Notes under the pieces: model-generated
Seen by the model: only the letters and a program-made list of their open reading frames with translations
Told to the model about the DNA's origin: nothing
Databases searched by the model: none
Made by a program: the position numbers and the translations under genes
In this document: positions 1-53,671 of the stretch, piece after piece
Position numbering within the stretch: position 1 is the first letter of the stretch
Layout: every line of letters starts with the position of its first letter
Virus record (IMG/VR): IMGVR_UViG_3300044756_000026
Coordinates: 1-53,671 of that record
DNA: 53,671 nucleotides
Reading direction: 5' to 3' (one strand)
Origin: a virus

Positions 1-231
1 CGCCCCCCCCGCGGCGCCCGCGCGCGGCACGCACACGAAGGCGAGCTCGCGAGTGTGCTTCAGGCTCGCGCCAGGTTTCTGGGGCTTTGCGTCTTTTGCC
101 ACAATACGGCTCTCACACAGCCACTATGCAGCCACCTCTCACCGGTGCTGATCTGGGGTTATGCGGATATTCGATGCGTGTGATATTGTAGTATTAGGCG
201 AAGCCGTTCCCCGGAAATAAAGGCGGTAGAG
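1..231. other. Left genome end, possible cos region and leader
   Basis: No convincing gene lies here. The window opens with a run of C after CG, of the kind seen in the short GC-rich cohesive overhangs of actinobacteriophages, and the terminase genes follow directly, so this is probably the packaging end. An inverted repeat pairs GCACAC (31-36) with GTGTGC (53-58) around the perfect palindrome GCGAGCTCGC (41-50); this could be a terminase-binding site. AT-rich sequence at 165-200 could hold the promoter for the structural genes, but no -35/-10 pair is clear. The cos assignment is inferred from position and composition. Confidence 0.4.
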
Positions 232-687
232 ATGTCAGGGTTAAAAATGCCGCATCAGCGCGCATCCAGAGCACATTCGAAGAAGGCCAGTCAGGAGCTC
301 CGGCTGGTAGACGTGGAGATGGTGGAACAGCCTCCACTGCCCGATACATTCGTGTACGCGGACGAGGATTACGAATTTCATCCGCAAACAATCAAGTGGT
401 GGAACGTGTGGGGCAATTCACCCCTCGCGCCGGCCTTCACTGAGCAAGATTGGCAGGACCTGTTGGACACCGCCATTGTCCATTCCAAGCACTGGTATGG
501 GTTCAGTGATCGAGCAGCCGGTGAACTGCGCTCCCGCATGGCCCGATTCGGGGCGACTCCCCTGGATCGTGCGCGGTTGAGGATTATGTTCGTTGCCGCA
601 GAGAAGGCGGAAGAGACCGAAGAATATGCACAACAGTACAGTAAGGATGCGGTGCATGTTCGGAGGGGTGCATTGAAGTCAGTTTAA
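232..687 (+). CDS. Putative terminase small subunit
   Basis: A 151-residue protein directly upstream of the large terminase subunit. It begins with a basic segment (residues 1-22), followed by an acidic/aromatic middle and a helical C-terminal half rich in Arg, Glu and Ala. Small terminase subunits recognise the packaging site and load the large subunit onto DNA; that role is inferred from gene order, size and charge pattern, because I see no diagnostic motif. AAAGG lies about 8 nt before the ATG. A second in-frame ATG at 247 is possible. Gene 700 follows after 12 nt. Confidence 0.6.
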   Translation: MSGLKMPHQRASRAHSKKASQELRLVDVEMVEQPPLPDTFVYADEDYEFHPQTIKWWNVWGNSPLAPAFTEQDWQDLLDTAIVHSKHWYGFSDRAAGELRSRMARFGATPLDRARLRIMFVAAEKAEETEEYAQQYSKDAVHVRRGALKSV

Positions 688-699
688 TCGGAAAGGAAC

Positions 700-1014
700 A
701 TGATGACCAAGAAGTCCGACGAACCAGAAGGCATTGATCCTGAGACGGGCATGACCACGTCCGATGCCGAGGCCTACAAGAAGACGGTCGAGGAGCAAAA
801 GAAGGCCGAGGAAGAGCAGCGGGAGGCTGCGGAGAAGTCCGAGGAGGAAGCGCAGGAGGAATACCACAAGCACCGCGAAGAGGGTGGCTTCGAAGCTCCC
901 TCGAGCGTACAGCTGCGCAAGGATCGCGAGAAGCGGGAGAAGGATTCCGGCTCATCTCGCGAGAAGACTCAGTCACAATCGTCCGCCGGCACGCGCGAGT
1001 CCAAGGATAAGTAA
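700..1014 (+). CDS. Hypothetical highly charged coiled-coil protein
   Basis: A 104-residue protein that is almost wholly Lys/Glu/Asp/Gln/Ser. Residues 25-60 form a continuous charged heptad-like stretch suggesting a long helix or coiled coil. No membrane segment or cysteine is present. It sits between the two terminase genes, 12 nt after the first and directly abutting the second, so it may take part in packaging or head assembly, but no family is recognised. AAAGGA lies just upstream; the second ATG at 703 has better spacing from it than the first. Confidence 0.7.
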   Translation: MMTKKSDEPEGIDPETGMTTSDAEAYKKTVEEQKKAEEEQREAAEKSEEEAQEEYHKHREEGGFEAPSSVQLRKDREKREKDSGSSREKTQSQSSAGTRESKDK

Positions 1015-2673
1015 ATGCCATGGCGACCGAGTGAGCCAGGTGAGATACCCACTCTCGGTTACCATGCCATAAGCTGGATGTCAACATACCTGGCGGCGCC
1101 GGACCGTGCGGACTACGAGCCATTCATTCCATATGTGGAACAAGAAGATTTCATTCTTAAATGGTATGCGCTCTATCCAAACGGCCGGCGTCGCTTTAAT
1201 CGAGGCGTGTTCGGTCGACCGCGTGGGCACGGGAAATCTCCGTTGCTCGCTGCGTTAGCATGCTTCGAGGCGTTAGGCCCGGCGGTGTGGGATGGGTGGG
1301 ATGCAAGCGGTCAGCCAGTTGGTAAGCCGTGGAGTCGAGTGCGTACGCCTTGGGTTCACCTTGCCGCCGTGTCTGACGACCAGACTCGTAATACGTGGGA
1401 GCCAGTTCTGCAGATGTTGCGGGAGGAAGCTCCGGTCCACGACGACTACATCCTTGAACCGATGGAGACGTTCGTTCTCTTAGAGAACCGTGGGCGTATG
1501 ATGCCAATAACGTCGTCGGCACGTACCGTGAAAGGTGCACGTGCTCACTTCGCAGTATTGGATCAAACGGAAGAATGGATACCTAGCAATGGTGGAGTGC
1601 AATTCGCTCGCGTCATCCGAACCAACGCAGCCAAGATCGGTGGTACTACGCTTGAATCGCCGAACGCTTTTACCCCTGGTGAAGATTCGGTTGCTGAGAG
1701 GTCGAATGCGTTTCACGATTCAATCCTTGACGGCCGTGCGCGCGACAAAGGCCTTCTTTGGGATCATCGAGAGGCACCAGCAGAAACGGATATTGAAGAC
1801 TACGACTCGCTTATCCACGGCCTACGAGTCTCTTATGGCGACTCATCCGCACACCCAGACGGTTGCGTCATCCACGACCCTCCGTGCGGCCCTGGCCATG
1901 TGGACCTTGACCGACTCATTGCAACCATCTGGGATCCAACACAAGAGGAGCAAGACAGTCGTACAGATTTCCTGAATCAGATCACGCACGCGGCTGATCA
2001 GTGGATCACACACATACAGTGGGGAGCGGCACTTGATCTCGACAAGCCAGTCATCACCGCCGACGATCCGATTGTACTGGGGTTTGATGGCTCCATGGGA
2101 CGAACGAAAGGAAAAGCTGACGCGACGGCACTCGTCGGTGTTCGTGTGGCTGATGGGTATGCCTTCGAAGTGCGTGTATGGGAACAGCCACTTGGACCAT
2201 CTGGAAAGGATTGGCTTCCTTCCCCTATCGAAGTCGACAGAGAAGTACGTGCGTGTTTTGAAAGGTTTAAAGTTGTTGGATTCTATGCTGACCCCTCGGG
2301 CTGGACAGAACACGTTGCTCGCTGGGAATCGGCTTTTAGAAAGAGACTGCGTGTCAAGGCCACGCGTGAGCATCCCATTTCTTTTTGGCCTCAGCGACGA
2401 AATTTCAAGGTCGTCGATGCGGTTGAAAGGACCAGGATCGCTGTTTGTGCCGGTGAGCTCACGCACGACGGCTCGCCGAACCTGACGCGTCACGTATTGA
2501 ACGCACGCAAGCGAGAAACGACCTCGGGAATTTTGATCTACAAATCCTTCCCGAAATCGCCAAACAAGATCGACGCCGCCTATGCCTTGGTCATGGCATG
2601 GAGAGCACGCACCGACGCAATCGCTGCCGGTGTGGGTAGAAGCAAGACTCGTGGAAGGGTTGTAGTCGGATGA
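1015..2673 (+). CDS. terL: Terminase large subunit
   Basis: A 552-residue packaging ATPase/nuclease that translocates DNA into the prohead and cuts it. An N-terminal ATPase domain carries a Walker A-like GRPRGHGKS (residues 67-75) and a Walker B-like VLDQTEE near 181-187. The C-terminal half looks like the RNase-H-type nuclease: LGFDGSMG near 355, FYADPSGW near 425 and the terminal DAAYALVMAW segment near 523 supply the usual acidic residues. Length is typical of the family. AAGGA precedes the ATG, which abuts the previous stop codon. The gene ends in an ATGA overlap with the next one. Confidence 0.93.
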   Translation: MPWRPSEPGEIPTLGYHAISWMSTYLAAPDRADYEPFIPYVEQEDFILKWYALYPNGRRRFNRGVFGRPRGHGKSPLLAALACFEALGPAVWDGWDASGQPVGKPWSRVRTPWVHLAAVSDDQTRNTWEPVLQMLREEAPVHDDYILEPMETFVLLENRGRMMPITSSARTVKGARAHFAVLDQTEEWIPSNGGVQFARVIRTNAAKIGGTTLESPNAFTPGEDSVAERSNAFHDSILDGRARDKGLLWDHREAPAETDIEDYDSLIHGLRVSYGDSSAHPDGCVIHDPPCGPGHVDLDRLIATIWDPTQEEQDSRTDFLNQITHAADQWITHIQWGAALDLDKPVITADDPIVLGFDGSMGRTKGKADATALVGVRVADGYAFEVRVWEQPLGPSGKDWLPSPIEVDREVRACFERFKVVGFYADPSGWTEHVARWESAFRKRLRVKATREHPISFWPQRRNFKVVDAVERTRIAVCAGELTHDGSPNLTRHVLNARKRETTSGILIYKSFPKSPNKIDAAYALVMAWRARTDAIAAGVGRSKTRGRVVVG

Positions 2674-2825
2674 TTGTTCTCGGTGTTATCCTGCTGGTTC
2701 TCGGAATTCTGTTCGGCATTAGCATCCTGTATTACGTCGGTGCTCTCCTCCTGATCCTCGGCGTTGTTTTCTGGATCCTTGGTGCCAGTGGTCACGCCGT
2801 TGGCGGAAGGTCGCGGTGGTACTAA
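2670..2825 (+). CDS. Small membrane protein, DUF6131-like
   Basis: A 51-residue hydrophobic protein with two predicted transmembrane helices (about residues 2-20 and 23-39) separated by a Tyr-Tyr turn, and a polar tail ending in GGRSRWY. The pattern MIVLGVILLVLGILFG, then a second hydrophobic block, then a glycine/arginine tail matches my recollection of the DUF6131 family of small actinobacterial and actinophage membrane proteins, whose function is unknown. Its ATG overlaps the terminase stop codon (ATGA), so translation is probably coupled. Its position between terminase and portal is odd for a membrane protein. Confidence 0.75.
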   Translation: MIVLGVILLVLGILFGISILYYVGALLLILGVVFWILGASGHAVGGRSRWY

Positions 2826-2826
2826 G

Positions 2827-4332
2827 ATGAGCTACCCCATCATGTTGCCGTCTTTGAGTTTTAAGACGCATGACCTGATTACTGAGTTGCAAAACCAGTT
2901 AGCCAGGTATCAGGTCATCAACCAGATTCTCAAGTCATTCTACGAAGCATCGCACATGCCGGCGAATCGTGGGTTCTCGGTGCCGCCAGTGATGAAGGAC
3001 ATTGTCACTGTCATGGGCTGGCCCGGCACGATTGTGGACGTCATCGACGAGCGCCTCGAATGGCAAGGTTGGATGAACGCTGACGGCTCGGTCTCTTCGG
3101 ACAATGCCAACAAACCAATGTCGTGGCACGACGAGGTTTACCTGGAGAACCAACTTGGGGTAGAATCATCGCTCGTGCATCTTGACTCACTCGTCTACGG
3201 ATGTGGCTTCGTTTGTGTGGGAACTCGGTCCCCCGACGATAAGAACAAAACGCCACTAATCACCATTGAATCCACGATGTGGACTACCGGGATTTACAAC
3301 GTACAGAAACGGTGCTTCGATGCTGTCATCGCAGGCCGCTGTAACAACGAGGGTAACCTCGTCGCTGCGACACTCTATGAACCCAACCGGACTACTCAAT
3401 TGTCCCGTAGTGGCGTGTATGGTAACACGTGGTTCATCAGCGACTGGGATGATCACAACTTGGGTCGTGTCCCCGTCGTGCCCTTCATTAATCGTCCTAC
3501 GGCTTCGCGCCGCGAGGGACGTTCGGAAATTACTCGTGCGATTCGGTGCTATACAGACATAGCAATCCGCACGATAATGGGAATGGAGACGAACCGTGAG
3601 TTCTTTAACAGCCCTCAACGTTACCTTCTCGGTGGGAATGAAGAAGCCTTCACAGATCAAGCGGGAAACCCAATCAGCCCCTGGCAGGCTGTTATGGGAA
3701 GGGTATGGGCGCTTGAGCGAGACGAGAACGACGAGCTACCCACTGTGGGTCAGTTTAACCCATCTGCTGCCCGTCCGTATCTGGATCAGGTTCAAGGTCT
3801 CTCTCAACTCGTCGCAGCAGAAGCGGGTATTCCTACTACATACCTCGGGTTCTTCTCAGAGAATCCCTCGAGCGCCGATGCCATCCGAGCCCTTGAGTCT
3901 AGACTCATTAAGCGGACTGAGCGTCGGCAAACCAGCTTCGGACGCAGTTGGAATGAAGTGGGAGAGCTCGCCGCTCTGATCGGCAAGCAACCCGAGATGA
4001 GAGTCGACAGCCAATGGCGAAACGCAGCAACTCCGACCCAACAGGCAGACGCAGACTCCGCAATGAAATTGGTGTCTACAAATATCTTGCTTCCCGACTC
4101 CGAGGTCACGTACAAGCGGATCAACCTCACACCGATCGAGAAGAAGATTCTCGCGAAGGAAAAGAAGAAGGCGGAAGCGAAGGCACTAATTGAAGGGGTG
4201 TTGAATGGACCACAACCAGTACCGCCTGGTACTCCAAAGGCTGGAGGAGGTGATGGTGCAGGGCTTGTGGGCAGCAATGGACGCGTACCCGCTGCGGCGG
4301 GATCTAGTGGAGGTGCTCCCGGAAATCGTTGA
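2827..4332 (+). CDS. Portal protein
   Basis: A 501-residue portal protein of the SPP1 gp6 type. Twelve copies would form the ring at the capsid vertex through which DNA passes. Support comes from position after terminase, length, the mixed alpha/beta N-terminal two thirds, the aromatic-rich central stem/clip region, and a Lys/Glu-rich helix followed by a Gly/Pro-rich tail typical of portal C-termini. The ATG at 2827 is preferred to an upstream in-frame ATG at 2764, which would overlap the membrane-protein gene heavily. The last 128 nt overlap the MuF-like gene. Confidence 0.9.
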   Translation: MSYPIMLPSLSFKTHDLITELQNQLARYQVINQILKSFYEASHMPANRGFSVPPVMKDIVTVMGWPGTIVDVIDERLEWQGWMNADGSVSSDNANKPMSWHDEVYLENQLGVESSLVHLDSLVYGCGFVCVGTRSPDDKNKTPLITIESTMWTTGIYNVQKRCFDAVIAGRCNNEGNLVAATLYEPNRTTQLSRSGVYGNTWFISDWDDHNLGRVPVVPFINRPTASRREGRSEITRAIRCYTDIAIRTIMGMETNREFFNSPQRYLLGGNEEAFTDQAGNPISPWQAVMGRVWALERDENDELPTVGQFNPSAARPYLDQVQGLSQLVAAEAGIPTTYLGFFSENPSSADAIRALESRLIKRTERRQTSFGRSWNEVGELAALIGKQPEMRVDSQWRNAATPTQQADADSAMKLVSTNILLPDSEVTYKRINLTPIEKKILAKEKKKAEAKALIEGVLNGPQPVPPGTPKAGGGDGAGLVGSNGRVPAAAGSSGGAPGNR

Positions 4333-4864
4333 GGCTGCGTCATTCCCTGCAGCAGTCGCGGCACAAACATACTACGACGCGCTGAACCTCGAGTCCGACT
4401 TCGAGTCCGATGTGTACGAAGTTCCCGACTTGGCCAAACGACTCACCGGTACAGCTTGGTGGGCGACCGGTCAAGATGCCGCACTGGAGTTGATGAAGTC
4501 AGCTGGTGTCAAAGCAATTCATGACACGGCACGCGAGACGTTGATTCAGAACGTCAAGCGTGAAGGCGGCAAGTGGTTCAGGGAACCGAAAGAAGATACG
4601 TGCCCGTGGTGCCGCCTGCTAACCGTAAAGCCGAAGATCTATAAGTCTGATCATTTGTCGTGTGCGTCGCATTACGGGTGCACGTGTGATGTTGCCGTCT
4701 TGCGTCCTGGGATGACGCGAGAACGTCCGAAACATCATCGCGCGTGGGAACGTGAATACGAACGCGCACGGACAATGTCAGCGTCCGGTACAGTTGACGA
4801 CGTGGTTAACGCCTGGGGTCAATTGCTCAAGCAAGTTGACAATACCGGGCTAGCAAGTGCATAA
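4205..4864 (+). CDS. MuF-like minor capsid protein
   Basis: A 219-residue protein of the Mu gpF / SPP1 gp7 head-morphogenesis type, a minor head protein that associates with the portal. The C-terminal half carries the family signature: a CPWC pair near residue 135 followed about 20 residues later by HLSCASHYGCTCDV, a Cys/His arrangement that could bind a metal. The N-terminal half is helical. It overlaps the portal by 128 nt, a usual arrangement for this pair. Because no separate capsid protease is visible, this or a neighbouring protein would have to support head maturation if cleavage occurs. Confidence 0.8.
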   Translation: MDHNQYRLVLQRLEEVMVQGLWAAMDAYPLRRDLVEVLPEIVEAASFPAAVAAQTYYDALNLESDFESDVYEVPDLAKRLTGTAWWATGQDAALELMKSAGVKAIHDTARETLIQNVKREGGKWFREPKEDTCPWCRLLTVKPKIYKSDHLSCASHYGCTCDVAVLRPGMTRERPKHHRAWEREYERARTMSASGTVDDVVNAWGQLLKQVDNTGLASA

Positions 4865-4941
4865 TGACATTGTGACAACACGCGCTGCGGAATTTCGCGT
4901 TTCGTGTGCGCCCTTTCGCCGCACCGCGTAATTGTCGCAAC

Positions 4942-4999
4942 GAAGACCCGGTCTCCGGAAAGAATGTGTATGTGTGTGCGCATCCGGAACCGGGTCTTC
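4942..4999. repeat. Long imperfect inverted repeat (stem-loop)
   Basis: The left arm at 4942-4959 pairs with the right arm at 4983-4999. The outer 11 bp (GAAGACCCGGT) are perfect, the inner TCCGGA pairs after a one-base bulge, and the loop is a GT-rich 23 nt. It fills the gap between the MuF-like gene and the next gene. There is no T-run after it, so it may be a weak terminator, an mRNA processing or stability element, or a recombination joint between head-gene modules. Confidence 0.7.
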
Positions 5000-5025
5000 A
5001 CCTAGGAAAAACAAAAGGAGAAATC

Positions 5026-5367
5026 ATGACGCATTACCCGAAGGATCCTGATGAACCGCGACGCCCGGTAGGCCCATTCGATACCGAGGTGCACGACGAG
5101 AGGGCTCGCAAGGCAGCAGGAGTCGCAACGATCCTCGCAGCCATCGCGGGATTGATCGGACTCGTGGCGCTCATTCTGGCGATTGTTCACACGTCTCAGG
5201 ACTTCGCGCCGGCGAACTGCGATCCGTCGACCGATTACGTCTGCAAGCCCGAGACGCAAACGCAGACGACAACGACGCAAGTTCCGTCGACTTCGCTGTC
5301 GCCCACTTCAGTTCCAGTTCCTACGTCATCGCCGTCTGAAACGGTAACGACTACGGTGGTGCCATGA
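5026..5367 (+). CDS. Hypothetical membrane-anchored protein
   Basis: A 113-residue protein with a polar N-terminus (about 33 residues), one strongly hydrophobic helix (about residues 37-62: ATILAAIAGLIGLVALIL is its core) and a Thr/Ser/Pro-rich C-terminal tail with two cysteines just after the helix. The low-complexity tail looks like an extracellular stalk. AAAGGAG lies 5 nt before the ATG. An upstream extension of the frame would include the stem-loop at 4942-4999 and is rejected. A membrane protein inside the head cluster is unexpected; it may act in exclusion or lysis timing, but nothing in the sequence proves either. Confidence 0.75.
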   Translation: MTHYPKDPDEPRRPVGPFDTEVHDERARKAAGVATILAAIAGLIGLVALILAIVHTSQDFAPANCDPSTDYVCKPETQTQTTTTQVPSTSLSPTSVPVPTSSPSETVTTTVVP

Positions 5368-5861
5368 CCGCTACTTCGCTCCTCACGTTCCCAGTGACTG
5401 GGGACTGGAGTAGTCAGGATGAACCGCGTCCTGGCGATGCTTCAACGGATATCATCCGAGGCATCGTTTATGGGCACGTGCTGTTCACTCCGCGACTACC
5501 TCATGGATTCGTCGCGTACGTCGATCAGTTCGATCTGTCACCCGCGGGGGATGGCAGTGTAAAACGACCTACAGCCGTGTCTGTTACTCCGCTCGGCGCA
5601 CACATCCATGGCGGACGTTTGTGCTCGCAGGTGACTGGCTTCCCGCCGGTGATCGAACTGGTCTCCAATGATCCTCGACTCGCACTGTCGTCCAATCCCG
5701 ACGTGATGGACGGCGAACTGATCTATGACGTCAAGTTCTACGATACAACCTTTAGCGGTGTGGTATACGAAATTGAGAACTTCGCGTTCTCTGCTCCGGT
5801 CGACGCAACAGCCGTAGTGTTGACCTCACCCACACTGCCGCGTTTGAAGTACAACGGCTAA
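5364..5861 (+). CDS. Hypothetical protein in head module
   Basis: A 165-residue soluble protein with alternating hydrophobic and polar residues suggesting a beta-rich fold. There is no Cys cluster, signal or membrane segment. It overlaps the upstream membrane protein by 4 nt (ATGA) and precedes the scaffold gene. It may be a structural or decoration protein by position, but I recognise no family. Confidence 0.7.
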   Translation: MTATSLLTFPVTGDWSSQDEPRPGDASTDIIRGIVYGHVLFTPRLPHGFVAYVDQFDLSPAGDGSVKRPTAVSVTPLGAHIHGGRLCSQVTGFPPVIELVSNDPRLALSSNPDVMDGELIYDVKFYDTTFSGVVYEIENFAFSAPVDATAVVLTSPTLPRLKYNG

Positions 5862-5915
5862 CGAATTTTACGCGAACGTCCCGCGGTAATGGACGGCCAC
5901 TGATAAGGAGATATG

Positions 5916-6476
5916 ATGTCTGTAGATGCAGGTCAGCAACAGGATGATTCTGGACAGTCTGGTGGAGATACCGGCCAACAGCAATCGTCCTCTCAATTTA
6001 CGCCCATGACGATCAGGTCGCAGGAAGAACTTGATCGGATGTTTTCGGCTCGTGCGGCACAAGCGGCGCGCGCTGAAGCAGCGAAGTATTCCGACTACTC
6101 TGCGCTCAAGGAAAAGGCCTCCAAGTGGGACAGCCACGAGACCGAATCCATGGACGAGGTTACTCGGGAGCGAACGGCTCGTGAACAGGCGGAACGAGAG
6201 CGGGATGCTCTCCGTCAGGAAAAGGAACGTTCGAAGCTGATCGGCGACATTGCGAAGGAAAAGTCTGAAGGGCTACCAATTGCCTTGGACCCGTCGCTGC
6301 TCGTCGGCAACACTCGGGAAGAAATTGAGGAGTCTGCTGAACGATTGAAGGCATACCTGGGTCAGGCAACTGGCCCGCGTCCACCCGCATATAATCCCGC
6401 TCAAGGTCATAACGGAGCACAACAGGAACCGCAAGGTGACTGGCTACGTAACGCCATGACCGGGAGAATTCCATAG
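5916..6476 (+). CDS. Capsid scaffolding protein
   Basis: A 186-residue scaffold that would fill the prohead and be lost on maturation. It has a Gln/Ser/Gly-rich, probably disordered N-terminus (residues 1-28), a long Ala/Glu/Arg-rich helical centre (about 32-115) and a Pro/Gly/Gln-rich C-terminal tail that would contact the major capsid protein, encoded 17 nt downstream. AAGGAG at 5905-5910 fits the ATG at 5916 better than the adjacent ATG at 5913. Function is inferred from position and this typical composition. Confidence 0.85.
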   Translation: MSVDAGQQQDDSGQSGGDTGQQQSSSQFTPMTIRSQEELDRMFSARAAQAARAEAAKYSDYSALKEKASKWDSHETESMDEVTRERTAREQAERERDALRQEKERSKLIGDIAKEKSEGLPIALDPSLLVGNTREEIEESAERLKAYLGQATGPRPPAYNPAQGHNGAQQEPQGDWLRNAMTGRIP

Positions 6477-6493
6477 AAAGAAGGTCCATTAAC

Positions 6494-7489
6494 ATGGCCG
6501 GATACCAGCAAGTACAAGATCGGCAGGCGTTTGGAAACGCCACCGATATCTTCCTGCCCGATCAGGTCGTCAATGAGGTGCTGCAATCGGCGCCGGTGTC
6601 ATCGACGATTCTCGCTCGCGCACGACAGATCCGCATGTCCTCGCGGAGCATGAAGCAGCCGGTGCTCGCATCGCTGCCTGATGCCTACTGGGTCAACGGA
6701 GAACCGCACACCCCAGCGGTGTCGGATTCGACGCAGGGTCTGAAGCAGACCACACGCATCACGTGGGACAAGGTGACGATGACGGCTGAAGAGCTGGCCG
6801 TGATCGTGCCGATTCCCGATGCGCTGATCGACGACGCCAACATCCCATTGTGGGCATCGGTACGTCCGTTGCTCGTCGAAGCACTGGGCAAGAAGATCGA
6901 CGAGGCAATCCTCTTCGGTGTGGACAAGCCTGCTGCATGGCCGGCTGCCCTCGTTCCCGGTGCCATCGCTGCGGGTAATACCGTTGCGGCTGGAACGGGT
7001 GACGACCTCGGTGTCGATGTTGCCCAGCTCGGTGAGATCATGGCGAAGAAGGGACTCGCGATCAACGGGTTCATTTCTCGGCCCGGTCTGCAGTGGTCGT
7101 TGATCGGACTCCGCAACAACGGCAACCCGATCTACACGCCGCCGCTGAGTACCGATCTGTCGAAGGCGCCGGCTTCTGGTTTCTACGGCTATCCGCTCAA
7201 CGAGGTCACCACTGGCGTGTGGGATGACACTGCCGCCGAAATGGTGACCGCTGACTGGTCTCGCGTCGTCGTCGGTATCCGTCAGGATATCACGTTCTCG
7301 ATGTTCTCCGAAGGCGTTATCTCGGATGACACCGGCAAGATCGTGATCAACCTGATGCAGCAGGACACGAAGGCTCTGCGCGTTGTGATGCGCGTCGGGT
7401 ACTCCGTTGCCATGCCGGCGAACCGTCTCGAGGCTGATCGAAGCAAGTTGTTCCCGGCCGGTGTAATCACGCCGGATCTCACCCCGTAG
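6494..7489 (+). CDS. Major capsid protein (HK97 fold)
   Basis: A 331-residue shell protein. The N-terminal arm (residues 1-35) leads into a region with LPDAYWVNGEP and the E-loop-like segment, then alternating helices and strands (a long helix near 120-135, KKIDEAILFG), and a C-terminal beta-rich A-domain, matching HK97-fold phage capsid proteins. Position immediately after the scaffold gene supports this. AGAAAGAAGG precedes the ATG. Codon use is more G/C-ending than in many neighbours, as expected for a highly expressed gene. Confidence 0.93.
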   Translation: MAGYQQVQDRQAFGNATDIFLPDQVVNEVLQSAPVSSTILARARQIRMSSRSMKQPVLASLPDAYWVNGEPHTPAVSDSTQGLKQTTRITWDKVTMTAEELAVIVPIPDALIDDANIPLWASVRPLLVEALGKKIDEAILFGVDKPAAWPAALVPGAIAAGNTVAAGTGDDLGVDVAQLGEIMAKKGLAINGFISRPGLQWSLIGLRNNGNPIYTPPLSTDLSKAPASGFYGYPLNEVTTGVWDDTAAEMVTADWSRVVVGIRQDITFSMFSEGVISDDTGKIVINLMQQDTKALRVVMRVGYSVAMPANRLEADRSKLFPAGVITPDLTP

Positions 7490-7497
7490 GAGGAATC

Positions 7498-7728
7498 ATG
7501 CAGGTCTGGGTCAATGCAACAGGCGAGGAGCTACGAGTTCACAACACGGACCCGAATGCTCTTCAAGCTCTTCGTAATTGTGGGTTTGTGCCCGCGAACG
7601 GAGACGAACCTGAGCCACCTGTAGCCAGGCGGACTCGAACAGCAGTACTCGTGCCCGAGGAAGACGACCTGGATGTCGATGAGCGACCAGTGAGGCGGAA
7701 GCGTCCAGCGCGAAAGAAGGTCGGATGA
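7498..7728 (+). CDS. Hypothetical small protein after capsid
   Basis: A 76-residue protein. The first 40 residues alternate in a way that could form a small beta fold (MQVWVNATGEELRV), and the C-terminal half is highly charged and Pro/Arg/Asp-rich, ending in a basic tail. AGGAGG lies 5 nt before the ATG. It sits between the major capsid and head-tail connector genes and overlaps the latter by 4 nt. It could be a minor head or decoration protein, but no family is recognised. Confidence 0.7.
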   Translation: MQVWVNATGEELRVHNTDPNALQALRNCGFVPANGDEPEPPVARRTRTAVLVPEEDDLDVDERPVRRKRPARKKVG

Positions 7729-8234
7729 CCGATCCCGAACCAGTTGCTCCGCCTGCGCCGTTCACACCGGAAGATTTTAAGGGCCGGGTGCCTGCGTGGA
7801 ACGCGAGCAACGTCCAACAGGATATTGACGACGTATGGGCAATGGTCTTAGAGATTGCGCCGTGTATCGCCGATGAGGATTTCGATAAAATGCCGGTGGT
7901 GATCGCCATCGTCCGGCCGGTAATCGAACGCCGAGCGGGTGTGCACAAGCAAGATGTCGCAGGACCATTCCAGGTCACCTGGGAAACAGGTGGCGTACCA
8001 CAAGGTGGAGGTGTTTTTTACCCATCAGAGATCAATGCATTGCAGAAGTTATGTGGGAAGCGTACTCGAGGGGCGGCTTTTGAAATTGACACGCTTCCGG
8101 TCGACCATATGACCTACGCACCGCTGACTGGAGTTGTGGTCAACGGCGATGCATGTCTGAATGGACCGCCTGGTGAGTGGTCAGAAGAGGAGCTACCACT
8201 ATCTGGGTGGGTGGATGATGGCGCGGTACATTGA
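7725..8234 (+). CDS. Head-to-tail adaptor
   Basis: A 169-residue connector protein (gp6/gp15-like role) that would bind below the portal ring. A Pro-rich N-terminus is followed by a helical region typical of this class (FKGRVPAWNASNVQQDIDDV, then a second helix ending in VIERRAG), then a beta-rich C-terminus. Assignment rests on this pattern and on its place as the first connector gene after the capsid. It overlaps both neighbours. Confidence 0.7.
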   Translation: MTDPEPVAPPAPFTPEDFKGRVPAWNASNVQQDIDDVWAMVLEIAPCIADEDFDKMPVVIAIVRPVIERRAGVHKQDVAGPFQVTWETGGVPQGGGVFYPSEINALQKLCGKRTRGAAFEIDTLPVDHMTYAPLTGVVVNGDACLNGPPGEWSEEELPLSGWVDDGAVH

Positions 8235-8583
8235 GCAGTTTGTGCTGCTATATCCACTCATAGATCCTGCTCCACAGGATGCGCACGGGAATGATATAGA
8301 TGATTGGGAGGACGCCGACCCTGATGGTGTGGGTGTCTATGGTTGGGGAGCACCTGACTCCAACGAGCCCTTTCTTCAAGATGCACAAGAGCGAGTCGCA
8401 GAGACGGTGAGCTTGTATGTGTACCCTGATTTCCCGGGCAAAACCAAAGACCTCATTCAATTAGGCATAGATGACACGCTGCCAAAGTACCGAATCATGG
8501 ACGGTGAACCGGCTCAATACCTTCATGGTCCGTTTGGATTCGCACCAGGAACCGTCGTGCATCTCGTATTGACGGAGGGCTAA
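8215..8583 (+). CDS. Head-to-tail stopper
   Basis: A 122-residue, beta-rich, acidic protein in the second connector slot, where siphoviruses encode the stopper that closes the head after packaging. No catalytic motif is present. Adjacent ATGs at 8215 and 8218 are possible starts; a further upstream in-frame ATG (8161) would lengthen the overlap with the adaptor gene to 74 nt. No strong ribosome-binding site is visible, so translation is probably coupled to the adaptor gene. The gene ends in a TAATG overlap. Confidence 0.65.
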   Translation: MMARYIEQFVLLYPLIDPAPQDAHGNDIDDWEDADPDGVGVYGWGAPDSNEPFLQDAQERVAETVSLYVYPDFPGKTKDLIQLGIDDTLPKYRIMDGEPAQYLHGPFGFAPGTVVHLVLTEG

Positions 8584-8900
8584 TGGTTGAAATCACGCGG
8601 CAAGTTTGGAACATTCAGGAGTTCAATCGGATACGTAAGCAAGAAGGAATGCGTCGTATCATTACGCGTCACTGCCGTGCGCAAGCGGCAGAGGCGAGTA
8701 GTGACTTTTATGCCACAGCAGGAACCGGGCTGAACAAGGCTCAATCTCATGCGAACCGTCCACCCTACGATTGGGCAATTCGCGAGTTCCACGATCGCCT
8801 CAGCGGTCAAGTGAGAACATCGACGAACGCTGCACGGCGTCATGAGACGAAGAGTTCATCCCTGTTACGTGTCGTGGCAAGGAATGCAGGTGGATTTTGA
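8583..8900 (+). CDS. Tail completion / neck protein (HK97 gp10-like position)
   Basis: A 105-residue, strongly basic protein with an N-terminal helix rich in Arg and Ile and a mixed C-terminal half. Size, basic charge and gene order (after stopper, before tail terminator) match the HK97 gp10-type minor neck proteins. There are no recognisable motifs, so the call is positional. The gene is coupled on both sides, with TAATG at its start and TTGA at its end. Confidence 0.6.
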   Translation: MVEITRQVWNIQEFNRIRKQEGMRRIITRHCRAQAAEASSDFYATAGTGLNKAQSHANRPPYDWAIREFHDRLSGQVRTSTNAARRHETKSSSLLRVVARNAGGF

Positions 8901-9388
8901 CTCAGCCGCAGTACACCCAGCAGTTCGTTGAGTTCCCGCCAGCAGAAACAATGGTGCGTGAATACCTCATCCACAGGATCGCAATGGATACAGATATTGA
9001 TCCAGACTTGTGGTCGGTGCACACACGTATCCCCAGAAAGAGACCATCGTCATTCATACGCTTCTACATTGACGGGGGACCAATGGTCAACCCGGTGGTG
9101 TGGGCGTGTCAGATAGTCACGATGGTTCATCAATATGGGCTGGTGCCGGTTACGGCTGGTATCGGTCCAACAGCAGAAGTAATCGCATTCAAAGTCATGA
9201 GTTGGATGACGAATGCGGCTGGTCGTTCGGGAGTGCCAGGTCCCCATATGAATACCAGTGGGCAAGTGATGTTAGCAAGACACATATCCGGTCCAGAAAA
9301 TGTCGGAGATACCGACGTTCCGGACGCAGCGGTGTACCGGATTGCATCCCAATGGTTCATATATCCATCCTCTATTAAGGAGTACTGA
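8897..9388 (+). CDS. Tail terminator protein
   Basis: A 163-residue protein in the slot of the tail terminator, which caps the tail tube after it reaches tape-measure length and joins it to the head. It opens with a helix (MVREYLIHRI) followed by strands in the ferredoxin-like arrangement expected for the family. The start is TTG, overlapping the upstream stop codon (TTGA), a rare but well-positioned start; the next in-frame ATG would remove the first helix. The major tail gene follows with its own strong AAGGAG. Confidence 0.7.
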   Translation: MTQPQYTQQFVEFPPAETMVREYLIHRIAMDTDIDPDLWSVHTRIPRKRPSSFIRFYIDGGPMVNPVVWACQIVTMVHQYGLVPVTAGIGPTAEVIAFKVMSWMTNAAGRSGVPGPHMNTSGQVMLARHISGPENVGDTDVPDAAVYRIASQWFIYPSSIKEY

Positions 9389-9389
9389 C

Positions 9390-10112
9390 ATGGCCTCTCC
9401 GAAGGAACAAGGCGACGTAGAAACGACGCGTGGCGCACAGCCTCAGCAAGGCGGTGTTGATCCGCAGGTCGCATCAGGCGGCAACGTGGGTTCGATTCAA
9501 CCACTGGCTGGCGCTCAGACAGCAGCTGGTGATGTGAAGGAAATCTTCGCCGGCTCGCCCATCGGCATCAACGTTTACGGCGGTATCTACTGGATGCCTC
9601 TGGGAACTCAGCTGCCAACTGATGCGGTTACAGCACTGCCGGCTGCGGCGATTCCCCTCGGGTTCGTATCCGAAGATGGCGTCACTGTGACCACAGATCG
9701 TGCTGGTGATCCTGTGATCGCATGGGGCGGCGACAAGATCGCATACCTGCAGAAGTCGTTCGGGATCAGCTGGAAGTTCAAGTTGTACCAGCTTCTCAAC
9801 GCAACTGCTGCTGCTGTGGCATATGGTGATGCCAACGTTGCAGCGACGCCGGGCTCGCCTACTGCTGGTGCACAATTGGCGATCAAGCAGAACAGCGCGA
9901 TGCTGGATCTCGGCATCTTCGTCATCGACTCGTACTACGCTGAGAAGAAGGTGCGCGAGGTCGCGCCGTACGCTCGGCCCACACAGATCGGTGATCTTGT
10001 GCTGGTTCACACAGCACTGTCGGCGCTCGATTTGACCATCGAGTTGTTCCCCGACGACACAGGCAATGTTGCCTATCGGTACACGGACGACGGCGTACAC
10101 GTCGGTCCGTAA
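9390..10112 (+). CDS. Major tail protein
   Basis: A 240-residue tail tube subunit. The first 45 residues are Gln/Gly-rich and probably flexible; the rest is beta-rich with strand patterns such as GINVYGGIYWMPLG and LGFVSEDGVTVTTD, as expected for tube proteins of the lambda gpV / Hcp type. AAGGAG at 9378-9383 gives optimal spacing for the ATG at 9390. An in-frame ATG at 9300 would overlap the terminator gene and is rejected. A strong stem-loop follows, as is common after major tail genes. Confidence 0.88.
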   Translation: MASPKEQGDVETTRGAQPQQGGVDPQVASGGNVGSIQPLAGAQTAAGDVKEIFAGSPIGINVYGGIYWMPLGTQLPTDAVTALPAAAIPLGFVSEDGVTVTTDRAGDPVIAWGGDKIAYLQKSFGISWKFKLYQLLNATAAAVAYGDANVAATPGSPTAGAQLAIKQNSAMLDLGIFVIDSYYAEKKVREVAPYARPTQIGDLVLVHTALSALDLTIELFPDDTGNVAYRYTDDGVHVGP

Positions 10113-10179
10113 GCTGAAGCGAAGGTACTCCGGGTCGGGTTCGTATCACCTGGCTATGCGGACCCGACTCGGCTTCAGC
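10113..10179 (+). terminator. Stem-loop after major tail gene
   Basis: GCTGAAGC at 10113-10120 pairs with GCTTCAGC at 10172-10179, and inside it GGGTCGGGTTCG pairs with CGGACCCGAC, giving a long interrupted hairpin that begins right after the major-tail stop codon. No T-run follows, so it may be a partial terminator or an mRNA-stabilising element that raises the ratio of major tail protein to downstream tail genes. Confidence 0.65.
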
Positions 10180-10208
10180 CAGGAAGCCAGGATGAAAGAG
10201 AGCGAAGA

Positions 10209-10661
10209 ATGGCGACAACTACTAGAAATGGTCGCGCACCCACGAAGGCGGTAGCAACGAAGGCAGCGGCGTCACGTCGTAAGTCGACAGCACCGTCGAA
10301 GCGGGTGTCAGATATCCCCGGCGACATTGACTTCGACTGGCGTACGATCTACCCAGCCAAGGTCAAGCTGTATCGCTACGTGAGCGAAGACAATCACATG
10401 GTCTGCTTGCCACGTTTCGAGCAACCCGGTGAAGGCGAAATCTTCGGCATGATGCTGCTGGAGAAATCGGACCAGGAAATGCTCGTGGGGTTGATGCGCG
10501 ACTTGATCAACCAGTACGCGAAGAGCCCGGAGTATGCGCTGCGGGTGACGTATGAAGCTTTGCGTACGATGCACACAGAAGGCACAGTCTCCGAGTTCCT
10601 CGAAGGGTGGGCAAAGGACGCAGGGCTCGAAGTGGAAAAATCTGTGCCGTTATCCACTTAG
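10209..10661 (+). CDS. Tail assembly chaperone G
   Basis: A 150-residue protein made without frameshifting. It has a basic, Ala/Thr/Lys-rich N-terminal tail (residues 1-33) and a helical acidic C-terminal region. In lambda-like phages the G protein and its frameshifted G-T form coat the tape measure during tail assembly. The position between major tail and tape-measure genes, and the overlapping -1 reading frame that lacks its own good start, support this. Confidence 0.82.
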   Translation: MATTTRNGRAPTKAVATKAAASRRKSTAPSKRVSDIPGDIDFDWRTIYPAKVKLYRYVSEDNHMVCLPRFEQPGEGEIFGMMLLEKSDQEMLVGLMRDLINQYAKSPEYALRVTYEALRTMHTEGTVSEFLEGWAKDAGLEVEKSVPLST

Positions 10662-11044
10662 CGCGTAAGCACGAGAGTGCGCTGCGTTGGGATCTCCTGT
10701 CGATGGGGCTGAGCCTCGAAACTGCTAGTCTGCCGTGGGGCGATTGGTGGGCTCTTGTCTCAGCCTCACCGCCGGGGTCTGCAATGTATCGCGCGGTGAA
10801 CCAAGAATATGGTCTTACCGAACATCTCCTGTGTACGATGCTAGATCGGTTGAACACGCAGATATGGATGAAAACGAAGGATGCTCACGCAGATCCTCCA
10901 CGTAATCGCCCTGAGCGTGTTCCTCGCCCCGGTGTGGAGAAGCGGCCAGATGTGCCATACAATGGCATGGGGCTACCACCGAACGTCGTTTCCATAGAAG
11001 AATTCATACGCCGACAGGCAGAAGAGCGGGAACGCAATGGCTGA
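10209..11044 (+). CDS. Tail assembly chaperone G-T, -1 frameshift product
   Basis: The reading frame at 10640-11044 lies -1 relative to the G chaperone, overlaps its end, and has no well-placed start with a ribosome-binding site. Translation slipping back by one base near 10634-10640 would fuse about 143 residues of G to about 135 residues ending in an Arg/Glu-rich helix. The T part contains LRWDLLSMGLS and WWALVSASPPGSA, resembling T-domain patterns. Expression at a few percent of G is known for this pair in many siphoviruses. The exact slip position is inferred. Confidence 0.72.
10634..10640 (+). promoter_or_regulatory. Putative -1 slippery site GGAAAAA
   Basis: In the G frame the bases read G-GAA-AAA followed by TCT. 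Slipping back one base gives GGA-AAA-ATC and enters the T frame, which is open to 11044. The A-site codon re-pairs perfectly (AAA on AAA); the P-site codon does so imperfectly. It is the only homopolymeric run in the overlap and lies 18 nt before the G stop codon. Confidence 0.6.
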
Positions 11045-14000
11045 ACTTGCACAGGAATGGATCTCCATCCTTCCTGATGCCTCGAAGCTAGCAGCGGGTA
11101 TTAATGCAGCGGTTACTAAGGCGAAAGTCAAGCCGTTAGTTATTCCTGTTAAATTCGAGACCAAACAACTCAACGAGGCGATACAGAAACTTAAGCCGAA
11201 AGCGATTAAGCTTCCGGTAGCGATTGATCGTACGAGCCTCAACAAGTCCATTACTGACGTCTCCAAGACAAAGCTCAAGCCACTCAAGCTTGAGATTCAG
11301 GTAGACAAAACTGCTGTCAATCGTGGTATCGCCGAGGCTGAAAAGACTAAGCCCAAAGCGATCAAAGTACCAGTTGAACTTCAAACGCCCGTCACTCCGT
11401 TAACATCAGCGCTCAAAGGCACTGCGCAAACTGCTGGTCAGCAATACGGCCAGAGTATGTTGACTGGGGTAAATCAAGCAATAGCATCTAGTCCTGTTGC
11501 TCAGGCTGCTGGTACAACGGCGGGTAAGAAAGCTGCTGCCGGTGTCGCGGCTGGTGTGGCTTCTGGTGCTTCTCAGACGCAATCAAGCTTCGCTAAGATG
11601 TTCAATATCTCCAGTCACGTTAGCAGGATGCAGAGCAGTTTGCAGAATGCAACGTCTAGCTGGAACACAATGAGTCAAGCAGCGGATAAGACTCATGGGC
11701 GTATGGTCGGCGCTATTCAACAGATGATTCGTTACTCTTTGATCTTTACTGCTGGTGGTGCTATCTTCGGTGGCATGAAGTATCTCGTTACCACAGGCAT
11801 GGAGTTTGATGATACGCTGCATCTGCTTGGTGCTACGACTAAGGCTAACAATGATCAGATGACCGCGATGAGCGATACTGCTCGCGCGCTCGGTCGTGAC
11901 ATGTCGCTTCCTGCGACGTCCGCGAACGATGCTGCAGCGGCGATGCTCGCAATGACGCAGGCAGGATTCAATGTAGACCAAGCTATGTCTGCTGCACGCG
12001 GATCGCTACAACTTGCAACTGCAACTAATATTGAAGCATCTGATTCTGGCAAGATCGTTGCTACCACACTGAACTCATTCCATCGTCCTGCTGAAGATGC
12101 CACTAAAGCAGTTGACTTGCTGACCAACGTATTCCTGAAGTCTGGCGCACCGATCAACGACATTGCCCTCGCATTCCAACAGGCTGCCACAGTTGGCGGC
12201 ATCTTCGGTCTGTCAATGGAAGATACTGCTGCGACAATGGCGCTGCTAGCGAAGAACGGTATCCGTGGTTCTGACGCTGGCACGCTGCTCAAAACAATGC
12301 TCGCCGGTTTGACCGATCAAGGCAAGCCTGCTCAAGAAGCAATCCACGAACTCGGCCTGACAGTCAACGATGCTAACGGCAACTTCGTCGGTATGCAGTC
12401 GATCATGGAACAGTTGAATGCTGCACGTGGTCGTATGACACAAGCTGATTACGCTGGTGCATCTGCCACACTGTTCGGTACAGACGCAATCCGTATTGCT
12501 GGTGTGGCTGCTACTGGTACTGCTGACGCATGGAAAGAAATGCGCGATGCAGTCGTCGAGCAAGGCACTGCTCAGCGTGTGGCTGAATCTCGTATGCAAG
12601 GCTTGCCCGGTGCAGTCGAGAAGGTCAAGAACTCATTCGAAGGGCTGTCGCTTGCGATCTACGATATGGTCAAGGGTCCGCTGACGACGATTGCCACTGG
12701 TGTGGCTGAAGGGTTGAGCGGATTCACTGAGTGGATCACCGGCAGTAGCACAAGTCTCAAGGTGTTCGGCGGCGTGCTTGAATATGTCGCCATCACTGTT
12801 GGTCTCTGCGCTGTTGCATTCGGCGCATGGAAGATTGCGACATTGGCACAGACGGCTGCGATGTGGCTGTTGGATGCTGCGTTGAATGCGAACCCAATCT
12901 CGCTTATCATCATTGCCATTGCTGCTGTGATCGCTGCATTGGTTCTGTTGTATCAGCACAATGAAGGATTCCGCAACTTCGTCAATGCGCTATGGGAAGG
13001 CATCAAGGTAGCCTTCGATAAGATCATGGTAGCAGTGCATTGGCTGGTGGAGCAGTGGAATGCTGCATGGCCTACGATCAAGACAGTACTGGAAACTGTC
13101 TGGAACGTTATTAAAACTATCTTTACCGCCATCGGCGAAACTTGCACATGGTTGTGGCAGAACATCATCGTGCCCGCATTCGAAGGCATCAGTAATGCCA
13201 TCAGCGTAGCATGGGATATCATCAAGCTTCCGTTCCAGCTGTTCGAAGCGGCGATGAGAGTTCTCGGACCGATTGCAATGGCGCTTTGGGATGTGTATAT
13301 TCAGCCAGCATGGGAGTTCATTAAGAATGCTATCTCTGCTGCTTGGGACTTCATGTCGCCGATCTTTGATACCATCGGTGCAGCATTCAGCAAGCTAGGC
13401 GATGTTGCTAAAGCTGGATTCAATGCCTTCGGTGATGTTGCCAAGACAGTCGGTAGTGCTGTCAAGGACGTGTGGGATGGGCTGTGGAACATACTGAAGA
13501 TTCCACTGCACGGTCTTGGTAACTTCCTCGTTGGTATTCCTGACACTGTTCTCGGCGTTAAGATTGATTTCATTTCTGACGTCCATGACTGGGGTAAGAC
13601 GCTCCAAGGGTTGCGCACCGGCGGTATCCTGCGAGGGCCGGGTACTGGCACGTCAGACTCGATCCTAGCGACCAATAGCAGTGGTGTACCGACGGCGCGT
13701 GTATCGAACGGCGAAGGTGTTGTGCCGGCAGCACCACTGAAGACTCCAATGGGTATGGCGCTATTCAATACACTGCTTGGTATGGCTGGTGGCGGACGCT
13801 TGCCGACAGGTGCGATCATTTGGCCACCACAACCTGTTGGTCCAGTTGACAAGACACGTCCGGGTGGTGTGCCTGATCTTACTGGTCATCTGCCTGGTCC
13901 ACACCTACCTGATTGGAGCGGCACATTCGGTCCACCTGATGCTGGATGGTGGGATCGACCGATCAATCCTGATGATATTTTGTTCCCAGAACTTCAACCG

Positions 14001-15749
14001 CCCTGGATGCAAGACTGGTTGAAGAAGCATCCGCCGAAGGGTTGGAAGGGCAAGCGTATTGAAGGATACCGTACGGGTGGATTTATGCAGGTGCCTTACG
14101 CGTCTACCTTCATGAAGTCTGTACGAGGATTCGCTGGTGGCGGTGTGGTCACTGATGAAGAGAAGTCGCGTCTTGGTGGCGGTACTGTTAATCAGTCAAT
14201 TCTCGAAGCGATCCGTGAAACTAATCCTCGAGCGGTGCTGACGAGTGGCTATACTGATCACGCAATGGACGGGGGATATCACCCGAAGAAGAAGGCTATC
14301 GACATTGACCCATCAGATGCGAACCTGCGTGCTGCATGGGCGATGCGTGATGACTTGGTGATGATCATCCACGACGACCCGAAGTACGTGTGGTATAACG
14401 TCGGCGGCCAACGTGCTGAAGGTGCAGCGGCGCGTGCGATATACGGCGAAGCGACGATGAGAGATCACGGCAATCACATTCACCTCGCAGCCGAACATGC
14501 AGTCGGTCCGGTTAGCGGAGGTGTTCGTGGTGCGGCTGGTCCAGACATAAGCGAGTTGACGAGTTCGTCGTCGCCTGATGAAGTTGCAGCGGCGATCATT
14601 GCTGAAGCTCAGAAGCGTGGGTTCAGCAAGGAAGAAACGATTGCTATTCTTTCCACAGCACTGCAGGAATCCGGTCTTGATCCTAAAGCAGTTGGTGGCG
14701 GCGGTGCATGGAAAGGTATCTTCCAACAGGACAAGTCGTATCCACAGCGTGAATCTCCGGCAGGTCAAGTAGGTGGATTCTTCGAACGACTCGGCGGACC
14801 TGGTGGTGATATCTGGGAAAAGATATTCACACTGCAGCAAGGTAAATCGTCTACGTCTCCGGGCGCACGTACTGGTTACATGGGCGAGATTCAATCGCAG
14901 AAGGGTCGCGCTGAAGGACTGTATGCAAGTGCTGCTACTTCGTCCTATACAAATGCTGGTGGTCATTACGAGGTCGATGAAAAGAAGGTTCGTGAAGCAG
15001 AAGAGAAGGTCACTGATACACAGAACCGACTCGACGTTGCGAACCAGCGCTTGAAGGAATACACAGACAAGCGTGCTGCTGGTGAGAAGGTTAAGGACTC
15101 AACGATTCAAGCTGCGCAGGATCAAGTCGATAAGCTGACACGCGAAGTGCAAGATGCGAAGGATGACCTCGAGACTGCGAAGCAAGGTAAGTTCGTTAAG
15201 GACAAGGGAGACAAAGCAGAAAGCGGAGCCAAATCCACTGGCAAGAAACAAGGTGCAGATCTTGATACCAAATCACTTGGTAAGATGTTCGTTGAAGGCA
15301 TGTTTGAGACTATCGGCCTAGATGGATCCGTGCTCGACAATCCGTTTGAATGGCCATCAGTCAAGTCAGGTATGGCGCTGTTCAATTACGGTATGGGCTT
15401 GGCGAAGTTCGCAGGTACAGACTGGGTTGATGAGAACGGTAATCCTAAGCAAGGACCTGACAATCCGTGGACTGGTCAAGCACAAGGTGGTGCTGGTGGA
15501 ACTGGTGCTCCGGGTGGTGGCGACATGGGCATTGGTGCGCTTACTGGTATCGGTGATGTGCTCGGCGTACAGTTCCCAGAAGAACAAAAGCATCAAGGTA
15601 CGGGCAATGAGCCTGGTCCGGGCGTAGACAACTCCATGAACGTTAACATAGAAAATGCGGGCATGACTCAAGAACAAGTAGCAGCAAGCGTGACTGAACC
15701 ACAGCGACAGCAGGCGCGTCGTTATACTCCACCGAATGACGGAGGCTAG
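11037..15749 (+). CDS. Tape measure protein with two hydrolase-like segments
   Basis: A 1570-residue protein that sets tail length and is expelled at infection. Repeated Lys-rich beta segments (residues 25-115) lead into a helical body. Hydrophobic helices lie near 233-255 and 620-642. Two segments look enzymatic. Residues about 1055-1150 carry SGYTDH, an H-x6-D pair (HPKKKAID) and a late NHIHLA motif, the zinc-ligand layout of M15-type peptidoglycan peptidases. Residues about 1190-1290 carry ALQESGLDP and GIFQQ, as in lysozyme/transglycosylase-like folds with Glu near 1211. A charged coiled coil (about 1320-1390) precedes a Gly-rich tail. The ATG overlaps the T stop codon. Confidence 0.92.
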   Translation: MAELAQEWISILPDASKLAAGINAAVTKAKVKPLVIPVKFETKQLNEAIQKLKPKAIKLPVAIDRTSLNKSITDVSKTKLKPLKLEIQVDKTAVNRGIAEAEKTKPKAIKVPVELQTPVTPLTSALKGTAQTAGQQYGQSMLTGVNQAIASSPVAQAAGTTAGKKAAAGVAAGVASGASQTQSSFAKMFNISSHVSRMQSSLQNATSSWNTMSQAADKTHGRMVGAIQQMIRYSLIFTAGGAIFGGMKYLVTTGMEFDDTLHLLGATTKANNDQMTAMSDTARALGRDMSLPATSANDAAAAMLAMTQAGFNVDQAMSAARGSLQLATATNIEASDSGKIVATTLNSFHRPAEDATKAVDLLTNVFLKSGAPINDIALAFQQAATVGGIFGLSMEDTAATMALLAKNGIRGSDAGTLLKTMLAGLTDQGKPAQEAIHELGLTVNDANGNFVGMQSIMEQLNAARGRMTQADYAGASATLFGTDAIRIAGVAATGTADAWKEMRDAVVEQGTAQRVAESRMQGLPGAVEKVKNSFEGLSLAIYDMVKGPLTTIATGVAEGLSGFTEWITGSSTSLKVFGGVLEYVAITVGLCAVAFGAWKIATLAQTAAMWLLDAALNANPISLIIIAIAAVIAALVLLYQHNEGFRNFVNALWEGIKVAFDKIMVAVHWLVEQWNAAWPTIKTVLETVWNVIKTIFTAIGETCTWLWQNIIVPAFEGISNAISVAWDIIKLPFQLFEAAMRVLGPIAMALWDVYIQPAWEFIKNAISAAWDFMSPIFDTIGAAFSKLGDVAKAGFNAFGDVAKTVGSAVKDVWDGLWNILKIPLHGLGNFLVGIPDTVLGVKIDFISDVHDWGKTLQGLRTGGILRGPGTGTSDSILATNSSGVPTARVSNGEGVVPAAPLKTPMGMALFNTLLGMAGGGRLPTGAIIWPPQPVGPVDKTRPGGVPDLTGHLPGPHLPDWSGTFGPPDAGWWDRPINPDDILFPELQPPWMQDWLKKHPPKGWKGKRIEGYRTGGFMQVPYASTFMKSVRGFAGGGVVTDEEKSRLGGGTVNQSILEAIRETNPRAVLTSGYTDHAMDGGYHPKKKAIDIDPSDANLRAAWAMRDDLVMIIHDDPKYVWYNVGGQRAEGAAARAIYGEATMRDHGNHIHLAAEHAVGPVSGGVRGAAGPDISELTSSSSPDEVAAAIIAEAQKRGFSKEETIAILSTALQESGLDPKAVGGGGAWKGIFQQDKSYPQRESPAGQVGGFFERLGGPGGDIWEKIFTLQQGKSSTSPGARTGYMGEIQSQKGRAEGLYASAATSSYTNAGGHYEVDEKKVREAEEKVTDTQNRLDVANQRLKEYTDKRAAGEKVKDSTIQAAQDQVDKLTREVQDAKDDLETAKQGKFVKDKGDKAESGAKSTGKKQGADLDTKSLGKMFVEGMFETIGLDGSVLDNPFEWPSVKSGMALFNYGMGLAKFAGTDWVDENGNPKQGPDNPWTGQAQGGAGGTGAPGGGDMGIGALTGIGDVLGVQFPEEQKHQGTGNEPGPGVDNSMNVNIENAGMTQEQVAASVTEPQRQQARRYTPPNDGG

Positions 15750-15751
15750 AC

Positions 15752-16876
15752 ATGAGTAGTCCGACATTGAATACTCCGCTCATTCAATACCCATACCCTG
15801 ATCTCAGCAAGTGGAAGACTCATCAGGGTTATGACATCTTCGCACCACAGATTCCACAGTTCCCACAGTGGCAGAAGAACTCTAGCTGGGATTGGTTACA
15901 CCCAGCGCTCAAGAGCGTCGAGACGAAAGTCGTGTACGTCGGTCCTGATCAATCATGGTGGGATTTGCACGGACCTCTCAAAGGCCGGCAGGGTGTGGTG
16001 ATGCAAGACGTCGCTGCGGGATTTCAACAGTTGCCATTCGTACAGTTGTTTTCTGAGGGTCCATACATGCCCGGTGCTGAACTCGAGCGTGTGGATATCA
16101 AGAAGCGTGAATTCTCCATCGGCATCATCATCAATCCGAACTCGAACTCACAGGATCGTTTGCAGTATAGCAATGCCAACAAGTATCGTATGGTCGAAGC
16201 GAAGTGGTGGAAAGCATGGTCACGTACTGAGAACGGCTGGCTCGGTGTTTATACTCGCTGGACTGGTTGGCGCTGGTGCAAGGTTGTGCTGTCGCCGATG
16301 GATACGACGTTCGACATGGATCCTGCAGCGTTCGGCAACAATGGTCAGAAGTATGACTTGAAGTTCGTAGCGTGTGATCCGTATTACCACAAGCCATCAT
16401 TCAGCCAAACATGGATCAACACTATCGACCGTGTGACCATGCACGCTAAAGGAGATCACGTCTTTACGATTGCGAATCGTGGCACTGCTGAAGCATGGGC
16501 ATCATTCCTCGTTGATCCTGGTAAGTGTTTCATTCAAGACGGCATGACTGATCGTATGGTCGAGATGCCGCCGGTGTATGCATCAGATGGATATATGATG
16601 GTGCAGACAGACCCGAACGAGCGCACTGTCGTCGGTGCGAACGATCCTGTAGACAATGCATTCTATCGCTTCATTCGTCAAGCAGCATTGGCTGAGTTCT
16701 TCCTGCACGACATTGCCGATCAAGGTGAACCGATCTGGATGCGGTGGACAGAACCGACTGTGTTCATGTCGCCGATTCCTCCATATACTGTTGCGAACAT
16801 TCGAGTCACGCATGATCAGCCCAATGCTGCAGTAACGTGCATCATGCCTCAGGCATATGAGACGGGGTGGTCATGA
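15752..16876 (+). CDS. Minor tail protein (distal tail/baseplate hub-like)
   Basis: A 374-residue protein immediately after the tape measure, the usual position of the distal tail protein that caps the tube tip. It is rich in Trp, Tyr and Pro, with a beta-rich body and no catalytic motif. Two nucleotides separate it from the tape-measure stop codon, and it overlaps the next tail gene by 4 nt. Assignment is by order, size and composition. Confidence 0.8.
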   Translation: MSSPTLNTPLIQYPYPDLSKWKTHQGYDIFAPQIPQFPQWQKNSSWDWLHPALKSVETKVVYVGPDQSWWDLHGPLKGRQGVVMQDVAAGFQQLPFVQLFSEGPYMPGAELERVDIKKREFSIGIIINPNSNSQDRLQYSNANKYRMVEAKWWKAWSRTENGWLGVYTRWTGWRWCKVVLSPMDTTFDMDPAAFGNNGQKYDLKFVACDPYYHKPSFSQTWINTIDRVTMHAKGDHVFTIANRGTAEAWASFLVDPGKCFIQDGMTDRMVEMPPVYASDGYMMVQTDPNERTVVGANDPVDNAFYRFIRQAALAEFFLHDIADQGEPIWMRWTEPTVFMSPIPPYTVANIRVTHDQPNAAVTCIMPQAYETGWS

Positions 16877-18714
16877 GCAATCAGACGATTGATGAAATTA
16901 AGAATGGCACATACAAAGGCGGGTTCGTCGTCAAGGATGTGCTACAAGACTTCATCGACAATCACAATCCACTCTATCAGCAGGCAGTCATCGGTGCGGG
17001 TGGCAAGCGGCCTACCCATGCTGAGAATCCGCGTCAAGCATACAACTATGTCTACAAACGCAATCAGGTAATCAAGCAGTCTGCTAAGCAGCGTCCGCTG
17101 GTTCGACTCATGGACAAGGACATGAACTTCATTGGTCGCATTGCGGCTGAGAAGTCTGTCAACTGGGAAGAATTGATGTACGCTGGTGGCACAGCGACGA
17201 TTACTCTGAAGCGCAACAACTGGCTGGCTGACTGGATAGTCAAAGAAGTCAACATACAAGAAGACCTACACATCATCATCGACCCGCGTCCGACGAAGCG
17301 TAGTTGGCGTACACGCTGGGGCGGCAAGGTCACAGAGATTCACATCAAGCGTACGTCTGAAGGCATCCACGAAATTGACCTCGAGGTCATATCGAACTGG
17401 GAACACTGGCGCCACATTCTGTTCGGCGCGAACCCTGTGCTGCTGCCTGAGTTCCAGTATCCGAAGGTGTTCATCTTCCCCGCGAATACGCGGACGTGTA
17501 TCACGTACACCGCGATCCTTAATCTTGCACGGCAGTACGAGCCATTCCTGGCGATCCCGACTAATCTGCTGAACCCGATTCATTGGCTGTCGACTGAACT
17601 GACGAACATCAATCCAATGAGTTGGCCAGTGCAGATGGCGTTCGTCAATCCTGTCATAGATCAGAGTAGGTTCACGTTCGTCTGCGCACGTTGGACCGAT
17701 GCACAAACACTGACTGATCCACTGCTCAAGGATGCCGGATGCTTCATCAAGCCGTATGTGTTCCTGACCGAAGACGAGGATACACCGCATGTTGAGCTTG
17801 CTGATCTCATCGGACAAACCGCTGCACGACCAACTCGTAACTGCATTGTTTTGGCTGTACTTGATAAGTCTGGCGTTACTGGTCCGACTGGTACTCTAGT
17901 AGACGGCATCCTCAATCTCTTCGCTGCTACGGCTGATGACTTCATCACTGAACTCGTCTTCCCCGTTGACGCTGACTACGACGGCGTGACTGATCCGCTG
18001 TTCCGTAAGTGGCTACTCGTCGCACCCGAGAAACCCAAGATCATATTCCGGGATGGACACTACTCAGGGATAGTTGAGGCTGACCGAGTAATTCATAAAG
18101 CTAAAGCACGAACTATCATGATTGGTGGCAAGTCCCCACAGTGGGTCAACCAAGCCATCACGTTCGGCATACGCTATGGTTTATCACAATTAGCTCAAGT
18201 CATCAACTACGGTCTTGGCGCATACGAAGAATACGGCGCTGAAGGTTTGGACAACGTCTACCAGGGTCAGTTCGATGACACGGTGCTCGCGTTCGAGCGA
18301 TGGACAGATCCACGTCGCGTCATACAGAACGGTGCCGCTGCATTCCTCGAGCACATGGAACAAGGCTCGGGCACAGCGTACACTGTCTCAGGTCTCGTTG
18401 ACATTCGCGCAGGGCTGTGGAAGACTCGACCGTACATTGCCACACAGGTTGGCATCATCAATGGCCATCCGTGGTTCGTGTACGATGACTTTGAGTTGGG
18501 TGATCGACTCGGCTTCGAGCTTGCGGAAATCATCTACGTCGATCAGTGCTCGGGCATCAAGGGCTCGTACGACGTGTCGTCTCCGCTGAAGTATGAACTC
18601 TCAATTGGCACAGCATCCGATCAAGAAGATCCCGTTGCTCGTGCGCTACGTTCTGTGCAAGCCGCATGGAGTGTTCTCGGTATGGTGATGGGAAGTGGAG
18701 GAACTACGTTCTAA
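16873..18714 (+). CDS. Minor tail protein (Gp37-like / Tal-like hub)
   Basis: A 613-residue tail-tip protein resembling the siphovirus Gp37-like family first named from Rhodococcus phages. The conserved feel is a beta-rich N-terminal hub domain (VRLMDKDMNFIG, then AGGTATITLKRNNWLAD), a region describing a helix-strand mix around 180-360, and a large C-terminal half with ALVFGI-type hub motifs. The ATG at 16873 overlaps the upstream stop codon (ATGA) and is preferred to a GTG six bases earlier. The gene ends in a TAATG overlap. Confidence 0.8.
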   Translation: MSNQTIDEIKNGTYKGGFVVKDVLQDFIDNHNPLYQQAVIGAGGKRPTHAENPRQAYNYVYKRNQVIKQSAKQRPLVRLMDKDMNFIGRIAAEKSVNWEELMYAGGTATITLKRNNWLADWIVKEVNIQEDLHIIIDPRPTKRSWRTRWGGKVTEIHIKRTSEGIHEIDLEVISNWEHWRHILFGANPVLLPEFQYPKVFIFPANTRTCITYTAILNLARQYEPFLAIPTNLLNPIHWLSTELTNINPMSWPVQMAFVNPVIDQSRFTFVCARWTDAQTLTDPLLKDAGCFIKPYVFLTEDEDTPHVELADLIGQTAARPTRNCIVLAVLDKSGVTGPTGTLVDGILNLFAATADDFITELVFPVDADYDGVTDPLFRKWLLVAPEKPKIIFRDGHYSGIVEADRVIHKAKARTIMIGGKSPQWVNQAITFGIRYGLSQLAQVINYGLGAYEEYGAEGLDNVYQGQFDDTVLAFERWTDPRRVIQNGAAAFLEHMEQGSGTAYTVSGLVDIRAGLWKTRPYIATQVGIINGHPWFVYDDFELGDRLGFELAEIIYVDQCSGIKGSYDVSSPLKYELSIGTASDQEDPVARALRSVQAAWSVLGMVMGSGGTTF

Positions 18715-19160
18715 TGGCTGTCGTACCACAGATGCCTAGCGAAGTCGATATCGAAGGCATGAAGAATACACTGCGGCTAAAGTCAATCAGCCAAGGTGAT
18801 AAGCAAGAGTTGGCGCAGGATACAGTGAAAGCGATGTACGCTCTGGCCAACGACCTCATCTACCCAAGCGATGCAAGCGGAGACGTCATCGACATTCGAT
18901 ACTTCTCACCGCTGATTGCGTATCACCTCGCGATGTGTGGATGGCGAAAAGACCCAGAGAAAGTTCAACGTGTGCGTGAGAAGCTACCACCGACGGCTGG
19001 TGTGGCAGAAGACGCGATACGTTGGGTCGATCCTGGACATGCGAAACAAGGCGAACTCCCGCTTGCGTTTCGCACAGATATCGAGGAGAAACCCAATGAA
19101 GAAGGTTGGCACGTCAAGCCCTTTGTCCGTCAAACGTTCCTTGAGGAAGGTGAATACTAA
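18714..19160 (+). CDS. Minor tail-associated protein (DUF2744-like)
   Basis: A 148-residue soluble protein. The middle (YFSPLIAYHLAMCGWR) and the following Pro/Val-rich segment with GVAEDAIRWV resemble the DUF2744 family encoded between minor tail genes in actinobacteriophages; this is from memory and cannot be tested here. Function is unknown; it is probably a structural or assembly component of the tail tip. The start overlaps the upstream TAA by one base and the stop codon directly abuts the next gene. Confidence 0.6.
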   Translation: MAVVPQMPSEVDIEGMKNTLRLKSISQGDKQELAQDTVKAMYALANDLIYPSDASGDVIDIRYFSPLIAYHLAMCGWRKDPEKVQRVREKLPPTAGVAEDAIRWVDPGHAKQGELPLAFRTDIEEKPNEEGWHVKPFVRQTFLEEGEY

Positions 19161-20258
19161 ATGCCTACAGCAACTGTAGAAGTTGGAGACGAAGTCCATC
19201 TCGGTGATGCGATCACTAACACATCATTCTTTGGGCACGTCACTGACCTCGACTCACCCAATGGTGTGGTCGCAACGCTCGAGATTCTCGGTGACCAAGC
19301 CGTCCTCAGTATGGACGTGCTCATTGGTCCGCAAGGTATTCCTGGCAAGAATGCTTCGCCTGTCAAGATGCAGTGGACAGACAGTGATCAAATGGACACG
19401 CCGTCAGACTTGCCTGGTGGAGCAACGGGTCCGCCGGCATTGACACCGGCTGAAGAAGGCTACGGATACTGGATCGGTAATCAGGTCTACGTCTGGAGCG
19501 GCAACGCATTCTATCCATTCATGATGGGCACCAAGGGTCTCACTGGTTTGACGCCAGACATTGACCCGACCATCGAGGACATTCCATGGATGGATGTAAA
19601 TCGTCCGCCGTCTACGATTGACGTCTCGGGTACATCTGAGAATCCACAGTGGCACTTCAAGATCGCAGCGCCTCGTGGTGCTGATGGTCCTGCTGCTGCT
19701 ATTCGTGCAGCGACGGACTACAATAACACGATTCCGCCGACTGAACTTCAAGTACCCGCGTGGCATGAGGCTGATCAGAAGTGGCATCCGGAATCAGTCA
19801 ACCTTCGCTTGTGCAAGATGTATACTGTGCCGGAAGGCCAGTTCGTCAATTTCTCAGGCTTGTCGCAAAGGCAGACGATATGCACGTTCGCAATTCCGCC
19901 GCAGGATTATGACTGGGTGCCTTGGGTCGTCGGACATATCCGAGCGTCCGGCTTGGAGATCGACACTGATCCACTCATCATCGGTGCTGAAGTACGGCTC
20001 AACGATCCGCAAGCTGGACAGCTCGTTGCACGTGGTTTCGGTAACAACTCTACGTGGACAACGATTACACCGCATGCTAGCAGTGCGGCTTTCTCGAGCG
20101 ATGCGATAACGCCTGAAGGGTTGATCGGTAGAGTGCCAGCGAATCATACAGGGACCGAAGGAACGCTGTACGTGAACCTGTACAACGACGGCATCACGGG
20201 AGTTTACAACTTCGCTAAGCAAAACGCGCAGCTAGGAATTTTGGTGGTGCCACTCTAA
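19161..20258 (+). CDS. Minor tail protein with beta/collagen-like segments
   Basis: A 365-residue tail-tip protein. The N-terminal domain has the pattern LG, then SFFGHVTD, then VVATLEIL and LIGPQGIPGK, a short beta domain ending in a collagen-like triplet run. The region around 85-200 repeats this Gly/Pro-rich connector style (GTKGLTGLTPDIDPT). The C-terminal 140 residues look like a compact beta-sandwich. It probably builds the fibre base or receptor-contact structure. A related N-terminal domain appears as a fragment in another frame at about 43,330-43,515. Confidence 0.78.
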   Translation: MPTATVEVGDEVHLGDAITNTSFFGHVTDLDSPNGVVATLEILGDQAVLSMDVLIGPQGIPGKNASPVKMQWTDSDQMDTPSDLPGGATGPPALTPAEEGYGYWIGNQVYVWSGNAFYPFMMGTKGLTGLTPDIDPTIEDIPWMDVNRPPSTIDVSGTSENPQWHFKIAAPRGADGPAAAIRAATDYNNTIPPTELQVPAWHEADQKWHPESVNLRLCKMYTVPEGQFVNFSGLSQRQTICTFAIPPQDYDWVPWVVGHIRASGLEIDTDPLIIGAEVRLNDPQAGQLVARGFGNNSTWTTITPHASSAAFSSDAITPEGLIGRVPANHTGTEGTLYVNLYNDGITGVYNFAKQNAQLGILVVPL

Positions 20259-23200
20259 TGCCCAAGGCTTATGATGGGTCCAAGCAAGTAGTACTGGACA
20301 AAGATCCCACACGGCAGTTGGCGTTCGGTGGGTTAGCCAGTGATGACTTGTTCAAAGGTGTCGGCACTAGCATCCTGAAGTTGTTCCAAGTTACGGGTGA
20401 CGAGTTCTGGAAACTGTTGGGCTTTGATCCGCCGCCTGAAACTACAGACGATTATCTCAATGCGCTCGTTGACCTCATCGTCCACACTGCCATGAATATC
20501 ACTTCGTGGTTGGCGTCACAAATTCCTGGGCTCGATGCTTCGAAGATTACGTCTGGTCTGTTTCCGCAAAGTCAGATCGAAGGACTCGAGCAGGAACTTT
20601 CTGATCTTGGTGCTGCGATCATCGCTGGTGATCCTACAGCCATCATTGAAGCGATCACCGGCATCGTCGATGGCACGACTGACGACCTGGAGAATTGGTC
20701 TGACAACCTACACGCGATGCTGGGGCTCCCTCCACTAAATGACGCGATATTCGATGCGGGCGCATCGGTGGAACAATTCATCATCGACATGCTCCACCCT
20801 CAGAATTTGCTTGCGCCACTCGTTAGCGGTGTGGTACCGGGTACGAACATTCCAGCGCTTGATGCTTCCAAGATCACGAGCGGTCAGTTCCCACAGTCGA
20901 TGCTCAACATCGTTTCCATTGCAGCTGGTATTGTGACAGGAGTGTTCACGACTGGACAGATTCCTTCGCTTGATGCATCTAAGATTAGTTCCGGTATATT
21001 CGCACAGTCCATGGTGGATATCAGGAACATTGCCTCGAGCATAGTGACTGGCGTATTTCCGGCAGCACAAATCGGATCGCTCGATGCTTCGAAGGTCAAC
21101 ACTGGTATCTTCCCACAGTCACAGTTGAGCATCACCAGTATTGCAGCGAGTATAGTCAACGGCACGTTTACCGCGACGCAGATTCCATCACTCGATGCTT
21201 CTAAGATTGGCAGTGGTCAATTCGCACAGAGCATGGTCAACATCACATCCATTGCCGCAGCGATTGTCACTGGCACTTTAGCTACCGGACAAATCCCCGG
21301 ACTCGATGCTACCAAGATTACTTCGGGTACATTCCCGACTTCAATGTCGCCTGATCTTGTTGCCATCATTCAGCAGTTGTATAACGGCACAAACATTCTC
21401 GCTTCAATTGGCAAGGCTAACGTTCCAAAAACTCTTGATCAAACTTGGATGCCCAGCGCCTTGTGGCCTGCTGCTAATGTGGGCGTACTTGATGCCAGCA
21501 AGATTACGAGCGGTTCGTTCGCACAGAACATGGTGACGAACCTGACTACAGATCTGACGAACCGTGCGCTCAAGTCTATCGTCAACTCTAAAGCATTAGC
21601 TGGTGCGAACCTGTGCGTTGACCCGGGATTCGATAACCCTGACGTGTGGCTGTATGAGCCGGGCGCAGTATCGACGGAACAAAAGCTCACCGGTACAACA
21701 AGCTACAAGCAAATCGCCGACGGCACACTCAAGGCTGTTTCGTTGACAGCGAGTGGGGGTCCTGGTCAGGGCGGCGTGTATATGGTTCGTCCCGGCGCGC
21801 AGTATTATCTTGAAGCAAGTATCTTCCCGAAGTCAACGAATGTCGGTGGCGGTTCCATCGGTGTTATTTCATCTGCGTGGGATTCAACTGGCGTTAACGC
21901 TTTTACTTATATTTTCCAGCCGTATCTTGGAGCACCGCCTGCAAAGAATACTTGGACAACGTACGCGGGGTTTTTCACTGTCCCAGCAGGATATGATGGC
22001 ATCATTCCATACGTGCTCGTCAACAGCGACGTCCCAGTCGGTGATACATTCTACTGGGATCGGATCGTTGTTAAAGAAGTCACGCGCGTTGGTAACTCGC
22101 CAGACTTGCAGGCAATCTCCGATCACATTTACAATGGCTTGATCGGTGGCTCAGGATACACAGGTCTTCTCGGCAACATACCTGATCAAGCACGCGGCGG
22201 TCTCGATAAGATTTACAACGACGTGCTGAACCACACCGCACAGCTTCAGGCATTGAGCAGTGGTAGCAATGCTGAAGACAACTCCGGTGTCGGCATTAAC
22301 ATCAACTTCTCTGACTATCCAGATGGTAATCTACCGTCAGTATTCTCGGTGACATATATTGGCGCAGGTACAAGTAGGCTAGGCATTACTAATGGCGTCG
22401 GTCTATGGCGTACTGAAGTCAACAATGCCAATCTTACAGCGCGTGCCTCATACAATGTTGCAGGTACTCAGACAGACTACCAGATTATTCGTGGTACGCT
22501 CGGCGGTGTCCCTGAGCAAGGCGGTACTGGCGGCACGCCAAAGATCGGTGTCATGGGCCGATTGAACAGCACATCTGCGCCGACAACATTTGTGTGGGGT
22601 CGTGGCTACTGCACAGGCTTCCTCACATACAAAGGCGAACTGGGCACTACGGTCAACAATGTTGAGACAGTATGGGTCAGCAACATTGCGCTCACGTGGT
22701 CAATGGACATTCGATGTGTCTTCGGTGTTGGCACACAGCCGCGACGTTATCAATTCTACTCCGGTGGTAAATTGGTCTATGACTACACTGAGGCTGGAAC
22801 AGTAAGTCAGATGGGGGCTGGCTTCAGGTTCTTTGGCCTGACAGCAGACATTTGCACTGACTCCAGTGGTAATCCTAAGGGACCAGGTTCGTTGGCATCT
22901 GCAGCGATCAGCGACAACGCACCGCCCAATGTGCTTGGTTCTGGTTGTCGGTTGATTCGTCAGAACACCGCGACTGTCACTCTCGCTGCTGCCACCAACC
23001 AGACTGACTTACCTGCAAACTATTTCGATGCTATCCAAGCATGTAGCGCGGATATCACTCCTACGCTTTCTAGTGGCCGGATGCAAGTAACCAAAGACGG
23101 TTGGTATATGATTTCCATCGGCGTGGAAACTACAACATCTAATAGCGGTCGACTCGGGTTGGGCATCAAGAAGAATAATGCTATGTGGCAGTGGGGTCCG

Positions 23201-23380
23201 ATGCTGTATCAGGTCAACCCATCATATTCTGCTTCCTTCTTAGGATACCTTGTTGCCGGTGATTATATCTCAGCTGTCCATGCCAACACGGACGGATTCA
23301 CAGGGTGGGGCACTAAGGGTCAAGCCGACGCTCAAAAAACATGGTTCTCAATGGCACTAGTGAATAGGAGTTACGCATAA
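20258..23380 (+). CDS. Minor tail protein / tail fibre, probable receptor-binding protein
   Basis: A 1040-residue fibre-like protein. Residues about 90-440 hold seven repeats of an LDASKI-type unit with the wording IPSLDASKI-SG-FAQSM, four in strict tandem at 37-residue spacing, likely a trimeric stalk. Residues about 450-610 resemble a carbohydrate-binding sandwich (CVDPGFDNPDVW at its start). Residues about 670-870 resemble a lectin-like sandwich (INFSDYPDGNLPSVFSVTY). The last 130 residues have a C1q/TNF-like look (DGWYMISIGVE). This domain order suits glycan recognition on the cell envelope. It overlaps neighbours by one base on both sides. Confidence 0.82.
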   Translation: MPKAYDGSKQVVLDKDPTRQLAFGGLASDDLFKGVGTSILKLFQVTGDEFWKLLGFDPPPETTDDYLNALVDLIVHTAMNITSWLASQIPGLDASKITSGLFPQSQIEGLEQELSDLGAAIIAGDPTAIIEAITGIVDGTTDDLENWSDNLHAMLGLPPLNDAIFDAGASVEQFIIDMLHPQNLLAPLVSGVVPGTNIPALDASKITSGQFPQSMLNIVSIAAGIVTGVFTTGQIPSLDASKISSGIFAQSMVDIRNIASSIVTGVFPAAQIGSLDASKVNTGIFPQSQLSITSIAASIVNGTFTATQIPSLDASKIGSGQFAQSMVNITSIAAAIVTGTLATGQIPGLDATKITSGTFPTSMSPDLVAIIQQLYNGTNILASIGKANVPKTLDQTWMPSALWPAANVGVLDASKITSGSFAQNMVTNLTTDLTNRALKSIVNSKALAGANLCVDPGFDNPDVWLYEPGAVSTEQKLTGTTSYKQIADGTLKAVSLTASGGPGQGGVYMVRPGAQYYLEASIFPKSTNVGGGSIGVISSAWDSTGVNAFTYIFQPYLGAPPAKNTWTTYAGFFTVPAGYDGIIPYVLVNSDVPVGDTFYWDRIVVKEVTRVGNSPDLQAISDHIYNGLIGGSGYTGLLGNIPDQARGGLDKIYNDVLNHTAQLQALSSGSNAEDNSGVGININFSDYPDGNLPSVFSVTYIGAGTSRLGITNGVGLWRTEVNNANLTARASYNVAGTQTDYQIIRGTLGGVPEQGGTGGTPKIGVMGRLNSTSAPTTFVWGRGYCTGFLTYKGELGTTVNNVETVWVSNIALTWSMDIRCVFGVGTQPRRYQFYSGGKLVYDYTEAGTVSQMGAGFRFFGLTADICTDSSGNPKGPGSLASAAISDNAPPNVLGSGCRLIRQNTATVTLAAATNQTDLPANYFDAIQACSADITPTLSSGRMQVTKDGWYMISIGVETTTSNSGRLGLGIKKNNAMWQWGPMLYQVNPSYSASFLGYLVAGDYISAVHANTDGFTGWGTKGQADAQKTWFSMALVNRSYA
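20845..21340 (+). repeat. Tandem 111-bp coding repeats in tail fibre gene
   Basis: About four consecutive units of 111 bp (37 codons), each beginning with a codon run for IP-LDASKI and containing FAQSM or FPQSQ and SIAA-IVTG. Single related units lie just outside at about 20,520 and 21,480. Copies are well diverged at the DNA level, so the array is old rather than a recent slippage product. It encodes the presumed fibre stalk. Confidence 0.8.
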
Positions 23381-23673
23381 TGGAATCAGTCAGCCAGGCA
23401 TTGCTCGATCAGATCGCCGAAGTCGCAAGCGAGAGAGAGGAACCGATTACTGCGGCACAAGTCGCAGCGGTACTTGCTGCACGCGAAGCGATCCTCGACG
23501 GTGATCCCGTCGGCACAATTCGGCAAGGGCCGGCAGGTGAGATCGCTGTTCGTGTCAACGACAACGGTCTACATCTGTGGCGTGTGAACTGCCCGGATGG
23601 TTCGCAGTACAATGACCTGCAACCATCAATGCACGCCGAATGGAAAATCATACAAGGAGGAAAGAATGAGTAA
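23380..23673 (+). CDS. Hypothetical protein downstream of tail fibre
   Basis: A 97-residue acidic protein: an N-terminal helical half (residues 1-45, Ala/Glu-rich) followed by a short beta segment (GTIRQGPAGEIAVRVNDNG). It overlaps the fibre gene by one base and carries AAGGAGG near its end that serves the next gene. It may be a fibre chaperone or minor tail component, by position only. Confidence 0.65.
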   Translation: MESVSQALLDQIAEVASEREEPITAAQVAAVLAAREAILDGDPVGTIRQGPAGEIAVRVNDNGLHLWRVNCPDGSQYNDLQPSMHAEWKIIQGGKNE

Positions 23674-23911
23674 TCCTGATCAGCCCACACCTACTCCCCC
23701 AGAGTATGCAGAAGGTGCGGTGAAGCAAGATCCAGCGACGAAGGCTGTCGCGGTTCGCACCAACTTCCCAGATCCTTACTACGATCACCAGTGGGGTGTG
23801 ATGACAGTCGATCGAGGCGGACACTACGCGAGCTTCGACGATGTGGAAAGCTGGCCGGATCTCACCGCGCCAGTAAGTCGAGAGGAGGAGAAGGCGAATG
23901 ACCGCGGGTAA
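23666..23911 (+). CDS. Hypothetical small tail-region protein
   Basis: An 81-residue protein with a Pro/Thr-rich start and a central YYDHQWGVMTVDRGG segment; no membrane segment or cysteines. The ATG at 23666 follows an ideal AAGGAGG; longer upstream readings of this frame lack a ribosome-binding site. It overlaps both neighbours. No family recognised. Confidence 0.65.
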   Translation: MSNPDQPTPTPPEYAEGAVKQDPATKAVAVRTNFPDPYYDHQWGVMTVDRGGHYASFDDVESWPDLTAPVSREEEKANDRG

Positions 23912-24140
23912 CGGTACAGCAACAGCTGCACTACAAGAACAGGTTGACATCCTTGCCTGGTTGCACGCAGAGCAGCGCTTCGAGTATATGGAACTCGTTG
24001 CTCGCGTGATGAACGTCGGCAAGGTATTGGCGGGTCTCGTAGTGCAGAACGCACAACCGCAAATTCAAGAACAGCTACAGCAGCAAGTTCTCAATCAGTT
24101 GATGACCGGTGGCGTGGTCGTCAAAGATACGGGCGGTTGA
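23898..24140 (+). CDS. Hypothetical small helical protein
   Basis: An 80-residue protein, predicted mostly helical, with Gln-rich segments near residues 53-70 (QIQEQLQQQVLNQLMT). There is no true transmembrane helix, although MNVGKVLAGLVV is mildly hydrophobic. GAGGAGAAGG precedes the ATG. It lies in the slot where holins often occur, but the sequence does not support that role. Confidence 0.6.
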   Translation: MTAGNGTATAALQEQVDILAWLHAEQRFEYMELVARVMNVGKVLAGLVVQNAQPQIQEQLQQQVLNQLMTGGVVVKDTGG

Positions 24141-24631
24141 TGTGGCGATGGGGTATTAGTGTACTGACAGGGGCGCTGTTGTTCGCGCCGTGTGCTAATG
24201 CCGAACCTGATGTTGGTCCAGGTGGTGTTGGTGGGCCGGGAGGTCTTGGTGGTCCAGGTGGTATCGGACCGGACTTTGCACCTTCATCTGCTACGTTGTT
24301 CATGTGTCCGGGTCGAGGCGGCGCTGCTGATGTTCTCGGCTTTGGGGGTGGCTACTGTGACTTCAATTTCACACCAGTTAAGTTAGATACAGAAGGTCAT
24401 TATGGAGTCATGCATACCCACTGTGAATGGGGCGGCGCACGGCCATTGCTTGAAACCTGGAATTGCTGGCGAGTATTTCCTGGCCAGCCTGATCACCCGG
24501 CGCTCCCTGATCCTGATATTATCCCTGACGGCATGGGAGTTCCTTGGGCAATTCAAGGACCGGTTCCTGATGATCAGTGGCCACCTCCTGGACTGCAGCC
24601 TGGGCCAGAGTTATTGAATCCAACCGGATAG
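24140..24631 (+). CDS. Predicted secreted Cys-containing protein
   Basis: A 163-residue protein with a classic signal peptide (MWRWGISVLTGALLFAPCANA, cleavage after ANA near residue 21), then a Gly/Pro repeat region (PGGVGGPGGLGGPGG), then a domain with five further cysteines that could form disulfides outside the membrane. The ATG overlaps the upstream TGA; a TTG three bases earlier is the alternative. A phage-encoded secreted protein next to lysin could alter the envelope or block superinfection, which is speculative. Confidence 0.7.
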   Translation: MWRWGISVLTGALLFAPCANAEPDVGPGGVGGPGGLGGPGGIGPDFAPSSATLFMCPGRGGAADVLGFGGGYCDFNFTPVKLDTEGHYGVMHTHCEWGGARPLLETWNCWRVFPGQPDHPALPDPDIIPDGMGVPWAIQGPVPDDQWPPPGLQPGPELLNPTG

Positions 24632-24640
24632 GAGAAAGGA

Positions 24641-26020
24641 ATGGCATATTATTCTAAAGATGGCATCGCTATCGCCATCATTCACGAGGGTCAGCGTCGT
24701 GGCATTACCCCGAAGGGTATACAGATTGCCATAAGCACTGGCCTCGTCGAGTCGGATCTGACGATGCATTGCAATCATCAAGATCCAGAAAGTCAGAAGT
24801 ATCCGTACGACGCAATCAGCTACGACTACGATTCGTCGGGTGTGTTTCAGCAGCGCCCTGCATATTGGGGCACCGCACGGGAACGCATGGACGTCGTGTA
24901 TTCTGCAGGTATGTTCTACGATTCATTGGTAGCTCAGAGAATAGGCGATCAGGATTACAACACGGACGCGACCACACCTGGTGGCTGGGCGTATATGGTG
25001 CAGCAGTGCGCCGAGGAATACGCCTACCGCTACGATGAACGCTTCCCCGAAGCCTGTCGGATTTACGACAACTTGGCTTGGATGGAGTGCCCGCATCAAC
25101 CCGGTGAATGTCGCGTCTCTGGTGACATGGGGCCAATGGTCAGTGAGACCTGGATGACAGAAACCGACGGCGGCACAAGCTTCGGTGAAATCATTCTGCC
25201 GTACGATCACAGCATCGTGCCACAGGAAACTGGGTACTGGTGTGGGCCGGCCTCAACACAGGTCGTGCTCAACGGTCAAGGTATCTTCATCAGTGAACAA
25301 CAGTTGGCTGCTGAGATGGGCACGCACTCCGGTGGTACTGATTACATCGGACAGATAGAAATCGTGCTCGACTGGTATCTACCACACATGAATCACGTGA
25401 CAGTAGACCAACCGTATGATCCGATGAGTTACGAAGACAAGGAGCGGCTATGGGCAAACCTGATCCGCGCGATGGCTGATGAGCCCCGTGGTGGTGTGGT
25501 CATGAACTGGGTCGCACCGCCTGGGAACTATCCCATCGGCATCAAAGGATCACAGTCACCGTCTTACGGTGGCGGCACCATTTATCACTACGTAGCCTGC
25601 ATGGGCATTGACGACAATCCAAACCAGCGAGCATGCTGGATTGCAGATTCCGGCTTCCACCCATTTGGCTACTGGTGTTCGTTCGATCAGGTCAGCACAT
25701 TAATTCCACCCAAGGGTTACTGCTACCCAGCAGTTGAACCCGCAGCAGGATCAGGAGATATCGACATGGCTAACGTACCACAGGAACAATGGGACAAACT
25801 GGTTGCAGATGTAAAAGACATTCGTACACAGCTGCGCGGTCCTGATGATCAAGGATGGGAAGTGCTTGGTCAAAATTCAGCAGGACAAAACCTTTCGGTT
25901 GTTGACGCCCTCGGGTCTGTCAAGCATACCGTCGAAGGGCAGCCGCCCCCTTTCCAGAAATCCCTCCCACCCAGCCAGGTTCGGGGGAAGGTACGCCGAC
26001 CGAACGACACGCGCTCCTAA
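24641..26020 (+). CDS. lysA: Lysin A (endolysin: lysozyme-like plus C39-like domains)
   Basis: A 459-residue endolysin that would cut peptidoglycan. The N-terminal 140 residues look like a lysozyme-type fold: VESDLT with Glu37, and SSGVFQQRPAYWG, the wording of actinophage LysA muramidase domains. Residues about 190-350 look like a C39-type cysteine peptidase, with GYWCGPAS (Cys201), YHYVAC (His316) and IADSG (Asp near 336). The C-terminus is a Pro-rich linker and a basic tail that overlaps the LysB frame. AGGAGAAAGGA precedes the ATG. A slippery site at 25948 may extend it into LysB. Confidence 0.88.
   Translation: MAYYSKDGIAIAIIHEGQRRGITPKGIQIAISTGLVESDLTMHCNHQDPESQKYPYDAISYDYDSSGVFQQRPAYWGTARERMDVVYSAGMFYDSLVAQRIGDQDYNTDATTPGGWAYMVQQCAEEYAYRYDERFPEACRIYDNLAWMECPHQPGECRVSGDMGPMVSETWMTETDGGTSFGEIILPYDHSIVPQETGYWCGPASTQVVLNGQGIFISEQQLAAEMGTHSGGTDYIGQIEIVLDWYLPHMNHVTVDQPYDPMSYEDKERLWANLIRAMADEPRGGVVMNWVAPPGNYPIGIKGSQSPSYGGGTIYHYVACMGIDDNPNQRACWIADSGFHPFGYWCSFDQVSTLIPPKGYCYPAVEPAAGSGDIDMANVPQEQWDKLVADVKDIRTQLRGPDDQGWEVLGQNSAGQNLSVVDALGSVKHTVEGQPPPFQKSLPPSQVRGKVRRPNDTRS
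25948..25954 (+). promoter_or_regulatory. Candidate -1 frameshift site CCCTTTC in lysA-lysB overlap
   Basis: In the LysA frame the bases read C-CCT-TTC, an exact X-XXY-YYZ heptamer. One-base backward slippage gives CCC-TTT, where Pro and Phe tRNAs can both re-pair, and enters the LysB frame, open from 25906 to 26934. A short GC hairpin can form nine bases downstream (CCTCCC at 25963-25968 with GGGGAAGG ending at 25991, one A bulged). Function is inferred. Confidence 0.55.
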
Positions 26021-26067
26021 CTTGCTCGGGAACGTGGGCGCCTCCGGGCGTTGGCTTTCCTAGTGAT

Positions 26068-26934
26068 GTGGCCAACGGGTGCGCGGACGTCTGTGAGGAA
26101 ATACCTGTACAGGCGCCTTGGTCGTTTGGTCCACTTGGTGGTGCCGGCGACGAAGGGTTCCACTCACCTAGCTACGCGGAGTCTGTGAACATCGGTGTGG
26201 ATTGGGCAGTCGATTGGTTGCTTGCTCGACCACACCGTACATTCCTCCTAGGCGGCTACAGTCAAGGTGGTGAGTGCGCGTCACGCATTTACGAAGAAAC
26301 GCTCACGGGACGCCTACAGGGACTGCGACACAACTACGTCGGCGGGTTCACGTTCGGCAATCCCTCACGACAACTGGAGCATACGTTCCATGATGGACCG
26401 GCACGACGCGGCGTAGGTATCGCTGAGTTCAGGCTGTCTGACATGGGAGATGACTGGGCTGATGAAGTGGAACAAGGTGATATGTACGGCGCCGTTCCCA
26501 AAGGCCTATCCGGAGAGATCATGCGAGATGTCTACACTCTGTGCACTGAAATGGAAATGCATAGTGGTGCAGCAGCATTCGCGCAGACGTTCGTCTATAA
26601 CTGCATCGAGATTGTGCAGAACTTGGACGGCGATGCCCACGATGATCTGGTCGCGCTTTCTTACGACATGGGTCTGGACTTCAGTCATGCAGTCAGACTG
26701 GACACTCGTCGCATTGAACGTCGGCTTGGTGACCTGATACCTGAAGGTGCATTGTCTGTCAAAGGTATCGCGGCAGCAGTTACTGCGGCTGTCATCGCCA
26801 TCTCCTTCTTCGCTCAAGGTACACGTCCACACATCGAGTATCACATTCGCGAGGTGTTCCCCGGTCAAACCTATCTGCAGCATGCAATCCAGCATGTTCG
26901 GCACTGGGCCGGTACTCGGCAACCCACAGAGTGA
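26068..26934 (+). CDS. lysB: Lysin B (mycolylarabinogalactan esterase), N-terminus upstream of any start codon
   Basis: An alpha/beta-hydrolase with the nucleophile motif GYSQG (Ser65 counted from the GTG at 26068) and FGNPSRQ, as in actinophage LysB, which releases mycolic acids from arabinogalactan to open the outer envelope. The first strand and oxyanion segment (LLTCSGTW-PPGVGFP) are encoded at about 26,015-26,060, upstream of this GTG. The frame is open back to 25906 but has no ATG, GTG, TTG or CTG there. Either a -1 frameshift from LysA, a non-standard start, or a base error in the C-run explains this. A hydrophobic segment lies near residues 231-252. Confidence 0.85.
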   Translation: MANGCADVCEEIPVQAPWSFGPLGGAGDEGFHSPSYAESVNIGVDWAVDWLLARPHRTFLLGGYSQGGECASRIYEETLTGRLQGLRHNYVGGFTFGNPSRQLEHTFHDGPARRGVGIAEFRLSDMGDDWADEVEQGDMYGAVPKGLSGEIMRDVYTLCTEMEMHSGAAAFAQTFVYNCIEIVQNLDGDAHDDLVALSYDMGLDFSHAVRLDTRRIERRLGDLIPEGALSVKGIAAAVTAAVIAISFFAQGTRPHIEYHIREVFPGQTYLQHAIQHVRHWAGTRQPTE

Positions 26935-26961
26935 GGACGTATGTATCACACCATAGGCCGA
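26931..26961 (+). repeat. Dispersed repeat copy A (GGACG ... CCATAGGCC)
   Basis: This starts at the lysB stop codon and shares its wording with non-coding sequence at 47,311-47,336 and 52,778-52,803: GTGAGGACGT, about 10 variable bases, then TCACACCATAGGCC. Partial copies lie at 47,278-47,310 and 51,886-51,962. Role unknown. Confidence 0.65.
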
Positions 26962-27120
26962 ACCGTCAGCGCACAGAGGTACGCGCGCTCCCGCGGATTG
27001 TGTGGTGATATTGGCCCGTTTCGCCACGTGTGTACGAGGTGGGCCAACCATAAGGGTCGACATGGTGGTGTGTTACAGGAGCCTTCGGATGTCGGTGCAA
27101 TATCCGCGCAGTGGGGCTAA
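26941..27120 (+). CDS. Doubtful small ORF after lysB
   Basis: A 59-residue reading frame starting 6 nt after the lysB stop codon with GAGGA 4 nt before the ATG. The product is basic with two cysteines (GLCGDIGPFRHVC) and no membrane helix. Its first codons coincide with the dispersed repeat found in non-coding DNA elsewhere, which weakens the case for a gene. If it is not a gene, 26,935-27,282 is an intergenic region holding the repeat, a terminator and a promoter. Confidence 0.3.
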   Translation: MYHTIGRTVSAQRYARSRGLCGDIGPFRHVCTRWANHKGRHGGVLQEPSDVGAISAQWG

Positions 27121-27121
27121 C

Positions 27122-27181
27122 TGACTGGGTGGGGTCGTTGGTCGTTATTCGCCTTTCTCCCGGCGACCTCACCCCCAGTCA
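27122..27181 (+). terminator. Stem-loop closing the late region
   Basis: TGACTGGG...GGTCG (27122-27137) pairs with CGACC...CCCAGTCA (27164-27181) with two small bulges. It lies between the lysis genes and an independently promoted gene. No T-run follows, so it may act only partly as a terminator. Confidence 0.6.
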
Positions 27182-27190
27182 CCTGCGCGT

Positions 27191-27220
27191 TTGTCGATGT
27201 GAGATCCTGTGTGTTATCGT
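27191..27220 (+). promoter_or_regulatory. Promoter for the histone-like gene
   Basis: TTGTCG (27191-27196) and TATCGT (27215-27220) are separated by 18 bp, about 60 nt before the ATG at 27283. It stands directly after the stem-loop at 27122-27181. Confidence 0.5.
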
Positions 27221-27282
27221 ATGCAAGACGCTGAAACATACAGCGCTCACACGATGTAAACAACAATGAAAGAGGTTGAGAA

Positions 27283-27822
27283 ATGGCGACAGCAACGCGT
27301 TCGCGCAAGGCACCTGCCAAGACGGCGGCACCTGCTCCGAAGCGTACGTCACGCGCAAAGACAACGACTGCTCCTCCGGCGAAGACGGCGAAGGCGGCAC
27401 CTGCTGCCAAGCGTGGTCGTCCGAAGGCAAGCGCCGACAAGAAGAACATCACCTGGTTGCAGGAGCACCTCGAGTCGAACCACGGCATCGAAGCCGACGG
27501 TACGAAGATCCGGCAGGTGCTGCGTCAACTCGTGAAGGACGGCGCGTTGCCGGAACGCGAGGGAGGCACGACGTACGAGTTCACGGGTCTGAAGGATCCG
27601 CAGGTCGTCGAGCTGATCAAGAAGCTCAAGAGCCCCGGTCGCAAGAAGGCAGCGGGCGCCGCTCCGAAGCGCGGACGCAAGAAGGCAGAACCGGTCGAAG
27701 AGGTCGACGAAGATGTCGAAGACCTTGATGACGAGGAGGAGTACGAGGACGAAGACGCCGACGAAGAGCTCGAAGACGACGAGGAATACGAAGACGAGGA
27801 CGAAGACCTCGACGACGAGTAA
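27283..27822 (+). CDS. Histone-H1-like DNA-binding protein with acidic tail
   Basis: A 179-residue protein in three parts. Residues 1-50 are Lys/Ala/Pro/Thr-rich and contain an AT-hook-like KRGRPK. Residues 55-110 form a compact winged-helix-like domain (ITWLQEHLESNHGIEAD, then KIRQVLRQLVKDG). Residues 112-130 are a second basic patch with RGRKK, and residues 131-179 are almost purely Asp/Glu. Such proteins may organise phage or host DNA, with the acidic tail tuning affinity. It is monocistronic with its own promoter and a UUCG-loop terminator. Function is inferred from composition. Confidence 0.75.
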   Translation: MATATRSRKAPAKTAAPAPKRTSRAKTTTAPPAKTAKAAPAAKRGRPKASADKKNITWLQEHLESNHGIEADGTKIRQVLRQLVKDGALPEREGGTTYEFTGLKDPQVVELIKKLKSPGRKKAAGAAPKRGRKKAEPVEEVDEDVEDLDDEEEYEDEDADEELEDDEEYEDEDEDLDDE

Positions 27823-27841
27823 CCCCTCGCTCGCCGCCAGG

Positions 27842-27878
27842 CAAGATGCCGGCACGGTTCGCCGTGTCGGTATTCTTG
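27842..27878 (+). terminator. Strong hairpin terminator with TTCG loop
   Basis: CCGGCACGG (27849-27857), loop TTCG, CCGTGTCGG (27862-27870) with one G-T pair, extended outward by CAAGA and TCTTG. It follows the histone-like gene by about 20 nt and precedes the next promoter by only a few bases. Confidence 0.8.
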
Positions 27879-27882
27879 AGGG

Positions 27883-27912
27883 TTGACACGCTCGAGACTA
27901 ATTTGATACGAT
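27883..27912 (+). promoter_or_regulatory. Promoter, family copy 1
   Basis: A perfect TTGACA (27883-27888), an 18-bp spacer, TACGAT (27907-27912), six bases, then an ACACACACAC-type initial transcript and GAAAGG before the ATG at 27941. It has the same layout as the promoters at 41.7, 47.5, 49.0, 49.6, 50.6, 51.2, 52.1 and 53.0 kb. Confidence 0.85.
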
Positions 27913-27940
27913 TGCATGACACACACACGAAAGGCAGAAT

Positions 27941-28327
27941 ATGTTCACACCCGAAGCAGCACGAATCATCGGGATTAAGCCGCGCACGTTACGCGCATAC
28001 CTTCGCAGCATACATTACAACACAGCCGGATCACGTTACGAGTTCACGATGGACGAGGTTCAATCTCTGAAACGAAACTACTGGGCCGGTGTTCGACACA
28101 CACCCGAACGCAAGGGCGAGTTCGTCGGCACGCCTGGAATGCCCGTGTCATACATTCTCGACCCTGACAAACGACCGATGCTAGAAGCTGAGCGAATCGC
28201 TCGCATCAACCGACTACACGCACGACTACACGAACTTGGCATGGACGTACCTCAAATGCTGGATGATGATCTGATCCGTTGCAATCGTGCTCTATTCATC
28301 TCAGTCGACAACGACGATGCACGATGA
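27941..28327 (+). CDS. Helix-turn-helix DNA-binding protein
   Basis: A 128-residue protein. Its N-terminus (PEAARIIGIKPRTLRAYLR) fits a MerR/excisionase-style helix-turn-helix, followed by a short beta segment (YEFTMDEV) as in winged-helix DNA-binding proteins and by a helical C-terminal region. It is monocistronic under a consensus promoter and converges on the leftward replication operon. It is probably a transcription regulator or DNA-binding accessory. No integrase is present, so an excisionase role is unlikely. Confidence 0.7.
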   Translation: MFTPEAARIIGIKPRTLRAYLRSIHYNTAGSRYEFTMDEVQSLKRNYWAGVRHTPERKGEFVGTPGMPVSYILDPDKRPMLEAERIARINRLHARLHELGMDVPQMLDDDLIRCNRALFISVDNDDAR

Positions 28328-28341
28328 TCCGGGGGCACGCC

Positions 28342-28374
28342 AAAAAGCGCGCCAGGGGCAATTCTGACGCGCTT
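28342..28374 (-). terminator. Rho-independent terminator of the leftward operon
   Basis: Read on the minus strand, AAGCGCG, a 16-nt loop and CGCGCTT are followed by a T-run. It lies in the 52-bp gap between converging genes and ends the transcript of the replication and nucleotide genes. Confidence 0.82.
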
Positions 28375-28379
28375 CTGGA

Positions 28380-28658
28380 TCAAACGTGTGTGATGTGTGC
28401 GCGAACGTCATCTGGACACGTAGCGACGATTACAACGCCGCCTGCCCTGCGTATCAGATGATGAACGAATTCCTGTCGCGCTGATGGTCGTTGACCTGGC
28501 TGCTTGACCTCGATACCAATGAAGTGGCCCTCGTGACATGCAATGATATCCGGAAGTCCAGTCATCATCATCGGCGAGCCATGAACGGTGAAACAGAATG
28601 CGCCGATCTCATCCAAGTACTTACGGATGTCGCGCGCAATCCGCGCTTCAGGTTGCAT
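28380..28658 (-). CDS. VRR-NUC domain nuclease
   Basis: A 92-residue stand-alone PD-(D/E)xK nuclease of the VRR-NUC type. Its motifs are an early Glu (PEARIARDIRKYL), GLPD at residues 34-37 (catalytic Asp37) and EVKQPGQRPS starting at Glu50 with Lys52. Small phage VRR-NUC proteins are linked to processing of branched or flap DNA. It is the last gene of the leftward operon. The ATG at 28658 overlaps the upstream stop codon and follows GAGGTCAAGG; a GTG at 28691 would add 11 residues and is the alternative. Confidence 0.85.
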   Translation of the reverse strand: MQPEARIARDIRKYLDEIGAFCFTVHGSPMMMTGLPDIIACHEGHFIGIEVKQPGQRPSARQEFVHHLIRRAGGVVIVATCPDDVRAHITHV

Positions 28659-28914
28659 CCTTGACCTCGGCGTACTTGCCTTCGTTGTCACGAGAGTACC
28701 CCTGATTGGATTGATACTGTACTTCGCCTGTTGGTGTGGCCACCGGCACGTATCCCAAATCCTCCGCGGTCTTCATCTCGGTCAGAGTTATATCGGCGGC
28801 CGGAATGAGCGGACCGAAGCGCCGACGATATGCGAGCAACTCCTTTGAGATTTCGGCGTTTGCCTTCTCGAGTTTCTTGATTCGATCCTTGAGATCTTCC
28901 TTGCTCATTCCCAT
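28648..28914 (-). CDS. Hypothetical coiled-coil protein
   Basis: An 88-residue protein. The first 35 residues form a charged amphipathic helix or coiled coil (SKEDLKDRIKKLEKANAEI); the remainder is polar with two Thr/Glu-rich segments. GAGG precedes the ATG at 28914. The start lies 1 nt after the stop codon of the single-strand binding candidate, and the stop codon overlaps the VRR-NUC gene. Function unknown. Confidence 0.65.
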   Translation of the reverse strand: MGMSKEDLKDRIKKLEKANAEISKELLAYRRRFGPLIPAADITLTEMKTAEDLGYVPVATPTGEVQYQSNQGYSRDNEGKYAEVKDAT

Positions 28915-28915
28915 G

Positions 28916-29551
28916 TTACACCTCATCCAGATCTAGTTCGTCGAGGTCCTCTTCGTCCTCGTCCTCGTCTTCATCACGGGCGCGACGCTTGCGAGACGCG
29001 GCCTTGCGCGGGGCTGCCTTTTTCGCGGCAGCTCGCTTGCTGCGGCGTGGAGGCTCGGGCTCTTCGTCTTCCTCGTCGTCCTCTTCGACATCCTCGTCTT
29101 CCTCATCATCGAGGTCGTCGTCGTCATCATCAGGCCGGCGTTTCTTACCGGCGCCGTTGGTGGCGACTTCCCCGTATGGCATCATGTCGTTGATGACTGA
29201 CTTGAGCCGACCCTCGTACTCATCGTCGACCATTGTCACACCGAACTTGCGCTTGAGGAATCGCTCGGGCGCAACCTTGGCACGTGACTTCGGTAACGCC
29301 ATCCCACACGCGAGGATCATGTTCTTGATCTTCCAGTCCTGCGTCCCGTCGATGACGATGTGATACGGGAACGTGCCCGCCTTGCCCGGGATCTTGAAAC
29401 CGAATGACCACATCGGATTGCCGGCCTTCGACTCACCGTCTTGGAAGTGCGTGCATGTCGCCACGTAATCTCCCTCGTCGATGTGTGTGGGATTGAACGG
29501 ACCGCGATCCTTGATCTTGCCGAAATCAACTACGTACGGCTTCGTTGCCAT
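28916..29551 (-). CDS. Putative single-stranded DNA-binding protein
   Basis: A 211-residue protein with a beta-rich N-terminal 125 residues (VDFGKIKDRGPFNPTHIDEG, then DYVATC) resembling phage ssDNA-binding proteins of the DUF669-like group. The C-terminal 80 residues are low complexity: an Asp/Glu run, a Lys/Arg/Ala block like the one in the histone-like protein, and a second acidic end, LDELDLDEV. Acidic tips are typical of SSB proteins, which use them to recruit partners. It sits beside a Sak4-like ATPase and a Cas4-like nuclease. Classification by eye only. Confidence 0.65.
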   Translation of the reverse strand: MATKPYVVDFGKIKDRGPFNPTHIDEGDYVATCTHFQDGESKAGNPMWSFGFKIPGKAGTFPYHIVIDGTQDWKIKNMILACGMALPKSRAKVAPERFLKRKFGVTMVDDEYEGRLKSVINDMMPYGEVATNGAGKKRRPDDDDDDLDDEEDEDVEEDDEEDEEPEPPRRSKRAAAKKAAPRKAASRKRRARDEDEDEDEEDLDELDLDEV

Positions 29552-30374
29552 TAGTACTGGCCTTCTTTCCTGCTAGTAGGTTCACCAGTCGGCGAACGCT
29601 TGGATTAGGTAGGTAGTCAGGTAAATGATACTCGCTACGAGCACCGGTGTCGTACGTGACAGACGGCGCTAGCCATAGCCGGCGTTGAATTACATCTTGG
29701 TCTCCATCCATGCTTGGTACCCTGACGGTATAAAGCCTGCCCACAACATCCACAATAGCATTAAGAGAAGAACGTATACCAGCAGGCAGGTCAGGCACAA
29801 AGCGTGTTTCGCTCTCCTCAACGTCGTCGTCTTCCTCCTCGAACTCGTTGGTGACTAGCCTTTCGTGGGCAGTGTAGATCACACCTATGTCGAGCGTGTG
29901 GAAATTATAAAGCATTCCCTTGAACAATTCCCCTGCCTTACCATAGTCCCGTTGTGTAACCATGCCCGGCTTTCTTGATATATCACGCTCTTCAGCTTGT
30001 TCCATGACGAATCGCAATGCCATATTCGCCATCCGCGTAGTTCCGTCGAGTGCGCAGTATTTGTAACTATGATCCCCGTATTTGAGAAACTTGTAGACAT
30101 CGTCCAAATCAAGCCAATGATTGACATGCCACACATCGGGGTCAGCCTTAAGAAAGCGGTCTGTTCCTCGCTCAGGGTCAATGATAAGAACGTTACCTTT
30201 GCCGGGAGAAAGACAAAATCTGGTCTTTCCCTGTTTGTTTCGAGCGTAAACAAGAACACTAGGCGGGCGCTGGGGAGCAACTGCACTGGGACTCGTTATC
30301 CTTTTCGCCGCGAGGGCTGTATATTCTGCAGCCTTCTTGCTATTTCGGACCGTAGTATTCGAGCGGATCGCCAT
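29526..30374 (-). CDS. Sak4-like RecA-type ATPase
   Basis: A 282-residue ATPase. A Walker A-like ARNKQGKT occupies residues 44-51 and a Walker B-like segment ending in ALDGTT lies near 105-115. LIIDPERGTD near residue 65 and VIYTAHE near 165 fit the RecA-core layout of phage Sak4 annealing/recombination ATPases. It overlaps its neighbours by 26 and 35 nt, indicating coupled translation with the SSB and nuclease genes, so a recombination or replication-repair module is likely. Confidence 0.75.
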   Translation of the reverse strand: MAIRSNTTVRNSKKAAEYTALAAKRITSPSAVAPQRPPSVLVYARNKQGKTRFCLSPGKGNVLIIDPERGTDRFLKADPDVWHVNHWLDLDDVYKFLKYGDHSYKYCALDGTTRMANMALRFVMEQAEERDISRKPGMVTQRDYGKAGELFKGMLYNFHTLDIGVIYTAHERLVTNEFEEEDDDVEESETRFVPDLPAGIRSSLNAIVDVVGRLYTVRVPSMDGDQDVIQRRLWLAPSVTYDTGARSEYHLPDYLPNPSVRRLVNLLAGKKASTNGNEAVRS

Positions 30375-31335
30375 GCTTATATTCTCGCCTTCTCACGTTT
30401 TCCGCGTTGCGGTCCAGCATCTCGGCTAGACATAGCACACGATACGAGCACCAGTCGCAAGCACGCTCGGGTGCGCGTTCGACAGTATCTCTGTCTTCGA
30501 AATCATACTCTGCATATCTTTCCGCTGTACGGGCCAGTTCCGCGATTACTCGATCAATCGTATCATTACGTTTCTCAAAGACGTCACGGCGAAATATGGG
30601 GGAGCTCTGAACTGCGTCCGGATCGTATCGCGCATGGTACAAATCATCCAGCAATTCAGCATACTCACCTAAGTCTTTGCCCTCTGCCTTTAAACCTTTA
30701 GTCGCAGTGGGCCAGTCAGTAAACGGTTGTTTCTTGTATAGACGACCAGTCTTTGTGAACTTAAGTGGTTGAGGTGCCTTAGCGATAACGTAGTTCCAGA
30801 TGTGACCAAGGACCTCAATTCCGTTCTCGCGACAGGCCCAAATATAAAACGTGCTTTGTGGATCGCGGTAGCGGTAGTCCATAGATGGTAAGGTTCGTCC
30901 ATGGGTCTTATGATCGACAACCCAGATTCCGAATTGATCTTCCACGATGAGATCGCACTTCCCCTGGTATGGCAAACCGTTAGGAAGTGTCGCTTCGATC
31001 TTGTGCTCAACTTCAAGAATGCGCCACGTTGTATCGTTAGAGTAATGCCACTTGTAAGCCTTGAACAAAGCTGACATGTCGTGGGGCAGATCGCCGAGCG
31101 CATCTTTCTCCTCATCCCATAGTTCGGCGTATTCAGCGCAGAGTCGTTTGTGCTCTGCTGTTACTGACTCACCTTTGTAGTGAGCTTCGAGCAGCGAGTG
31201 GAACCAGCTTCCTCGCTTCAGTGGTTTGCGCTTCTCCTTTCGCGGTACGAGTTCATCGTGGAATTTATACATCGCTTGCCGTGGACACGTACGAAATGTC
31301 TTGAGCAAGGAATTAGTTATGACTAGATCTGACAT
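30340..31335 (-). CDS. Cas4/RecB-like exonuclease with Fe-S cysteines
   Basis: A 331-residue PD-(D/E)xK nuclease. Cys17 (TCPRQ) and a C-terminal trio (CDWCSYRVLC near residues 295-304) give the four-cysteine iron-sulfur signature of Cas4/AddB-type enzymes. The active site is GKCDLIVED followed by WVVDHKTHG near 125-145 (Asp ... Asp-x-Lys). Such enzymes resect DNA ends; beside Sak4 and SSB candidates it probably serves phage recombination. No CRISPR genes are present, so a spacer-acquisition role is not indicated. Confidence 0.82.
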   Translation of the reverse strand: MSDLVITNSLLKTFRTCPRQAMYKFHDELVPRKEKRKPLKRGSWFHSLLEAHYKGESVTAEHKRLCAEYAELWDEEKDALGDLPHDMSALFKAYKWHYSNDTTWRILEVEHKIEATLPNGLPYQGKCDLIVEDQFGIWVVDHKTHGRTLPSMDYRYRDPQSTFYIWACRENGIEVLGHIWNYVIAKAPQPLKFTKTGRLYKKQPFTDWPTATKGLKAEGKDLGEYAELLDDLYHARYDPDAVQSSPIFRRDVFEKRNDTIDRVIAELARTAERYAEYDFEDRDTVERAPERACDWCSYRVLCLAEMLDRNAENVRRREYKHGDPLEYYGPK

Positions 31336-33709
31336 TCAACCATTCCTTCATAGTTCGACGAGAGCCAAATGCTTCTTCTGGCACCGGCGTGTTGGATCCC
31401 CAGTGTTTTCCGATTTGGAGATCGGCAACGAGGGGGATGGAGAGTTCGTAATCGAAGAGTTTCTTGAGTGGTGGATTCTCCATGGTGGTTTTGATGAGGG
31501 GGAGAACGTCAGGCAGTTCGTCATTTGGTACTTCGAAATTGATTGCGTCATGCACAGTACCAATTGGAATTGCTTTAAATCCACGTCGGCGAAACTCTCG
31601 GTCGAGAAGGACAAGAGAGAGAAGGCACATGTCAGATGCCATTGCTTGGACTGGCGAGTTGATAGCCTGCCGTTCAGCTTCATTCACGACCCCCTGCTCA
31701 TGAGACGCAATGTCGGGCAAGTGCCGGATGCGTCCCAGTGGTGTTTGCACTCGTTGGAATTTATGCACCAGTCTACGCTGACGACCATGCCAAGGAAGTA
31801 AATCAGGAAATTGATCGAAGAACGCCTTTCTCGCATGCTGTGCTTCAATCTCCGTAACCGTGAGTTCATACTTCTCCCAAGCAGTTTCAATGAATTTTCT
31901 CCATCCCATGCCATATAAAAATCCGAAGTTGACTGCTTTAGCTTTCTTGCGTTCCTCCTTAGTTATCTGACTGGTGGGCTTTCCGGTAAGCTGGACGGCC
32001 ATCGCCATGTGGATGTCTTCACCAAGTGCATACAACTTGCGCATGGTTCGCTCACCGGATAACTCCGCGGCGATGCGGAGCTCGATCTGAGAGTAGTCAC
32101 TTTCCACAAATGTCCAACCCGGCGGGGCTGAAAAAATACCTCGAACGAGCGGCTCTCGAGGCACCTGCTGGATATTGATGCCGCGCATTGTGGATGCTCG
32201 CGAACCAGTGACTTTGTCAGAATCGGCTTTCCCAGATGAGAGACGACCAGTAACAGTTCCAGCCAACTTGAAGGTCGTATGAAGACGACTATCCTCAGTG
32301 ACCAGTGCTTGATATGGATTGAAGAAACTACTTTCATACTTCTGCCACCGCACCCGTTCCAGTAGTAGCGGAATCACTCGATGTGAATCCTTGATGTGTG
32401 AAAGTGTCTGCTCTGACACTGATGGTCCGATCTTACCAACCTTCGTAATGGGCACCTGGAGATAATCATACAACCACCAGCGAAGGAAGTTCGAAGGATT
32501 GAAGTTGACGCTCTCAGCATATTCTTCTGGCACGTCGCGCATCAATCGACGATGTATGCGTGCAAGTTGTTTACGGACGTAATCAGCGCCTTGTATCAAC
32601 GCCTCTTGATCAACGTACGCACCGTGTCGTTCGATATGTACGAGAGATTGCGATGCTGGCATGATCAGCTTGTAGAACAGTCGTGCCACACGAGGATCCT
32701 CTTCGATCTGTTCCTTGAACAATCGGTATAGTCGCATCGTGTGCCAGGTATCGAGCGCGTTGTATCGCAGGATTTCTTTCAGTGGATACTGCTCGTACCA
32801 CGGTGGCTGGCCTTTGCCATTGTTGATCTTTATGTCCCACGGTTTTGCATCGAGAAGAAAGGTTGCAAGAGGCTTGAGGCCTTTCGGTCGATTCTCGTCG
32901 AGTATATGTGCCGCCAGCATGGTGTCGAAGTTGACGGGAACCGGACAGCCCACCTGACACATCCAACGACAATCAAACTTTGCATTGTGAGCGATACGCG
33001 TGGGGACCTTGCACATGGCCGTTGATATACGATGAAGAGGTTCGTACCATCCGTCAGCCCAGTGATAGCCTGGATGGGCGACGGGTAATACCCATGTGCG
33101 CATCTGTTTACCTTCGAGCAATGTAACTGCCAGCGAGACAACAAAAGCGCCGGGTACCAGTTCGTCAAAACCTGAAGTCTCCAAATCCCAGGCGCAGGCC
33201 TCAGCGCTGGAAAGCGCAGCGAGGAGTTCGTCAACTCTCTCTTGTGTATGGACGACACGTACAGTCTTGGGCTCATCTTCCTCTACCTCAACATCGTAGA
33301 CAGTTCGATACATGGCAGCAATGTCGCCTTGCAGCATGATCGCTTGGTGTGGGTTACGATCAACAGCGCCGAGTGCAATCGTCGGCATGACAGGAATGCC
33401 ATCATAGTCACCGACGTGTCCGCGATGTTTCATGATGCCTGAGTGTCCGAGCACAGTGAACAGTGCCTCGTTGCCGAGAGTGATGATGCCATCTACTGGT
33501 CGATGCTGTGCAAGCCTGTCGTAGAATCCAGCGCGTGCTTCTTTGAGGTCGGCCTTTGATTCGGTGATCGAGTCGTCATGTTCCGACCACACCCCCATGA
33601 ATATCAGCTTCGTATCCTTGGGGAATCTCTGACTCAACAACCTCTGTTGCAGTGTCGTCCGCGTCGTCCCGCGCGCTACGTATTTCGTCAAGATAATTAT
33701 CGTTGTCAT
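31313..33709 (-). CDS. DNA polymerase I (family A) with UDG-like N-terminus
   Basis: A 798-residue replicative polymerase. Residues 1-135 resemble a uracil-DNA-glycosylase-like fold (GIITLGNEALFTVLG, then GIMKHRG). Residues about 170-350 are a 3'-5' exonuclease (WDLETSGFD with Asp175 and Glu177, HNAKFD, YNALDT). Residues about 380-790 are the polymerase: ESDYSQIELR (motif A, near 537), KKAKAVNFGFLYG (motif B) and TVHDAINFE (motif C, near 719). The start overlaps the dCMP deaminase by 134 nt, so an internal start remains possible. Confidence 0.93.
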   Translation of the reverse strand: MTTIIILTKYVARGTTRTTLQQRLLSQRFPKDTKLIFMGVWSEHDDSITESKADLKEARAGFYDRLAQHRPVDGIITLGNEALFTVLGHSGIMKHRGHVGDYDGIPVMPTIALGAVDRNPHQAIMLQGDIAAMYRTVYDVEVEEDEPKTVRVVHTQERVDELLAALSSAEACAWDLETSGFDELVPGAFVVSLAVTLLEGKQMRTWVLPVAHPGYHWADGWYEPLHRISTAMCKVPTRIAHNAKFDCRWMCQVGCPVPVNFDTMLAAHILDENRPKGLKPLATFLLDAKPWDIKINNGKGQPPWYEQYPLKEILRYNALDTWHTMRLYRLFKEQIEEDPRVARLFYKLIMPASQSLVHIERHGAYVDQEALIQGADYVRKQLARIHRRLMRDVPEEYAESVNFNPSNFLRWWLYDYLQVPITKVGKIGPSVSEQTLSHIKDSHRVIPLLLERVRWQKYESSFFNPYQALVTEDSRLHTTFKLAGTVTGRLSSGKADSDKVTGSRASTMRGINIQQVPREPLVRGIFSAPPGWTFVESDYSQIELRIAAELSGERTMRKLYALGEDIHMAMAVQLTGKPTSQITKEERKKAKAVNFGFLYGMGWRKFIETAWEKYELTVTEIEAQHARKAFFDQFPDLLPWHGRQRRLVHKFQRVQTPLGRIRHLPDIASHEQGVVNEAERQAINSPVQAMASDMCLLSLVLLDREFRRRGFKAIPIGTVHDAINFEVPNDELPDVLPLIKTTMENPPLKKLFDYELSIPLVADLQIGKHWGSNTPVPEEAFGSRRTMKEWLNVRSSHN

Positions 33710-34130
33710 CGCCCTTTTTCCCTATCACTAAATTATACACACCCACACCTCCTCCATGCAAAAGGACGAGACCGTCACGATTGCGATACTCTCGAACGTA
33801 CGTGACCTTCGATACGCCGGCATTCAGCATGAGTCCGGCACAGTAATAACATGGCGAGTCGGTGCATATGAACTCGCATCCGTTGAGTGCGACACCGGTA
33901 CGTGCTGCCCACACGATTGCGTTGGCTTCAGCGTGTATCGCTCGAGCACAAATCTCTGATGGCGGGTGCGTGCAATGAGCCATGTGAATCGGCACACCGT
34001 TGTATCCCATGCTCAAGATGCGCCCGTCGTGTACCGCTAGCGCGCCTACTCGTAATCGCGTGCATGTCGAACGTGCGGCGATAACGAAGGCAATCTCCAT
34101 CAGCGTGTCTAGGCGTGTGGGACGAGTCAT
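33576..34130 (-). CDS. dCMP deaminase
   Basis: A 184-residue zinc deaminase that converts dCMP to dUMP. The zinc site is complete: HAEAN (His66, Glu68) and SPCYYCAG (Cys94, Cys97). The fold follows the family up to about residue 125; the C-terminal 50 residues are acidic and low complexity and overlap the polymerase gene. The ATG at 34130 overlaps the upstream stop codon (ATGA) and has GGAG 8 nt ahead, better than the upstream TTG at 34142. It feeds dUMP to the adjacent thymidylate-synthase-like enzymes. Confidence 0.9.
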   Translation of the reverse strand: MTRPTRLDTLMEIAFVIAARSTCTRLRVGALAVHDGRILSMGYNGVPIHMAHCTHPPSEICARAIHAEANAIVWAARTGVALNGCEFICTDSPCYYCAGLMLNAGVSKVTYVREYRNRDGLVLLHGGGVGVYNLVIGKKGDDNDNYLDEIRSARDDADDTATEVVESEIPQGYEADIHGGVVGT

Positions 34131-34855
34131 TGAAATCTCCAAACGTCGTTGGTGAACAGGTGCAAGTTTGAGATGAACACTGTAAGGTTACCTACGATTG
34201 GCCACTCCCCAGTACAAGTCTTTGACTGTACCCACTGAAGTAATCTTCCGGTGAGATAGACATCGTTAAGGAAATGCCTCGTGAGGTCACACGAGCGAAT
34301 GAAATAGTTGCAGTCCAATAACCCGCCGTTCCTGATGAAATGGTAACCGAGCGAACAGGGCACTCGTTGTCCGTGCCGAGTTCCCGTGTCTTCAGGAAAA
34401 TAAACGGGAAGGTAAGCCTGGCGGGTCCAGGTATCAGCAGCGAGCAGCGCGACAACATCTCTAAGGTTTCCTCCGACACTGGCATCTGGCCAATATCGTT
34501 CGGGGTAGGTGTGGTCAAACTTTTCCTTCTTCCCTTCGCGCATGAATCGGTCAGCGTTCTTCTTACTGTGCCACGGCCAGATGTCATACGATGGCGGCGG
34601 ATTCAACGGTATGCCTGACACACGTTCAGAGAAGTGAATGTCCGCCCAAGGAAGATCCGGTGAGCACATCTCCTGCCATGATTTGACTAACGGTGGCACG
34701 GAACATGTCAATATGACATTCGCCAGTTCGTGTGCCGGGCTTGGTGCCGCAGTAGACTGCCACGAATTCCGATCCACGGGTGTATGCTGGAGCAACTGCG
34801 TCACTAAATGGCTCCGGTAATGTGCTGGACATACAGAGGTAGATGTCTGGAACAT
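34127..34855 (-). CDS. Thymidylate-synthase-family protein 1
   Basis: A 242-residue enzyme of the thymidylate synthase / pyrimidine hydroxymethylase fold. It retains the catalytic cysteine (VPCSLGYHF, Cys167), the phosphate-binding IRSCDL (Arg187-Asp190) and the base-contacting pair in FLNDVY (Asn197-Asp198). It would methylate or hydroxymethylate dUMP or dCMP at C5. A second, more diverged relative lies directly upstream (34,855-35,757). Which pyrimidine and which one-carbon product it makes cannot be read by eye; the Asn-Asp pair needs comparison with known hydroxymethylases. Confidence 0.82.
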   Translation of the reverse strand: MFQTSTSVCPAHYRSHLVTQLLQHTPVDRNSWQSTAAPSPAHELANVILTCSVPPLVKSWQEMCSPDLPWADIHFSERVSGIPLNPPPSYDIWPWHSKKNADRFMREGKKEKFDHTYPERYWPDASVGGNLRDVVALLAADTWTRQAYLPVYFPEDTGTRHGQRVPCSLGYHFIRNGGLLDCNYFIRSCDLTRHFLNDVYLTGRLLQWVQSKTCTGEWPIVGNLTVFISNLHLFTNDVWRFQ

Positions 34856-35757
34856 TAGTCCGGTATGCCAATCTTCTCGAGCCCCAGATCCACAACAGGA
34901 GTCGACGGAAGAGGCGGATAAGCACGATTGTCGGGTGTCTCAAATCGCCGGGCGAACTCGTGACCGTAACGTTCCGTACACCATCGTTTTCTGGGACGCT
35001 GGTAGGAGCGGTAGGGCGACATGCCAGAATAAAGTAACCCCGTCTCATTCATCTCTCGCCATCTCGTGTATTCGCGGTAAGCTCGTTGTATGCCTGGATA
35101 TTCGGCAAGTTGATTATCTTGTTCAAGAGTGCGCGCGATACCAACAAACCGTCTCGTTTCCCGCTTGTCTCCGAGGGGATAGGCAATTGTACGGAATCTG
35201 TGATACTGGACGGTCTCGATGAACCAGGTAAATTGGAAGTTGTCAACAGACAGTCCGAGACGCTTTGCGGCATGACGTGTAAGGTGATAAGCAACTGCCA
35301 TATCGAGAGCAGATAGATAGCCCATGTAGGAGGCCCGGGAATGCAGAAGTACGTGCGGGTGGGGGACGACCGAAAGTGATAGGCTAAGCATACACGATCC
35401 AAGGTTTCGGACACGGGCTTTTCCGACCCCTCGAGGCTGAACAAGATTGGTCCGATACACCATCCGATCAGGGTTTTTACCAGCACCTCGTCGTTCAACA
35501 AGCTCAAGCCAATCATTGACTGAGTCGCCATGTAGATATTGTCGTACCATTGTTGTCCACCGCGAGCGGGGAATCCAGAGTCTTCGAATATCGTGGTCAA
35601 ATTCCATTCGCTCCGCGGTTCCATATACGTGCTCCAATACCACATCAGTGTTCGTGATAGCATCGTAGGAATCACGGTGCCCGTACAGTACTTTGTCGCA
35701 GATAGCATCGTGCAGCTCATGCATTGTCGCTGCTTGGATGAGGTGTGGTTCATGCAT
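34855..35757 (-). CDS. Thymidylate-synthase-like protein 2 (diverged)
   Basis: A 300-residue protein that appears to share the TS fold. NLGSCMLSLSLSV supplies a cysteine (Cys122) 19 residues before an arginine (SRASYMGYLSALD, Arg141). These match the Cys-to-Arg spacing of 20 in the neighbouring enzyme and an Asp at the equivalent last position, but the usual Asp of R-S-x-D is replaced. FIETVQYHRFR resembles the TS segment that precedes the second nucleotide-binding histidine/tyrosine. It may act on a modified or unusual nucleotide. Overlaps of TGATG and TAATG show tight coupling. Confidence 0.6.
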   Translation of the reverse strand: MHEPHLIQAATMHELHDAICDKVLYGHRDSYDAITNTDVVLEHVYGTAERMEFDHDIRRLWIPRSRWTTMVRQYLHGDSVNDWLELVERRGAGKNPDRMVYRTNLVQPRGVGKARVRNLGSCMLSLSLSVVPHPHVLLHSRASYMGYLSALDMAVAYHLTRHAAKRLGLSVDNFQFTWFIETVQYHRFRTIAYPLGDKRETRRFVGIARTLEQDNQLAEYPGIQRAYREYTRWREMNETGLLYSGMSPYRSYQRPRKRWCTERYGHEFARRFETPDNRAYPPLPSTPVVDLGLEKIGIPD

Positions 35758-36413
35758 CAGTAGCCCACGTGCTGGCGTTGTGCATTGATGAACGCCTTTC
35801 TGAAGTACGAGGTAAATACCTCGAGCGGTTCGACGCCGGCGATGAGATGCAGTTCAATGAAGAAATGCCACACGTCAGCCAGTTCTTCTACGAATGCTTC
35901 ACGGTCTGTTTCTACATGCGTCTGCTTCCATGGTTTGTTCTTGAGGTGATTGATGGCCTCGTATAACTCCTCAACCGTGTAGCCTGCAAATTCTCGAATC
36001 GCTGCCTGTACGCGGGGCGTGTCGATGTTACCCCGTTCGTGCGTCTGGATATTCGCGGCCGGATTGATTTCCGCATAGTTCGCCATGTGACGAAATTGTT
36101 GGGCGAACATAGTGCAAAGGATATCGGGAACTGAGAGATCAGATGTGGTTCCGGAACCATCATCCCAGATTTCATCAAAGTCATCCGTACTCGGCGTCCA
36201 CGGTATGTTGAGCCGTACAGAATTTGGCGGTCGAACTCCCTCGCCATTGCCATAGCCTGGCTCTCTTGCACTGCTCTTAGGAAGGCGAGCGTCGTTCGCT
36301 CGAACTCCTCCAACGCTTCCGTGTTGATCCGGATCGTCACTGCTATTTGACGTGGCACCATCCTTAATTTCCTTGGGGATTTGTTGTCCTGGTGAATGTT
36401 CTTTGGTGGTCAT
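35757..36413 (-). CDS. MazG / dUTPase-2-like nucleotide pyrophosphohydrolase
   Basis: A 218-residue protein. The C-terminal 125 residues match the all-alpha NTP pyrophosphatase layout: YEAINHLKNKPW after EEL, then EELADVWHFF with the E-E-x-x-D metal-binding pattern, then a helix IAGVEPLEVFTSYF. This superfamily includes dimeric dUTPases and MazG. The N-terminal 90 residues are low-complexity and probably disordered. The ATG at 36413 with GGAAAG upstream is preferred to one at 36440. Beside dCMP deaminase and two TS-like enzymes it probably hydrolyses dUTP or another dNTP. Confidence 0.75.
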   Translation of the reverse strand: MTTKEHSPGQQIPKEIKDGATSNSSDDPDQHGSVGGVRANDARLPKSSAREPGYGNGEGVRPPNSVRLNIPWTPSTDDFDEIWDDGSGTTSDLSVPDILCTMFAQQFRHMANYAEINPAANIQTHERGNIDTPRVQAAIREFAGYTVEELYEAINHLKNKPWKQTHVETDREAFVEELADVWHFFIELHLIAGVEPLEVFTSYFRKAFINAQRQHVGY

Positions 36414-36951
36414 GCTTCTGGGCTTTCCAATACTTTCCATCTGTGGCTGTAAGCTGATCTGCTAAACTCAAGTCACCCGCTCGCCCGTGTGTGTAATCAT
36501 ACGTGACTGCTGCGCCACGCCAGAACAAGCGTTGCATGAGGTAACCCTCATATATCTTGTCGATGTATTGTACCACCCCTTCCATCTGTTGTTCTTGTTC
36601 TATGTTATGCTTAATCTTTTCAAGTGGCGGTAGACACCAGATGACCAGCGAGTTGTTGGCGATGCGCTGTCGGATGACTGCCATGCTCGGCTTGAGAAAG
36701 TCGGTGTTCACGTGACGTGTGGGAATGGTGCTGCCGTACACGTACTCCGAGATGATCGGGTGTCGATCATGTACGCAGTGTGTGGGATGATCACGGACAC
36801 TCCTATACACTCGCTCGGCAATGTCTGGGTACGGTCCTTCAACGCTGCGCGTGAAACGTTCGTGGATTTCAAGACCTGGATACAGATGCTGGAGCAGACT
36901 GATGAGCGTAGTCTTTCCTGCTCCGTCCGGACCTTCAACAATAATGCTCAT
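36364..36951 (-). CDS. P-loop deoxynucleoside monophosphate kinase
   Basis: A 195-residue kinase resembling thymidylate kinase. The P-loop is GPDGAGKT at residues 7-14, HDRHPIISE matches the DR-x motif of dNMP kinases, and a lid-like charged helix follows. It would phosphorylate dTMP or a modified dNMP produced by the TS-like neighbours; a DNA-level kinase acting on hydroxymethyluracil bases is a known alternative for P-loop proteins in such clusters. It overlaps the helicase stop codon by ATGA and the next gene by 50 nt. Confidence 0.8.
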   Translation of the reverse strand: MSIIVEGPDGAGKTTLISLLQHLYPGLEIHERFTRSVEGPYPDIAERVYRSVRDHPTHCVHDRHPIISEYVYGSTIPTRHVNTDFLKPSMAVIRQRIANNSLVIWCLPPLEKIKHNIEQEQQMEGVVQYIDKIYEGYLMQRLFWRGAAVTYDYTHGRAGDLSLADQLTATDGKYWKAQKHDHQRTFTRTTNPQGN

Positions 36952-38423
36952 CGTCCACGTACTGCCTTTCTCGGATTCTTTACAATTGCCTTAGCGACGT
37001 CGCCGTCCTTACGTAATGTATCACGCAACGTCTCGTCTATGGTATGACGTGCGAGTAAATACGTGTACGACGTGGGGGTCTTGCACAATGCCATCCGGTC
37101 TTCAGATTGTTTGTAGTTTACCCATGACGTTGGTAAGCTGTACCAAATCATGTGACTGGCAGCAGACAAGTCGATACCCACACCGCCAGCCTGCGGGTTC
37201 ATGACTATCGCGGCAGCACCTTTGCTTGCTTGGAATTTTCTAACATTCTCAGTTCCTTCCGCTCGAGTGATGCCGCCACGTAGTGCATAGTTCGGTAGAC
37301 GCTTCTTATTACATAGAGCTTGAATCGCATCCAACTCCGGGCGGAATCTTGCAGCAATAATAATTCGTTCCTCATTCTCGATCGCTTCATCGAGCAATCC
37401 CTCCAGCACTCTAAGCTTTTCGTTGCCGACTTTAACAATCTCTCCTTCTGTTGACTTGCTGTATCCTCCAGTAACTTGTCCCAGTCTAAGGGCAAGGACC
37501 AAGGGTATGGATGCTTCAACAAAATGTGTTCTATCTCGAGCTTCAAATTCTGCGATGAGTTGCTCGGCCAGGGTGGTATAAAAGGATTGGGTGGCACTAT
37601 CAAGTACGATAGAAATCTCGCGGTCTGGGAGTCGCGGGGGAAGATCGAAGCATTCATCGCGGGATACCTCGAAGGCGTCGGCATGTATCTTCTCCTTCAA
37701 TACTTCTAGATTGCGTTGACGTAAGAACTGCGGGTAACCATTGCGATGTGTCCACACGCCAAAGTGATTACGAAACTCGTCCACCGTAGGCCAATCCTCG
37801 AAGCGTTCGGGATTGAGAAACTTCCACTGCATGTAGATGTCAAAGATCCGATGCGCCTTGGTGATAGGCGTGCCGGTCATGATCACACGGTAGTCGAAGT
37901 AATCTCTCATGCCGACGATCATGGTGCTCGCTCGACCAGAAGGAGATTTAACCTTGTGGCTCTCATCAAGTATGCACGCGGCTGGTTTGTCTCCGAGCCA
38001 TCGAAGAAGTTGGGATCTATTCTTATAGCGACCAGTAGTCTTTGATCGTTTCCCAGAACGAAGCCGTCTTCCGGGTGTACCGAAAGCTTCATAGTTGACC
38101 ACGAGTACTGTGAGGTCTGTCGAATTGTGGATAATAGGTGGAGGATATTTACGGGCGTTCTTATCCCATACGTATAGAGCGTAGCGAACGGGGCAGTGTT
38201 TGGCGAACTCATCTACCCACACATCCATGACCCGAGCGGGTGCGATGACCACCGCCCGATCACACTGTTCTGTCATCGCCAGAATGCTGAGATAATCAAT
38301 GACTACCTTCGTCTTACCGGTTCGAGGTTCCATCAATAAAGCCCCACCGAATTTGTTTCGAAGCAACATCTTGAGAGCTTTGACTTGATGCTGGTATGGC
38401 TTAGTCCTGAACTTATACTTCAT
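36948..38423 (-). CDS. SF2 (SNF2/DEAD-box) DNA helicase
   Basis: A 491-residue helicase/translocase. Motif I is MEPRTGKT (residues 31-38), motif II is DESH (153-156), motif III is TGTPI near 185, and motifs V-VI lie in the C-terminal RecA-like domain (NPQAGGVGIDLSAASHMI, then QSEDRMALC as the Q-x-x-x-R finger). The order fits SNF2-type phage helicases used in replication. It overlaps genes on both sides by four bases. Confidence 0.9.
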   Translation of the reverse strand: MKYKFRTKPYQHQVKALKMLLRNKFGGALLMEPRTGKTKVVIDYLSILAMTEQCDRAVVIAPARVMDVWVDEFAKHCPVRYALYVWDKNARKYPPPIIHNSTDLTVLVVNYEAFGTPGRRLRSGKRSKTTGRYKNRSQLLRWLGDKPAACILDESHKVKSPSGRASTMIVGMRDYFDYRVIMTGTPITKAHRIFDIYMQWKFLNPERFEDWPTVDEFRNHFGVWTHRNGYPQFLRQRNLEVLKEKIHADAFEVSRDECFDLPPRLPDREISIVLDSATQSFYTTLAEQLIAEFEARDRTHFVEASIPLVLALRLGQVTGGYSKSTEGEIVKVGNEKLRVLEGLLDEAIENEERIIIAARFRPELDAIQALCNKKRLPNYALRGGITRAEGTENVRKFQASKGAAAIVMNPQAGGVGIDLSAASHMIWYSLPTSWVNYKQSEDRMALCKTPTSYTYLLARHTIDETLRDTLRKDGDVAKAIVKNPRKAVRGR

Positions 38424-38626
38424 GCCAACGGTACCACATCAATCTGCGGTGCATTTTCTGCTAGCCCTTCGCCTTTCCAGAAGTACGCGTACGGACACTT
38501 GACTGTGATGGTCTTGTTCATCACGTAGCAGTACGCGGTGAACATGTACCACACACCTGGCCAGTGAGGCACGTTGCGAATGACTCCGCGCATCCGGTAG
38601 GTGTGGTCACAGTCGTCGTGATTCAC
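38420..38626 (-). CDS. Hypothetical small protein, start uncertain
   Basis: A short protein with cysteines (CDHTYRMRG, YCYVM, VKCPYAYFW) and aromatic residues suggesting a small zinc- or disulfide-stabilised fold; it ends four bases inside the helicase start. The frame is open up to an ATG at 38782 (120 residues), but that would overlap the preceding gene by 127 nt with an Arg/Pro-rich, unlikely N-terminus, so the GTG at 38626 (68 residues) is chosen. Function unknown. Confidence 0.55.
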   Translation of the reverse strand: MNHDDCDHTYRMRGVIRNVPHWPGVWYMFTAYCYVMNKTITVKCPYAYFWKGEGLAENAPQIDVVPLA

Positions 38627-38655
38627 ACGTTTGGGTGGTCGCCTGTGTAGCTTGG

Positions 38656-38856
38656 TTAAATCTTGACCGGGTGGTTCGTTAGGTAGCGATGCCCGATCGC
38701 TGTCCCGGTCAAGGCGGCGAGCGACAAGCGGACTACGTGTGCTTCGCTGGACTCCTCCGCTATCTCCAACAGGACCTGGCATAACGTCTCCTCATCTTCT
38801 AGTTCTTTCAGGCGATCGAACTCCGCCTCGTGCGGCGAACCGTTCGTCTCTGCCAT
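38656..38856 (-). CDS. Hypothetical acidic helical protein
   Basis: A 66-residue protein: Glu-rich helices (DRLKELEDEETLCQVLLEI) followed by a mildly hydrophobic segment (LSLAALTGTAIGHRYL). No recognised family. It overlaps the upstream zinc-ribbon gene by 49 nt in another frame and is the second gene of the leftward operon. Confidence 0.55.
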   Translation of the reverse strand: MAETNGSPHEAEFDRLKELEDEETLCQVLLEIAEESSEAHVVRLSLAALTGTAIGHRYLTNHPVKI

Positions 38857-39350
38857 TTCTCCTGCTTTCGTCGGCGTTCAAGGCGTCGGCGCTGTTCCAT
38901 GCGCGCGTGTCTCATGTTCTCCTTCTCTACTTGTTCTCGATCAATACCACAATAATAACATCTGAAGCGACCTTCGACGATGATGGGCGCCCAAGCGAGT
39001 GCGTGATGTGTGTGCCCGTAGTACTTGAAATATGTCGGGCGACGGCATCTACCGCACCACTCCGCATCAATGGGCATGATCTCCAGCCGATCAATGAAGC
39101 GAGGTATTTTGAAGATGCGGTTGCGTGCGATGATGGATGCGTCTACGTATAGACCGCTGTCCAACAGAGTGAAGACCTTGTCGCGCGCCTCGTCGAATGT
39201 GTCTCGGAAACCGACCGCCCATTTGCCGTTTCTTTTTTGAGCTGTGATTTCCCATGGCTGCGTGGTTGATTCATAGACCCGCACGTTGCGCTCGAAATAT
39301 GACGCGTATTCCTCGTGCGAGAGTAACTGTGTTAATGTGGGTAACGTCAT
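38808..39350 (-). CDS. Hypothetical zinc-ribbon protein, first gene of leftward operon
   Basis: A 180-residue protein. An N-terminal alpha/beta region is followed by a four-cysteine motif (CGRCRR near residue 98, then CYYCGI near 130) likely to bind zinc, and a very basic C-terminal helix (RRRLERRRKQEKWQRR). The layout suggests a nucleic-acid-binding protein. It is transcribed divergently from the primase-helicase gene, with only 41 bp between the two starts, so the two operons may share control. Confidence 0.7.
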   Translation of the reverse strand: MTLPTLTQLLSHEEYASYFERNVRVYESTTQPWEITAQKRNGKWAVGFRDTFDEARDKVFTLLDSGLYVDASIIARNRIFKIPRFIDRLEIMPIDAEWCGRCRRPTYFKYYGHTHHALAWAPIIVEGRFRCYYCGIDREQVEKENMRHARMEQRRRLERRRKQEKWQRRTVRRTRRSSIA

Positions 39351-39391
39351 GCGATAATGTTATCACGACACGCCTCATGATTGGAGAATAA
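39351..39391. promoter_or_regulatory. Divergent promoter/operator region
   Basis: The gap between diverging replication operons is 41 bp. It holds GATAA-TG-TTATC (39353-39364), a five-base inverted repeat, and a possible rightward -10 box GATAAT. TTGGAG lies before the rightward ATG at 39392. Promoter elements for the leftward operon must lie in or just upstream of this segment. Assignment is tentative. Confidence 0.5.
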
Positions 39392-41347
39392 ATGTCAGTC
39401 GCATCCGTAGTAAAGAAGCAGTTAGAATTTCTGAAGGATTTGTATTGGGGATTCGAAGGTGGCTATATATTTCTTCCGTGGATTGCTGCCGATGATGCCG
39501 CTGGCGATCCGCAAACTCGCAAGAATGGCTGGAACAATGGCTCGGCCTACTACTGGCCTGATGATGCCCGACTTGTTGACGCTCACCTGCGCGAGCATTA
39601 TCTCGACGACATATACTTTACCCCGACGATGTTCGAGAAACGATCTCGCTCGAGCAACCCAGTTACCATGGATCGTTTGTATGCTGACCTCGACGACAAG
39701 GCTAACGTACCTGAAGACCTCACGCCTACGTACTACTGGGAGACGTCGCCTGGTCGGTATGCTGCAATCTGGTTAGCCACTGAACAGCACAAGCGTGATC
39801 AAACGAAGAGTGGGTTAATGAATCAAAGATTAACCTATCACGTTAATGCGGATCGCTCGGGGTGGGACACAGGACAACTGCTGCGACTACCGTGGTCGGT
39901 GAACAACAAGGCTCACGTCGGCGGCAAGCGTGGGAAAATGATCAGCACGCTGGACGAGTACTACACGTGGGAGTACCTCGGTGAAACTATACCAGGGCTA
40001 CCCCGACACTTACTCGGTGGTGTGGAAGTAAATGTCACTGAGCACACTGTACGTGAGATGCAGCTCGAGCGTGACGTATTGAAGGAATACGCGGATAAGT
40101 TGGGCCCGTCCGTGATACGTCGACTCATGCAAGGTGATGACCTGGGTATGGATCGGAGCAAAACAGCATTCGGCTTAGAAAAGGATTTAGCGAAAGCAGG
40201 AATGAGTATACCTGAGATGATCGTCGTGATGGAGCCGACTGTCTGGAATAAATATCGGGGTAGACAAACAGAGTTCCGAGATCTCTCGCGCGAATGCTCC
40301 AAAGCGTACAGTATTGTGGTACATGAAGAGAAGCTCGAAGAATTACAGCACGAGGAACATCCAGAGGCACAAGCGTTACCAGATCCTCAAGGCTTCCAAC
40401 ATATGAAAGATTACATTGAGGCAATAGAACCACCTTACCTGATCGACAAATGTTTACCTGCTGGTGGTTGTATGATAATCGCTGGCATCCCGAAGTCGTT
40501 GAAGTCATGGATCGCTGAATACATGGCAATCTGTTTGGCCACTCAACATTCGTTCCTCGAAAAGAAAGTAAGCAACAGCGCCAACGTAATGTATATCCAA
40601 GCTGAAGATGGTGAACTGCTGGTGCGTCAACGGCAGCACGCCATCGCACGCACGATGAATCCGAACTGGTCGCTCGATGTACCGTTCGATGAGATCGAAG
40701 GATACCCGGCAGAGTTCATGCCGTATGTCGGTCGAGGATGGAATGCTACTGACCCCGAACACTTGGTGTGGTTAGAAGATGTGATCGAGAGATTCGATAT
40801 CCAAGCAGTCATCATCGACACGCTGACAATGGTTACACTCGGAACAGACATGAACAATGCCGCAGACATATCCACTGTGCTCGGCAATCTCAAGGTCATC
40901 GCTCGACGAACTGATTGTGCTGTCGTCGTCGTGCACCACATGAAGAAGGATATGAAATCAGCACGCGCTGGCCAGAATGTGGCTGGCTCTCAACAGATAC
41001 ATGCATGGGCTGATGCTGGCATGTATTTCCACGAGAAACCACAAACGGGTGCATCTGTGACGTTCGACCTCGAGACGAAGTCAACATCTACGGAAACATT
41101 GTCGTATCGAATAGACGGGATGAGCGAAGATCGGTTTGAAGTACAGTACGTGCCGCCATCAGGAACAATGCCAAAGGAGAAGCGTATACCAACAGGTGCA
41201 GATCTTGAAAAGGCTGAACCACCGAAGTCGGTGCAACGAAAGGTTGCGATCAGAAAGTACTTGAAGATTAATCCAGATGCCACGAACAAAGAGATATCGA
41301 CAGACTTGGGAATACCCATTGCCTCGGTGTATCGGTTGATGAAGTAG
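39392..41347 (+). CDS. Primase-helicase (RepA/DnaB-like AAA_25 ATPase)
   Basis: A 651-residue protein. The N-terminal 260 residues resemble a primase-polymerase/RepB-like region (DRLYADLDDK supplies an acidic pair, and LRLPWSVNNKAH resembles a primase motif). Residues about 345-560 are a RecA-like hexameric helicase core with GIPKSLKSW (Walker A, near 364-372), AVIIDTLTMV (Walker B, near 470) and VVVVHHMKKD. The C-terminal 50 residues look like a helix-turn-helix (NKEISTDLGIPIASVYRLMK). It would start replication with the family-A polymerase encoded on the other strand. Confidence 0.85.
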   Translation: MSVASVVKKQLEFLKDLYWGFEGGYIFLPWIAADDAAGDPQTRKNGWNNGSAYYWPDDARLVDAHLREHYLDDIYFTPTMFEKRSRSSNPVTMDRLYADLDDKANVPEDLTPTYYWETSPGRYAAIWLATEQHKRDQTKSGLMNQRLTYHVNADRSGWDTGQLLRLPWSVNNKAHVGGKRGKMISTLDEYYTWEYLGETIPGLPRHLLGGVEVNVTEHTVREMQLERDVLKEYADKLGPSVIRRLMQGDDLGMDRSKTAFGLEKDLAKAGMSIPEMIVVMEPTVWNKYRGRQTEFRDLSRECSKAYSIVVHEEKLEELQHEEHPEAQALPDPQGFQHMKDYIEAIEPPYLIDKCLPAGGCMIIAGIPKSLKSWIAEYMAICLATQHSFLEKKVSNSANVMYIQAEDGELLVRQRQHAIARTMNPNWSLDVPFDEIEGYPAEFMPYVGRGWNATDPEHLVWLEDVIERFDIQAVIIDTLTMVTLGTDMNNAADISTVLGNLKVIARRTDCAVVVVHHMKKDMKSARAGQNVAGSQQIHAWADAGMYFHEKPQTGASVTFDLETKSTSTETLSYRIDGMSEDRFEVQYVPPSGTMPKEKRIPTGADLEKAEPPKSVQRKVAIRKYLKINPDATNKEISTDLGIPIASVYRLMK

Positions 41348-41391
41348 TGTGTGTCTGTGTGTGTATGTCGTCGTCATTATCATTTATCATT

Positions 41392-41423
41392 ATCACACCC
41401 GTATATATATACGGGGGTGTGAT
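41392..41423. repeat. AT-rich hairpin, possible origin or terminator
   Basis: The perfect 18-bp palindrome CCCGTATATATATACGGG (41398-41415) is extended by ATCACA and TGTGAT with a two-G bulge. It stands in a 124-bp non-coding gap with GT repeats and ATTATCATT repeats just upstream (41,375-41,395). It follows the primase-helicase gene and lacks a T-run, so an unwinding or origin element is as likely as a terminator. Confidence 0.6.
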
Positions 41424-41471
41424 GAATGATGAAATTCTAACAGACAACCTCCACACCGGAAGGGTGATAAG

Positions 41472-41693
41472 GTGATCAAAGTTTATACCAAACCGGAATG
41501 TGTGCAATGCAAGTGGACTAAGGTATTTCTAGAGAAGATGGGCCTCGAGTATGAAGAGCATGATGTGACGCAAGATGAAGAGGCCGCAAAGGAGGTGAGG
41601 AGAAGAGGATTCGATACCTTACCCGTCGTCGTTACCGCGCAAGATGTTTGGGCCGGCTTCAAGATTGACAAATTAAAAGACTTGAAGCGTTGA
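41472..41693 (+). CDS. Glutaredoxin / NrdH-like redox protein
   Basis: A 73-residue thioredoxin-fold protein with a CVQC active site at residues 10-13, a cis-proline segment (TLPVVV near 50) and a short C-terminal helix; length and spacing match NrdH redoxins. NrdH normally reduces ribonucleotide reductase, but no reductase gene is in the window, so it would serve the host enzyme or another phage thiol protein. AAGGGTGATAAGG precedes the ATG. Confidence 0.88.
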   Translation: MIKVYTKPECVQCKWTKVFLEKMGLEYEEHDVTQDEEAAKEVRRRGFDTLPVVVTAQDVWAGFKIDKLKDLKR

Positions 41694-41711
41694 GCGCCGT
41701 CGTGATACGAT
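41682..41711 (+). promoter_or_regulatory. Promoter, family copy 2
   Basis: TTGAAG (41682-41687), an 18-bp spacer and TACGAT (41706-41711), then a leader ending in AACGAAAGGAAG before the ATG at 41744. The -35 box lies inside the end of the glutaredoxin gene. Confidence 0.7.
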
Positions 41712-41743
41712 TGTGCTGTACGTCACAACGAAAGGAAGAATCT

Positions 41744-41884
41744 ATGCCAACTCTTACGCTCAAGGAGATCGCCGAGAATCTCGGTTACAAGGACATGACG
41801 TCGTTCTCCCGAGAGTGGAAGACTCTGTCGCCTGAAGAGAAGGCGCAGTTCCGTCAAGTATGTGGAGAACGCAATGGCTCTTAA
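41744..41884 (+). CDS. Small hypothetical protein
   Basis: A 46-residue protein with helix-turn-helix-like spacing (LTLKEIAENLGYKDMTSF). The ATG at 41744 follows GAAAGGAAG and lies 33 nt after a promoter. It overlaps the next gene by 11 nt. Possibly a DNA-binding peptide; function unknown. Confidence 0.65.
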   Translation: MPTLTLKEIAENLGYKDMTSFSREWKTLSPEEKAQFRQVCGERNGS

Positions 41885-42188
41885 ACATATGCCGCAGCTA
41901 CCACGCAAGCGGATACTCGGCGTATCATTCGATCAAGAACGAGTGACTGCCGGATCAATCGAGGTCGGCGACCACATCATGATGCCCGACCGCCCGACGA
42001 TGGTGATGCGTGTGGAAGATGTCATCCAGTACAAGAACACCGTTACCATTCGCGGCGTGCTGACTAACGGCTCGAAGCAGATGTTCAATCGTTTCCGCAT
42101 CGGACCAGTGCATCGTGTGGTGTGGCACAATCCAGAGTTCAAGGCAAAGCTTGATGCCATTATTGACGCAGGAGTAAAGGGTGAGTAA
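41874..42188 (+). CDS. Hypothetical beta-rich protein
   Basis: A 104-residue protein with an SH3- or Hint-like strand pattern (IEVGDHIMMPDRPTMVMRVE). GGAG precedes the ATG at 41874, which overlaps the upstream gene by 11 nt. No catalytic residues stand out. Confidence 0.65.
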   Translation: MALKHMPQLPRKRILGVSFDQERVTAGSIEVGDHIMMPDRPTMVMRVEDVIQYKNTVTIRGVLTNGSKQMFNRFRIGPVHRVVWHNPEFKAKLDAIIDAGVKGE

Positions 42189-42408
42189 TTTCGGAGTGCG
42201 CTGCGACGGGCGACACATCAAGACGAAGAAGGAACTGAGGGATCTGGTGAAAGCGGGCGTCGAGCTGTTCGCCTACGATACTTCGTCCTTTAGTAACCGC
42301 GGCGTCGTACGTGTCACGGAACTGTTGCCCGAAGACGTGATCGTCGGACCGGATCCGGATACGAAGCGATCGTGGTTCGCTAACTACAAGGACGGGAAAA
42401 TCGTATGA
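42181..42408 (+). CDS. Hypothetical small protein
   Basis: A 75-residue protein starting at GTG with AGGAG eight bases upstream, overlapping the previous gene by 8 nt. It has a helix (KTKKELRDLVKAGVELF) followed by strands, and is basic to neutral. Function unknown; it is part of a chain of coupled early genes. Confidence 0.6.
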   Translation: MSNFGVRCDGRHIKTKKELRDLVKAGVELFAYDTSSFSNRGVVRVTELLPEDVIVGPDPDTKRSWFANYKDGKIV

Positions 42409-42689
42409 ACTGCCCAGCGTGTGGGTTCGCTAACGATGCTTACGTGGAATACAAACAGGAGGGACCGGACGTTGACTCACGCGAACCTAGTAGTGGCGAC
42501 GCTCTCCTCTGCTATTCTTGTGCAGCAGTTCTTACGCTCAATGAGGAAGGCGAACTCGTGTACCCAACGCAGGAACAACGGATGCGATGGGTCCGAGAAC
42601 CTCTTGTCCAACAAGGAATCATCCAGCTGATGCTGCACATGACGATACATGAGCTGATCGCTGAGCAGGAAAGAACCCCGGGGGGGTAA
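42405..42689 (+). CDS. Zinc-ribbon protein
   Basis: A 94-residue protein with two CxxC knuckles (CPACG at residues 3-7 and CYSC near 36-39), a likely zinc ribbon, then a helical C-terminus (IQLMLHMTIHELIAEQE). It overlaps the previous gene by ATGA. It may bind nucleic acid or act as an adaptor; no specific function is visible. A run of seven G lies at its end. Confidence 0.65.
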   Translation: MNCPACGFANDAYVEYKQEGPDVDSREPSSGDALLCYSCAAVLTLNEEGELVYPTQEQRMRWVREPLVQQGIIQLMLHMTIHELIAEQERTPGG

Positions 42690-42748
42690 TTTAGGCTTTA
42701 CGTCCAAAAAAATCACAGAGAATTCTGAGACTTTGAAAGAAGAATAAT

Positions 42749-42997
42749 ATGCCTTTGAACGAGACCCAAGACGCGGTTATGTGCGAAGTCAAGGACGGCT
42801 ACCTGATCAATGTTCTCGCAATCCACGCAATTACACCTGACGATGAATTTATGGAGCCAAGTTCACGAATTTACCTTTCAAGTGGTTCAAAAATCTCTAT
42901 TGAAGGCATAACGCCACACCAGATTGTGGATCAGGTGATGACAACACTCCGCGAGGCACAAGCGATGATTCTGGGGAGGATTGAGTCTAGTGACTGA
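42749..42997 (+). CDS. Hypothetical small protein
   Basis: An 82-residue acidic protein: strands in the first 55 residues (YLINVLAIHAI, then RIYLSSGSKISIEG) and a C-terminal helix. GAAAGAAG precedes the ATG. It overlaps the following gene by 8 nt. No family recognised. Confidence 0.6.
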   Translation: MPLNETQDAVMCEVKDGYLINVLAIHAITPDDEFMEPSSRIYLSSGSKISIEGITPHQIVDQVMTTLREAQAMILGRIESSD

Positions 42998-43919
42998 GCG
43001 GAAGTCGGTACAATTCCGTATCGACGAGTCTCTTGCCGACATTGACGCCCTGATCGACGCACAGCTGGCTCAAGGTCCGGTTGACGACTACAATGTGGAC
43101 CGATACGACCACTGCCACTGGTGTGGGTACACATGGCACGGATTGCCGATCACCGAGCACATGCGCGAGATGCAGTCGTATGGTCAGATGTACGACGGCT
43201 ACAAGTACAGCGAAGACGATAGCGCATGGATCTGTCCTGGTTCTGACTACTATGGACCAATGCACGAGTCTGGTCACTGGAATAAGGAAGCGAGGGAACG
43301 TTGGGCTAATCGCCTCGCTGACTTTCCAGTCCCCCAAGACCGAGTCTTGTCAGATCAGTCTGGGTACTCACTTGCTGACCTTGAACTTCTTCGGAGTCGT
43401 GACCGATCGGTCGGGCTTTACCAACAGCGACGGACTGATTACAGCTACACTCGAACTCGTCGCACCCTCAAACGTTATCGCTTTGACCCCCCTGATTGGC
43501 GATCCTGGCGAATAAGCATGGAGCACGATCAGGACTTTGACGAGATCATGGGCTTCGGTAGTCCGTATCGTCAACTGCGGTCGAGTCGCACGTACTTGGA
43601 GATTGATTACGAGGGACGCTTGCAAGTGACTCATGGAATGCGCATTCCTGAGCAATTCATTTCAGAATGGACGTTGACAGGAACGCATCAAGATCAGGTG
43701 CTCTGGGCTCGGATGCGCACATGGAAAGTAGAGATCAAGCAAATCGTTCTGTACGCTCATACTCCGGAGCATCGTCTGGAGGAGCCGTCTCGACATGATG
43801 AGTCGCGTCGAGACAACGAACCACAGTATATTGATGTGGACACATATGACAATCCACTGGAGCTTGTGTGGTGGAACGATTTCTGGAAGGATTTGGGTGA
43901 TGCGCCGGAACAATCATGA
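42990..43919 (+). CDS. Hypothetical protein interrupted by a tail-gene-like segment
   Basis: A 309-codon frame. Residues 1-110 carry a plausible zinc site (HCHWCGYTWHG, then ICPGSDYYG). The middle (43,330-43,515) is Arg/Tyr-rich and unconvincing in this frame, while the +1 frame there reads like the N-terminal domain of the tail protein at 19,161. The last 133 codons (from ATG 43518, HDQDFDEIMGFGSPYRQL onward) look genuine and could be a separate gene. GGGAGG lies before TTG 42981 and GTG 42990; GTG is chosen. This may be two genes flanking an insertion. Confidence 0.5.
   Translation: MTERKSVQFRIDESLADIDALIDAQLAQGPVDDYNVDRYDHCHWCGYTWHGLPITEHMREMQSYGQMYDGYKYSEDDSAWICPGSDYYGPMHESGHWNKEARERWANRLADFPVPQDRVLSDQSGYSLADLELLRSRDRSVGLYQQRRTDYSYTRTRRTLKRYRFDPPDWRSWRISMEHDQDFDEIMGFGSPYRQLRSSRTYLEIDYEGRLQVTHGMRIPEQFISEWTLTGTHQDQVLWARMRTWKVEIKQIVLYAHTPEHRLEEPSRHDESRRDNEPQYIDVDTYDNPLELVWWNDFWKDLGDAPEQS
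43330..43515 (+). pseudogene. Fragment of tail protein N-terminal domain (+1 frame)
   Basis: In the frame offset by +1 from the surrounding ORF, the translation aligns with residues 10-60 of the tail protein at 19,161: LG at the same spacing, then NFFGVVTD against SFFGHVTD, then ITATLEL against VVATLEI, then LIGDPGE against LIGPQGIPG, after which it stops (TAA 43513-43515). DNA identity is low, so it derives from a diverged relative, not a recent local copy. There is no start codon with a ribosome-binding site. The match is by eye. Confidence 0.55.
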
Positions 43920-44355
43920 GATAAGGGACGCTGAGAACGACATTCTTGGGTATACGCCTTCACGATTCGTCACGGCGTATCACGAGTTAATTTCTTCTTG
44001 CATGCTAATGGCGTCCAGTGGCGACCAGGAACCCAATACGCGCATCGCAACGCCAAAACGCAAATACAGCACACACACAGGAGGGCTCAGGGACGAAGCT
44101 TCAATGAGATTTAAAGCATGGGTCGATAGAGAGCTACGTGTACTAGCTCGAGACATGGAAGCATTCATACATGCGCGCGGCGCCGAACGTGAGTACATGA
44201 GAGCACGCGCTGATTTGAAGTGCAAAGGCTGCGGAAAGTATGTGCAGTGGCACTGGCATTTCTGCGCCTGGTGTGGGCACGTCATGGTGCATACCATGGA
44301 CACGCTCCGGACCAGGAACGAAGAACGATTGGGAATCATATCGAACGGTGAGTGA
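43900..44355 (+). CDS. Zinc-ribbon protein
   Basis: A 151-residue protein. The N-terminal part is helical, a basic middle follows, and a four-cysteine ribbon lies near residues 110-130 (CKGCGKYVQWHWHFCAWCGH) with extra His residues. The ATG at 43900 has GGAAGG upstream and overlaps the previous ORF by 20 nt. It is probably a nucleic-acid-binding or adaptor protein. Confidence 0.65.
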   Translation: MRRNNHEIRDAENDILGYTPSRFVTAYHELISSCMLMASSGDQEPNTRIATPKRKYSTHTGGLRDEASMRFKAWVDRELRVLARDMEAFIHARGAEREYMRARADLKCKGCGKYVQWHWHFCAWCGHVMVHTMDTLRTRNEERLGIISNGE

Positions 44356-44358
44356 GAT

Positions 44359-44520
44359 GTGGACTGGTTACAAGGTCTGGCATTGATCGCAACATTAGTC
44401 GGAACCTTTGAGTTCGGAAGAGTCAGAGGATGGGAGAAAGGATATAGTTATGCCTGGAAAGAAATATCGCTCTATCAAGAAACCAAAGATGTACGAGGGC
44501 CTAAGGAAGAAGGGGTTTAG
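44359..44520 (+). CDS. Possible small membrane-associated protein
   Basis: A 53-residue frame from GTG, three bases after the previous stop codon. The N-terminal helix WLQGLALIATLVGTFEFG is hydrophobic enough for membrane insertion, followed by a basic/aromatic region (GWEKGYSYAWKE). It overlaps the better-supported small basic gene at 44,450 by 71 nt, which lowers confidence. Confidence 0.4.
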   Translation: MDWLQGLALIATLVGTFEFGRVRGWEKGYSYAWKEISLYQETKDVRGPKEEGV

Positions 44521-44575
44521 CAAGTCGTCAGCGGCAAAGATCAGCAATGCTAAGTCAAAGAAAAAGAAGAAATGA
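44450..44575 (+). CDS. Small basic protein (DUF7218-like fragment pattern)
   Basis: A 41-residue, very basic protein. Its wording (SIKKPKMYEGLRKKGFSKSS, then AAKISNAKS and a Lys tail) matches a short motif I associate with DUF7218-type actinobacterial proteins (KNPK-YEALR-KGMSKSRAARI). AGAAAGGA lies 7 nt before the ATG. It overlaps the next gene by ATGA. Function unknown; it is likely to bind nucleic acid. Confidence 0.6.
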   Translation: MPGKKYRSIKKPKMYEGLRKKGFSKSSAAKISNAKSKKKKK

Positions 44576-44667
44576 CCACGTTCTGGGCATCGGTGATCGT
44601 CAGTATCTTGGCAGGTGGTACTACCGGATTCATAGTCACATGGCTTTCCATCCGGTTCCGCCGCTGA
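44572..44667 (+). CDS. Tiny single-pass membrane protein
   Basis: A 31-residue protein that is one transmembrane helix (FWASVIVSILAGGTTGFIVT) ending in a basic IRFRR tail, coupled by ATGA to the upstream basic gene and overlapping the next gene by 28 nt. Size and topology resemble small phage membrane peptides, including minimal holin-like or antirestriction/exclusion proteins; the sequence cannot distinguish these. Confidence 0.5.
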   Translation: MTTFWASVIVSILAGGTTGFIVTWLSIRFRR

Positions 44668-44930
44668 ACTTTCCGCCTCGTCCGTTCGAGGCGTTCACAC
44701 AGTGCCCGCGTTGCGAGTACATGGGTTACGCTTTCCTCAGACCCCTGTTGCGTGTGGTTCACCATGGGCCGATCAAGCGGTTGGACAACGGTGACGGTAC
44801 GACGACTGAAATCCACGCGTTCGGAGATACGTGGGATTCATATCATGAAGTCGATCCAGCAGTAGAGAAGCCGAGCACGATAGAACGTCAATGTCAAGTA
44901 TGCCACTATAGATGGGAACAATTACCATGA
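44640..44930 (+). CDS. Zinc-finger-like protein
   Basis: A 96-residue protein with two well-separated Cys pairs, CPRC near residue 22 and CQVCHYRW near the C-terminus, joined by a Pro-rich start and a central polar region. This is a likely zinc ribbon. It overlaps the membrane peptide at its start and the next gene by ATGA. Confidence 0.6.
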   Translation: MAFHPVPPLNFPPRPFEAFTQCPRCEYMGYAFLRPLLRVVHHGPIKRLDNGDGTTTEIHAFGDTWDSYHEVDPAVEKPSTIERQCQVCHYRWEQLP

Positions 44931-45169
44931 CCGAGAAAGCACCTCCTGGCGGAGGTACAATAGAAGCTAAACTCTGGTTCAAAACTGAATGTGGGCAATG
45001 CTCGGGTCAACAGGAGGATGGATCAGTAGCTTTACATTGGGATGAAGATTCGTCGTATGCTGAGGATTTTGCGGTGGCTCATGTTAACGCTAATGCTGAT
45101 CACGTGGTGACTATCACTACTCAGGTACTGATTCTTCCACCGGAGGCTCGTCAGTCGTCTCTTGATTGA
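44927..45169 (+). CDS. Hypothetical small protein with CxxC
   Basis: An 80-residue protein with a central ECGQCSG, acidic flanks, and alternating hydrophobic residues near the C-terminus (HVVTITTQVLILPP). The two cysteines could bind metal with partners or be redox active. It is coupled to the previous gene by ATGA. No family recognised. Confidence 0.6.
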   Translation: MTEKAPPGGGTIEAKLWFKTECGQCSGQQEDGSVALHWDEDSSYAEDFAVAHVNANADHVVTITTQVLILPPEARQSSLD

Positions 45170-45284
45170 CGAATGGTTCAGCATCGGGTTCGCCGTGTGT
45201 TCGGCGGTATTCTACGCAGCTTGGGCAAAAGCAATTTTCGTGGTAATGCGTCATTTCTTCGGACATTGCAGCTTCCTTTCGTGA
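45162..45284 (+). CDS. Possible tiny membrane protein (TTG start)
   Basis: A 40-residue frame from TTG overlapping the previous stop codon; it reads as one hydrophobic helix (FAVCSAVFYAAWAKAIFVVM) with flanking charges. There is no good ribbon of upstream ribosome-binding sequence (GGAGG is 15 nt away). If it is not a gene, 45,170-45,341 is an intergenic region with the promoter at 45,297. Confidence 0.3.
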   Translation: MIDEWFSIGFAVCSAVFYAAWAKAIFVVMRHFFGHCSFLS

Positions 45285-45296
45285 GAACCATTACGA

Positions 45297-45302
45297 TACG
45301 AT
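45297..45302 (+). promoter_or_regulatory. -10 box, promoter family copy 3
   Basis: TACGAT (45297-45302), preceded by an overlapping TACGAT (45292-45297), six bases, then an ACACACGACGAA-type leader before the ATG at 45342. No good -35 box is visible; the -10 and leader match the family. Confidence 0.55.
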
Positions 45303-45341
45303 TGTAACGCACGCATTACACACGACGAATGGATCTTACAA

Positions 45342-45608
45342 ATGAAATGTCCAGAATGTGATAGCGACAATGTTCAGCTAACGCAATTCATCGAGGACCC
45401 GCCAATTGATATTCCATGTAAAACAGAAGGGTATGCGGATGAAGTTCATTGTCTCGATTGCATGGGAGTGTTCGTACCTGACAAACTGAAGAAAGTTTGG
45501 ATCAAATCGCATCTCGCTGATGTACCAATCGAAGGCAACATCGACGATGCGGATACGTTGCGACAACTCCTAGAAAAGAAACTGGAATCTTTGGACGATG
45601 ACGATTGA
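45342..45608 (+). CDS. Zinc-ribbon protein
   Basis: An 88-residue protein with CPEC at residues 3-6 and CLDC near 37-40, a classic zinc ribbon, followed by an acidic helical tail ending in Asp repeats. It is the first gene of a transcription unit following the -10 box at 45,297. It overlaps the next gene by 11 nt. Confidence 0.68.
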   Translation: MKCPECDSDNVQLTQFIEDPPIDIPCKTEGYADEVHCLDCMGVFVPDKLKKVWIKSHLADVPIEGNIDDADTLRQLLEKKLESLDDDD

Positions 45609-45924
45609 CAAACGCCTGCGTCGGCAACAACGCAAGGCGCAGAAAACGGAAGACAACTCGTGGGGCGGGTACGCGGGTCGTTCGTTAGGTGAGATCATCG
45701 CCGAGGAAGCGGACAAGCGATTCGTCAAACGCAAAGGCGGAGACATGTCCGTCGAGAACGAATGGGAAATGCGAGGCGTGTTGCTCGCACTATCCATTCT
45801 GCGTGGGTCGTCGGTCAATGAAGAAATAAGGCGAATGAAAGGAAGAGTAAAGCATGGCGAAGCCGAAGTCGATACAAGCAGAGGCACGCAAGTACGGAAA
45901 GTCCGTCGCCGCGTACCTGAATGA
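45598..45924 (+). CDS. Hypothetical basic protein
   Basis: A 108-residue basic protein with an Arg/Lys/Gln-rich N-terminus, a helical middle (LGEIIAEEADKRFVKRK) and a short hydrophobic helix (MRGVLLALSILRG). The last 24 codons overlap the next gene and are Arg/Val-rich. No family recognised. Confidence 0.6.
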   Translation: MTIDKRLRRQQRKAQKTEDNSWGGYAGRSLGEIIAEEADKRFVKRKGGDMSVENEWEMRGVLLALSILRGSSVNEEIRRMKGRVKHGEAEVDTSRGTQVRKVRRRVPE

Positions 45925-46141
45925 CAAGACGAAGAAAGGAGCATTCAATGCTGGTGTGGTGTGGAACGATGACGACGTAGCCACTATCGTTCAGATGATT
46001 GAGAACGACAGCACCACCTTCGATATGGCGATCACGCTCGGTCGTACGTACTACGGCGCGCTCAACGCACGCGCACACATCGGTTTTGCAATGCGGCACT
46101 CAGACGTGATCTGGGGCACCATGACGAAAGGCAAGAAGTGA
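45854..46141 (+). CDS. Putative helix-turn-helix protein (SANT/Myb-like spacing)
   Basis: A 95-residue protein. The core W-N-D-D-D-VATIVQMI, then MAITLGRTYYGALNARA, fits the phage DNA-binding pattern in which a W/D start, an acidic first helix and a LGRT-x-x-G-x-x-N recognition helix recur. GAAAGGAAGAG precedes the ATG. It is probably a DNA-binding regulator, or a partner of the HNH protein encoded nearby. Confidence 0.65.
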   Translation: MAKPKSIQAEARKYGKSVAAYLNDKTKKGAFNAGVVWNDDDVATIVQMIENDSTTFDMAITLGRTYYGALNARAHIGFAMRHSDVIWGTMTKGKK

Positions 46142-46317
46142 TACACACTGGCGATTACGTCAAGGTGAATCCAATGTCGAAGGTATACAAGGTCAAGGCA
46201 GTATACGGCGACAGTCTCCAGCTTACGATTGCACCCGACCATCCAGACGGGGCAAAGTATGACCGCAATTTCTGGACAACAAGAGATAAGGTGATTGAAG
46301 TTGAAGCAATACGTTGA
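46138..46317 (+). CDS. Small beta-rich protein
   Basis: A 59-residue protein starting at GTG overlapping the previous stop codon (GTGA). The sequence alternates like a small SH3 or KOW barrel (IHTGDYVKVNPMSKVYKVKA). It overlaps the next gene by 17 nt. Although short, its clean codon pattern and position in the coupled chain support a real gene. Function unknown. Confidence 0.6.
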   Translation: MIHTGDYVKVNPMSKVYKVKAVYGDSLQLTIAPDHPDGAKYDRNFWTTRDKVIEVEAIR

Positions 46318-46657
46318 CGGCACCCTCGAGGGCAGCCCTGAAGAATTAGCCGCATACAAGCACATCGACGCGATGCTCGCGCGCAAGAACAAGCCGGCAC
46401 CGAAGGCAATAGAAGCGAAGAAGGCACCGGTAAAAAAAGAACGCTCGAAGAATAGAGTATCGTCGGACGCGATCCTACTCTTCATTGAAGAACGCGAGGG
46501 GGCGACTGCTGCGGATATAGCTGAACAATTCCCCGGGCTCCCCCGAAAGGCAGCGTACAACAGACTATATCAACTGAGAAAGCAAAACAAACTCTGGTTG
46601 ACGGATCGTGGTGTGTTCAAGCTCGAGCGAAACAATGCCGAAAAAGCAGCGACGTAG
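46301..46657 (+). CDS. Winged helix-turn-helix protein
   Basis: A protein of about 118 residues. A Lys/Ala/Pro-rich linker (residues 25-55) precedes a C-terminal winged helix: SSDAILLFIEEREGATAADI, then RKAAYNRLYQLRKQNKL and a wing ending in GVFKL. This MarR/IclR-like layout implies DNA binding. The start codon is TTG at 46301 or 46295, both overlapping the previous gene. It overlaps the HNH gene by 23 nt. Confidence 0.68.
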   Translation: MKQYVDGTLEGSPEELAAYKHIDAMLARKNKPAPKAIEAKKAPVKKERSKNRVSSDAILLFIEEREGATAADIAEQFPGLPRKAAYNRLYQLRKQNKLWLTDRGVFKLERNNAEKAAT

Positions 46658-47015
46658 TTGGACCCGTCCCGGACTGTCGGATGCTGCTGCACAACGCCGA
46701 TGGTCCGGGATACGGGCGTCTGTATTAAACCGTGACAAACACTTGTGTCAGGCGAAGTTGTGGTGTTGTACGATTAAAGCGGAGGAGGTACATCATGTCT
46801 ACGCACGTTTCCGCAACCGCGATAACGTGGATGACAGGAAGTCGAACCTCATGTCTGTGTGCAAGAACTGTCACGAGATTCTCACGACGAACGACGTTGT
46901 GGCTGAACGTGAAATGAAGAAGTGGTTGGCGCACGTGGAAAAGATGAAGTTCTCGGATGCTCCGGGAATTCTGAAGAAAGGTGAAAAGTACGATGGTCGA
47001 CATGCCGAAGGTTAA
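46635..47015 (+). CDS. HNH endonuclease
   Basis: A 126-residue HNH nuclease. Two CxxC-type pairs (CQAKLWCC and CKNCHE) frame the catalytic segment HHVYAR and NLMSVC, the usual H-N-H order with structural zinc. A basic N-terminus precedes it. In many HK97-like phages an HNH protein beside the terminase aids DNA cutting at packaging; here it lies about 6.7 kb from the right end, so it could instead be a free-standing nuclease. It overlaps its upstream neighbour. Confidence 0.88.
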   Translation: MPKKQRRSWTRPGLSDAAAQRRWSGIRASVLNRDKHLCQAKLWCCTIKAEEVHHVYARFRNRDNVDDRKSNLMSVCKNCHEILTTNDVVAEREMKKWLAHVEKMKFSDAPGILKKGEKYDGRHAEG

Positions 47016-47169
47016 GAAGCTCACTGCTGACATTGAAGCCGTGTTGGTGGCACATCAGCACACGCGGCAGATCTATCCAGGACGTTGTACCTGTGATGCG
47101 CTCAAGCCGCGCAACCCGGAGCAGTGGCGTCGGCATCTCGCCATTCAACTCAGGAAAGTGATGACGTGA
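46993..47169 (+). CDS. Hypothetical small protein
   Basis: A 58-residue protein (VDMPKVKKLTADIEAVLVAH, then CTCD and RRHLAIQLRKVM). Short actinophage proteins with this helix / CxC / helix layout are common, but their function is unknown. AAAGG precedes the ATG at 46993; a GTG at 46981 is also in frame. It overlaps the HNH gene by 23 nt. Confidence 0.6.
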   Translation: MVDMPKVKKLTADIEAVLVAHQHTRQIYPGRCTCDALKPRNPEQWRRHLAIQLRKVMT

Positions 47170-47173
47170 TGAG

Positions 47174-47281
47174 ATGTTGGCACACTCCGTTCTGGAACTG
47201 TTCTTAGTATTCGACTGCGGTGTAGGTGTGGGAGTGTTCGTTGTCTGGCTCGGATTCTGGTGGGGGAAGCGGCGAAAGTGA
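47174..47281 (+). CDS. Tiny membrane protein
   Basis: A 35-residue protein with a single strong transmembrane helix (VGVGVFVVWLGFWWG) and a basic GKRRK end, starting 4 nt after the previous stop codon. It could be a minimal holin or other membrane peptide; no holin was found next to the lysins. The ribosome-binding site is weak. Confidence 0.5.
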   Translation: MLAHSVLELFLVFDCGVGVGVFVVWLGFWWGKRRK

Positions 47282-47340
47282 GGACGCGTCCGTACACCAT
47301 GGGCTAAACCCAGGACGTGTACTTCTCACCATAGGCCGAT
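47278..47340 (+). repeat. Dispersed repeat copy B, double
   Basis: GTGAGGACGCG at 47278 begins a partial copy with CACCATGGGC (47295-47304). A full copy follows at about 47,311-47,340 (GGACGTGTACTTCTCACC, then ATAGGCCGA), very close to copy D at 52,778-52,803. Confidence 0.65.
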
Positions 47341-47505
47341 GTGGTTCCAAAATGCGGGTATCAGCAGCGCACACGATGGCCAGCACGGCCTATACGGCCA
47401 CATACATCATATATATGCGCGATGCGCGCGCGATCCTGAATGGTGGCTTAAAGTGGTAGCGGCATTGGGATGACGTGACTCAGCTTAATGACATATAATC
47501 GCGTT
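47282..47505. other. Non-coding region with repeats and promoter
   Basis: No credible gene in 224 bp. It contains repeat copy B, an AT-rich ATATATAT stretch near 47,410, GCGCGATGCGCGCGCGATC (47,417-47,435), the element AAAGTGGTAGCGGCATT (47,450-47,466) shared with 50,600, and the promoter for the gene at 47,506. Confidence 0.6.
47470..47499 (+). promoter_or_regulatory. Promoter, family copy 4 (leaderless gene)
   Basis: TGACATATAAT, with TATAAT at 47494-47499 and a weak -35 (ATGACG, 47470-47475) 18 bp upstream. The ATG of the next gene begins seven bases after the box, exactly where transcription should start. Confidence 0.75.
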
Positions 47506-47850
47506 ATGACGAACACACGAACCGAACGCACGAAATACCTGGATCCCATCATCACGGAGTTCAGCTTGTATGACATGTCAGCCGCCGATGAATCTGACCC
47601 CGATCCAATCTACGTCGATGCGCGCAATGCCTCCGACCACATCGGCGGAATGATCTCTTTGCGTAATCACATCGCGTACAACGAACTCCGCCTGATCGAA
47701 CAAAAGGAATGGGGTTCGCACGACGAGGCACGTTACGAATTGTGGAACGTGGGTGTGCCCGTTGCTATCCTGTGCCTCGCAACGATGCCGCGCGACGTGT
47801 ACGAAGAAGCCAACGCCCCCGAACAGTTCGCCGACCTCGAAGGAGAATAA
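47506..47850 (+). CDS. Hypothetical protein, leaderless, ESDPDP family
   Basis: A 114-residue acidic protein. An ADESDPDPIYV segment is shared with the protein at 50,656 (SEESDPDPVHH), and the surrounding helical pattern also matches, so the two are diverged paralogs. The start is set by the promoter: an upstream in-frame ATG at 47488 lies at the -10 box and cannot be transcribed. No ribosome-binding site is needed for a leaderless mRNA. Function unknown. Confidence 0.7.
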   Translation: MTNTRTERTKYLDPIITEFSLYDMSAADESDPDPIYVDARNASDHIGGMISLRNHIAYNELRLIEQKEWGSHDEARYELWNVGVPVAILCLATMPRDVYEEANAPEQFADLEGE

Positions 47851-47854
47851 CGAC

Positions 47855-48040
47855 ATGGACATGGTACGCATCGAAGGCAAGCAGCTCGAGAACCTGATCG
47901 ACACGTTGACGCGATACAAGGAGGCAACGGGTCGTGATCCGTATCTCCTCCGTATCGCATGGCAAGGCGAATCCGTGTTGATGAAGGTCAACGAAGGATT
48001 GTGGTCCGCTCCGATGGGAACGAAACAGGAGGCATATTAA
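47855..48040 (+). CDS. Small hypothetical protein
   Basis: A 61-residue protein (helix then strands; DTLTRYKEATGRDPYLLRIA in its centre). AAGGAG at 47840 precedes the ATG. Not recognised. Confidence 0.62.
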   Translation: MDMVRIEGKQLENLIDTLTRYKEATGRDPYLLRIAWQGESVLMKVNEGLWSAPMGTKQEAY

Positions 48041-48042
48041 TC

Positions 48043-48204
48043 ATGGGATATTACGAACCCGATGAGGTTGACGAATGTCCGTGCGCGAACGATGAGCCGT
48101 GTTGGGCACATCCCGATCTCGAACGATGGGCAGCTCTGTTCCAAGAAGTCCCGAACGATTACGACGAGGAATCAAGATTCATCAGAGAAGAGGCGATGAC
48201 GTGA
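48043..48204 (+). CDS. Small Cys-containing acidic protein
   Basis: A 53-residue protein with ECPCANDEPCWAHPDLERW, a three-Cys/His cluster that could bind metal, and an acidic helical end. AGGAGG precedes the ATG at 48043. It overlaps the next gene by 4 nt. Confidence 0.65.
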   Translation: MGYYEPDEVDECPCANDEPCWAHPDLERWAALFQEVPNDYDEESRFIREEAMT

Positions 48205-48647
48205 ACACGACGCGGAGATGTACGCAATGCGGAGAGTTGTGTGAGCTGCTCGATGATGCGAGGATGTGGACCGAACTGTTATCCAATTGTCACACCGCTC
48301 CCGTCGTGTGGGATAGACCGCATGTGACAGGCGATCACTTAGCCGCCATCAACATGATCGCCATTCTCCAACCGTTGTGCGCACAGTTCTCGCGCGATCA
48401 CGGAAACGTTCCGTTGAAATACAATCCGTATTTCTCGATGATGGAAGGATTGGAAGAGAAACTGCCTGATGAGGCAAAGAGTTACCACTGCAAGGTACAC
48501 GGGTGGAACGCGATATTGACCACGAAGCGGAACAAGGACACCATTCCGTATTCGGAAGGTGACGTCGAATGCGCGGCGTGCCTCGAGCAAGATGAGACCG
48601 CACATGATACCTGTGTGTGGGGACAGGAGATTGACGACAAATCATGA
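48201..48647 (+). CDS. Hypothetical Cys-rich protein
   Basis: A 148-residue protein with a GTG start overlapping the previous stop codon. Cys sites CTQCGELC (residues 7-14), CKVHGW and CAACLE suggest one or two zinc sites; the centre is helical (LAAINMIAILQPLCAQF). No recognised family. Confidence 0.65.
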   Translation: MNTTRRCTQCGELCELLDDARMWTELLSNCHTAPVVWDRPHVTGDHLAAINMIAILQPLCAQFSRDHGNVPLKYNPYFSMMEGLEEKLPDEAKSYHCKVHGWNAILTTKRNKDTIPYSEGDVECAACLEQDETAHDTCVWGQEIDDKS

Positions 48648-48940
48648 ACGACCGCGAAATGCTCTCAACCAAGATGCGGCGTACCACGTCGTGGAAACAC
48701 ATCGCAGCCCGTGATGCAACGATTCCCGACATGCCGCACGTCGGCTCCATGTTGTTCACGCGTACGTGGTACAACGAGAGGGATGCGCGTGTGATCGTGG
48801 GTGAGTTCGACCAAGACAAAGGATTCTTTGCAGCTCGCATGTATCACGCGGAAAAGGGACTGTCGTACGGCGTACGTGATCAGGAAGTAGCCGGCGCGTA
48901 CGTCATGTCGCAGGTCCTCGAGTGGATAGGTGAATCCTAA
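48644..48940 (+). CDS. Hypothetical protein
   Basis: A 98-residue protein coupled to the previous gene by ATGA. Strand/helix alternation (SMLFTRTWYNERDARVIVGE) gives a compact alpha/beta look; no cysteines or membrane segment. Unknown function. It is the last gene before the promoter at 48,958. Confidence 0.62.
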   Translation: MNDREMLSTKMRRTTSWKHIAARDATIPDMPHVGSMLFTRTWYNERDARVIVGEFDQDKGFFAARMYHAEKGLSYGVRDQEVAGAYVMSQVLEWIGES

Positions 48941-48957
48941 ACCAGTTCCGTACGAGG

Positions 48958-48987
48958 TTGAACAATCTGAGCTGTTTACGATATAAT
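48958..48987 (+). promoter_or_regulatory. Promoter, family copy 5
   Basis: TTGAAC (48958-48963), 18 bp, TATAAT (48982-48987), GACGCG, then the leader AACGCACACACACGAAAGGA and the ATG at 49020. Confidence 0.85.
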
Positions 48988-49019
48988 GACGCGAACGCAC
49001 ACACACGAAAGGAACGCAC

Positions 49020-49286
49020 ATGCCAAGAACCCAACGCGTTGATGACGTACGCGACGAGGACGGATACATCATACAGGGAGGATATTCGTTTTGGGAATGT
49101 GAACGATGCGGAGAAGAGGTACGCCGCTATCGTGGACAAGGCGATGTGAGCTGTCACAAATGCGATGCGCAATACAACGCGTCGGGTCAACGGTTGCGTG
49201 ACAACTGGAGAGACAACCGATCGAACTACGATGACGACGTCTCCGACATGGACGGATACGAAGATTCACTGGCAGGAGATTACTGA
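49020..49286 (+). CDS. Conserved small zinc-ribbon protein
   Basis: An 88-residue protein with CERCGEEV and CHKCDAQYNASGQRLRDNW; the second knuckle with its following NASGQRLRD wording recurs in small proteins of many actinobacteriophages, as I recall. The end is acidic (DMDGYEDSLAGDY). It is likely a zinc ribbon; role unknown. Confidence 0.75.
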   Translation: MPRTQRVDDVRDEDGYIIQGGYSFWECERCGEEVRRYRGQGDVSCHKCDAQYNASGQRLRDNWRDNRSNYDDDVSDMDGYEDSLAGDY

Positions 49287-49288
49287 TC

Positions 49289-49465
49289 ATGAGCTACTGT
49301 GAAGATTACCCGTGTTGTGGGCACACGCCACAGGATCCGTGTGAACGGCAATGGTACGATGAGCCGGACGCGTTCGACACGACGAAGAATCCGCATGCTC
49401 TGTGCGATCATGAAAACGGAGAGTGCGACGTGGAATACTACGACGAGGATGAGGAATACGCTTGA
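49289..49465 (+). CDS. Conserved small CGH-motif protein
   Basis: A 58-residue acidic protein opening with MSYCEDYPCCGHTPQDPC, a Cys/His cluster I recognise from many small actinophage proteins of unknown function, followed by a second Cys pair and an Asp/Glu/Tyr tail. AGGAG lies 10 nt upstream. It is likely a metal-binding peptide. Confidence 0.75.
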   Translation: MSYCEDYPCCGHTPQDPCERQWYDEPDAFDTTKNPHALCDHENGECDVEYYDEDEEYA

Positions 49466-49548
49466 GCCTCTGGATCCGCGTGCGCATCAAAACTGTCCTG
49501 CTCGTATTAGGTTTGATCGAGGATCGGTTCGTGGATGAGAATGATTGA
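49462..49548 (+). CDS. Possible micro-ORF
   Basis: A 28-residue frame from TTG overlapping the previous TGA; hydrophobic and basic first half (VRIKTVLLVLGLI), acidic end. GAGG lies about 9 nt upstream. Too short to be certain. Confidence 0.3.
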   Translation: MSLWIRVRIKTVLLVLGLIEDRFVDEND

Positions 49549-49624
49549 GATTCTAGGATTTGGAGTTTATTCGATCACGTTGGTTGCGTGTGGGATAATC
49601 ATCACTCTCCGAAACACGGGTTGA
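49535..49624 (+). CDS. Possible tiny membrane peptide
   Basis: A 29-residue frame that is essentially one transmembrane helix (ILGFGVYSITLVACGIIITL) and a short polar end. It overlaps the micro-ORF upstream and ends at the -35 box of the next promoter. Confidence 0.4.
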   Translation: MRMIEILGFGVYSITLVACGIIITLRNTG

Positions 49625-49650
49625 TCCACTGGAGCTGAATGACATATAAT
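49621..49650 (+). promoter_or_regulatory. Promoter, family copy 6
   Basis: TTGATC (49621-49626), 18 bp, TATAAT (49645-49650) inside TGACATATAATGACGTG, then AACGCACACACACGAAAGGA before the ATG at 49683. Its core is nearly identical to copies 5 and 8. Confidence 0.85.
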
Positions 49651-49682
49651 GACGTGAACGCACACACACGAAAGGATGACAA

Positions 49683-49991
49683 ATGCCGAAACAAGCCGAC
49701 AACGATTTCCGTCGTTATGATCGTGCGACGATGATCCGTTCCAACGAACGCCTCGACGATACGTTACGCGCGATGATCGCTGAGCTTCTCGAAATCCTCG
49801 AACACGACAATTTGTCGCAGCTCATACAATGGTCGAGGAAAGTCTCCGCCGCGATGAAACGTGGGAACAGGCGACAATCAGCCGCGTTGCATGTGTTGTT
49901 GATCCTCGCGACACAATCCGACGAGGGAGATACCCGCAAACGAATCTCCGACGACGTGCGTGCATTCGGGCGCGCCTTGAATGTGATGTGA
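49683..49991 (+). CDS. Hypothetical helical basic protein
   Basis: A 102-residue protein, predicted nearly all helical (DDTLRAMIAELLEILEH, SAALHVLLILATQSDE), basic overall. It has a good promoter and AAAGGA. No family recognised. Confidence 0.68.
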   Translation: MPKQADNDFRRYDRATMIRSNERLDDTLRAMIAELLEILEHDNLSQLIQWSRKVSAAMKRGNRRQSAALHVLLILATQSDEGDTRKRISDDVRAFGRALNVM

Positions 49992-49995
49992 GCTG

Positions 49996-50115
49996 ATGTT
50001 ACACGAGATCTTCCACATGTGTATGTGTATGGGATTCGGCATGTGTGTCGAATGTGCAGGAAAACAAATTATCAGGAAGGTAAAGGAATGCAATTCACGC
50101 GTACGAGCCAACTGA
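49996..50115 (+). CDS. Possible Cys/Met-rich small peptide
   Basis: A 39-residue frame five bases after the previous stop codon. The first half is dense in Met and Cys (HMCMCMGFGMCVEC), the second half basic. The composition could indicate metal binding. It overlaps the better-supported gene at 50,088; no good ribosome-binding site. Confidence 0.3.
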   Translation: MLHEIFHMCMCMGFGMCVECAGKQIIRKVKECNSRVRAN

Positions 50116-50297
50116 CTGGTGTGGAGCACACGATGGAGGTGAACTGCACACAGGAACAATGGAATGAATATCTGGGTGGGCATAAGCTGATCCAGAACAT
50201 CATGCCCGACGTGCCTGCCGAACAACGAGAATTCCTCATGACAGGCATCACGCCTGATGAATGGGATACGTACGTGGGTGATGGCGATGAGGATTAG
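50088..50297 (+). CDS. Conserved small protein
   Basis: A 69-residue acidic protein whose wording (SQLTGVEHTMEV, EQWNEYLGG, EFLMTGITPDEWDTYVGD) matches a family of small proteins I recall from actinophages, small plasmids and microvirus-like genomes. Function unknown. AAAGGA precedes the ATG. Confidence 0.72.
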   Translation: MQFTRTSQLTGVEHTMEVNCTQEQWNEYLGGHKLIQNIMPDVPAEQREFLMTGITPDEWDTYVGDGDED

Positions 50298-50469
50298 AGT
50301 TCAATTCACGGTTGAGGTTGATCCTGATTTGTACATCGAGAAGTTCTTGTTGCCCGATGATGTGCGTGCCGACGTACGGCTCCACGTGAACAATCAAGCC
50401 ATCGACCATGTCATGTACAGCTGTCACGACAATGGCGTGCCAATCCAATTGATCTCACACAATTGTTGA
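50281..50469 (+). CDS. Hypothetical small protein
   Basis: A 62-residue protein beginning AMRIRVQFTVEVDPD, a beta-rich start followed by an acidic helix; start ATG 50281 or 50287. It overlaps the previous gene by 17 nt. A perfect inverted repeat follows the stop codon. Confidence 0.6.
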   Translation: MAMRIRVQFTVEVDPDLYIEKFLLPDDVRADVRLHVNNQAIDHVMYSCHDNGVPIQLISHNC

Positions 50470-50474
50470 CGTCA

Positions 50475-50540
50475 TCCCTAGGCGACCATGCATATGCGAC
50501 GACACGATGACACACGCAAACGTCACTGGTCGCCTAGGGA
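50475..50540. repeat. Perfect 14-bp inverted repeat
   Basis: TCCCTAGGCGACCA (50475-50488) and its exact complement (50527-50540) flank a 38-nt loop. The arm itself contains the palindrome CCTAGG. There is no T-run. The region 50,470-50,655 has no gene; besides this repeat it holds AAAGTGGTAGCGGCAT (50,600-50,615) and a promoter. Confidence 0.8.
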
Positions 50541-50619
50541 CGCACACACACGATCCGACGCACGTCTTGGTTGCACGTGTCGCGCGACGTGCGCATCCGA
50601 AAGTGGTAGCGGCATCTGG

Positions 50620-50649
50620 TTGTATATTGTGAGCCGCTTGACATATAAT
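50620..50649 (+). promoter_or_regulatory. Promoter, family copy 7 (leaderless gene)
   Basis: TTGTAT (50620-50625), 18 bp, TATAAT (50644-50649), six bases ACGTGT, then the ATG at 50656, where transcription should start. Confidence 0.78.
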
Positions 50650-50655
50650 ACGTGT

Positions 50656-50934
50656 ATGACGAACACATACGCAGCCGACTTTTATTCGTACGCGCAATCC
50701 GAGGAATCCGATCCGGATCCTGTGCATCACGTGCAAGCCGATACCGTCGGTGAGCTCTTGTTCCTGATGAACGAACTCCTCGATCCGATGTTCACGAACA
50801 TCTCTTACAAATTCATCGACAACGACGACACAACCGAAAACTCATTCCGCCTACAAGCCGTGTCTCCGATTGACGAACGAACTCTCCAAATCAATGGTGT
50901 GGTCGACGTGTACGAATTGAAGGATGGAGAATGA
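50656..50934 (+). CDS. Hypothetical protein, leaderless, ESDPDP family
   Basis: A 92-residue acidic protein paralogous to the one at 47,506: both begin MTNT, both have ESDPDP, and both are predicted leaderless from matching promoters. The C-terminal half differs more. The start is fixed by the promoter; longer upstream readings run through the promoter and inverted repeat. Function unknown. Confidence 0.72.
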   Translation: MTNTYAADFYSYAQSEESDPDPVHHVQADTVGELLFLMNELLDPMFTNISYKFIDNDDTTENSFRLQAVSPIDERTLQINGVVDVYELKDGE

Positions 50935-51152
50935 TGCGGGTAGCCCTTGCATTGATCGCATTGTGTTTAGCCACTGCGCCACATGCGAATGCGAAGCCAA
51001 CGATCTGTGATCAACTATCCGCGGCATCTTCTGTAGAGGATGTGTGGAACATATTCGTTGAACATGGCGCACAGAAGGTTGCGGATACAGCCCACGAATC
51101 ATGCCCCGAGCATGGCCTGAAAATCATTGCCGCATTGAAGGCATTTGAATGA
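50931..51152 (+). CDS. Small secreted protein
   Basis: A 73-residue protein with a signal peptide (MRVALALIALCLATAPHANA) and a mature part of about 50 residues with two cysteines (ICDQL, ESCPEH), likely one disulfide. The layout resembles short DUF732-type mycobacterial secreted proteins, though the match is weak. It overlaps the previous gene by ATGA. Confidence 0.65.
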   Translation: MMRVALALIALCLATAPHANAKPTICDQLSAASSVEDVWNIFVEHGAQKVADTAHESCPEHGLKIIAALKAFE

Positions 51153-51209
51153 CCCGCGGGGAGCCTGACATTTTCGATCCGCGGGCAGCCTGACATCCGA
51201 AAGAGGTTG

Positions 51210-51239
51210 TTGCGCATTCTGAGCCGCGTGACATATAAT
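51210..51239 (+). promoter_or_regulatory. Promoter, family copy 8
   Basis: TTGCGC (51210-51215), 18 bp, TATAAT (51234-51239) in TGACATATAATGACGTG, leader TACGCACACGAACGAAAGGA, ATG 51274. Upstream, 51,153-51,200 carries two direct copies of CCGCGGG-AGCCTGACAT. Confidence 0.85.
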
Positions 51240-51273
51240 GACGTGTACGCACACGAACGAAAGGAATACGAAT

Positions 51274-51822
51274 ATGCTCCTGAACCAATTCCGCGAAAAG
51301 GGTTCGTTCCACCCGACGCCTCAAACGACTGAGCTGCTGCGCATGTTGGATATAAACTTCCAGCGAGCCGCACATAACAAATACGGGGAGGTCCTGTTGC
51401 ATGAGTTCGCCTACCGCAACGTACGAGACCTGATCGGCCTCTCACATTTGTATGGCGGGCAGTACCTGTCGAATGACGGGATCGACGAATTCTGCAATGA
51501 CATTGAAGCCGTGCTCTTCCTTGATTTCGCAGAAGAGCTGTACGCGTGTTATTGCGACGACGAGGATATCAAGGATCCGGAGAGCGTCGGGTATCGTGAA
51601 TTCTCCACGAACGTTGATGTGGCACAAGCCACGTTGAAGAACCTGCGGGAGCTTGACATCGACGTGCTGAAGCTGTGTGCCGACATACGCCCGTTGTATT
51701 TCGACAGCCTGTTCGATGACAACATATCGGGGCAGACCTACACATTCGACGGAGAGACCGACGCCATCGACTTGATCGAAGCCATCGTCAACAAAATCAT
51801 CGCACGCCTGCAGACAGCCTGA
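51274..51822 (+). CDS. Hypothetical acidic protein
   Basis: A 182-residue, strongly acidic, helical protein (LYACYCDDEDIKDPESVGY in its centre; ETDAIDLIEAIVNKIIARL at the end). It is the largest gene in the last 8 kb and has a strong promoter and AAAGGA. An in-frame ATG at 51238 lies within the -10 box and is excluded. No known family; the acidity could indicate a DNA-mimic or protein-binding role, which is speculative. Confidence 0.7.
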   Translation: MLLNQFREKGSFHPTPQTTELLRMLDINFQRAAHNKYGEVLLHEFAYRNVRDLIGLSHLYGGQYLSNDGIDEFCNDIEAVLFLDFAEELYACYCDDEDIKDPESVGYREFSTNVDVAQATLKNLRELDIDVLKLCADIRPLYFDSLFDDNISGQTYTFDGETDAIDLIEAIVNKIIARLQTA

Positions 51823-52099
51823 CACCACACACCACCGCGCGGGTAGCTCCGTGCGTGTGGGTTAGGTTGGGCGGCTCCGCGGCGGCTCACCGCACCAGAC
51901 CCAGGAGCGGTCACCACACCACGGGCCAAACCCCAGACGGACTCACCACACCATGGGCCGATCCAACAACACCAACACGTGCGGGAGCCCTGCGCGGCAG
52001 CCCTGTGCGGAGCCCCTGCGGCAAGGCCTGGGGTGGCTTGTGTGCGGCGTTCAGCGGGAGCGGCTTAAAGTGGTGCGTGACATGTGCGGCTGCGTACGA
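51823..52099. other. GC-rich non-coding repeat region
   Basis: No credible gene. Three copies of a TCACCACACCAYGGGCC-type unit lie at 51,886-51,962 (the first degenerate), related to the dispersed repeat. They are followed by four GCGG-AGCCC-type units at about 51,980-52,030 and the element CGGCTTAAAGTGGTGCG (52,061-52,077), which resembles sequence before promoter copies 4 and 7. Confidence 0.6.
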
Positions 52100-52105
52100 T
52101 ATAAT
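52077..52105 (+). promoter_or_regulatory. Promoter, family copy 9
   Basis: GTGACA (52077-52082), 17 bp, TATAAT (52100-52105) in TACGATATAAT, six bases, then ATG 52112 at the predicted transcript start. It reads in frame into the secreted-protein gene, whose own ATG at 52160 has GGAAGG upstream. Confidence 0.75.
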
Positions 52106-52159
52106 AAATACATGCGCGAAACACACACAGAGATCACGCGCACACGGAAGGAAACACAC

Positions 52160-52531
52160 ATGAAGGCTCTTGTAATCGCAACGTGCGCGGTGGCCGCGTC
52201 ATTGTCGTTCGCATCGCACGCGTACGCACAGCCCGACGACGATGCCTACGAACGAGAGATGACAATCAAGCTCTCGCAAATCGCGGACGAGATCGACGAC
52301 ATCCCGACGTGCATGATGGAAGACGGCTCCGACGTGATACCCGCGCACGGTGGCCGTTGTTTGTGGATGAACGACGGGAACACGTGGTTGACATACGAGG
52401 ATCGTTCGTTCCTCATCGTGGATGATTCCGTCGTGTCGGCTCCGCGCGTCGTGTGTTCGACGTACGGCCGATGCGATTTGTACGACGACGGAGCCTTCGA
52501 ACAAGGCACGTTCGTCGGAGGGTACAACTAA
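52160..52531 (+). CDS. Secreted protein with disulfide potential
   Basis: A 123-residue protein with a clear signal peptide (MKALVIATCAVAASLSFASH, cleaved near AYA-Q), followed by an acidic domain with four cysteines (TCMMED, RCLWM, VVCSTYGRC). The mature fold is probably beta-rich and extracellular. The ATG at 52160 with GGAAGG is preferred; a leaderless start at ATG 52112 in the same frame would add 16 polar residues and spoil the signal peptide. A perfect terminator follows. Confidence 0.72.
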   Translation: MKALVIATCAVAASLSFASHAYAQPDDDAYEREMTIKLSQIADEIDDIPTCMMEDGSDVIPAHGGRCLWMNDGNTWLTYEDRSFLIVDDSVVSAPRVVCSTYGRCDLYDDGAFEQGTFVGGYN

Positions 52532-52549
52532 CACGCGGAAACGGAAAGG

Positions 52550-52569
52550 CGGGCGCAAGCCCGTTTTTT
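52550..52569 (+). terminator. Rho-independent terminator
   Basis: CGGGC, loop GCAA, GCCCG, then six T. Textbook form, 18 nt after the stop codon of the secreted-protein gene. Confidence 0.92.
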
Positions 52570-52628
52570 CGTGCGCAACGAACCACACGCAAGCCGCGCG
52601 GGCGGTTGAACGCGAACGGAGCCAGACG

Positions 52629-52967
52629 TGTGACGTGGATCACATGCGGCCCTCGGCCAGCGGCGGCAAGGTCGGGGCTCCGCGGCGGGAGGTTTTCAGA
52701 CGGCGGGCGGTGGCCACACAGCGGCGAGCGGAGCGGCGGGGGGAGCTGCGCGGCGGCGGCGGAAAACGGCCAGAGTGAGGACGCGAGCTTCTCACCACAG
52801 GCCATTTAACGGAGGGGCGCGGATTCGGGGGGTCGAAAAAGGGGCGCGCGCGGGCGGGTGTGACGTGGGTCACAGGGCTGTGATGTGGGTCACACGCGCG
52901 GATGGAATGTGACGTGGGGCACATCGGGGGCGCATTGTGACGTGGGGCACATGTGACGTAGCACACA
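52629..52967. promoter_or_regulatory. Cluster of six CRP/GlxR-like sites
   Basis: Three perfect TGTGA-N6-TCACA sites begin at 52629, 52859 and 52879, two with GCACA in the right half at 52908 and 52936, and one degenerate site at 52952. The N6 spacer is also conserved (CGTGG followed by A or G in four). The region 52,570-52,961 has no gene; it is very GC-rich and also holds repeat copy D at 52,775-52,803. Confidence 0.75.
52775..52803 (+). repeat. Dispersed repeat copy D
   Basis: GTGAGGACGCGAGCTTCTC followed by ACCACAGGCC; 21 of 25 bases from GGACG onward match copy B at 47,312-47,336. Non-coding context. Confidence 0.65.
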
Positions 52968-53001
52968 CATGCGAATGTCGTTGTGCGCGTGCATATCATG
53001 A

Positions 53002-53007
53002 TATGAT
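53002..53007 (+). promoter_or_regulatory. -10 box, promoter family copy 10
   Basis: TATGAT, six bases, then ATG 53014 followed by CAACGCACACACACACG, the family leader motif. The -35 would be TCGTTG (52978-52983, 18 bp). It lies just downstream of the last CRP-like site. Confidence 0.7.
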
Positions 53008-53013
53008 CGTGTC

Positions 53014-53085
53014 ATGCAACGCACACACACACGACGCGCGCGTTGCATCGTCGTGCGCACACACGCGCGACGCGTCACGAAATGA
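53014..53085 (+). CDS. Leaderless Arg/His/Thr-rich micro-ORF
   Basis: A 23-residue frame beginning at the predicted first transcribed base (MQRTHTRRARCIVVRTHARR). Its stop codon lies one base before the next start, so it could deliver ribosomes to a downstream gene that cannot have a Shine-Dalgarno sequence. It may be a leader peptide or simply the 5' untranslated region. Confidence 0.45.
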   Translation: MQRTHTRRARCIVVRTHARRVTK

Positions 53086-53086
53086 A

Positions 53087-53485
53087 ATGACACACGAAAT
53101 GACAAACGCAAAATCGACAAACGCACGCACGACACGCACGCGCACGACGCGCAAATCGAACGTCGTCGCAACGCGTGACGCACGCGCAAACGCAATCGCG
53201 TCGCGTGTCGCGTACATCATGCGCGTTGACGCATCAACGATTGACGATGCGTTGATCGCACACGTTGACGCGCAATTGACGCAACGACGCGTTGATGCGC
53301 ACGTGATCAACGACGCGCAATTGCGCGACATGATCATTGCGTTCACGAACAACGACAACGTTCGACGCGTGTACGAAAATCACGATGCGTGTTACGCGTC
53401 GAACGCACACGACAAATCGAAAATCGCACGCGCGAAATGTCGTCGTGAACGTCGTGCGCGCATCGTGAACGACGCGACGAAATGA
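53087..53485 (+). CDS. Hypothetical basic protein lacking Gly, Pro and Trp
   Basis: A 132-residue, Arg/Ala/Asn/Asp/Thr-rich protein; an N-terminal Thr/Arg region (residues 8-30), then helices (RVAYIMRVDASTIDDALIAH, QLRDMIIAFTNNDNVRRVY) and a basic end (KIARAKCRRERRARI). Codons are limited by the dinucleotide rule: only AAA for Lys, CAA for Gln, GAA for Glu, TTG for Leu, CGN for Arg, TCN for Ser. The start is ATG 53087 or 53099. The helical pattern suggests a folded, possibly nucleic-acid-binding protein. No family recognised. Confidence 0.65.
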   Translation: MTHEMTNAKSTNARTTRTRTTRKSNVVATRDARANAIASRVAYIMRVDASTIDDALIAHVDAQLTQRRVDAHVINDAQLRDMIIAFTNNDNVRRVYENHDACYASNAHDKSKIARAKCRRERRARIVNDATK

Positions 53486-53565
53486 TCGACGAATTTGTCG
53501 ACACGCGCGACGACGTGATCGACATGTTGATGCGCATACGCGACGCGCACAACGACGACGAATAA
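53482..53565 (+). CDS. Acidic micro-ORF at right end
   Basis: A 27-residue acidic peptide (DEFVDTRDDVIDMLMRIRDA) coupled by ATGA to the previous gene and obeying the same dinucleotide rule. It ends 28 nt before the terminator stem. Its acidity complements the basic protein upstream, as in some small partner pairs; that is only a suggestion. Confidence 0.5.
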   Translation: MIDEFVDTRDDVIDMLMRIRDAHNDDE

Positions 53566-53593
53566 CGTTCGCGCACAACACAATTGAATAACA

Positions 53594-53634
53594 CGTAACG
53601 CGCATGACGAATTATGTTGTGCGCGTTACGTTTT
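53594..53634 (+). terminator. Rho-independent terminator at right end
   Basis: CGTAACGCGCA (53594-53604) pairs perfectly with TGCGCGTTACG (53620-53630), followed by TTTT and further T-rich sequence. The right arm can also pair with an upstream arm at 53570-53585 to form an alternative hairpin. Confidence 0.88.
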
Positions 53635-53671
53635 CATTTGTGTGTATGTCAAGACATTACGTCAATCGAAT

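Follow-up and report, generated by a model that had tools for sequence, protein, structure and literature searches.

A conserved slippery site that appears to fuse two lysis enzymes by -1 ribosomal frameshifting in uncultured phages

In a group of uncultured phages that probably infect mycobacteria-like bacteria, a conserved slippery site appears to make some ribosomes slip back one base, so that the enzyme cutting the cell wall (LysA) and the enzyme stripping off the outer waxy layer (LysB) are made as one protein beside free LysA. We found this arrangement in an IMG/VR virus record of 53,671 bases, here called the window, and in eight further distinct loci of the same LysB clade, while three other members of that clade encode the two enzymes as a single uninterrupted open reading frame (ORF). 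The slip itself is inferred from these comparisons and not from a detected product, but we consider -1 programmed frameshifting the best reading of the data by a wide margin.

The overlap of lysA and lysB in the window

The original prediction held that LysA and LysB are joined by -1 frameshifting at a slippery heptamer within their overlap, and that the first conserved segments of LysB are encoded before its first possible start codon. Both the layout and the positions were confirmed from the sequence. The relevant features are the following:

24641..26020 (+), lysA, ATG 24641 to stop 26018-26020, 0-frame product of 459 residues
25193..25723 (+), C39 peptidase domain of LysA (profile match of 355 bits)
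25847..25945 (+), linker repeat region before the slip site
25934..25939 (+), GAAGGG, SD-like element 8 nt before the heptamer (candidate stimulator)
25948..25954 (+), slippery heptamer C_CCT_TTC
25955..26020 (+), 0-frame tail of free LysA after the slip site, not conserved in sequence or length
25954..26934 (+), LysB part of the fusion in the -1 frame, which is open from 25906
26008..26037 (+), predicted LysB strand beta-1 and GTW segment, upstream of any usual start codon
26068..26070 (+), GTG, first ATG/GTG/TTG in the LysB frame, which as a start would remove 40 residues including beta-1
26254..26268 (+), nucleophile elbow GYSQG of LysB

LysA matches PF13529 (8.3e-12) and the PHROG endolysin families 1519, 6007 and 700, while the LysB frame matches phrog_102 (endolysin) at 2.4e-74, and a tblastn search with it found annotated lysin B genes in many Mycobacterium phages (1905 records with a match, all under 60% identity). 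The heptamer is read as X_XXY_YYZ in the LysA frame, and a slip there would give a fusion of 764 residues (438 codons through 25954, then 326 codons). No ATG, GTG, TTG or CTG lies in the LysB frame before GTG 26068, and the only other table-11 start codon before the core is ATC 25960. To estimate how often such a heptamer would occur by chance, we examined 11 + strand genes of the window, in which only 4 of 6124 codon positions carry one (Y = A/T, X not equal to Y), this site included, so that about 0.02-0.03 would be expected in the 38-codon overlap; conservation in relatives is the real test. The tail assembly chaperone pair of the window (10209-11044), which also overlaps in the -1 register, has no canonical heptamer in its overlap and was not informative as a control for decoding, although a GGAAAAAT stretch near 10635 may serve there. 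No tRNA genes were found. A secreted-looking Pro/Gly-rich protein of unknown function, without Pfam or PHROG match, precedes lysA (24137-24631), and downstream of lysB (27283-28327) lie a protein with a basic start and very acidic tail and an HTH protein (phrog_15118); no holin was identified near the lysins.

We next asked whether the segment before GTG 26068 belongs to the LysB core. LLTCSGTW is encoded at 26014-26037 and GVGFP at 26047-26061, and among aligned LysBs the residues A22, L24, T25, G28, T29, W30, A31, P33, G34, G36 and P38 are invariant in 13 of 13, all upstream of residue 41, the GTG. An AlphaFold2 model (alignment of 16 sequences, pLDDT 75, pTM 0.79) has a cutinase-like alpha/beta-hydrolase fold with strand beta-1 at residues 21-26, followed by the oxyanion loop. 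The best solved structure is LysB of mycobacteriophage D29, PDB 3HC7 (first in Foldseek, 2.8e-9; Z 19.2, 225 residues aligned, rmsd 3.8), with residues 19-319 of the model superposing on residues 2-253 of the chain. In other words, the N-terminus of a free-standing LysB corresponds to a point encoded at about 26002, well upstream of any usual start codon here, and standard gene calling would truncate LysB, as the form starting at GTG 26068 lacks its first strand. GYSQG, D178, H295 and H316 are likewise invariant in 13 of 13, and D178, presumably the catalytic Asp, lies in the stretch aligned to GDMYAS of 3HC7.

Relatives and conservation of the site

To find relatives, we scanned IMG/VR with the LysB and C39 alignments, which gave 13 contigs beside the window with a close LysB next to a C39 LysA (loci are numbered L below). 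A third round of LysB search brought no further close member, only more distant LysBs, all with start codons. Two pairs of contigs are near-identical (L054/L067, 2 substitutions in 10,750 columns; L070/L080, none in 1431 bases), leaving 12 distinct loci with the window. Three of these, L019 (=L004), L020 (=L006) and L021, have LysA and LysB in one uninterrupted ORF of 782, 852 and 863 codons stop to stop. The other nine (window, L023=L005, L022, L032, L067, L070, L083, L089 and L090) have LysB in the -1 frame, and all nine carry CCCTTT[A/C] in the upstream frame at the same place. In L089, a 174-codon ORF (4295-4819) that by its sequence looks like an HNH homing endonuclease separates lysA from a 93-codon linker ORF, joined on both sides by TGATG overlaps; the linker ORF still carries the heptamer before LysB, so that the fusion partner there is a linker and not LysA. 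The N-terminal lytic domain before the same C39 domain is GH19 (PF00182) in L020 (4314-6872) and another, PHROG 700-like domain in the window (24641-25150); the linker repeat (GxGWPQLG...VDAL or DAxAHI; window 25847-25945, L005:3650-4010) occurs once in the window LysA and twice in L004-L006, while LysA of Mycobacterium phage CELFI seems to end at the matching place; and a relative of the protein preceding lysA in the window precedes lysA in L005 (1663-2481).

On a tree of LysB (19 rows) the 12 loci form one clade (97/97). The window is sister to in-frame L021 (100/98), and in-frame L019/L020 nest with L083 and L070 (98/96, 94/89), so the frame relation changed at least twice while the two enzymes stayed linked. 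LysB is under purifying selection, with dN/dS values of 0.135 (L083/L019), 0.106 (L019/L020) and 0.078 (window/L021, dS saturated at 3.9), while L054/L067 (2 differences, 0.303) and L023/L032 (dS not computable) were uninformative. Considering that these are metagenome contigs, that a C run lies at the joint and that close relatives are in frame, we examined whether a sequencing or assembly error, or decay of lysB, could explain the layout. This is very unlikely: the same -1 layout occurs in nine distinct loci, the two near-identical or identical pairs come from separate metagenome records and agree at the joint, and the catalytic and core residues are kept. A sixth C at the joint, or an independent start at GTG 26068, is made unlikely by the eight further distinct loci, by the three single-ORF relatives, and by the structure and conservation that place LysB core before this GTG.

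Seven of the nine -1 loci have no ATG/GTG/TTG up to the LysB core, while L067 (GTG 5786) and L070 (TTG 5735, overlapping the LysA stop) have a usable start at its edge. In six of nine (L023, L022, L032, L067, L090, L089) the LysB frame opens only 3 nt before the heptamer, after a TGA, and L023 has none of ATG, GTG, TTG, CTG, ATT, ATC or ATA from frame opening to the core. As controls, we took the LysB loci after removal of near-copies (97%), leaving 66 rows: 13 close ones (the 12 and CELFI), 44 more distant ones, and 9 that were dropped because the start of the core did not align. All 45 others (44 plus CELFI) have a start codon in frame, and none has an X_XXY_YYZ heptamer (Y = A/T, X not equal to Y) between frame opening and core, although the profile was built from members of the clade, and the open frames of the controls are often longer, which makes a start codon easier to find there. 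L099 has A_AAA_AAG, which this rule leaves out, and also an ATG. The start codons of L067 and L070, ATC 25960 in the window, and the use or possible use of a start codon by all 45 controls leave room for separate translation of LysB, from a rare start codon or by re-initiation after LysA stops, without any fusion. We consider this unlikely, since the possible rare starts are not at a common place, and since it explains neither the invariance of the site nor the three single-ORF fusions.

Anchored on the heptamer, the nine loci share CCCCCTTT, which is the only run of adjacent invariant bases in the 97 nt compared. CCT and TTA are rare in the G+C-rich members, and TTA occurs nowhere else in the two genes of L022, L070 and L090. 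Given each locus's own codon usage, CCC-CCT-TTA for Pro-Pro-Leu (or CCC-CCT before any Phe codon) has probabilities of 0.0001-0.05, with a product of 2e-24 that is not corrected for shared descent. The motif might instead be kept because the peptide Pro-Pro-Phe/Leu matters, as the in-frame fusions also encode PPF; however, in-frame L021 encodes it as CCA CCG TTC, without heptamer, the -1 loci use CCC CCT TTA/TTC even where CCT and TTA are almost unused, and LysB would remain without a start, making this reading very unlikely. We consider it equally improbable that RNA polymerase, rather than the ribosome, slips in CCCCCTTT. Such slippage would give the same two products, and the invariant block is a pair of short homopolymer runs, but runs of 5 and 3 are short compared with the runs of A or T that are probably usual for polymerase slippage, the invariant part includes TTT exactly as X_XXY_YYZ needs, and Z is only A or C in the -1 loci. 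Finally, the DNA pattern GGTGAGCCCCCTTTM was found in 20 stretches of IMG/VR, of which 8 are joints of this family (7 in -1 loci including a near-identical pair, 1 in in-frame L105/L019) and 12 are unrelated; the pattern misses the window, L070 and L083, whose upstream bases differ.

Inferred mechanism and role of the fusion

Taken together, lysA and lysB of this phage group are best explained as one translational unit. Ribosomes would read lysA to C_CCT_TTC, where some probably undergo tandem slippage at 25948-25954 (tRNA-Leu, UUA to UUU, in most relatives) and go on through lysB, giving the 764-residue LysA-LysB protein, while the rest read on in frame and end at 26020, giving free LysA. In E. 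coli, H_HH.U_UU.Y motifs, which include C_CC.U_UU.C, rank among the most efficient; C_CC.U_UU.A, found in 6 of 9 loci, is not in the top class but shifts above 0.10% without stimulator (PMC4066793). The small GC hairpin of the original prediction is not supported as a stimulator in the window: the 40 nt downstream fold to -11.8 kcal/mol with z = -0.38, and fold energies downstream are notable only in L022 (p 0.003) and L032 (0.030), which drive the combined p of 0.005, and not in the window (0.253). An SD-like element is the better candidate and has some support, as the 19 nt ending 4 nt upstream of the heptamer pair well with the anti-SD in the nine loci (rank p 0.002-0.083; window 0.054, with a pairing of -8.0 kcal/mol for GAAGGG). 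The Fisher value of 1.8e-9 treats homologues as independent, and combined p-values of this kind overstate independence.

On this reading, complete LysB is made only as the C-terminal part of the fusion, which would keep the mycolate esterase near peptidoglycan. This anchoring role is inferred: many LysBs have an N-terminal peptidoglycan-binding part (predicted in 14 of 51 representatives, shown for Ms6; PMC8309991), and in this clade LysA and its linker take that place. The host is likewise inferred, from LysB, from LysB relatives in Mycobacteriaceae genomes and from M. smegmatis phages. More tentatively, the slippery site may set the ratio of free endolysin to a two-layer lysin that cuts peptidoglycan and the mycolate bond in cis, with LysB existing only in this conjugate and the ratio being an evolving control of lysis. 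Selection would then keep both products, so that when the frames became fused in L019 and L020 the same heptamer was kept and now yields free LysA by a slip into a nearby stop. In both loci a -1 slip would meet TAA or TGA after four -1-frame codons, but 53 of 469 and 35 of 535 other positions have a stop as near, so this is a suggestion only and could be chance; we regard this wider reading as possible but less likely than not. Mycobacteriophage lysis is described as separate enzymes acting on separate layers, and a natural single protein with both activities, made at a ratio set by the ribosome, would show that the two steps can be coupled in space and dose, and would be a natural template for two-layer lysins.

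Comparison with known frameshift sites and lysins

The mechanism is known, whereas its place and product appear to be new. In searches of open-access full text, which leave out most subscription papers and bioRxiv preprints, we found no description of a natural LysA-LysB fusion or a frameshift between the two (papers consulted include PMC3314691, PMC9671378, PMC6116114, PMC13313380 and PMC10793303). A nucleotide search of 50,697 phage records with the lysA-lysB region gave no match, and a tblastn search with the in-frame joint (155 aa) gave 3 records, none covering 80% and all only in the LysB part, so that no named phage in that collection was found to carry the joint at that sensitivity.

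Programmed -1 frameshifting in phage tail assembly chaperones (lambda gpG/gpGT) likewise joins two overlapping ORFs in the -1 register at a slippery site, gives a short and an extended product, and is conserved over many phages (PMC5009743); here the products are two cell-envelope hydrolases of the lysis cassette, which would put programmed frameshifting into the lysis cassette of dsDNA phages for a two-enzyme fusion. E. coli dnaX (tau/gamma) also has a slippery heptamer, probably with an upstream SD-like element, but there the slip shortens the product, while in the window and the 8 others it extends it; only in in-frame L019 and L020 would a slip give LysA alone, as gamma from dnaX. A Lactococcus phage lysin is spread over two overlapping genes (Shearman 1994, cited in PMC10885494), and PRFect (PMC10885494) lists lysins among genes known to contain a frameshift; the Lactococcus case appears to be one lysin in two parts, not two enzymes for two envelope layers. 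LysB of mycobacteriophage D29 has the same fold and nucleophile elbow, and Ms6 LysB is held to peptidoglycan by its own N-terminus (PMC8309991), but those are separate genes with their own start, while here the N-terminal partner is LysA, by frameshift or in-frame fusion. The closest named relative, lysin B of Mycobacterium phage CELFI, is 46% identical and lies next to lysA, but its LysB frame has start codons and about 110 residues before the core, and no heptamer.

Follow-up and report, generated by a model that had tools for sequence, protein, structure and literature searches.

Organization of the locus

The window analysed here is the whole 53,671-nucleotide stretch of the IMG/VR virus record IMGVR_UViG_3300044756_000026, and all of the features named below lie on its minus strand (Table 1). 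Six genes form an operon in the order kinase, gp56-like pyrophosphatase, companion, TS1, dCMP deaminase and PolA. An earlier note on this DNA had described two neighbouring proteins of the thymidylate synthase (TS) fold, and both are borne out: TS1 by its match to PHROG 160, and the companion by fold comparison. The partners it had named (a MazG/dUTPase-2-like protein, a P-loop kinase and a dCMP deaminase) are present as well, but the deaminase (33576-34142) lies outside the span 34127-36951 that had been assigned to the set. In the loci of relatives the TS1 and companion genes are adjacent, frequently with a 4-base overlap. The pyrophosphatase coordinates are those of the longest open reading frame, which overlaps the kinase gene, and its start codon is uncertain.

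Table 1. Genes and residues of the module in window coordinates. Counts for TS1 residues refer to 75 relatives; those for companion residues refer to the 56-member (A3) and 100-sequence sets, in that order.
Feature	Coordinates	Strand	Match or conservation
P-loop nucleotide kinase	36364..36951	-	PHROG 761 3.5e-19; TIGR00041 1.6e-4
All-alpha NTP pyrophosphatase (MazG/dUTPase-2 like)	35757..36440	-	PF08761 2e-6; PHROG 12184 3.9e-61
Companion (protein 2), second TS-fold protein, 300 aa	34855..35757	-	PHROG 13667 'unknown function'
TS1 (protein 1), probable cytosine-type TS-superfamily enzyme, 242 aa	34127..34855	-	PHROG 160 4.5e-25
dCMP deaminase	33576..34142	-	PF00383 6e-19; PHROG 174 5.2e-44
Family A DNA polymerase (PolA), module end	31313..33709	-	PF00476 2.9e-79
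TS1 Cys167 = TS Cys146 / T4 Cys148	34355..34357	-	75/75
TS1 Asp190 = TS Asp169 / T4 Asp171	34286..34288	-	Asp 73, Glu 2
TS1 Asp198 = TS position 177 / T4 Asp179, cytosine determinant	34262..34264	-	Asp 75/75
Companion Tyr74 = TS Tyr94 position (by spacing to Cys)	35536..35538	-	56/56; 99/100
Companion Cys122 = TS nucleophile Cys146 (hhalign)	35392..35394	-	56/56; 100/100
Companion Arg141 = TS Arg166	35335..35337	-	56/56; 99/100
Companion Asp152 = TS position 177 (Asn in ThyA)	35302..35304	-	56/56; 99/100

TS1 and the residues that point to cytosine

TS1 has C167, IRSCD at 186-190 and N197-D198, just as had been described for one of the two proteins, and scores 16.4 bits against Pfam PF00303, under the 24.3 cut-off. 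Its AlphaFold model (pLDDT 89.3) has the TS fold with Z about 19, and 9iqu falls within the top tie (Z 19.1, gaps of less than 1 being ties). The top PDB match of TS1 profile A2 is L. casei TS N229D, and TS1 profiles also match MilA, T4 dCMP hydroxymethylase and 9iqc/9iqu. In a tree whose reference branches are very long, TS1 appears as a separate clade (SH-aLRT 99) that includes none of T4, RB69 and ThyA. PHROG 160 membership was dropped as a sign of a T4/RB69-type enzyme because T4 gp42 and canonical ThyA match PHROG 160 too, and the strong score of Huwbert ThyA against the deep TS1 set (tsX) is circular because tsX included a Huwbert ThyA row.

The most telling residues are at TS positions 177 and 147. 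Position 177 is Asp in T4 CH, MilA and BcmA and Asn in TS and in SPO1 dUMP hydroxymethylase (PMC5175136). In the MetaGPA report, 177 and 147 are the best two positions for separating the TS of modified-cytosine contigs, in which dCMP deaminase, MafB19 and PRA-PH domains accompany TS (PMC8670742). Our control alignment has Asp at 177 in T4 gp42, RB69, PTm5, P10VF, MW202657, GodonK and Xp15 and Asn in Huwbert ThyA; the Kuttervirus TS-like protein has Asn there by MAFFT (with a one-residue insertion) and Ile by hhalign. Position 147 is Thr in T4, RB69, P10VF, MW202657, GodonK and Xp15, the exceptions being PTm5 (Ile), Kuttervirus (Asn) and ThyA (His). In the alignment TS1 Asp198 shares a column with T4 D179 and with the ThyA Asn, and position 147 (E. 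coli TS numbering) is Thr or Ser in all 75 TS1 relatives. Among these 75, neither the Asn177 and His147 of ThyA thymidylate synthase nor the Asn177 of SPO1 is found, and the T4-type Cys and Asp171 are both present (the latter as Glu in 2). On these residues, TS1 is most likely a cytosine-type enzyme rather than a thymine/uracil enzyme.

In TS1, Gln146 replaces the second phosphate Arg of T4 and TS (Arg145 is retained), Phe stands in place of Tyr209, and no Glu occupies the position of the catalytic Glu58 (T4 Glu60) under either of the N-terminal registers made, the register being uncertain; E43 or E77 could serve as a substitute catalytic Glu. A folate-dependent reaction is weakened by these three departures.

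The companion as a diverged TS relative

The companion is annotated 'hypothetical' in databases, and a search of the 56 members of the A3 set at E 0.01 gave no Pfam PF00303 match (0/56). This set excludes L048 ORFs and ORFs >450 aa, and the 100-sequence set excludes ORFs of 480 aa and more. The earlier note's account of a second protein that keeps the Cys and its spacing to Arg without the R-S-x-D aspartate proves accurate: C122 and R141 are present, and the motif reads R-A-S-Y. Asp152 lies 11 residues past Arg141 with no gap. Asp169 (mostly Tyr here), a clear Glu58, His207 and Arg126/127 are lacking in the A3 set. The companion HMM has two matches in PMBT14, one of which is read in a frame that overlaps the gene for the deaminase; this second match belongs to a 76-row set and lies outside A3 and the 100-sequence set.

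The link between companion and TS is weak when drawn from sequence alone (hhalign P 0.0007-0.004, probability 8-26%), and the companion sequence profile found no TS in the PDB. The predicted structure (AlphaFold pLDDT 94.7; Foldseek 2.7e-7) is closest to the flavin-linked dCMP hydroxylase 9iqu (Z 16.6, rmsd 3.6, 188 aligned), followed by MilA (15.3) and ThyA (about 11), and the displayed matches all have the TS fold (Z 10.9-16.6). The likeness is not chance, because a fold match of this size coincides with four best-conserved residues that sit on TS catalytic positions. Judging from the modelled fold, the companion is an overlooked, strongly diverged TS relative, which upholds the earlier reading of it as a diverged TS-fold protein.

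The comparison with hydroxymethylases by phylogeny and structure prediction, which the earlier note had suggested, places TS1 in its own clade and the companion in the TS fold nearest to 9iqu, and by residue 177 neither is SPO1-like. Both TS-fold proteins have Asp at 177, and the appropriate comparison is therefore with cytosine and not with SPO1 or hypermodified thymine. Of the pathway that had been proposed, the modified-pyrimidine nucleotide set stands, and the likeness to SPO1 and hypermodified thymine gives way to a cytosine state.

Distribution and linkage

The pair is present in at least 85 phage records, and the gene set is found in actinobacterial and proteobacterial phages, including Muddy, a phage used in therapy. 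In the genome collection searched, the companion occurs at two cellular loci, each on a MAG contig with the complete module. Among 60 companion-found loci, TS1 lies beside the companion in 59 (the remaining locus stops at a contig edge), and the other partners are nearly as constant: kinase in 57, pyrophosphatase in 58, deaminase in 56 and PolA in 55. The presence of the deaminase in nearly all carriers is also compatible with a dUMP-using pathway. Viewed from TS1, 20 of 80 loci have no companion in the available stretch, 2 of them at contig edges; the 80 loci are biased to close relatives because they are the best 80 of 447. Many companion-found loci share contigs with TS1-found loci, and the 95-locus set counts the window itself and repeats of the same contigs. 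In the tree, 11 of 13 companion-less TS1 group together. Two of the 12 records searched (Huwbert and IMG/VR 3300013105_000028) have a canonical ThyA with Asn177 besides TS1, so TS1 is not simply the dTMP source of those two.

Such tight linkage raises the question of whether the companion could be a non-redundant subunit that completes or regulates the TS1 active site. The adjacent and frequently overlapping genes and the 59 of 60 co-occurrence would fit, as would the sharing of active sites across the dimer in TS enzymes (PMC6400193, PMC5175136). We nevertheless consider a heteromer unlikely, though the strongest of the rival explanations: the nucleophile and Asp177 are almost invariant in the companion and would be unneeded in a mere subunit, it has no Arg126/127 to donate, and it is absent from 18 TS1 loci that are not at a contig edge. 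Nor is there extra co-evolution, since a mirror-tree comparison shows no special signal between TS1 and companion (partial correlation 0.08 given PolA). Among the top 25 positions that set companion-bearing TS1 apart from companion-less TS1, none is a known catalytic position.

A proposed route to modified cytosine

Taken from gene content and conserved residues, the best explanation is that the six-gene module probably makes a C5-modified cytosine at the nucleotide level, which would be built into phage DNA. The pyrophosphatase, which matches the same three PHROGs (173, 12184 and 18650) as T4 gp56 dCTPase, is proposed to be a dCTPase/dUTPase, and would remove dCTP and dUTP to leave dCMP. The Cys of TS1 would then attack C6 of dCMP and C5 would be modified, with Asp198 selecting cytosine. 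The product is most likely 5-hydroxymethyl-dCMP, formed with methylene-folate as in T4; the main alternative would be the flavin-dependent chemistry of RB69, giving 5-hydroxy-dCMP. The companion, with its fold and conserved residues, would most likely carry out a further step on the same or the modified dCMP. The P-loop kinase is proposed to act on modified dCMP, and with host enzymes it would yield the product triphosphate for use by PolA. The deaminase may feed dTMP synthesis as in T4, or act on the modified dCMP. Escape from host nucleases is the likely benefit.

A bolder version, which we offer tentatively and would not yet call probable, is that the companion may represent a new TS-fold class that has kept the Cys-C6 adduct and the cytosine-binding residues and dropped the folate-side Asp169. 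Such an enzyme might perform a second nucleotide-level step on dCMP or hydroxymethyl-dCMP that is absent from known phage pathways, giving a new cytosine before replication without a glycosyltransferase. No glycosyltransferases were seen among the window proteins scanned (a subset of its ORFs).

If modified cytosine is made, what is reported on how these phages respond to restriction, are sequenced and evade defences will have to be re-read; a literature search returned no usable report on their modified DNA. In that case an uncharacterized TS-fold chemistry would also be open to direct tests, with laboratory phages that grow on M. smegmatis or G. terrae.

Comparison with known systems

Among the closest known systems is the T4 module (gp42, gp56 dCTPase, gp1 kinase and the Cd deaminase, the last a counterpart of the deaminase here). 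TS1 shares the equivalents of T4 Cys, Asp171, Asp179 and Thr149, and a gp56-like pyrophosphatase is common to both. In contrast to T4, however, TS1 appears to belong to a separate clade, has no unambiguous Glu60 and is short of one phosphate Arg, the kinase is of PHROG 761 rather than the PHROG 139 of T4 gp1, the companion is extra and no glucosyltransferase was seen among the proteins scanned. MilA, a CMP hydroxymethylase, has the TS fold and Asp177 in common with the present proteins; it is the companion's second structural match and the best sequence match of TS1 profile A4. It works on ribonucleotides in antibiotic biosynthesis (PMC5175136). The MetaGPA/Xp15 type likewise has a TS with Asp177 and Thr147 beside a dCMP deaminase gene, but with a carbamoyltransferase, for which the 13 records tested here gave no match. 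SPO1 dUMP hydroxymethylase shares membership of the TS superfamily, and SPO1 has kinase and pyrophosphatase partners too.

The RB69/HY126 5-hydroxy-dCMP synthase (9iqc, 9iqu), which is flavin dependent, has the TS fold, Asp177 and Thr147 in common with the present system, and by analogy TS1 or the companion could be a flavin-dependent dCMP 5-hydroxylase like RB69 ORF048. The companion's top match is 9iqu (ahead of MilA), 9iqu is in the TS1 top tie, and a clear Glu58 is missing in TS1 as in RB69, PTm5 and P10VF. RB69 ORF045, encoded three genes away from the synthase gene ORF048, belongs to PHROG 761 like the kinase here; so does the GodonK kinase. Against this, position 169 is Asn in RB69, PTm5 and P10VF (as a family-defining trait, an inference from three sequences), whereas it is Asp or Glu in TS1; TS1 is separate from all three in the tree, and its Z differences of less than 1 are ties. 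A 5-hydroxylase thus seems doubtful, slightly more so than the heteromer. The RB69 system also differs in that the companion mostly has Tyr at 169 and that no companion-like gene is annotated in the RB69 stretch covered.

The weakest alternative, in which the operon supplies dTMP or hydroxymethyl-dUMP and TS1 acts as an atypical thymidylate synthase or as a dUMP hydroxymethylase, is improbable: the deaminase, dUTPase-like protein and 'thymidylate kinase' would form a classic dTMP supply set, the Azira paper labels the operon thymine synthesis (PMC10353413), and deamination of hydroxymethyl-dCMP could give hydroxymethyluracil despite Asp177, but TS1 has Asp177 and Thr/Ser147 in every relative, uracil enzymes have Asn177, and a canonical ThyA exists besides TS1 in two carriers. 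This alternative is in line with the earlier note and with the label 'thymine synthesis' in the SEA-PHAGES annotation.

CpG ratios of the loci are about 1 and uninformative. The odd composition at the right end of the window is real; it is absent in NoShow and common to JacoRen57, both of which have the gene pair.

Two thymidylate synthase-fold proteins in a conserved gene module

Tandem thymidylate synthase (TS)-like genes with pathway partners, as described in the earlier note, are borne out: TS1 and the adjoining protein, here the companion, are both members of the TS superfamily, and they lie in a module transcribed from the minus strand of the window, kinase first and PolA last (see table). 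The modified-pyrimidine interpretation offered with them holds in part, with cytosine taking the place of thymine. On the whole analysis, the module would function much as the dCMP modification pathway of T4 does, with one further protein of the TS fold; the evidence falls short of assignment to the T4 dCMP hydroxymethylase family.

The companion occurs in at least 85 phage records, and companion and TS1 queries gave equal counts for named genera (Gordonia 68, Mycobacterium 9, Streptomyces 4, Microbacterium 2). Among 60 loci found by the companion alone (from IMG/VR and two MAG contigs), TS1 is present in 59, the one miss being cut at a contig end, together with the kinase (57), pyrophosphatase (58), deaminase (56) and PolA (55). 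Searching by TS1 alone, the companion is present in 60 of 80 loci (the best 80 of 447); the deaminase and PolA each occur in 59 of these 60. The other 20 have few partners (kinase 2, pyrophosphatase 2, deaminase 1, PolA 1), and a search elsewhere in 18 of these records, some of them fragments, found no companion. In two loci, L033 and L049, members of the kinase and pyrophosphatase families lie close to TS1, and the companion, deaminase and PolA are absent from the stretch examined. Gene order is identical in phages of Brevundimonas, Serratia, Pseudomonas, Desulfofustis, Streptomyces and Microbacterium, and companions sharing it can be as little as 12-14% identical. In Brevundimonas phage Strzyga an unannotated dCMP deaminase (L010 10723-11181) lies between TS1 and PolA, where the annotation shows nothing but a hypothetical gene of 150 bases. 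In a mirror-tree comparison of 86 loci the companion correlates more strongly with PolA, at r 0.84, than with TS1, at 0.38 (0.08 once PolA is partialled out), which lends no support to a special TS1-companion interface.

Module genes in the window and canonical ThyA genes in compared loci
Feature	Location	Strand	Remark
Kinase	36951-36364	-	1st in transcription order
MazG/dUTPase-2-like pyrophosphatase	36440-35757	-	2nd
Companion	35757-34855	-	3rd
TS1	34855-34127	-	4th
dCMP deaminase	34142-33576	-	5th
PolA	33709-31313	-	6th
Canonical ThyA, Asn177	L042 (IMG/VR 3300013105_000028) 55237-56019		Record also has TS1 and companion
Canonical ThyA, Asn177	L015 12771-13574		Record also has TS1 and companion

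TS1: substrate and chemistry

TS1 falls below the Pfam cut-off and matches PHROG 160 (4.5e-25). Against PDB sequences, a ten-sequence TS1 profile ranks L. casei TS carrying N229D first, followed by other TS, MilA, 9iqu/9iqc and T4 dCMP hydroxymethylase, and a 75-row alignment ranks MilA first. Its AlphaFold model (pLDDT 89.3) has the TS fold, with tied scores (Z about 19) to 9iqu and many TS. The tree unites the TS1 sequences in a single group (SH-aLRT 99) with a long branch, and this group cannot be placed securely beside T4, RB69 or ThyA.

Literature, a reference-alignment control and genome content agree in pointing to cytosine as the probable substrate base. First, Asp179 is described as the cytosine determinant of the T4 enzyme (PMC6400193); Asp is reported in MilA, BcmA and T4 CH and Asn in TS and SPO1 dUH (PMC5175136), and positions 177 and 147 (E. 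coli numbering) are given as the top two separating TS of modified-cytosine from those of unmodified contigs (PMC8670742). TS1 has Asp at 177 in 75/75 rows and Thr (58) or Ser (17) at 147; hhalign pairs its C167, D190 and D198 with T4 C148, D171 and D179, R145 and Q146 with R123 and R124, and H232, F234 and Y117 with H216, Y218 and Y96. Second, the control alignment places Asp at 177 in seven references and Asn in ThyA; for a Kuttervirus protein the aligners differ, MAFFT giving Asn with the insertion of one residue and hhalign giving Ile in that column. Third, two of 12 records searched (Huwbert and one IMG/VR phage) encode a canonical ThyA with Asn177 besides TS1.

The TS superfamily is reported to include 5-hydroxy-dCMP synthases (PMC13390438). 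The whole length of RB69 ORF048 matches PDB 9iqc, and this protein, PTm5 and P10VF, of the group of the flavin-linked synthase, have Asn at position 169. Asp169 of TS is described as holding the pterin (PMC6400193); TS1 keeps it (Asp 73, Glu 2 of 75 rows), which argues for folate. Hydroxymethylation would then be the likelier TS1 reaction, but one phosphate Arg is replaced by Gln and the Glu58/Glu60 position has no Glu in either register tried (His74 by the S-G anchor, other residues by hhalign).

The companion

The companion belongs to PHROG 13667 ("unknown function") and is labelled "hypothetical protein" in the records listed. None of 56 members matches Pfam TS, and no TS is among its PDB sequence matches. 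Its AlphaFold model (pLDDT 94.7) has 9iqu (2.7e-7), 9iqc and MilA as best Foldseek hits; VIA-align gives Z 16.6 to 9iqu (rmsd 3.6 over 188), 15.3 to MilA and about 11 to ThyA chains. Seven residues reach at least 90% in 100 distinct sequences: Y74 (99), G120 (92), C122 (100), P134 (94), R141 (99), D152 (99) and R254 (96). In register, C122, R141 and D152 correspond to TS Cys146, Arg166 and position 177. Y74 is assigned to Tyr94 by its spacing to the Cys, 48 residues in the companion and, by the numbering we take for E. coli TS, 52 there. Asp169 is missing, mostly replaced by Tyr, and the column nearest His207 is mostly Gln. Cytosine-binding and covalent-adduct residues are thus retained and the cofactor side is altered; with the Cys in all 100 sequences, the companion would hardly be a pseudoenzyme.

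Partner enzymes and genome context

Three PHROGs are matched in common by the module pyrophosphatase and T4 gp56, so from its sequence the former fits a dCTPase. The kinase shares PHROG 761 with RB69 ORF045, whereas T4 gp1 is in PHROG 139. No glycosyltransferase was found among the window proteins scanned and no carbamoyltransferase in 13 records tested. An NrdH-like glutaredoxin (PF00462, 2e-15) lies away from the module at 41472-41693.

The IMG/VR virus record is 53,671 bases long, and no tRNA was found in it. The closest named relatives of its module genes are in Mycobacterium phages NoShow, Muddy and JacoRen57 and in Gordonia phages, of which Cozz, Emalyn and GTE2 are assigned to cluster CT (PMC5559632); a Megablast search with the region matched no phage record.

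The right end of the window is odd in composition. Positions 52961-53652 (692 bases, 54% G+C) contain zero AG, GG, CC or CT dinucleotides, where the base composition predicts about 186; in the other loci compared (about 1.7 Mb including the window) runs of this kind reach 94 bases at most. The run spans most of an ORF (52937-53485, +) with no sequence match in phages or IMG/VR. No such stretch was found at the end of NoShow; JacoRen57 has at its right end, over gene 74, 796 bases without CC/CT, 423 of them also without AG/GG. Directly before the odd end of the window, at 52626-52951, lie five 19-base direct repeats (TGTGACGTGGGTCACA-like).

Follow-up and report, generated by a model that had tools for sequence, protein, structure and literature searches.

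The stretch of DNA analysed here (the window, 53,671 nt at its full length) is an actinophage contig of 53.7 kb, whose genes include those for terminase, portal, capsid, tape measure, DNA polymerase A, a Sak4-like protein and a helicase. Near its right end the contig carries a small predicted transcription unit lying in a tract that is devoid of the dinucleotides AG, GG, CC and CT. The preliminary description had recognised a promoter, a terminator and adjacent reading frames in this place, and each of these elements was recovered. The features of the unit and the sites that precede it are the following:

52629-52644, + strand: CRP-type site TGTGACGTGGATCACA, exact consensus
52859-52874, + strand: CRP-type site TGTGACGTGGGTCACA, exact consensus
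52879-52894, + strand: CRP-type site TGTGATGTGGGTCACA, exact consensus
52908-52923, + strand: CRP-type site TGTGACGTGGGGCACA, one mismatch
52936-52951, + strand: CRP-type site TGTGACGTGGGGCACA, one mismatch
52952-52967, + strand: CRP-type site TGTGACGTAGCACACA, one mismatch, adjoining the promoter
52961-53652, + strand: tract without AG, GG, CC or CT, by direct count (185.5 such steps expected)
53002-53007, + strand: -10 box TATGAT, read from the sequence
53014-53085, + strand: ORF1, 23 aa, beginning at the predicted +1 (from the ORF list)
53087-53485, + strand: ORF2, 132 aa, the main protein, without Gly, Pro or Trp
53381-53452, + strand: H-C-H-C-type actinophage motif HDACYASNAHDKSKIARAKCRRER in ORF2, common to JacoRen57 and to Gordonia and Streptomyces phage genes
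53482-53565, + strand: ORF3, 27 aa (from the ORF list)
53593-53631, + strand: intrinsic terminator-like stem of 17 pairs (fold z -4.4), made of allowed steps only and followed by TTTTC

The ATG is found 7 nt past the end of the -10 box, so the mRNA of the unit is predicted to be leaderless, and the same layout is present in the Mycobacterium phage JacoRen57. Leaderless mRNAs need no Shine-Dalgarno sequence. The longest + strand reading frame of the tract exceeds those of Markov sequences carrying the same ban (p 0.03), and an Rfam search gave sub-threshold matches only. Upstream of the unit, TGTGA-N6-TCACA, the CRP/GlxR consensus, occurs three times exactly and three times with one mismatch, whereas a shuffled genome of the window's size holds about one copy with at most one mismatch. 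Judging from these sites, the unit is likely under the control of the host cAMP-CRP protein.

Within the phage collection, the window phage is closest to phages of cluster AB (Mapvirus) and to a Rhodococcus phage, with TerL identities of 69% to JacoRen57, 65% to ReT1v, 65% to NoShow and 63% to Muddy. Its core genes are collinear with those of cluster AB members, and this collinearity, with the high identity, would place the phage in Mapvirus / cluster AB. Cluster AB phages are considered lytic, and NoShow has an 11-nt 3' overhang at cos (PMC10586156). The cluster AB overhang CGGAG(A/G)GGCTT occurs as a close variant at the right end of JacoRen57, while the window contig ends without it; therefore, the contig, whose tract had been placed near the genome end, probably ends before cos is reached, and the tract may continue. 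Elsewhere in the window, a nucleotide-pool block on the - strand (33576-36951) encodes a dCMP-deaminase domain, a dUTPase domain and homologues of the JacoRen57 thymidylate synthase and thymidylate kinase, as well as a conserved protein of 300 aa that belongs to PHROG 13667, a family of unknown function. Additionally, a 54-column near-perfect inverted repeat with 85% identity to its own reverse complement (41383-41433) sits between the gene of a predicted primase-helicase and the right arm.

The dinucleotide ban and its counterpart in JacoRen57

By direct count the run without AG, GG, CC and CT extends from 52961 to 53652 (692 nt), bounded by an AG at 52960-52961 on the left and another at 53652-53653 on the right, which bears out the earlier claim of 690 bp at 52962-53651. 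None of the banned steps is present, against 185.5 +/- 9.8 expected from shuffles of the tract's own bases. Such a zero run has a log10 P of -75 if banned steps occur as often as in the whole genome (0.221 per step) and of -62 if they occur as often as in the neighbouring right-arm block, and the second-longest run of this kind in the window is only 43 nt. Chance is thus ruled out as the cause by the shuffles and by the log10 P of -75. The ban begins 53 nt 5' of the start codon and stops about 20 nt past the terminator stem, so that its edges match the transcription unit, as had been proposed. The codon count also agrees with what was described, since Gly, Pro and Trp codons are absent and Lys, Gln, Glu and Leu are encoded by AAA, CAA, GAA and TTG only.

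A second case was found in JacoRen57 (MK279840), a cultured Mycobacterium phage of cluster AB with a finished genome. Its tract of 530 nt (51707-52236) ends 175 bp from the right end of the genome and contains a single banned step (AG at 51813) against 131.5 expected from shuffles, with zero CC, CT and GG. The order of elements is the one seen in the window, with -10 boxes at 51764 and 51877, the ATG at 51889 and a terminator-like hairpin, and the full ban covers the unit from promoter to terminator. Both right ends share a predicted leaderless unit, CRP-type sites (in JacoRen57, one-mismatch copies at 51714 and 51824), the same protein motif and an AG/CT-poor block to the left; they differ in tract length (530 vs 692 nt), in their ORFs except for the motif, and in the block, where GG/CC is nearly normal in JacoRen57. 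The two tracts are 93% identical over a 42-bp stretch spanning the ARAKCRRE codons and align poorly otherwise. An artefact of assembly, which had been named as a possible refutation, is ruled out by this nearly identical ban in a cultured and finished genome. The ban is therefore real, exact, far beyond chance and recurrent in an independent genome. Literature searches on dinucleotide avoidance in phages yielded no published precedent, in line with what the preliminary description had stated, but JacoRen57 carries the same pattern, apparently unnoticed.

In NoShow (ON108645), the gp79 locus occupies the same right-end place, with an exact CRP-type site at 51900 upstream of its counterpart of the unit and a similar start of the reading frame; unlike the two tracts, it has ordinary dinucleotides, and AG/CT is just mildly low at the end. 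No such tract was present in the parts covered of Muddy, FF47, ReT1v, BearBQ, MAnor, SteamedHams, Cozz, CMP1 and Margaret. Searches of viral contigs with the tract proteins and a shared 19-mer found nothing, a degenerate motif pattern run on viral and genome contigs returned unrelated loci only, and searches with the promoter pattern found no further members. Relaxed blastn in phages gave JacoRen57 as the only match above noise, and plasmid searches gave nothing convincing. A search with a conserved right-arm protein reached one contig only, whose right end is that of Muddy. The examples of such tracts are two, the window and JacoRen57.

Apart from the ban, the composition of the tracts is well described by a maximum-entropy model that takes as inputs only the ban and the base margins. 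The one clear exception is TA, at 0.53 of expectation in the window tract and 0.28 in that of JacoRen57. Selection for alternating purine-pyrimidine DNA, Z-prone or flexible, had been proposed as a cause and could appeal to the 75% of tract steps that alternate (fraction 0.747), but the ban alone predicts 76% (0.764), and GA/TC, AA and TT are not avoided, so the suggestion fails and we give it a negligible probability. In this sense, the tract sequence is otherwise free, with no demand for alternation or Z-DNA. A history of CpY-to-TpY deamination is not supported either, as Ser, Leu and Phe are low instead of enriched and there is no excess of TT, TC, AA or GA. Evasion of restriction sites finds no backing in the allowed palindromes CGCG, GCGC, GATC, TCGA and CATG, which are near expectation in both tracts. 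Unstructured RNA was also discarded as a cause: the fold of the tract RNA reaches -233 kcal/mol vs -169 for mono-shuffles, being more structured than these and equal to Markov shuffles.

As for the encoded protein, the motif of JacoRen57 (SHANCDHDNTKNARAKCRRE) is also found in small Gordonia and Streptomyces phage genes and in the N terminus of the NoShow SprT-like protease. It is present in the window protein too, where the second and third ligands stand five residues further apart. JacoRen57 gp73 matches PHROG 1342 (E 3.6e-5) and PHROG 18656 (E 1.2e-4), both families of unknown function, while window ORF2 had no significant PHROG match, PHROG 1342 included. ORF2 has the core of the SHxxCxH..TKxARAxCRR motif that goes with these families in actinophages, whose other members, in contrast, lie in ordinary DNA, as do all the Gordonia, Streptomyces and NoShow copies. 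Since homologous motifs elsewhere lie in ordinary DNA, the protein family does not require the ban, which belongs to the locus. Given its H-C-H-C spacing, the motif may be a small module that binds metal or nucleic acids. The single-sequence model of ORF2 is helical (mean pLDDT 66), and fold searches with it gave nothing significant. In the Streptomyces phage KimJongPhill (50000-82521) the motif appears in seven separate reading frames, mostly small leftward genes, and looks like a multi-copy actinophage module.

An AG/CT-poor block and two layers of avoidance

The unit is the last element of a wider region in which AG and CT are scarce. The features of this region are:

47264-47337, + strand: repeat at the left edge of the block (families D14 and D16), coinciding with the change point
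47334-52960, no strand assigned: block of small genes that is poor in AG/CT, where most genes have a TATAAT-type promoter of their own (change point at 47334; per-gene AG/CT 0.46-0.80; promoter repeats)
52761-52803, + strand: second copy of the left-edge repeat (families D14 and D16), just upstream of the tract
52880-53671, + strand: 793-nt run without CC or CT, up to the contig end (flank CY low by shuffles)

In the window, AG/CT steps fall at the change point from 11.0% on the left to 7.8% on the right, and in JacoRen57 the change point at 47909 separates 12.6% from 4-5%. Per gene, AG/CT lies at 0.93-1.28 of expected left of the edge in JacoRen57 and at 0.16-0.59 right of it, with a depletion that grows stronger toward the genome end; genes to the right of the window edge have 0.46-0.80 of expected. 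The depletion of the window block is milder than that of JacoRen57 and its GG/CC is also somewhat low, whereas in the JacoRen57 block GG/CC is near normal, AG/CT being avoided and GG/CC hardly. AG is avoided in all NAG and AGN contexts. The exact ban is specific to the tract, as had been described, but AG/CT is depleted across the adjacent 5-6 kb. Most genes of the block carry their own TATAAT or TATGAT promoter, and the block is probably an immediate-early domain, to judge from its gene and promoter arrangement. The tetranucleotide CCGG is found 4 times in window 47334-52800 against 22.6 expected, and 13 times in the JacoRen57 block against 23.5.

The depletion is seen on both strands and in every codon phase, inside and outside coding DNA. 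In the JacoRen57 block, non-coding sense DNA has AG at 0.39 and CT at 0.35 of expected, equal to the coding depletion, and the codon 3-1 junctions have 0.28 and 0.36, respectively. Because non-coding DNA and junctions are as depleted as coding DNA, the constraint acts on DNA and not on codons; codon usage is ruled out as a cause, and the constraint on DNA claimed for the tract finds support in the JacoRen57 right arm.

Both block edges fall at repeats that recur near the tract. The window repeat has a weaker copy at 51900-51963, in addition to the two listed, and the JacoRen57 repeat CC[AG]TGTAATTCC is present at 47920, 47941, 51384 and 51409, with inverted copies at 51579, 52269 and 52325. 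These sharp edges at repeats in both phages, and a block gene content that differs between the two, would be expected of a horizontally acquired module whose odd composition came from a past genome or mutation process and is now drifting. However, drift would refill a two-step ban fast, and 0 and 1 violations in diverged copies need present selection; moreover, the substitutions are not of a single type, and no source of such composition was found by relaxed blastn in phages or in plasmids. We consider an acquired module quite improbable.

In the flanks adjoining the unit, AG/CT drops to 0.21-0.33 of expected and GG/CC is at 0.89-1.31. On the + strand, CC/CT is nearly absent there (CY counts of 1 vs 10.7, 1 vs 11.8 and 1 vs 5.8 expected from shuffles) and GG is back to about normal. 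The strand symmetry of the ban, as first reported, thus holds within the tract but not in its flanks. Taken together, the avoidance has two layers: AG/CT is avoided across the genome end, and the added absence of GG/CC tracks the transcription unit, in the window from about -53 to a little beyond the terminator.

Possible causes of the ban

Tentatively, and with considerable doubt, we favour selection on double-stranded DNA to escape a reader of 5'-RG-3' in the genes that enter the cell first, the tract being the first counter-gene. The fuller version, held with still more reserve, is that a new actinobacterial agent would read the two-base signature 5'-RG-3' on incoming double-stranded DNA and that the lineage would have purged its immediate-early domain, almost entirely so in one counter-gene unit. 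As the terminase genes are at the left end, like in lambda, the right end would enter the cell first and hold the immediate-early genes. An agent reading 5'-RG-3' in double-stranded DNA, AG more strongly than GG, would act as soon as infection begins; it might be a nuclease of a defence system or a PAM-like reader, and RG would therefore be purged from first-entering DNA and hardly elsewhere. The terminal unit would be transcribed at once from its leaderless, CRP-controlled promoter, and its small H-C-H-C-motif protein may counter the agent, which in our proposal is why the unit would tolerate almost no RG site. That the right end enters first, that the unit is expressed early and that its protein counters a defence are inferences.

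What speaks for an escape from an RG reader is that matching positions of two diverged genomes hold 0 banned steps where 185.5 are expected (window) and 1 where 131.5 are expected (JacoRen57), together with the sharp-edged AG/CT-poor block in both phages and the low AG/CT of the flanks. The pattern also fits what selection on DNA would leave, since all alternatives replace the lost steps and protein composition gave way. Against it stand GG and CC, normal in the flanks and nearly normal in the JacoRen57 block, so that this part follows the unit and not the end, and the explanation does not fully cover both layers; the small number of examples, two, also weighs against it. To our knowledge, no defence reads a bare AG step, and an agent reading RG would for this reason be new; likewise, we know of no RG-reading agent in M. 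smegmatis mc2 155, on which JacoRen57 grows. Evasion of an RG-reading agent, already put forward in the preliminary description, still stands as a candidate, but an NGG-type PAM does not suit it, given the normal GG/CC of the flanks and an arm in JacoRen57 that hardly avoids these steps. Avoidance of CRISPR PAMs resembles the ban in that a very short double-stranded motif is avoided on both strands, and differs in that known PAM loss is partial and GG/CC is normal in the window flanks. Furthermore, we know of no PAM that equals AG alone.

The first-entering DNA of T7 is exposed to defences and avoids sites, and in the T5 pre-early region, too, the pressure is limited to the genes that enter and are expressed first. 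The likeness to the window phage ends there, as restriction sites or spacer targets are avoided in those phages and a bare two-base step is absent in this one. Also in favour of the proposed escape, a T5-like phage is halted by intercalators after first-step transfer (PMC13250531).

The limits of the GG/CC layer would also be expected if the constraint acted on the transcription template, a binder, modifier or damage at RG/CY steps (a natural-product DNA binder, an adduct or a bound protein) blocking RNA polymerase, so that the first unit would have to lack these steps wherever the polymerase touches the DNA. The full ban reaches in the window from about -53 to slightly beyond the terminator and covers promoter to terminator in JacoRen57. 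In addition, small molecules that bind DNA are known to serve actinomycetes as a defence against phages at the stage of early gene expression (PMC13250531). Nevertheless, AG/CT is also avoided in flanks expected to be untranscribed, there is no known natural agent with exactly such specificity, and no base-modifying enzyme domain, for 7-deazaguanine or methylation, matched in the genome among four families searched (PF01702, PF01555, PF00145 and PF06508). Overall, a polymerase roadblock explains the unit-limited GG/CC layer better than the escape from an RG reader and the flanks worse, and we regard it as unlikely.

The asymmetry of the flanks, which lack CY and not GG on the + strand, would in turn fit a sense transcript and a longer antisense one, both exposed to an endoribonuclease that would cut at RG (antisense RG being CY on the + strand) and that early transcripts, the terminal one above all, would have to survive. 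MazF-resistant ACA-less genes, used in the laboratory for single-protein production, are an analogue in which a gene lacking the motif of the nuclease is expressed although other RNA is cleaved; there, however, the motif is one of RNA and the genes are engineered, whereas the phage ban hits both strands, the promoter and non-coding DNA. AG at 0.39 and CT at 0.35 in the non-coding DNA of the block would need antisense RNA everywhere, promoter DNA 5' of the start is included in the ban, and no antisense promoter was identified. An RNase accounts better for the flank asymmetry and worse for the symmetric non-coding depletion, and evasion at the RNA level appears to us distinctly unlikely.

The banned dinucleotides also match the purine-G primer starts of several DnaG primases, so that a tract without CT or CC as template would be unprimable on either strand. 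We find this reading very improbable, as there is no known reason for primer-free early genes over several kilobases and the phage has its own predicted primase-helicase.

A strict dinucleotide ban over a whole natural transcription unit in two diverged phages points to a strong selective force that no system known to us explains. A defence reading two bases only, or a chemical weapon doing so, could be behind it. The growth of JacoRen57 on M. smegmatis makes the question directly testable.

Two further observations concern the ends of actinophage genomes. The last 175 bp of JacoRen57 before cos (4738-4912 of piece 47500-52411) are extremely G-rich on the + strand, with runs of 6-9 G, a possible G-quadruplex and GGAATTCGG-type repeats. 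Additionally, among the right ends of ten actinophages, most have their lowest AG/CT, or nearly so, in the final 500 bp (0.64-0.86), which may reflect a general weak trend of falling AG/CT toward actinophage right ends.

Follow-up and report, generated by a model that had tools for sequence, protein, structure and literature searches.

The window analysed here is an entire IMG/VR virus record of 53,671 bases. It belongs to an actinobacterial virus related to the cluster AB mycobacteriophages: its large terminase is closest to that of JacoRen57 (68.6% identity), NoShow and Muddy are among the matches that follow, and gene-by-gene comparison revealed the same genome plan as in JacoRen57, NoShow and Muddy. 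The records of these three phages give Mycobacterium smegmatis as the host, and NoShow is reported to be closest to cluster AB (PMC10586156). A cassette at 33576-36951, homologues of which are found in JacoRen57, NoShow and Muddy, holds genes for a dCMP deaminase, a thymidylate-synthase-like protein, a 300-aa phrog_13667 protein, a dUTPase-like protein and a kinase-like protein, and may serve the production of a modified nucleotide.

An array of CRP-like palindromes, all listed here on the plus strand, lies between the gene at 52160-52531 and the last transcription unit, 0.7-1.0 kb short of the record's right end. A site search located exact TGTGANNNNNNTCACA at 52629..52644 (TGTGACGTGGATCACA), 52859..52874 (TGTGACGTGGGTCACA) and 52879..52894 (TGTGATGTGGGTCACA), and copies with one mismatch at 52908..52923 and 52936..52951 (both TGTGACGTGGGGCACA) and at 52952..52967 (TGTGACGTAGCACACA), each of them 16 bp long and the last adjoining its neighbour. 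These results bear out the initial annotation, which had placed three perfect and three near-copy palindromes at 52,629-52,967, with five sites within 110 bp and inner spacings of about 16-29 bp: five of the six are packed into 109 bp (52859-52967), and the successive centre-to-centre gaps are 230, 20, 29, 28 and 16 bp, the last four separating the inner sites. A predicted -10 element, TATGAT (53002..53007, plus strand), likewise begins where the promoter had been put, at 53,002, and is followed after 6 nt by an ATG at 53014, in a predicted leaderless arrangement. Counted from this predicted ATG, the six sites are centred at -377.5, -147.5, -127.5, -98.5, -70.5 and -54.5, respectively.

The unit downstream reads on the plus strand. 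A predicted leaderless mini-ORF of 23 aa (53014..53085), with its ATG taken from the promoter scan and its frame read by eye, precedes the main ORF of 132 aa (53087..53485), which contains a KSKIARAKCRRERR segment shared with gene 73 of JacoRen57; a possible second small ORF of 27 aa (53482..53565), likewise read by eye, overlaps the stop of the main ORF, and an intrinsic terminator (53593..53641) consists of a 17-pair stem at 53593-53631 and a T-rich tail. Searches of Pfam and PHROGs with the 132-aa ORF gave no match, no relatives of it were found in the viral contigs or phages searched, and the matches from an Rfam search all fell well short of the gathering scores. Additional leaderless mini-ORF starts, in which TATAAT is followed after 6 nt by ATGACGAACACA, were observed in the right arm at 47494 and 50644.

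The six-site cluster is far beyond chance. In 2000 dinucleotide shuffles of 52600-52999, six sites with no more than one mismatch never arose (the maximum was one), and in 60 shuffles of the whole window the biggest cluster within 340 bp was two sites. Sites with up to two mismatches showed no enrichment across the window (31, versus 35.1 in the shuffles); the signal of the array is its clustering and its near-perfect matches, as opposed to the ordinary window-wide count. Outside the array, the window holds just two one-mismatch sites (41712 and 50628). Cluster A stoperators are many repressor sites scattered across a genome, and the array does not fit this pattern with only those two one-mismatch sites elsewhere in the window. 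All six copies have the spacer CGTGGG or a near variant in common (repeat family D1), and two 28-bp units in the array region are 82% identical (repeat D10).

The two M. smegmatis regulators Crp1 and Crp2 are reported to share the consensus TGTGA-N6-TCACA, and Crp sites at M. smegmatis cydA are centred at -65.5 and -93.5 (PMC7739888); the top M. tuberculosis ChIP sites include -62.5, -69.5, -95.5 and -130.5 (PMC4117774), and activation through such a site is described for M. smegmatis ahpC (PMC4218801). The array resembles these mycobacterial CRP operators (M. smegmatis Crp1, MSMEG_6189, at cydA; M. tuberculosis Rv3676) in having the same consensus, with three exact and three one-mismatch palindromes, and in its upstream positions of about -54 to -98, as the sites at -54.5, -70.5 and -98.5 lie at activator-type distances from the predicted start and the inner sites repeat at the 28-29 bp pitch that is seen at cydA. 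Its differences from cydA are the number of sites, six instead of two, the pair that abuts and the conserved spacer, and binding in the window is putative. One dimer per site would be feasible, or nearly so, at the gaps of 20, 28 and 29 bp. The CRP footprint is of a size that leaves sites spaced by 16 bp too close for two dimers; as this is the distance between the abutting fifth and sixth sites, simultaneous occupation of both by CRP dimers is unlikely.

The consensus was also counted in a putative host family: the 81 genomes of the family to which a Rhodococcoides genome belongs contained it 537 times, versus 72 for a reversed control, and at least once in 79 of the 81, at a density of 1.4 per Mb, compared with 3 in the 53.7 kb of the window. 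Promoters of phage T1 are under host cAMP-CRP control (PMC6737242), which is like the reading of the window as a phage gene tied to host CRP; T1 is unlike the window in that its host is E. coli, the control is repression, and it was shown experimentally, and the available text of that source makes no mention of a six-site array.

Among the cluster AB phages with a related genome plan, NoShow is like the window in its site type and JacoRen57 in the dinucleotide-free zone described below, whereas the six-site array is present in the window and absent from NoShow, JacoRen57 and Muddy. The whole NoShow genome contains two perfect TGTGA-N6-TCACA sites, both reading TGTGACG[TC][AG]GGTCACA and both preceding genes, at distances of 0.9 and 2.7 kb from the genome end, where they lie upstream of predicted leaderless ATGACAACGAAC starts at -54.5 and -65.5; five leaderless ATGACAACGAAC starts occur in the right 12.8 kb of NoShow, and three of these five have no site. 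A search of the JacoRen57 genome found no perfect site; one-mismatch sites occur there at -57.5 from the leaderless start of gene 73, at about -54.5 from a second predicted promoter, and at two further places. Muddy contains zero sites at no more than one mismatch in the two stretches that cover its genome. The search in relatives that the initial annotation had proposed gave a mixed picture of conservation ahead of the equivalent unit: the sites of NoShow are perfect (2/2), those of JacoRen57 are degenerate, and Muddy has none.

A perfect site was present in 3 of 20 records searched, namely NoShow and the contigs behind L029 and L011, which had themselves been picked by an exact site, and fifteen IMG/VR terminase relatives, many of them fragments, had zero perfect sites. 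An exact-spacer search of IMG/VR yielded 39 stretches, among which L029 and L011 alone had at least four sites (no more than one mismatch) within 400 bp; L037 had 11 such sites spread across the contig, and the remaining stretches had few sites or one. The IMG/VR contig L029 carries ten TGTGAC-type palindromes (no more than one mismatch) in 386 bp, at 131-516, upstream of a TATAAT-like sequence and a 636-aa ORF. CGTCAC stands on one side of most of them, several abut, with a spacing of 15-16 bp, and the architecture of the array looks the same in this other virus, which was picked by one exact site. A similarity search with the array against 50,697 phage records gave one match, at chance level, and a search of open-licence papers found no description of such an array or of a phage gene free of GG, CC, AG and CT.

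The best reading, with a probability of about one half, is that the array consists of CRP-family operators and governs the right-end transcription unit. The six palindromes would be operators for a CRP-family regulator of the actinobacterial host, a putative protein through which a link to cAMP may run; from its place upstream of the predicted leaderless promoter, the active regulator would most likely raise expression of the right-end unit, with contact made at the promoter-nearest sites (-54.5 or -70.5) and local occupancy raised by the upstream copies. The CRP-type proposal of the initial annotation is plausible in view of the consensus, which equals that of mycobacterial Crp, and of the promoter-like positions in three phages; it is at odds with the abutting pair and the conserved spacer, as CRP needs no spacer such as CGTGGG. 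Furthermore, at gaps of 20, 29, 28 and 16 bp the sites do not fall on one face of the helix, the mismatches are confined to the three sites closest to the promoter, and the lack of sites in Muddy and before three of five NoShow starts, together with the degenerate sites of JacoRen57, also counts against CRP.

Conservation of the spacer points to recent duplication or else to a protein of narrower specificity. Operators of a phage- or host-encoded regulator of this narrower kind, one that reads TGTGACG-N3-GTCACA, tolerates abutting sites and resembles CRP only in part, are a tentative alternative, in keeping with the spacer shared among the window copies, with the pattern common to both NoShow sites, and with the ten L029 sites, which mostly have CGTCAC on one side and several of which abut; however, the window copies may owe their shared spacers to the duplication seen in D10, and L029 was chosen by that spacer in one site. 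Exact TGTGACGTNGGTCACA was present in 0 of the 81 host-family genomes, but about one match would be expected by chance (an estimate from the 537 sites), so this zero is uninformative, and a search for a candidate regulator gave just one weak MerR-like ORF. It is unlikely that the palindromes arose, without function, when sequence was duplicated locally within G-rich non-coding DNA, as the D10 units could suggest, because their flanks have diverged while the palindromy is kept, and NoShow again has this type of site at promoter positions.

The array could also act as a decoy that titrates a host CRP-family regulator once the phage genome has replicated, given six sites per phage genome versus an average of about 7 perfect ones in each host-family genome (537 over the 81 genomes); a local role fits better with an array directly before a promoter, and with two single NoShow sites placed likewise, and titration is accordingly judged quite improbable. 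Slightly less probable still is a part in packaging, as a cos/pac element recognised by the small terminase subunit, or in replication, for which the location near the right end of the record (0.7-1.0 kb) would speak. The packaging option of the initial annotation is disfavoured by Muddy, which has no site at up to one mismatch despite a related terminase (its small-terminase homologue is 47% identical to that of the window over 111 aa), and by the NoShow sites, which precede genes at their two distances from the end; a packaging array was rejected as the main reading because Muddy lacks the site.

The unit that adjoins the array is more surprising than the array itself. On both strands, GG, CC, AG and CT are absent from 52961..53651, a zone of 691 bp that is free of RG/CY steps, so that neither strand has a G after a purine, whether the sequence is coding or not; no further missing tetramer was found in the zone. 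The initial annotation had passed over this absence. The next longest such run in the window is 42 bp, and in 73 further loci, which overlap in part and add up to 784,128 bases (a count that left out L001-L004 and L059, the holders of the zones), the longest is 53 bp. Three later loci had runs of no more than 28, a 104-base run of masked N in L080 aside; three loci from bacterial-genome relatives contained neither zone nor site. NoShow and Muddy have no zone, their longest runs being 49 and 26 bp.

JacoRen57 has at its right end RG/CY-free runs of 106 and 422 bp that are parted by a single AG, giving a zone of 529 bp around gene 73 (MK279840.1, about 51,707-52,235; 11708-12236 of the stretch 40000-52411). 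The zones of the window and JacoRen57 share a 42-bp stretch (92.9% identity, E = 2e-7) that encodes ARAKCRRE, and their comparison reported no match beyond it. A motif with the same core, SHxxCxHxxTKxARAxCRR, occurs in proteins of Gordonia and Streptomyces phages, the DNA of which does have RG/CY steps, and one stretch of the Streptomyces phage KimJongPhill encodes about ten different small proteins that have this motif or near variants close to their start. No relatives of JacoRen57 gp73 were confirmed in viral contigs, and no encoding of ARAKCRR without RG was found in the viral contigs searched.

In both the window and JacoRen57 the zone corresponds to one unit from promoter to terminator, with ends that are predicted: in the window it begins 53 nt before the predicted start, and it ends after the first T of the terminator tail, by about 20 nt in the window and about 17 nt in JacoRen57. 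These edges approximate the DNA reach of RNA polymerase, and because of this match we infer a DNA-level constraint tied to the transcription of the unit, which, with two examples and predicted ends, is a lead. A pure coding cause is disfavoured, as each of 2000 synonymous recodings of 53087-53485 carried at least 29 RG/CY steps (mean 50), and so is an RNA-level cause, as the promoter before the predicted start and the DNA past the T-run are also free of them. Thymidine-type modification was likewise set aside as the cause, given that homologues of the cassette occur in Muddy and NoShow, both of which lack the zone. A zone gene in which AGG is impossible has no Shine-Dalgarno site, which fits leaderless starts. 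The candidate causes are a modification of RG/CY steps, a nuclease or defence system with such a signal, a binding compound and an unknown mutational process.

A combined reading, in which the array drives an RG/CY-purged unit that is the sole one transcribable when the RG/CY steps of the phage are blocked or attacked, is doubtful. Such blocking or attack would come from a modification that the phage makes to its bases, from a defence enzyme of the host or from a compound that binds DNA, and the product of the zone would be a first-expressed takeover or counter-defence factor. That two diverged phages both keep RG/CY out of an entire transcription unit, strictly and symmetrically on the two strands, points to a process acting on a two-base DNA signal, one without assignment to a known system. 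If the array binds host CRP, an actinobacterial phage would tie one of its genes to the energy and cAMP state of its host.
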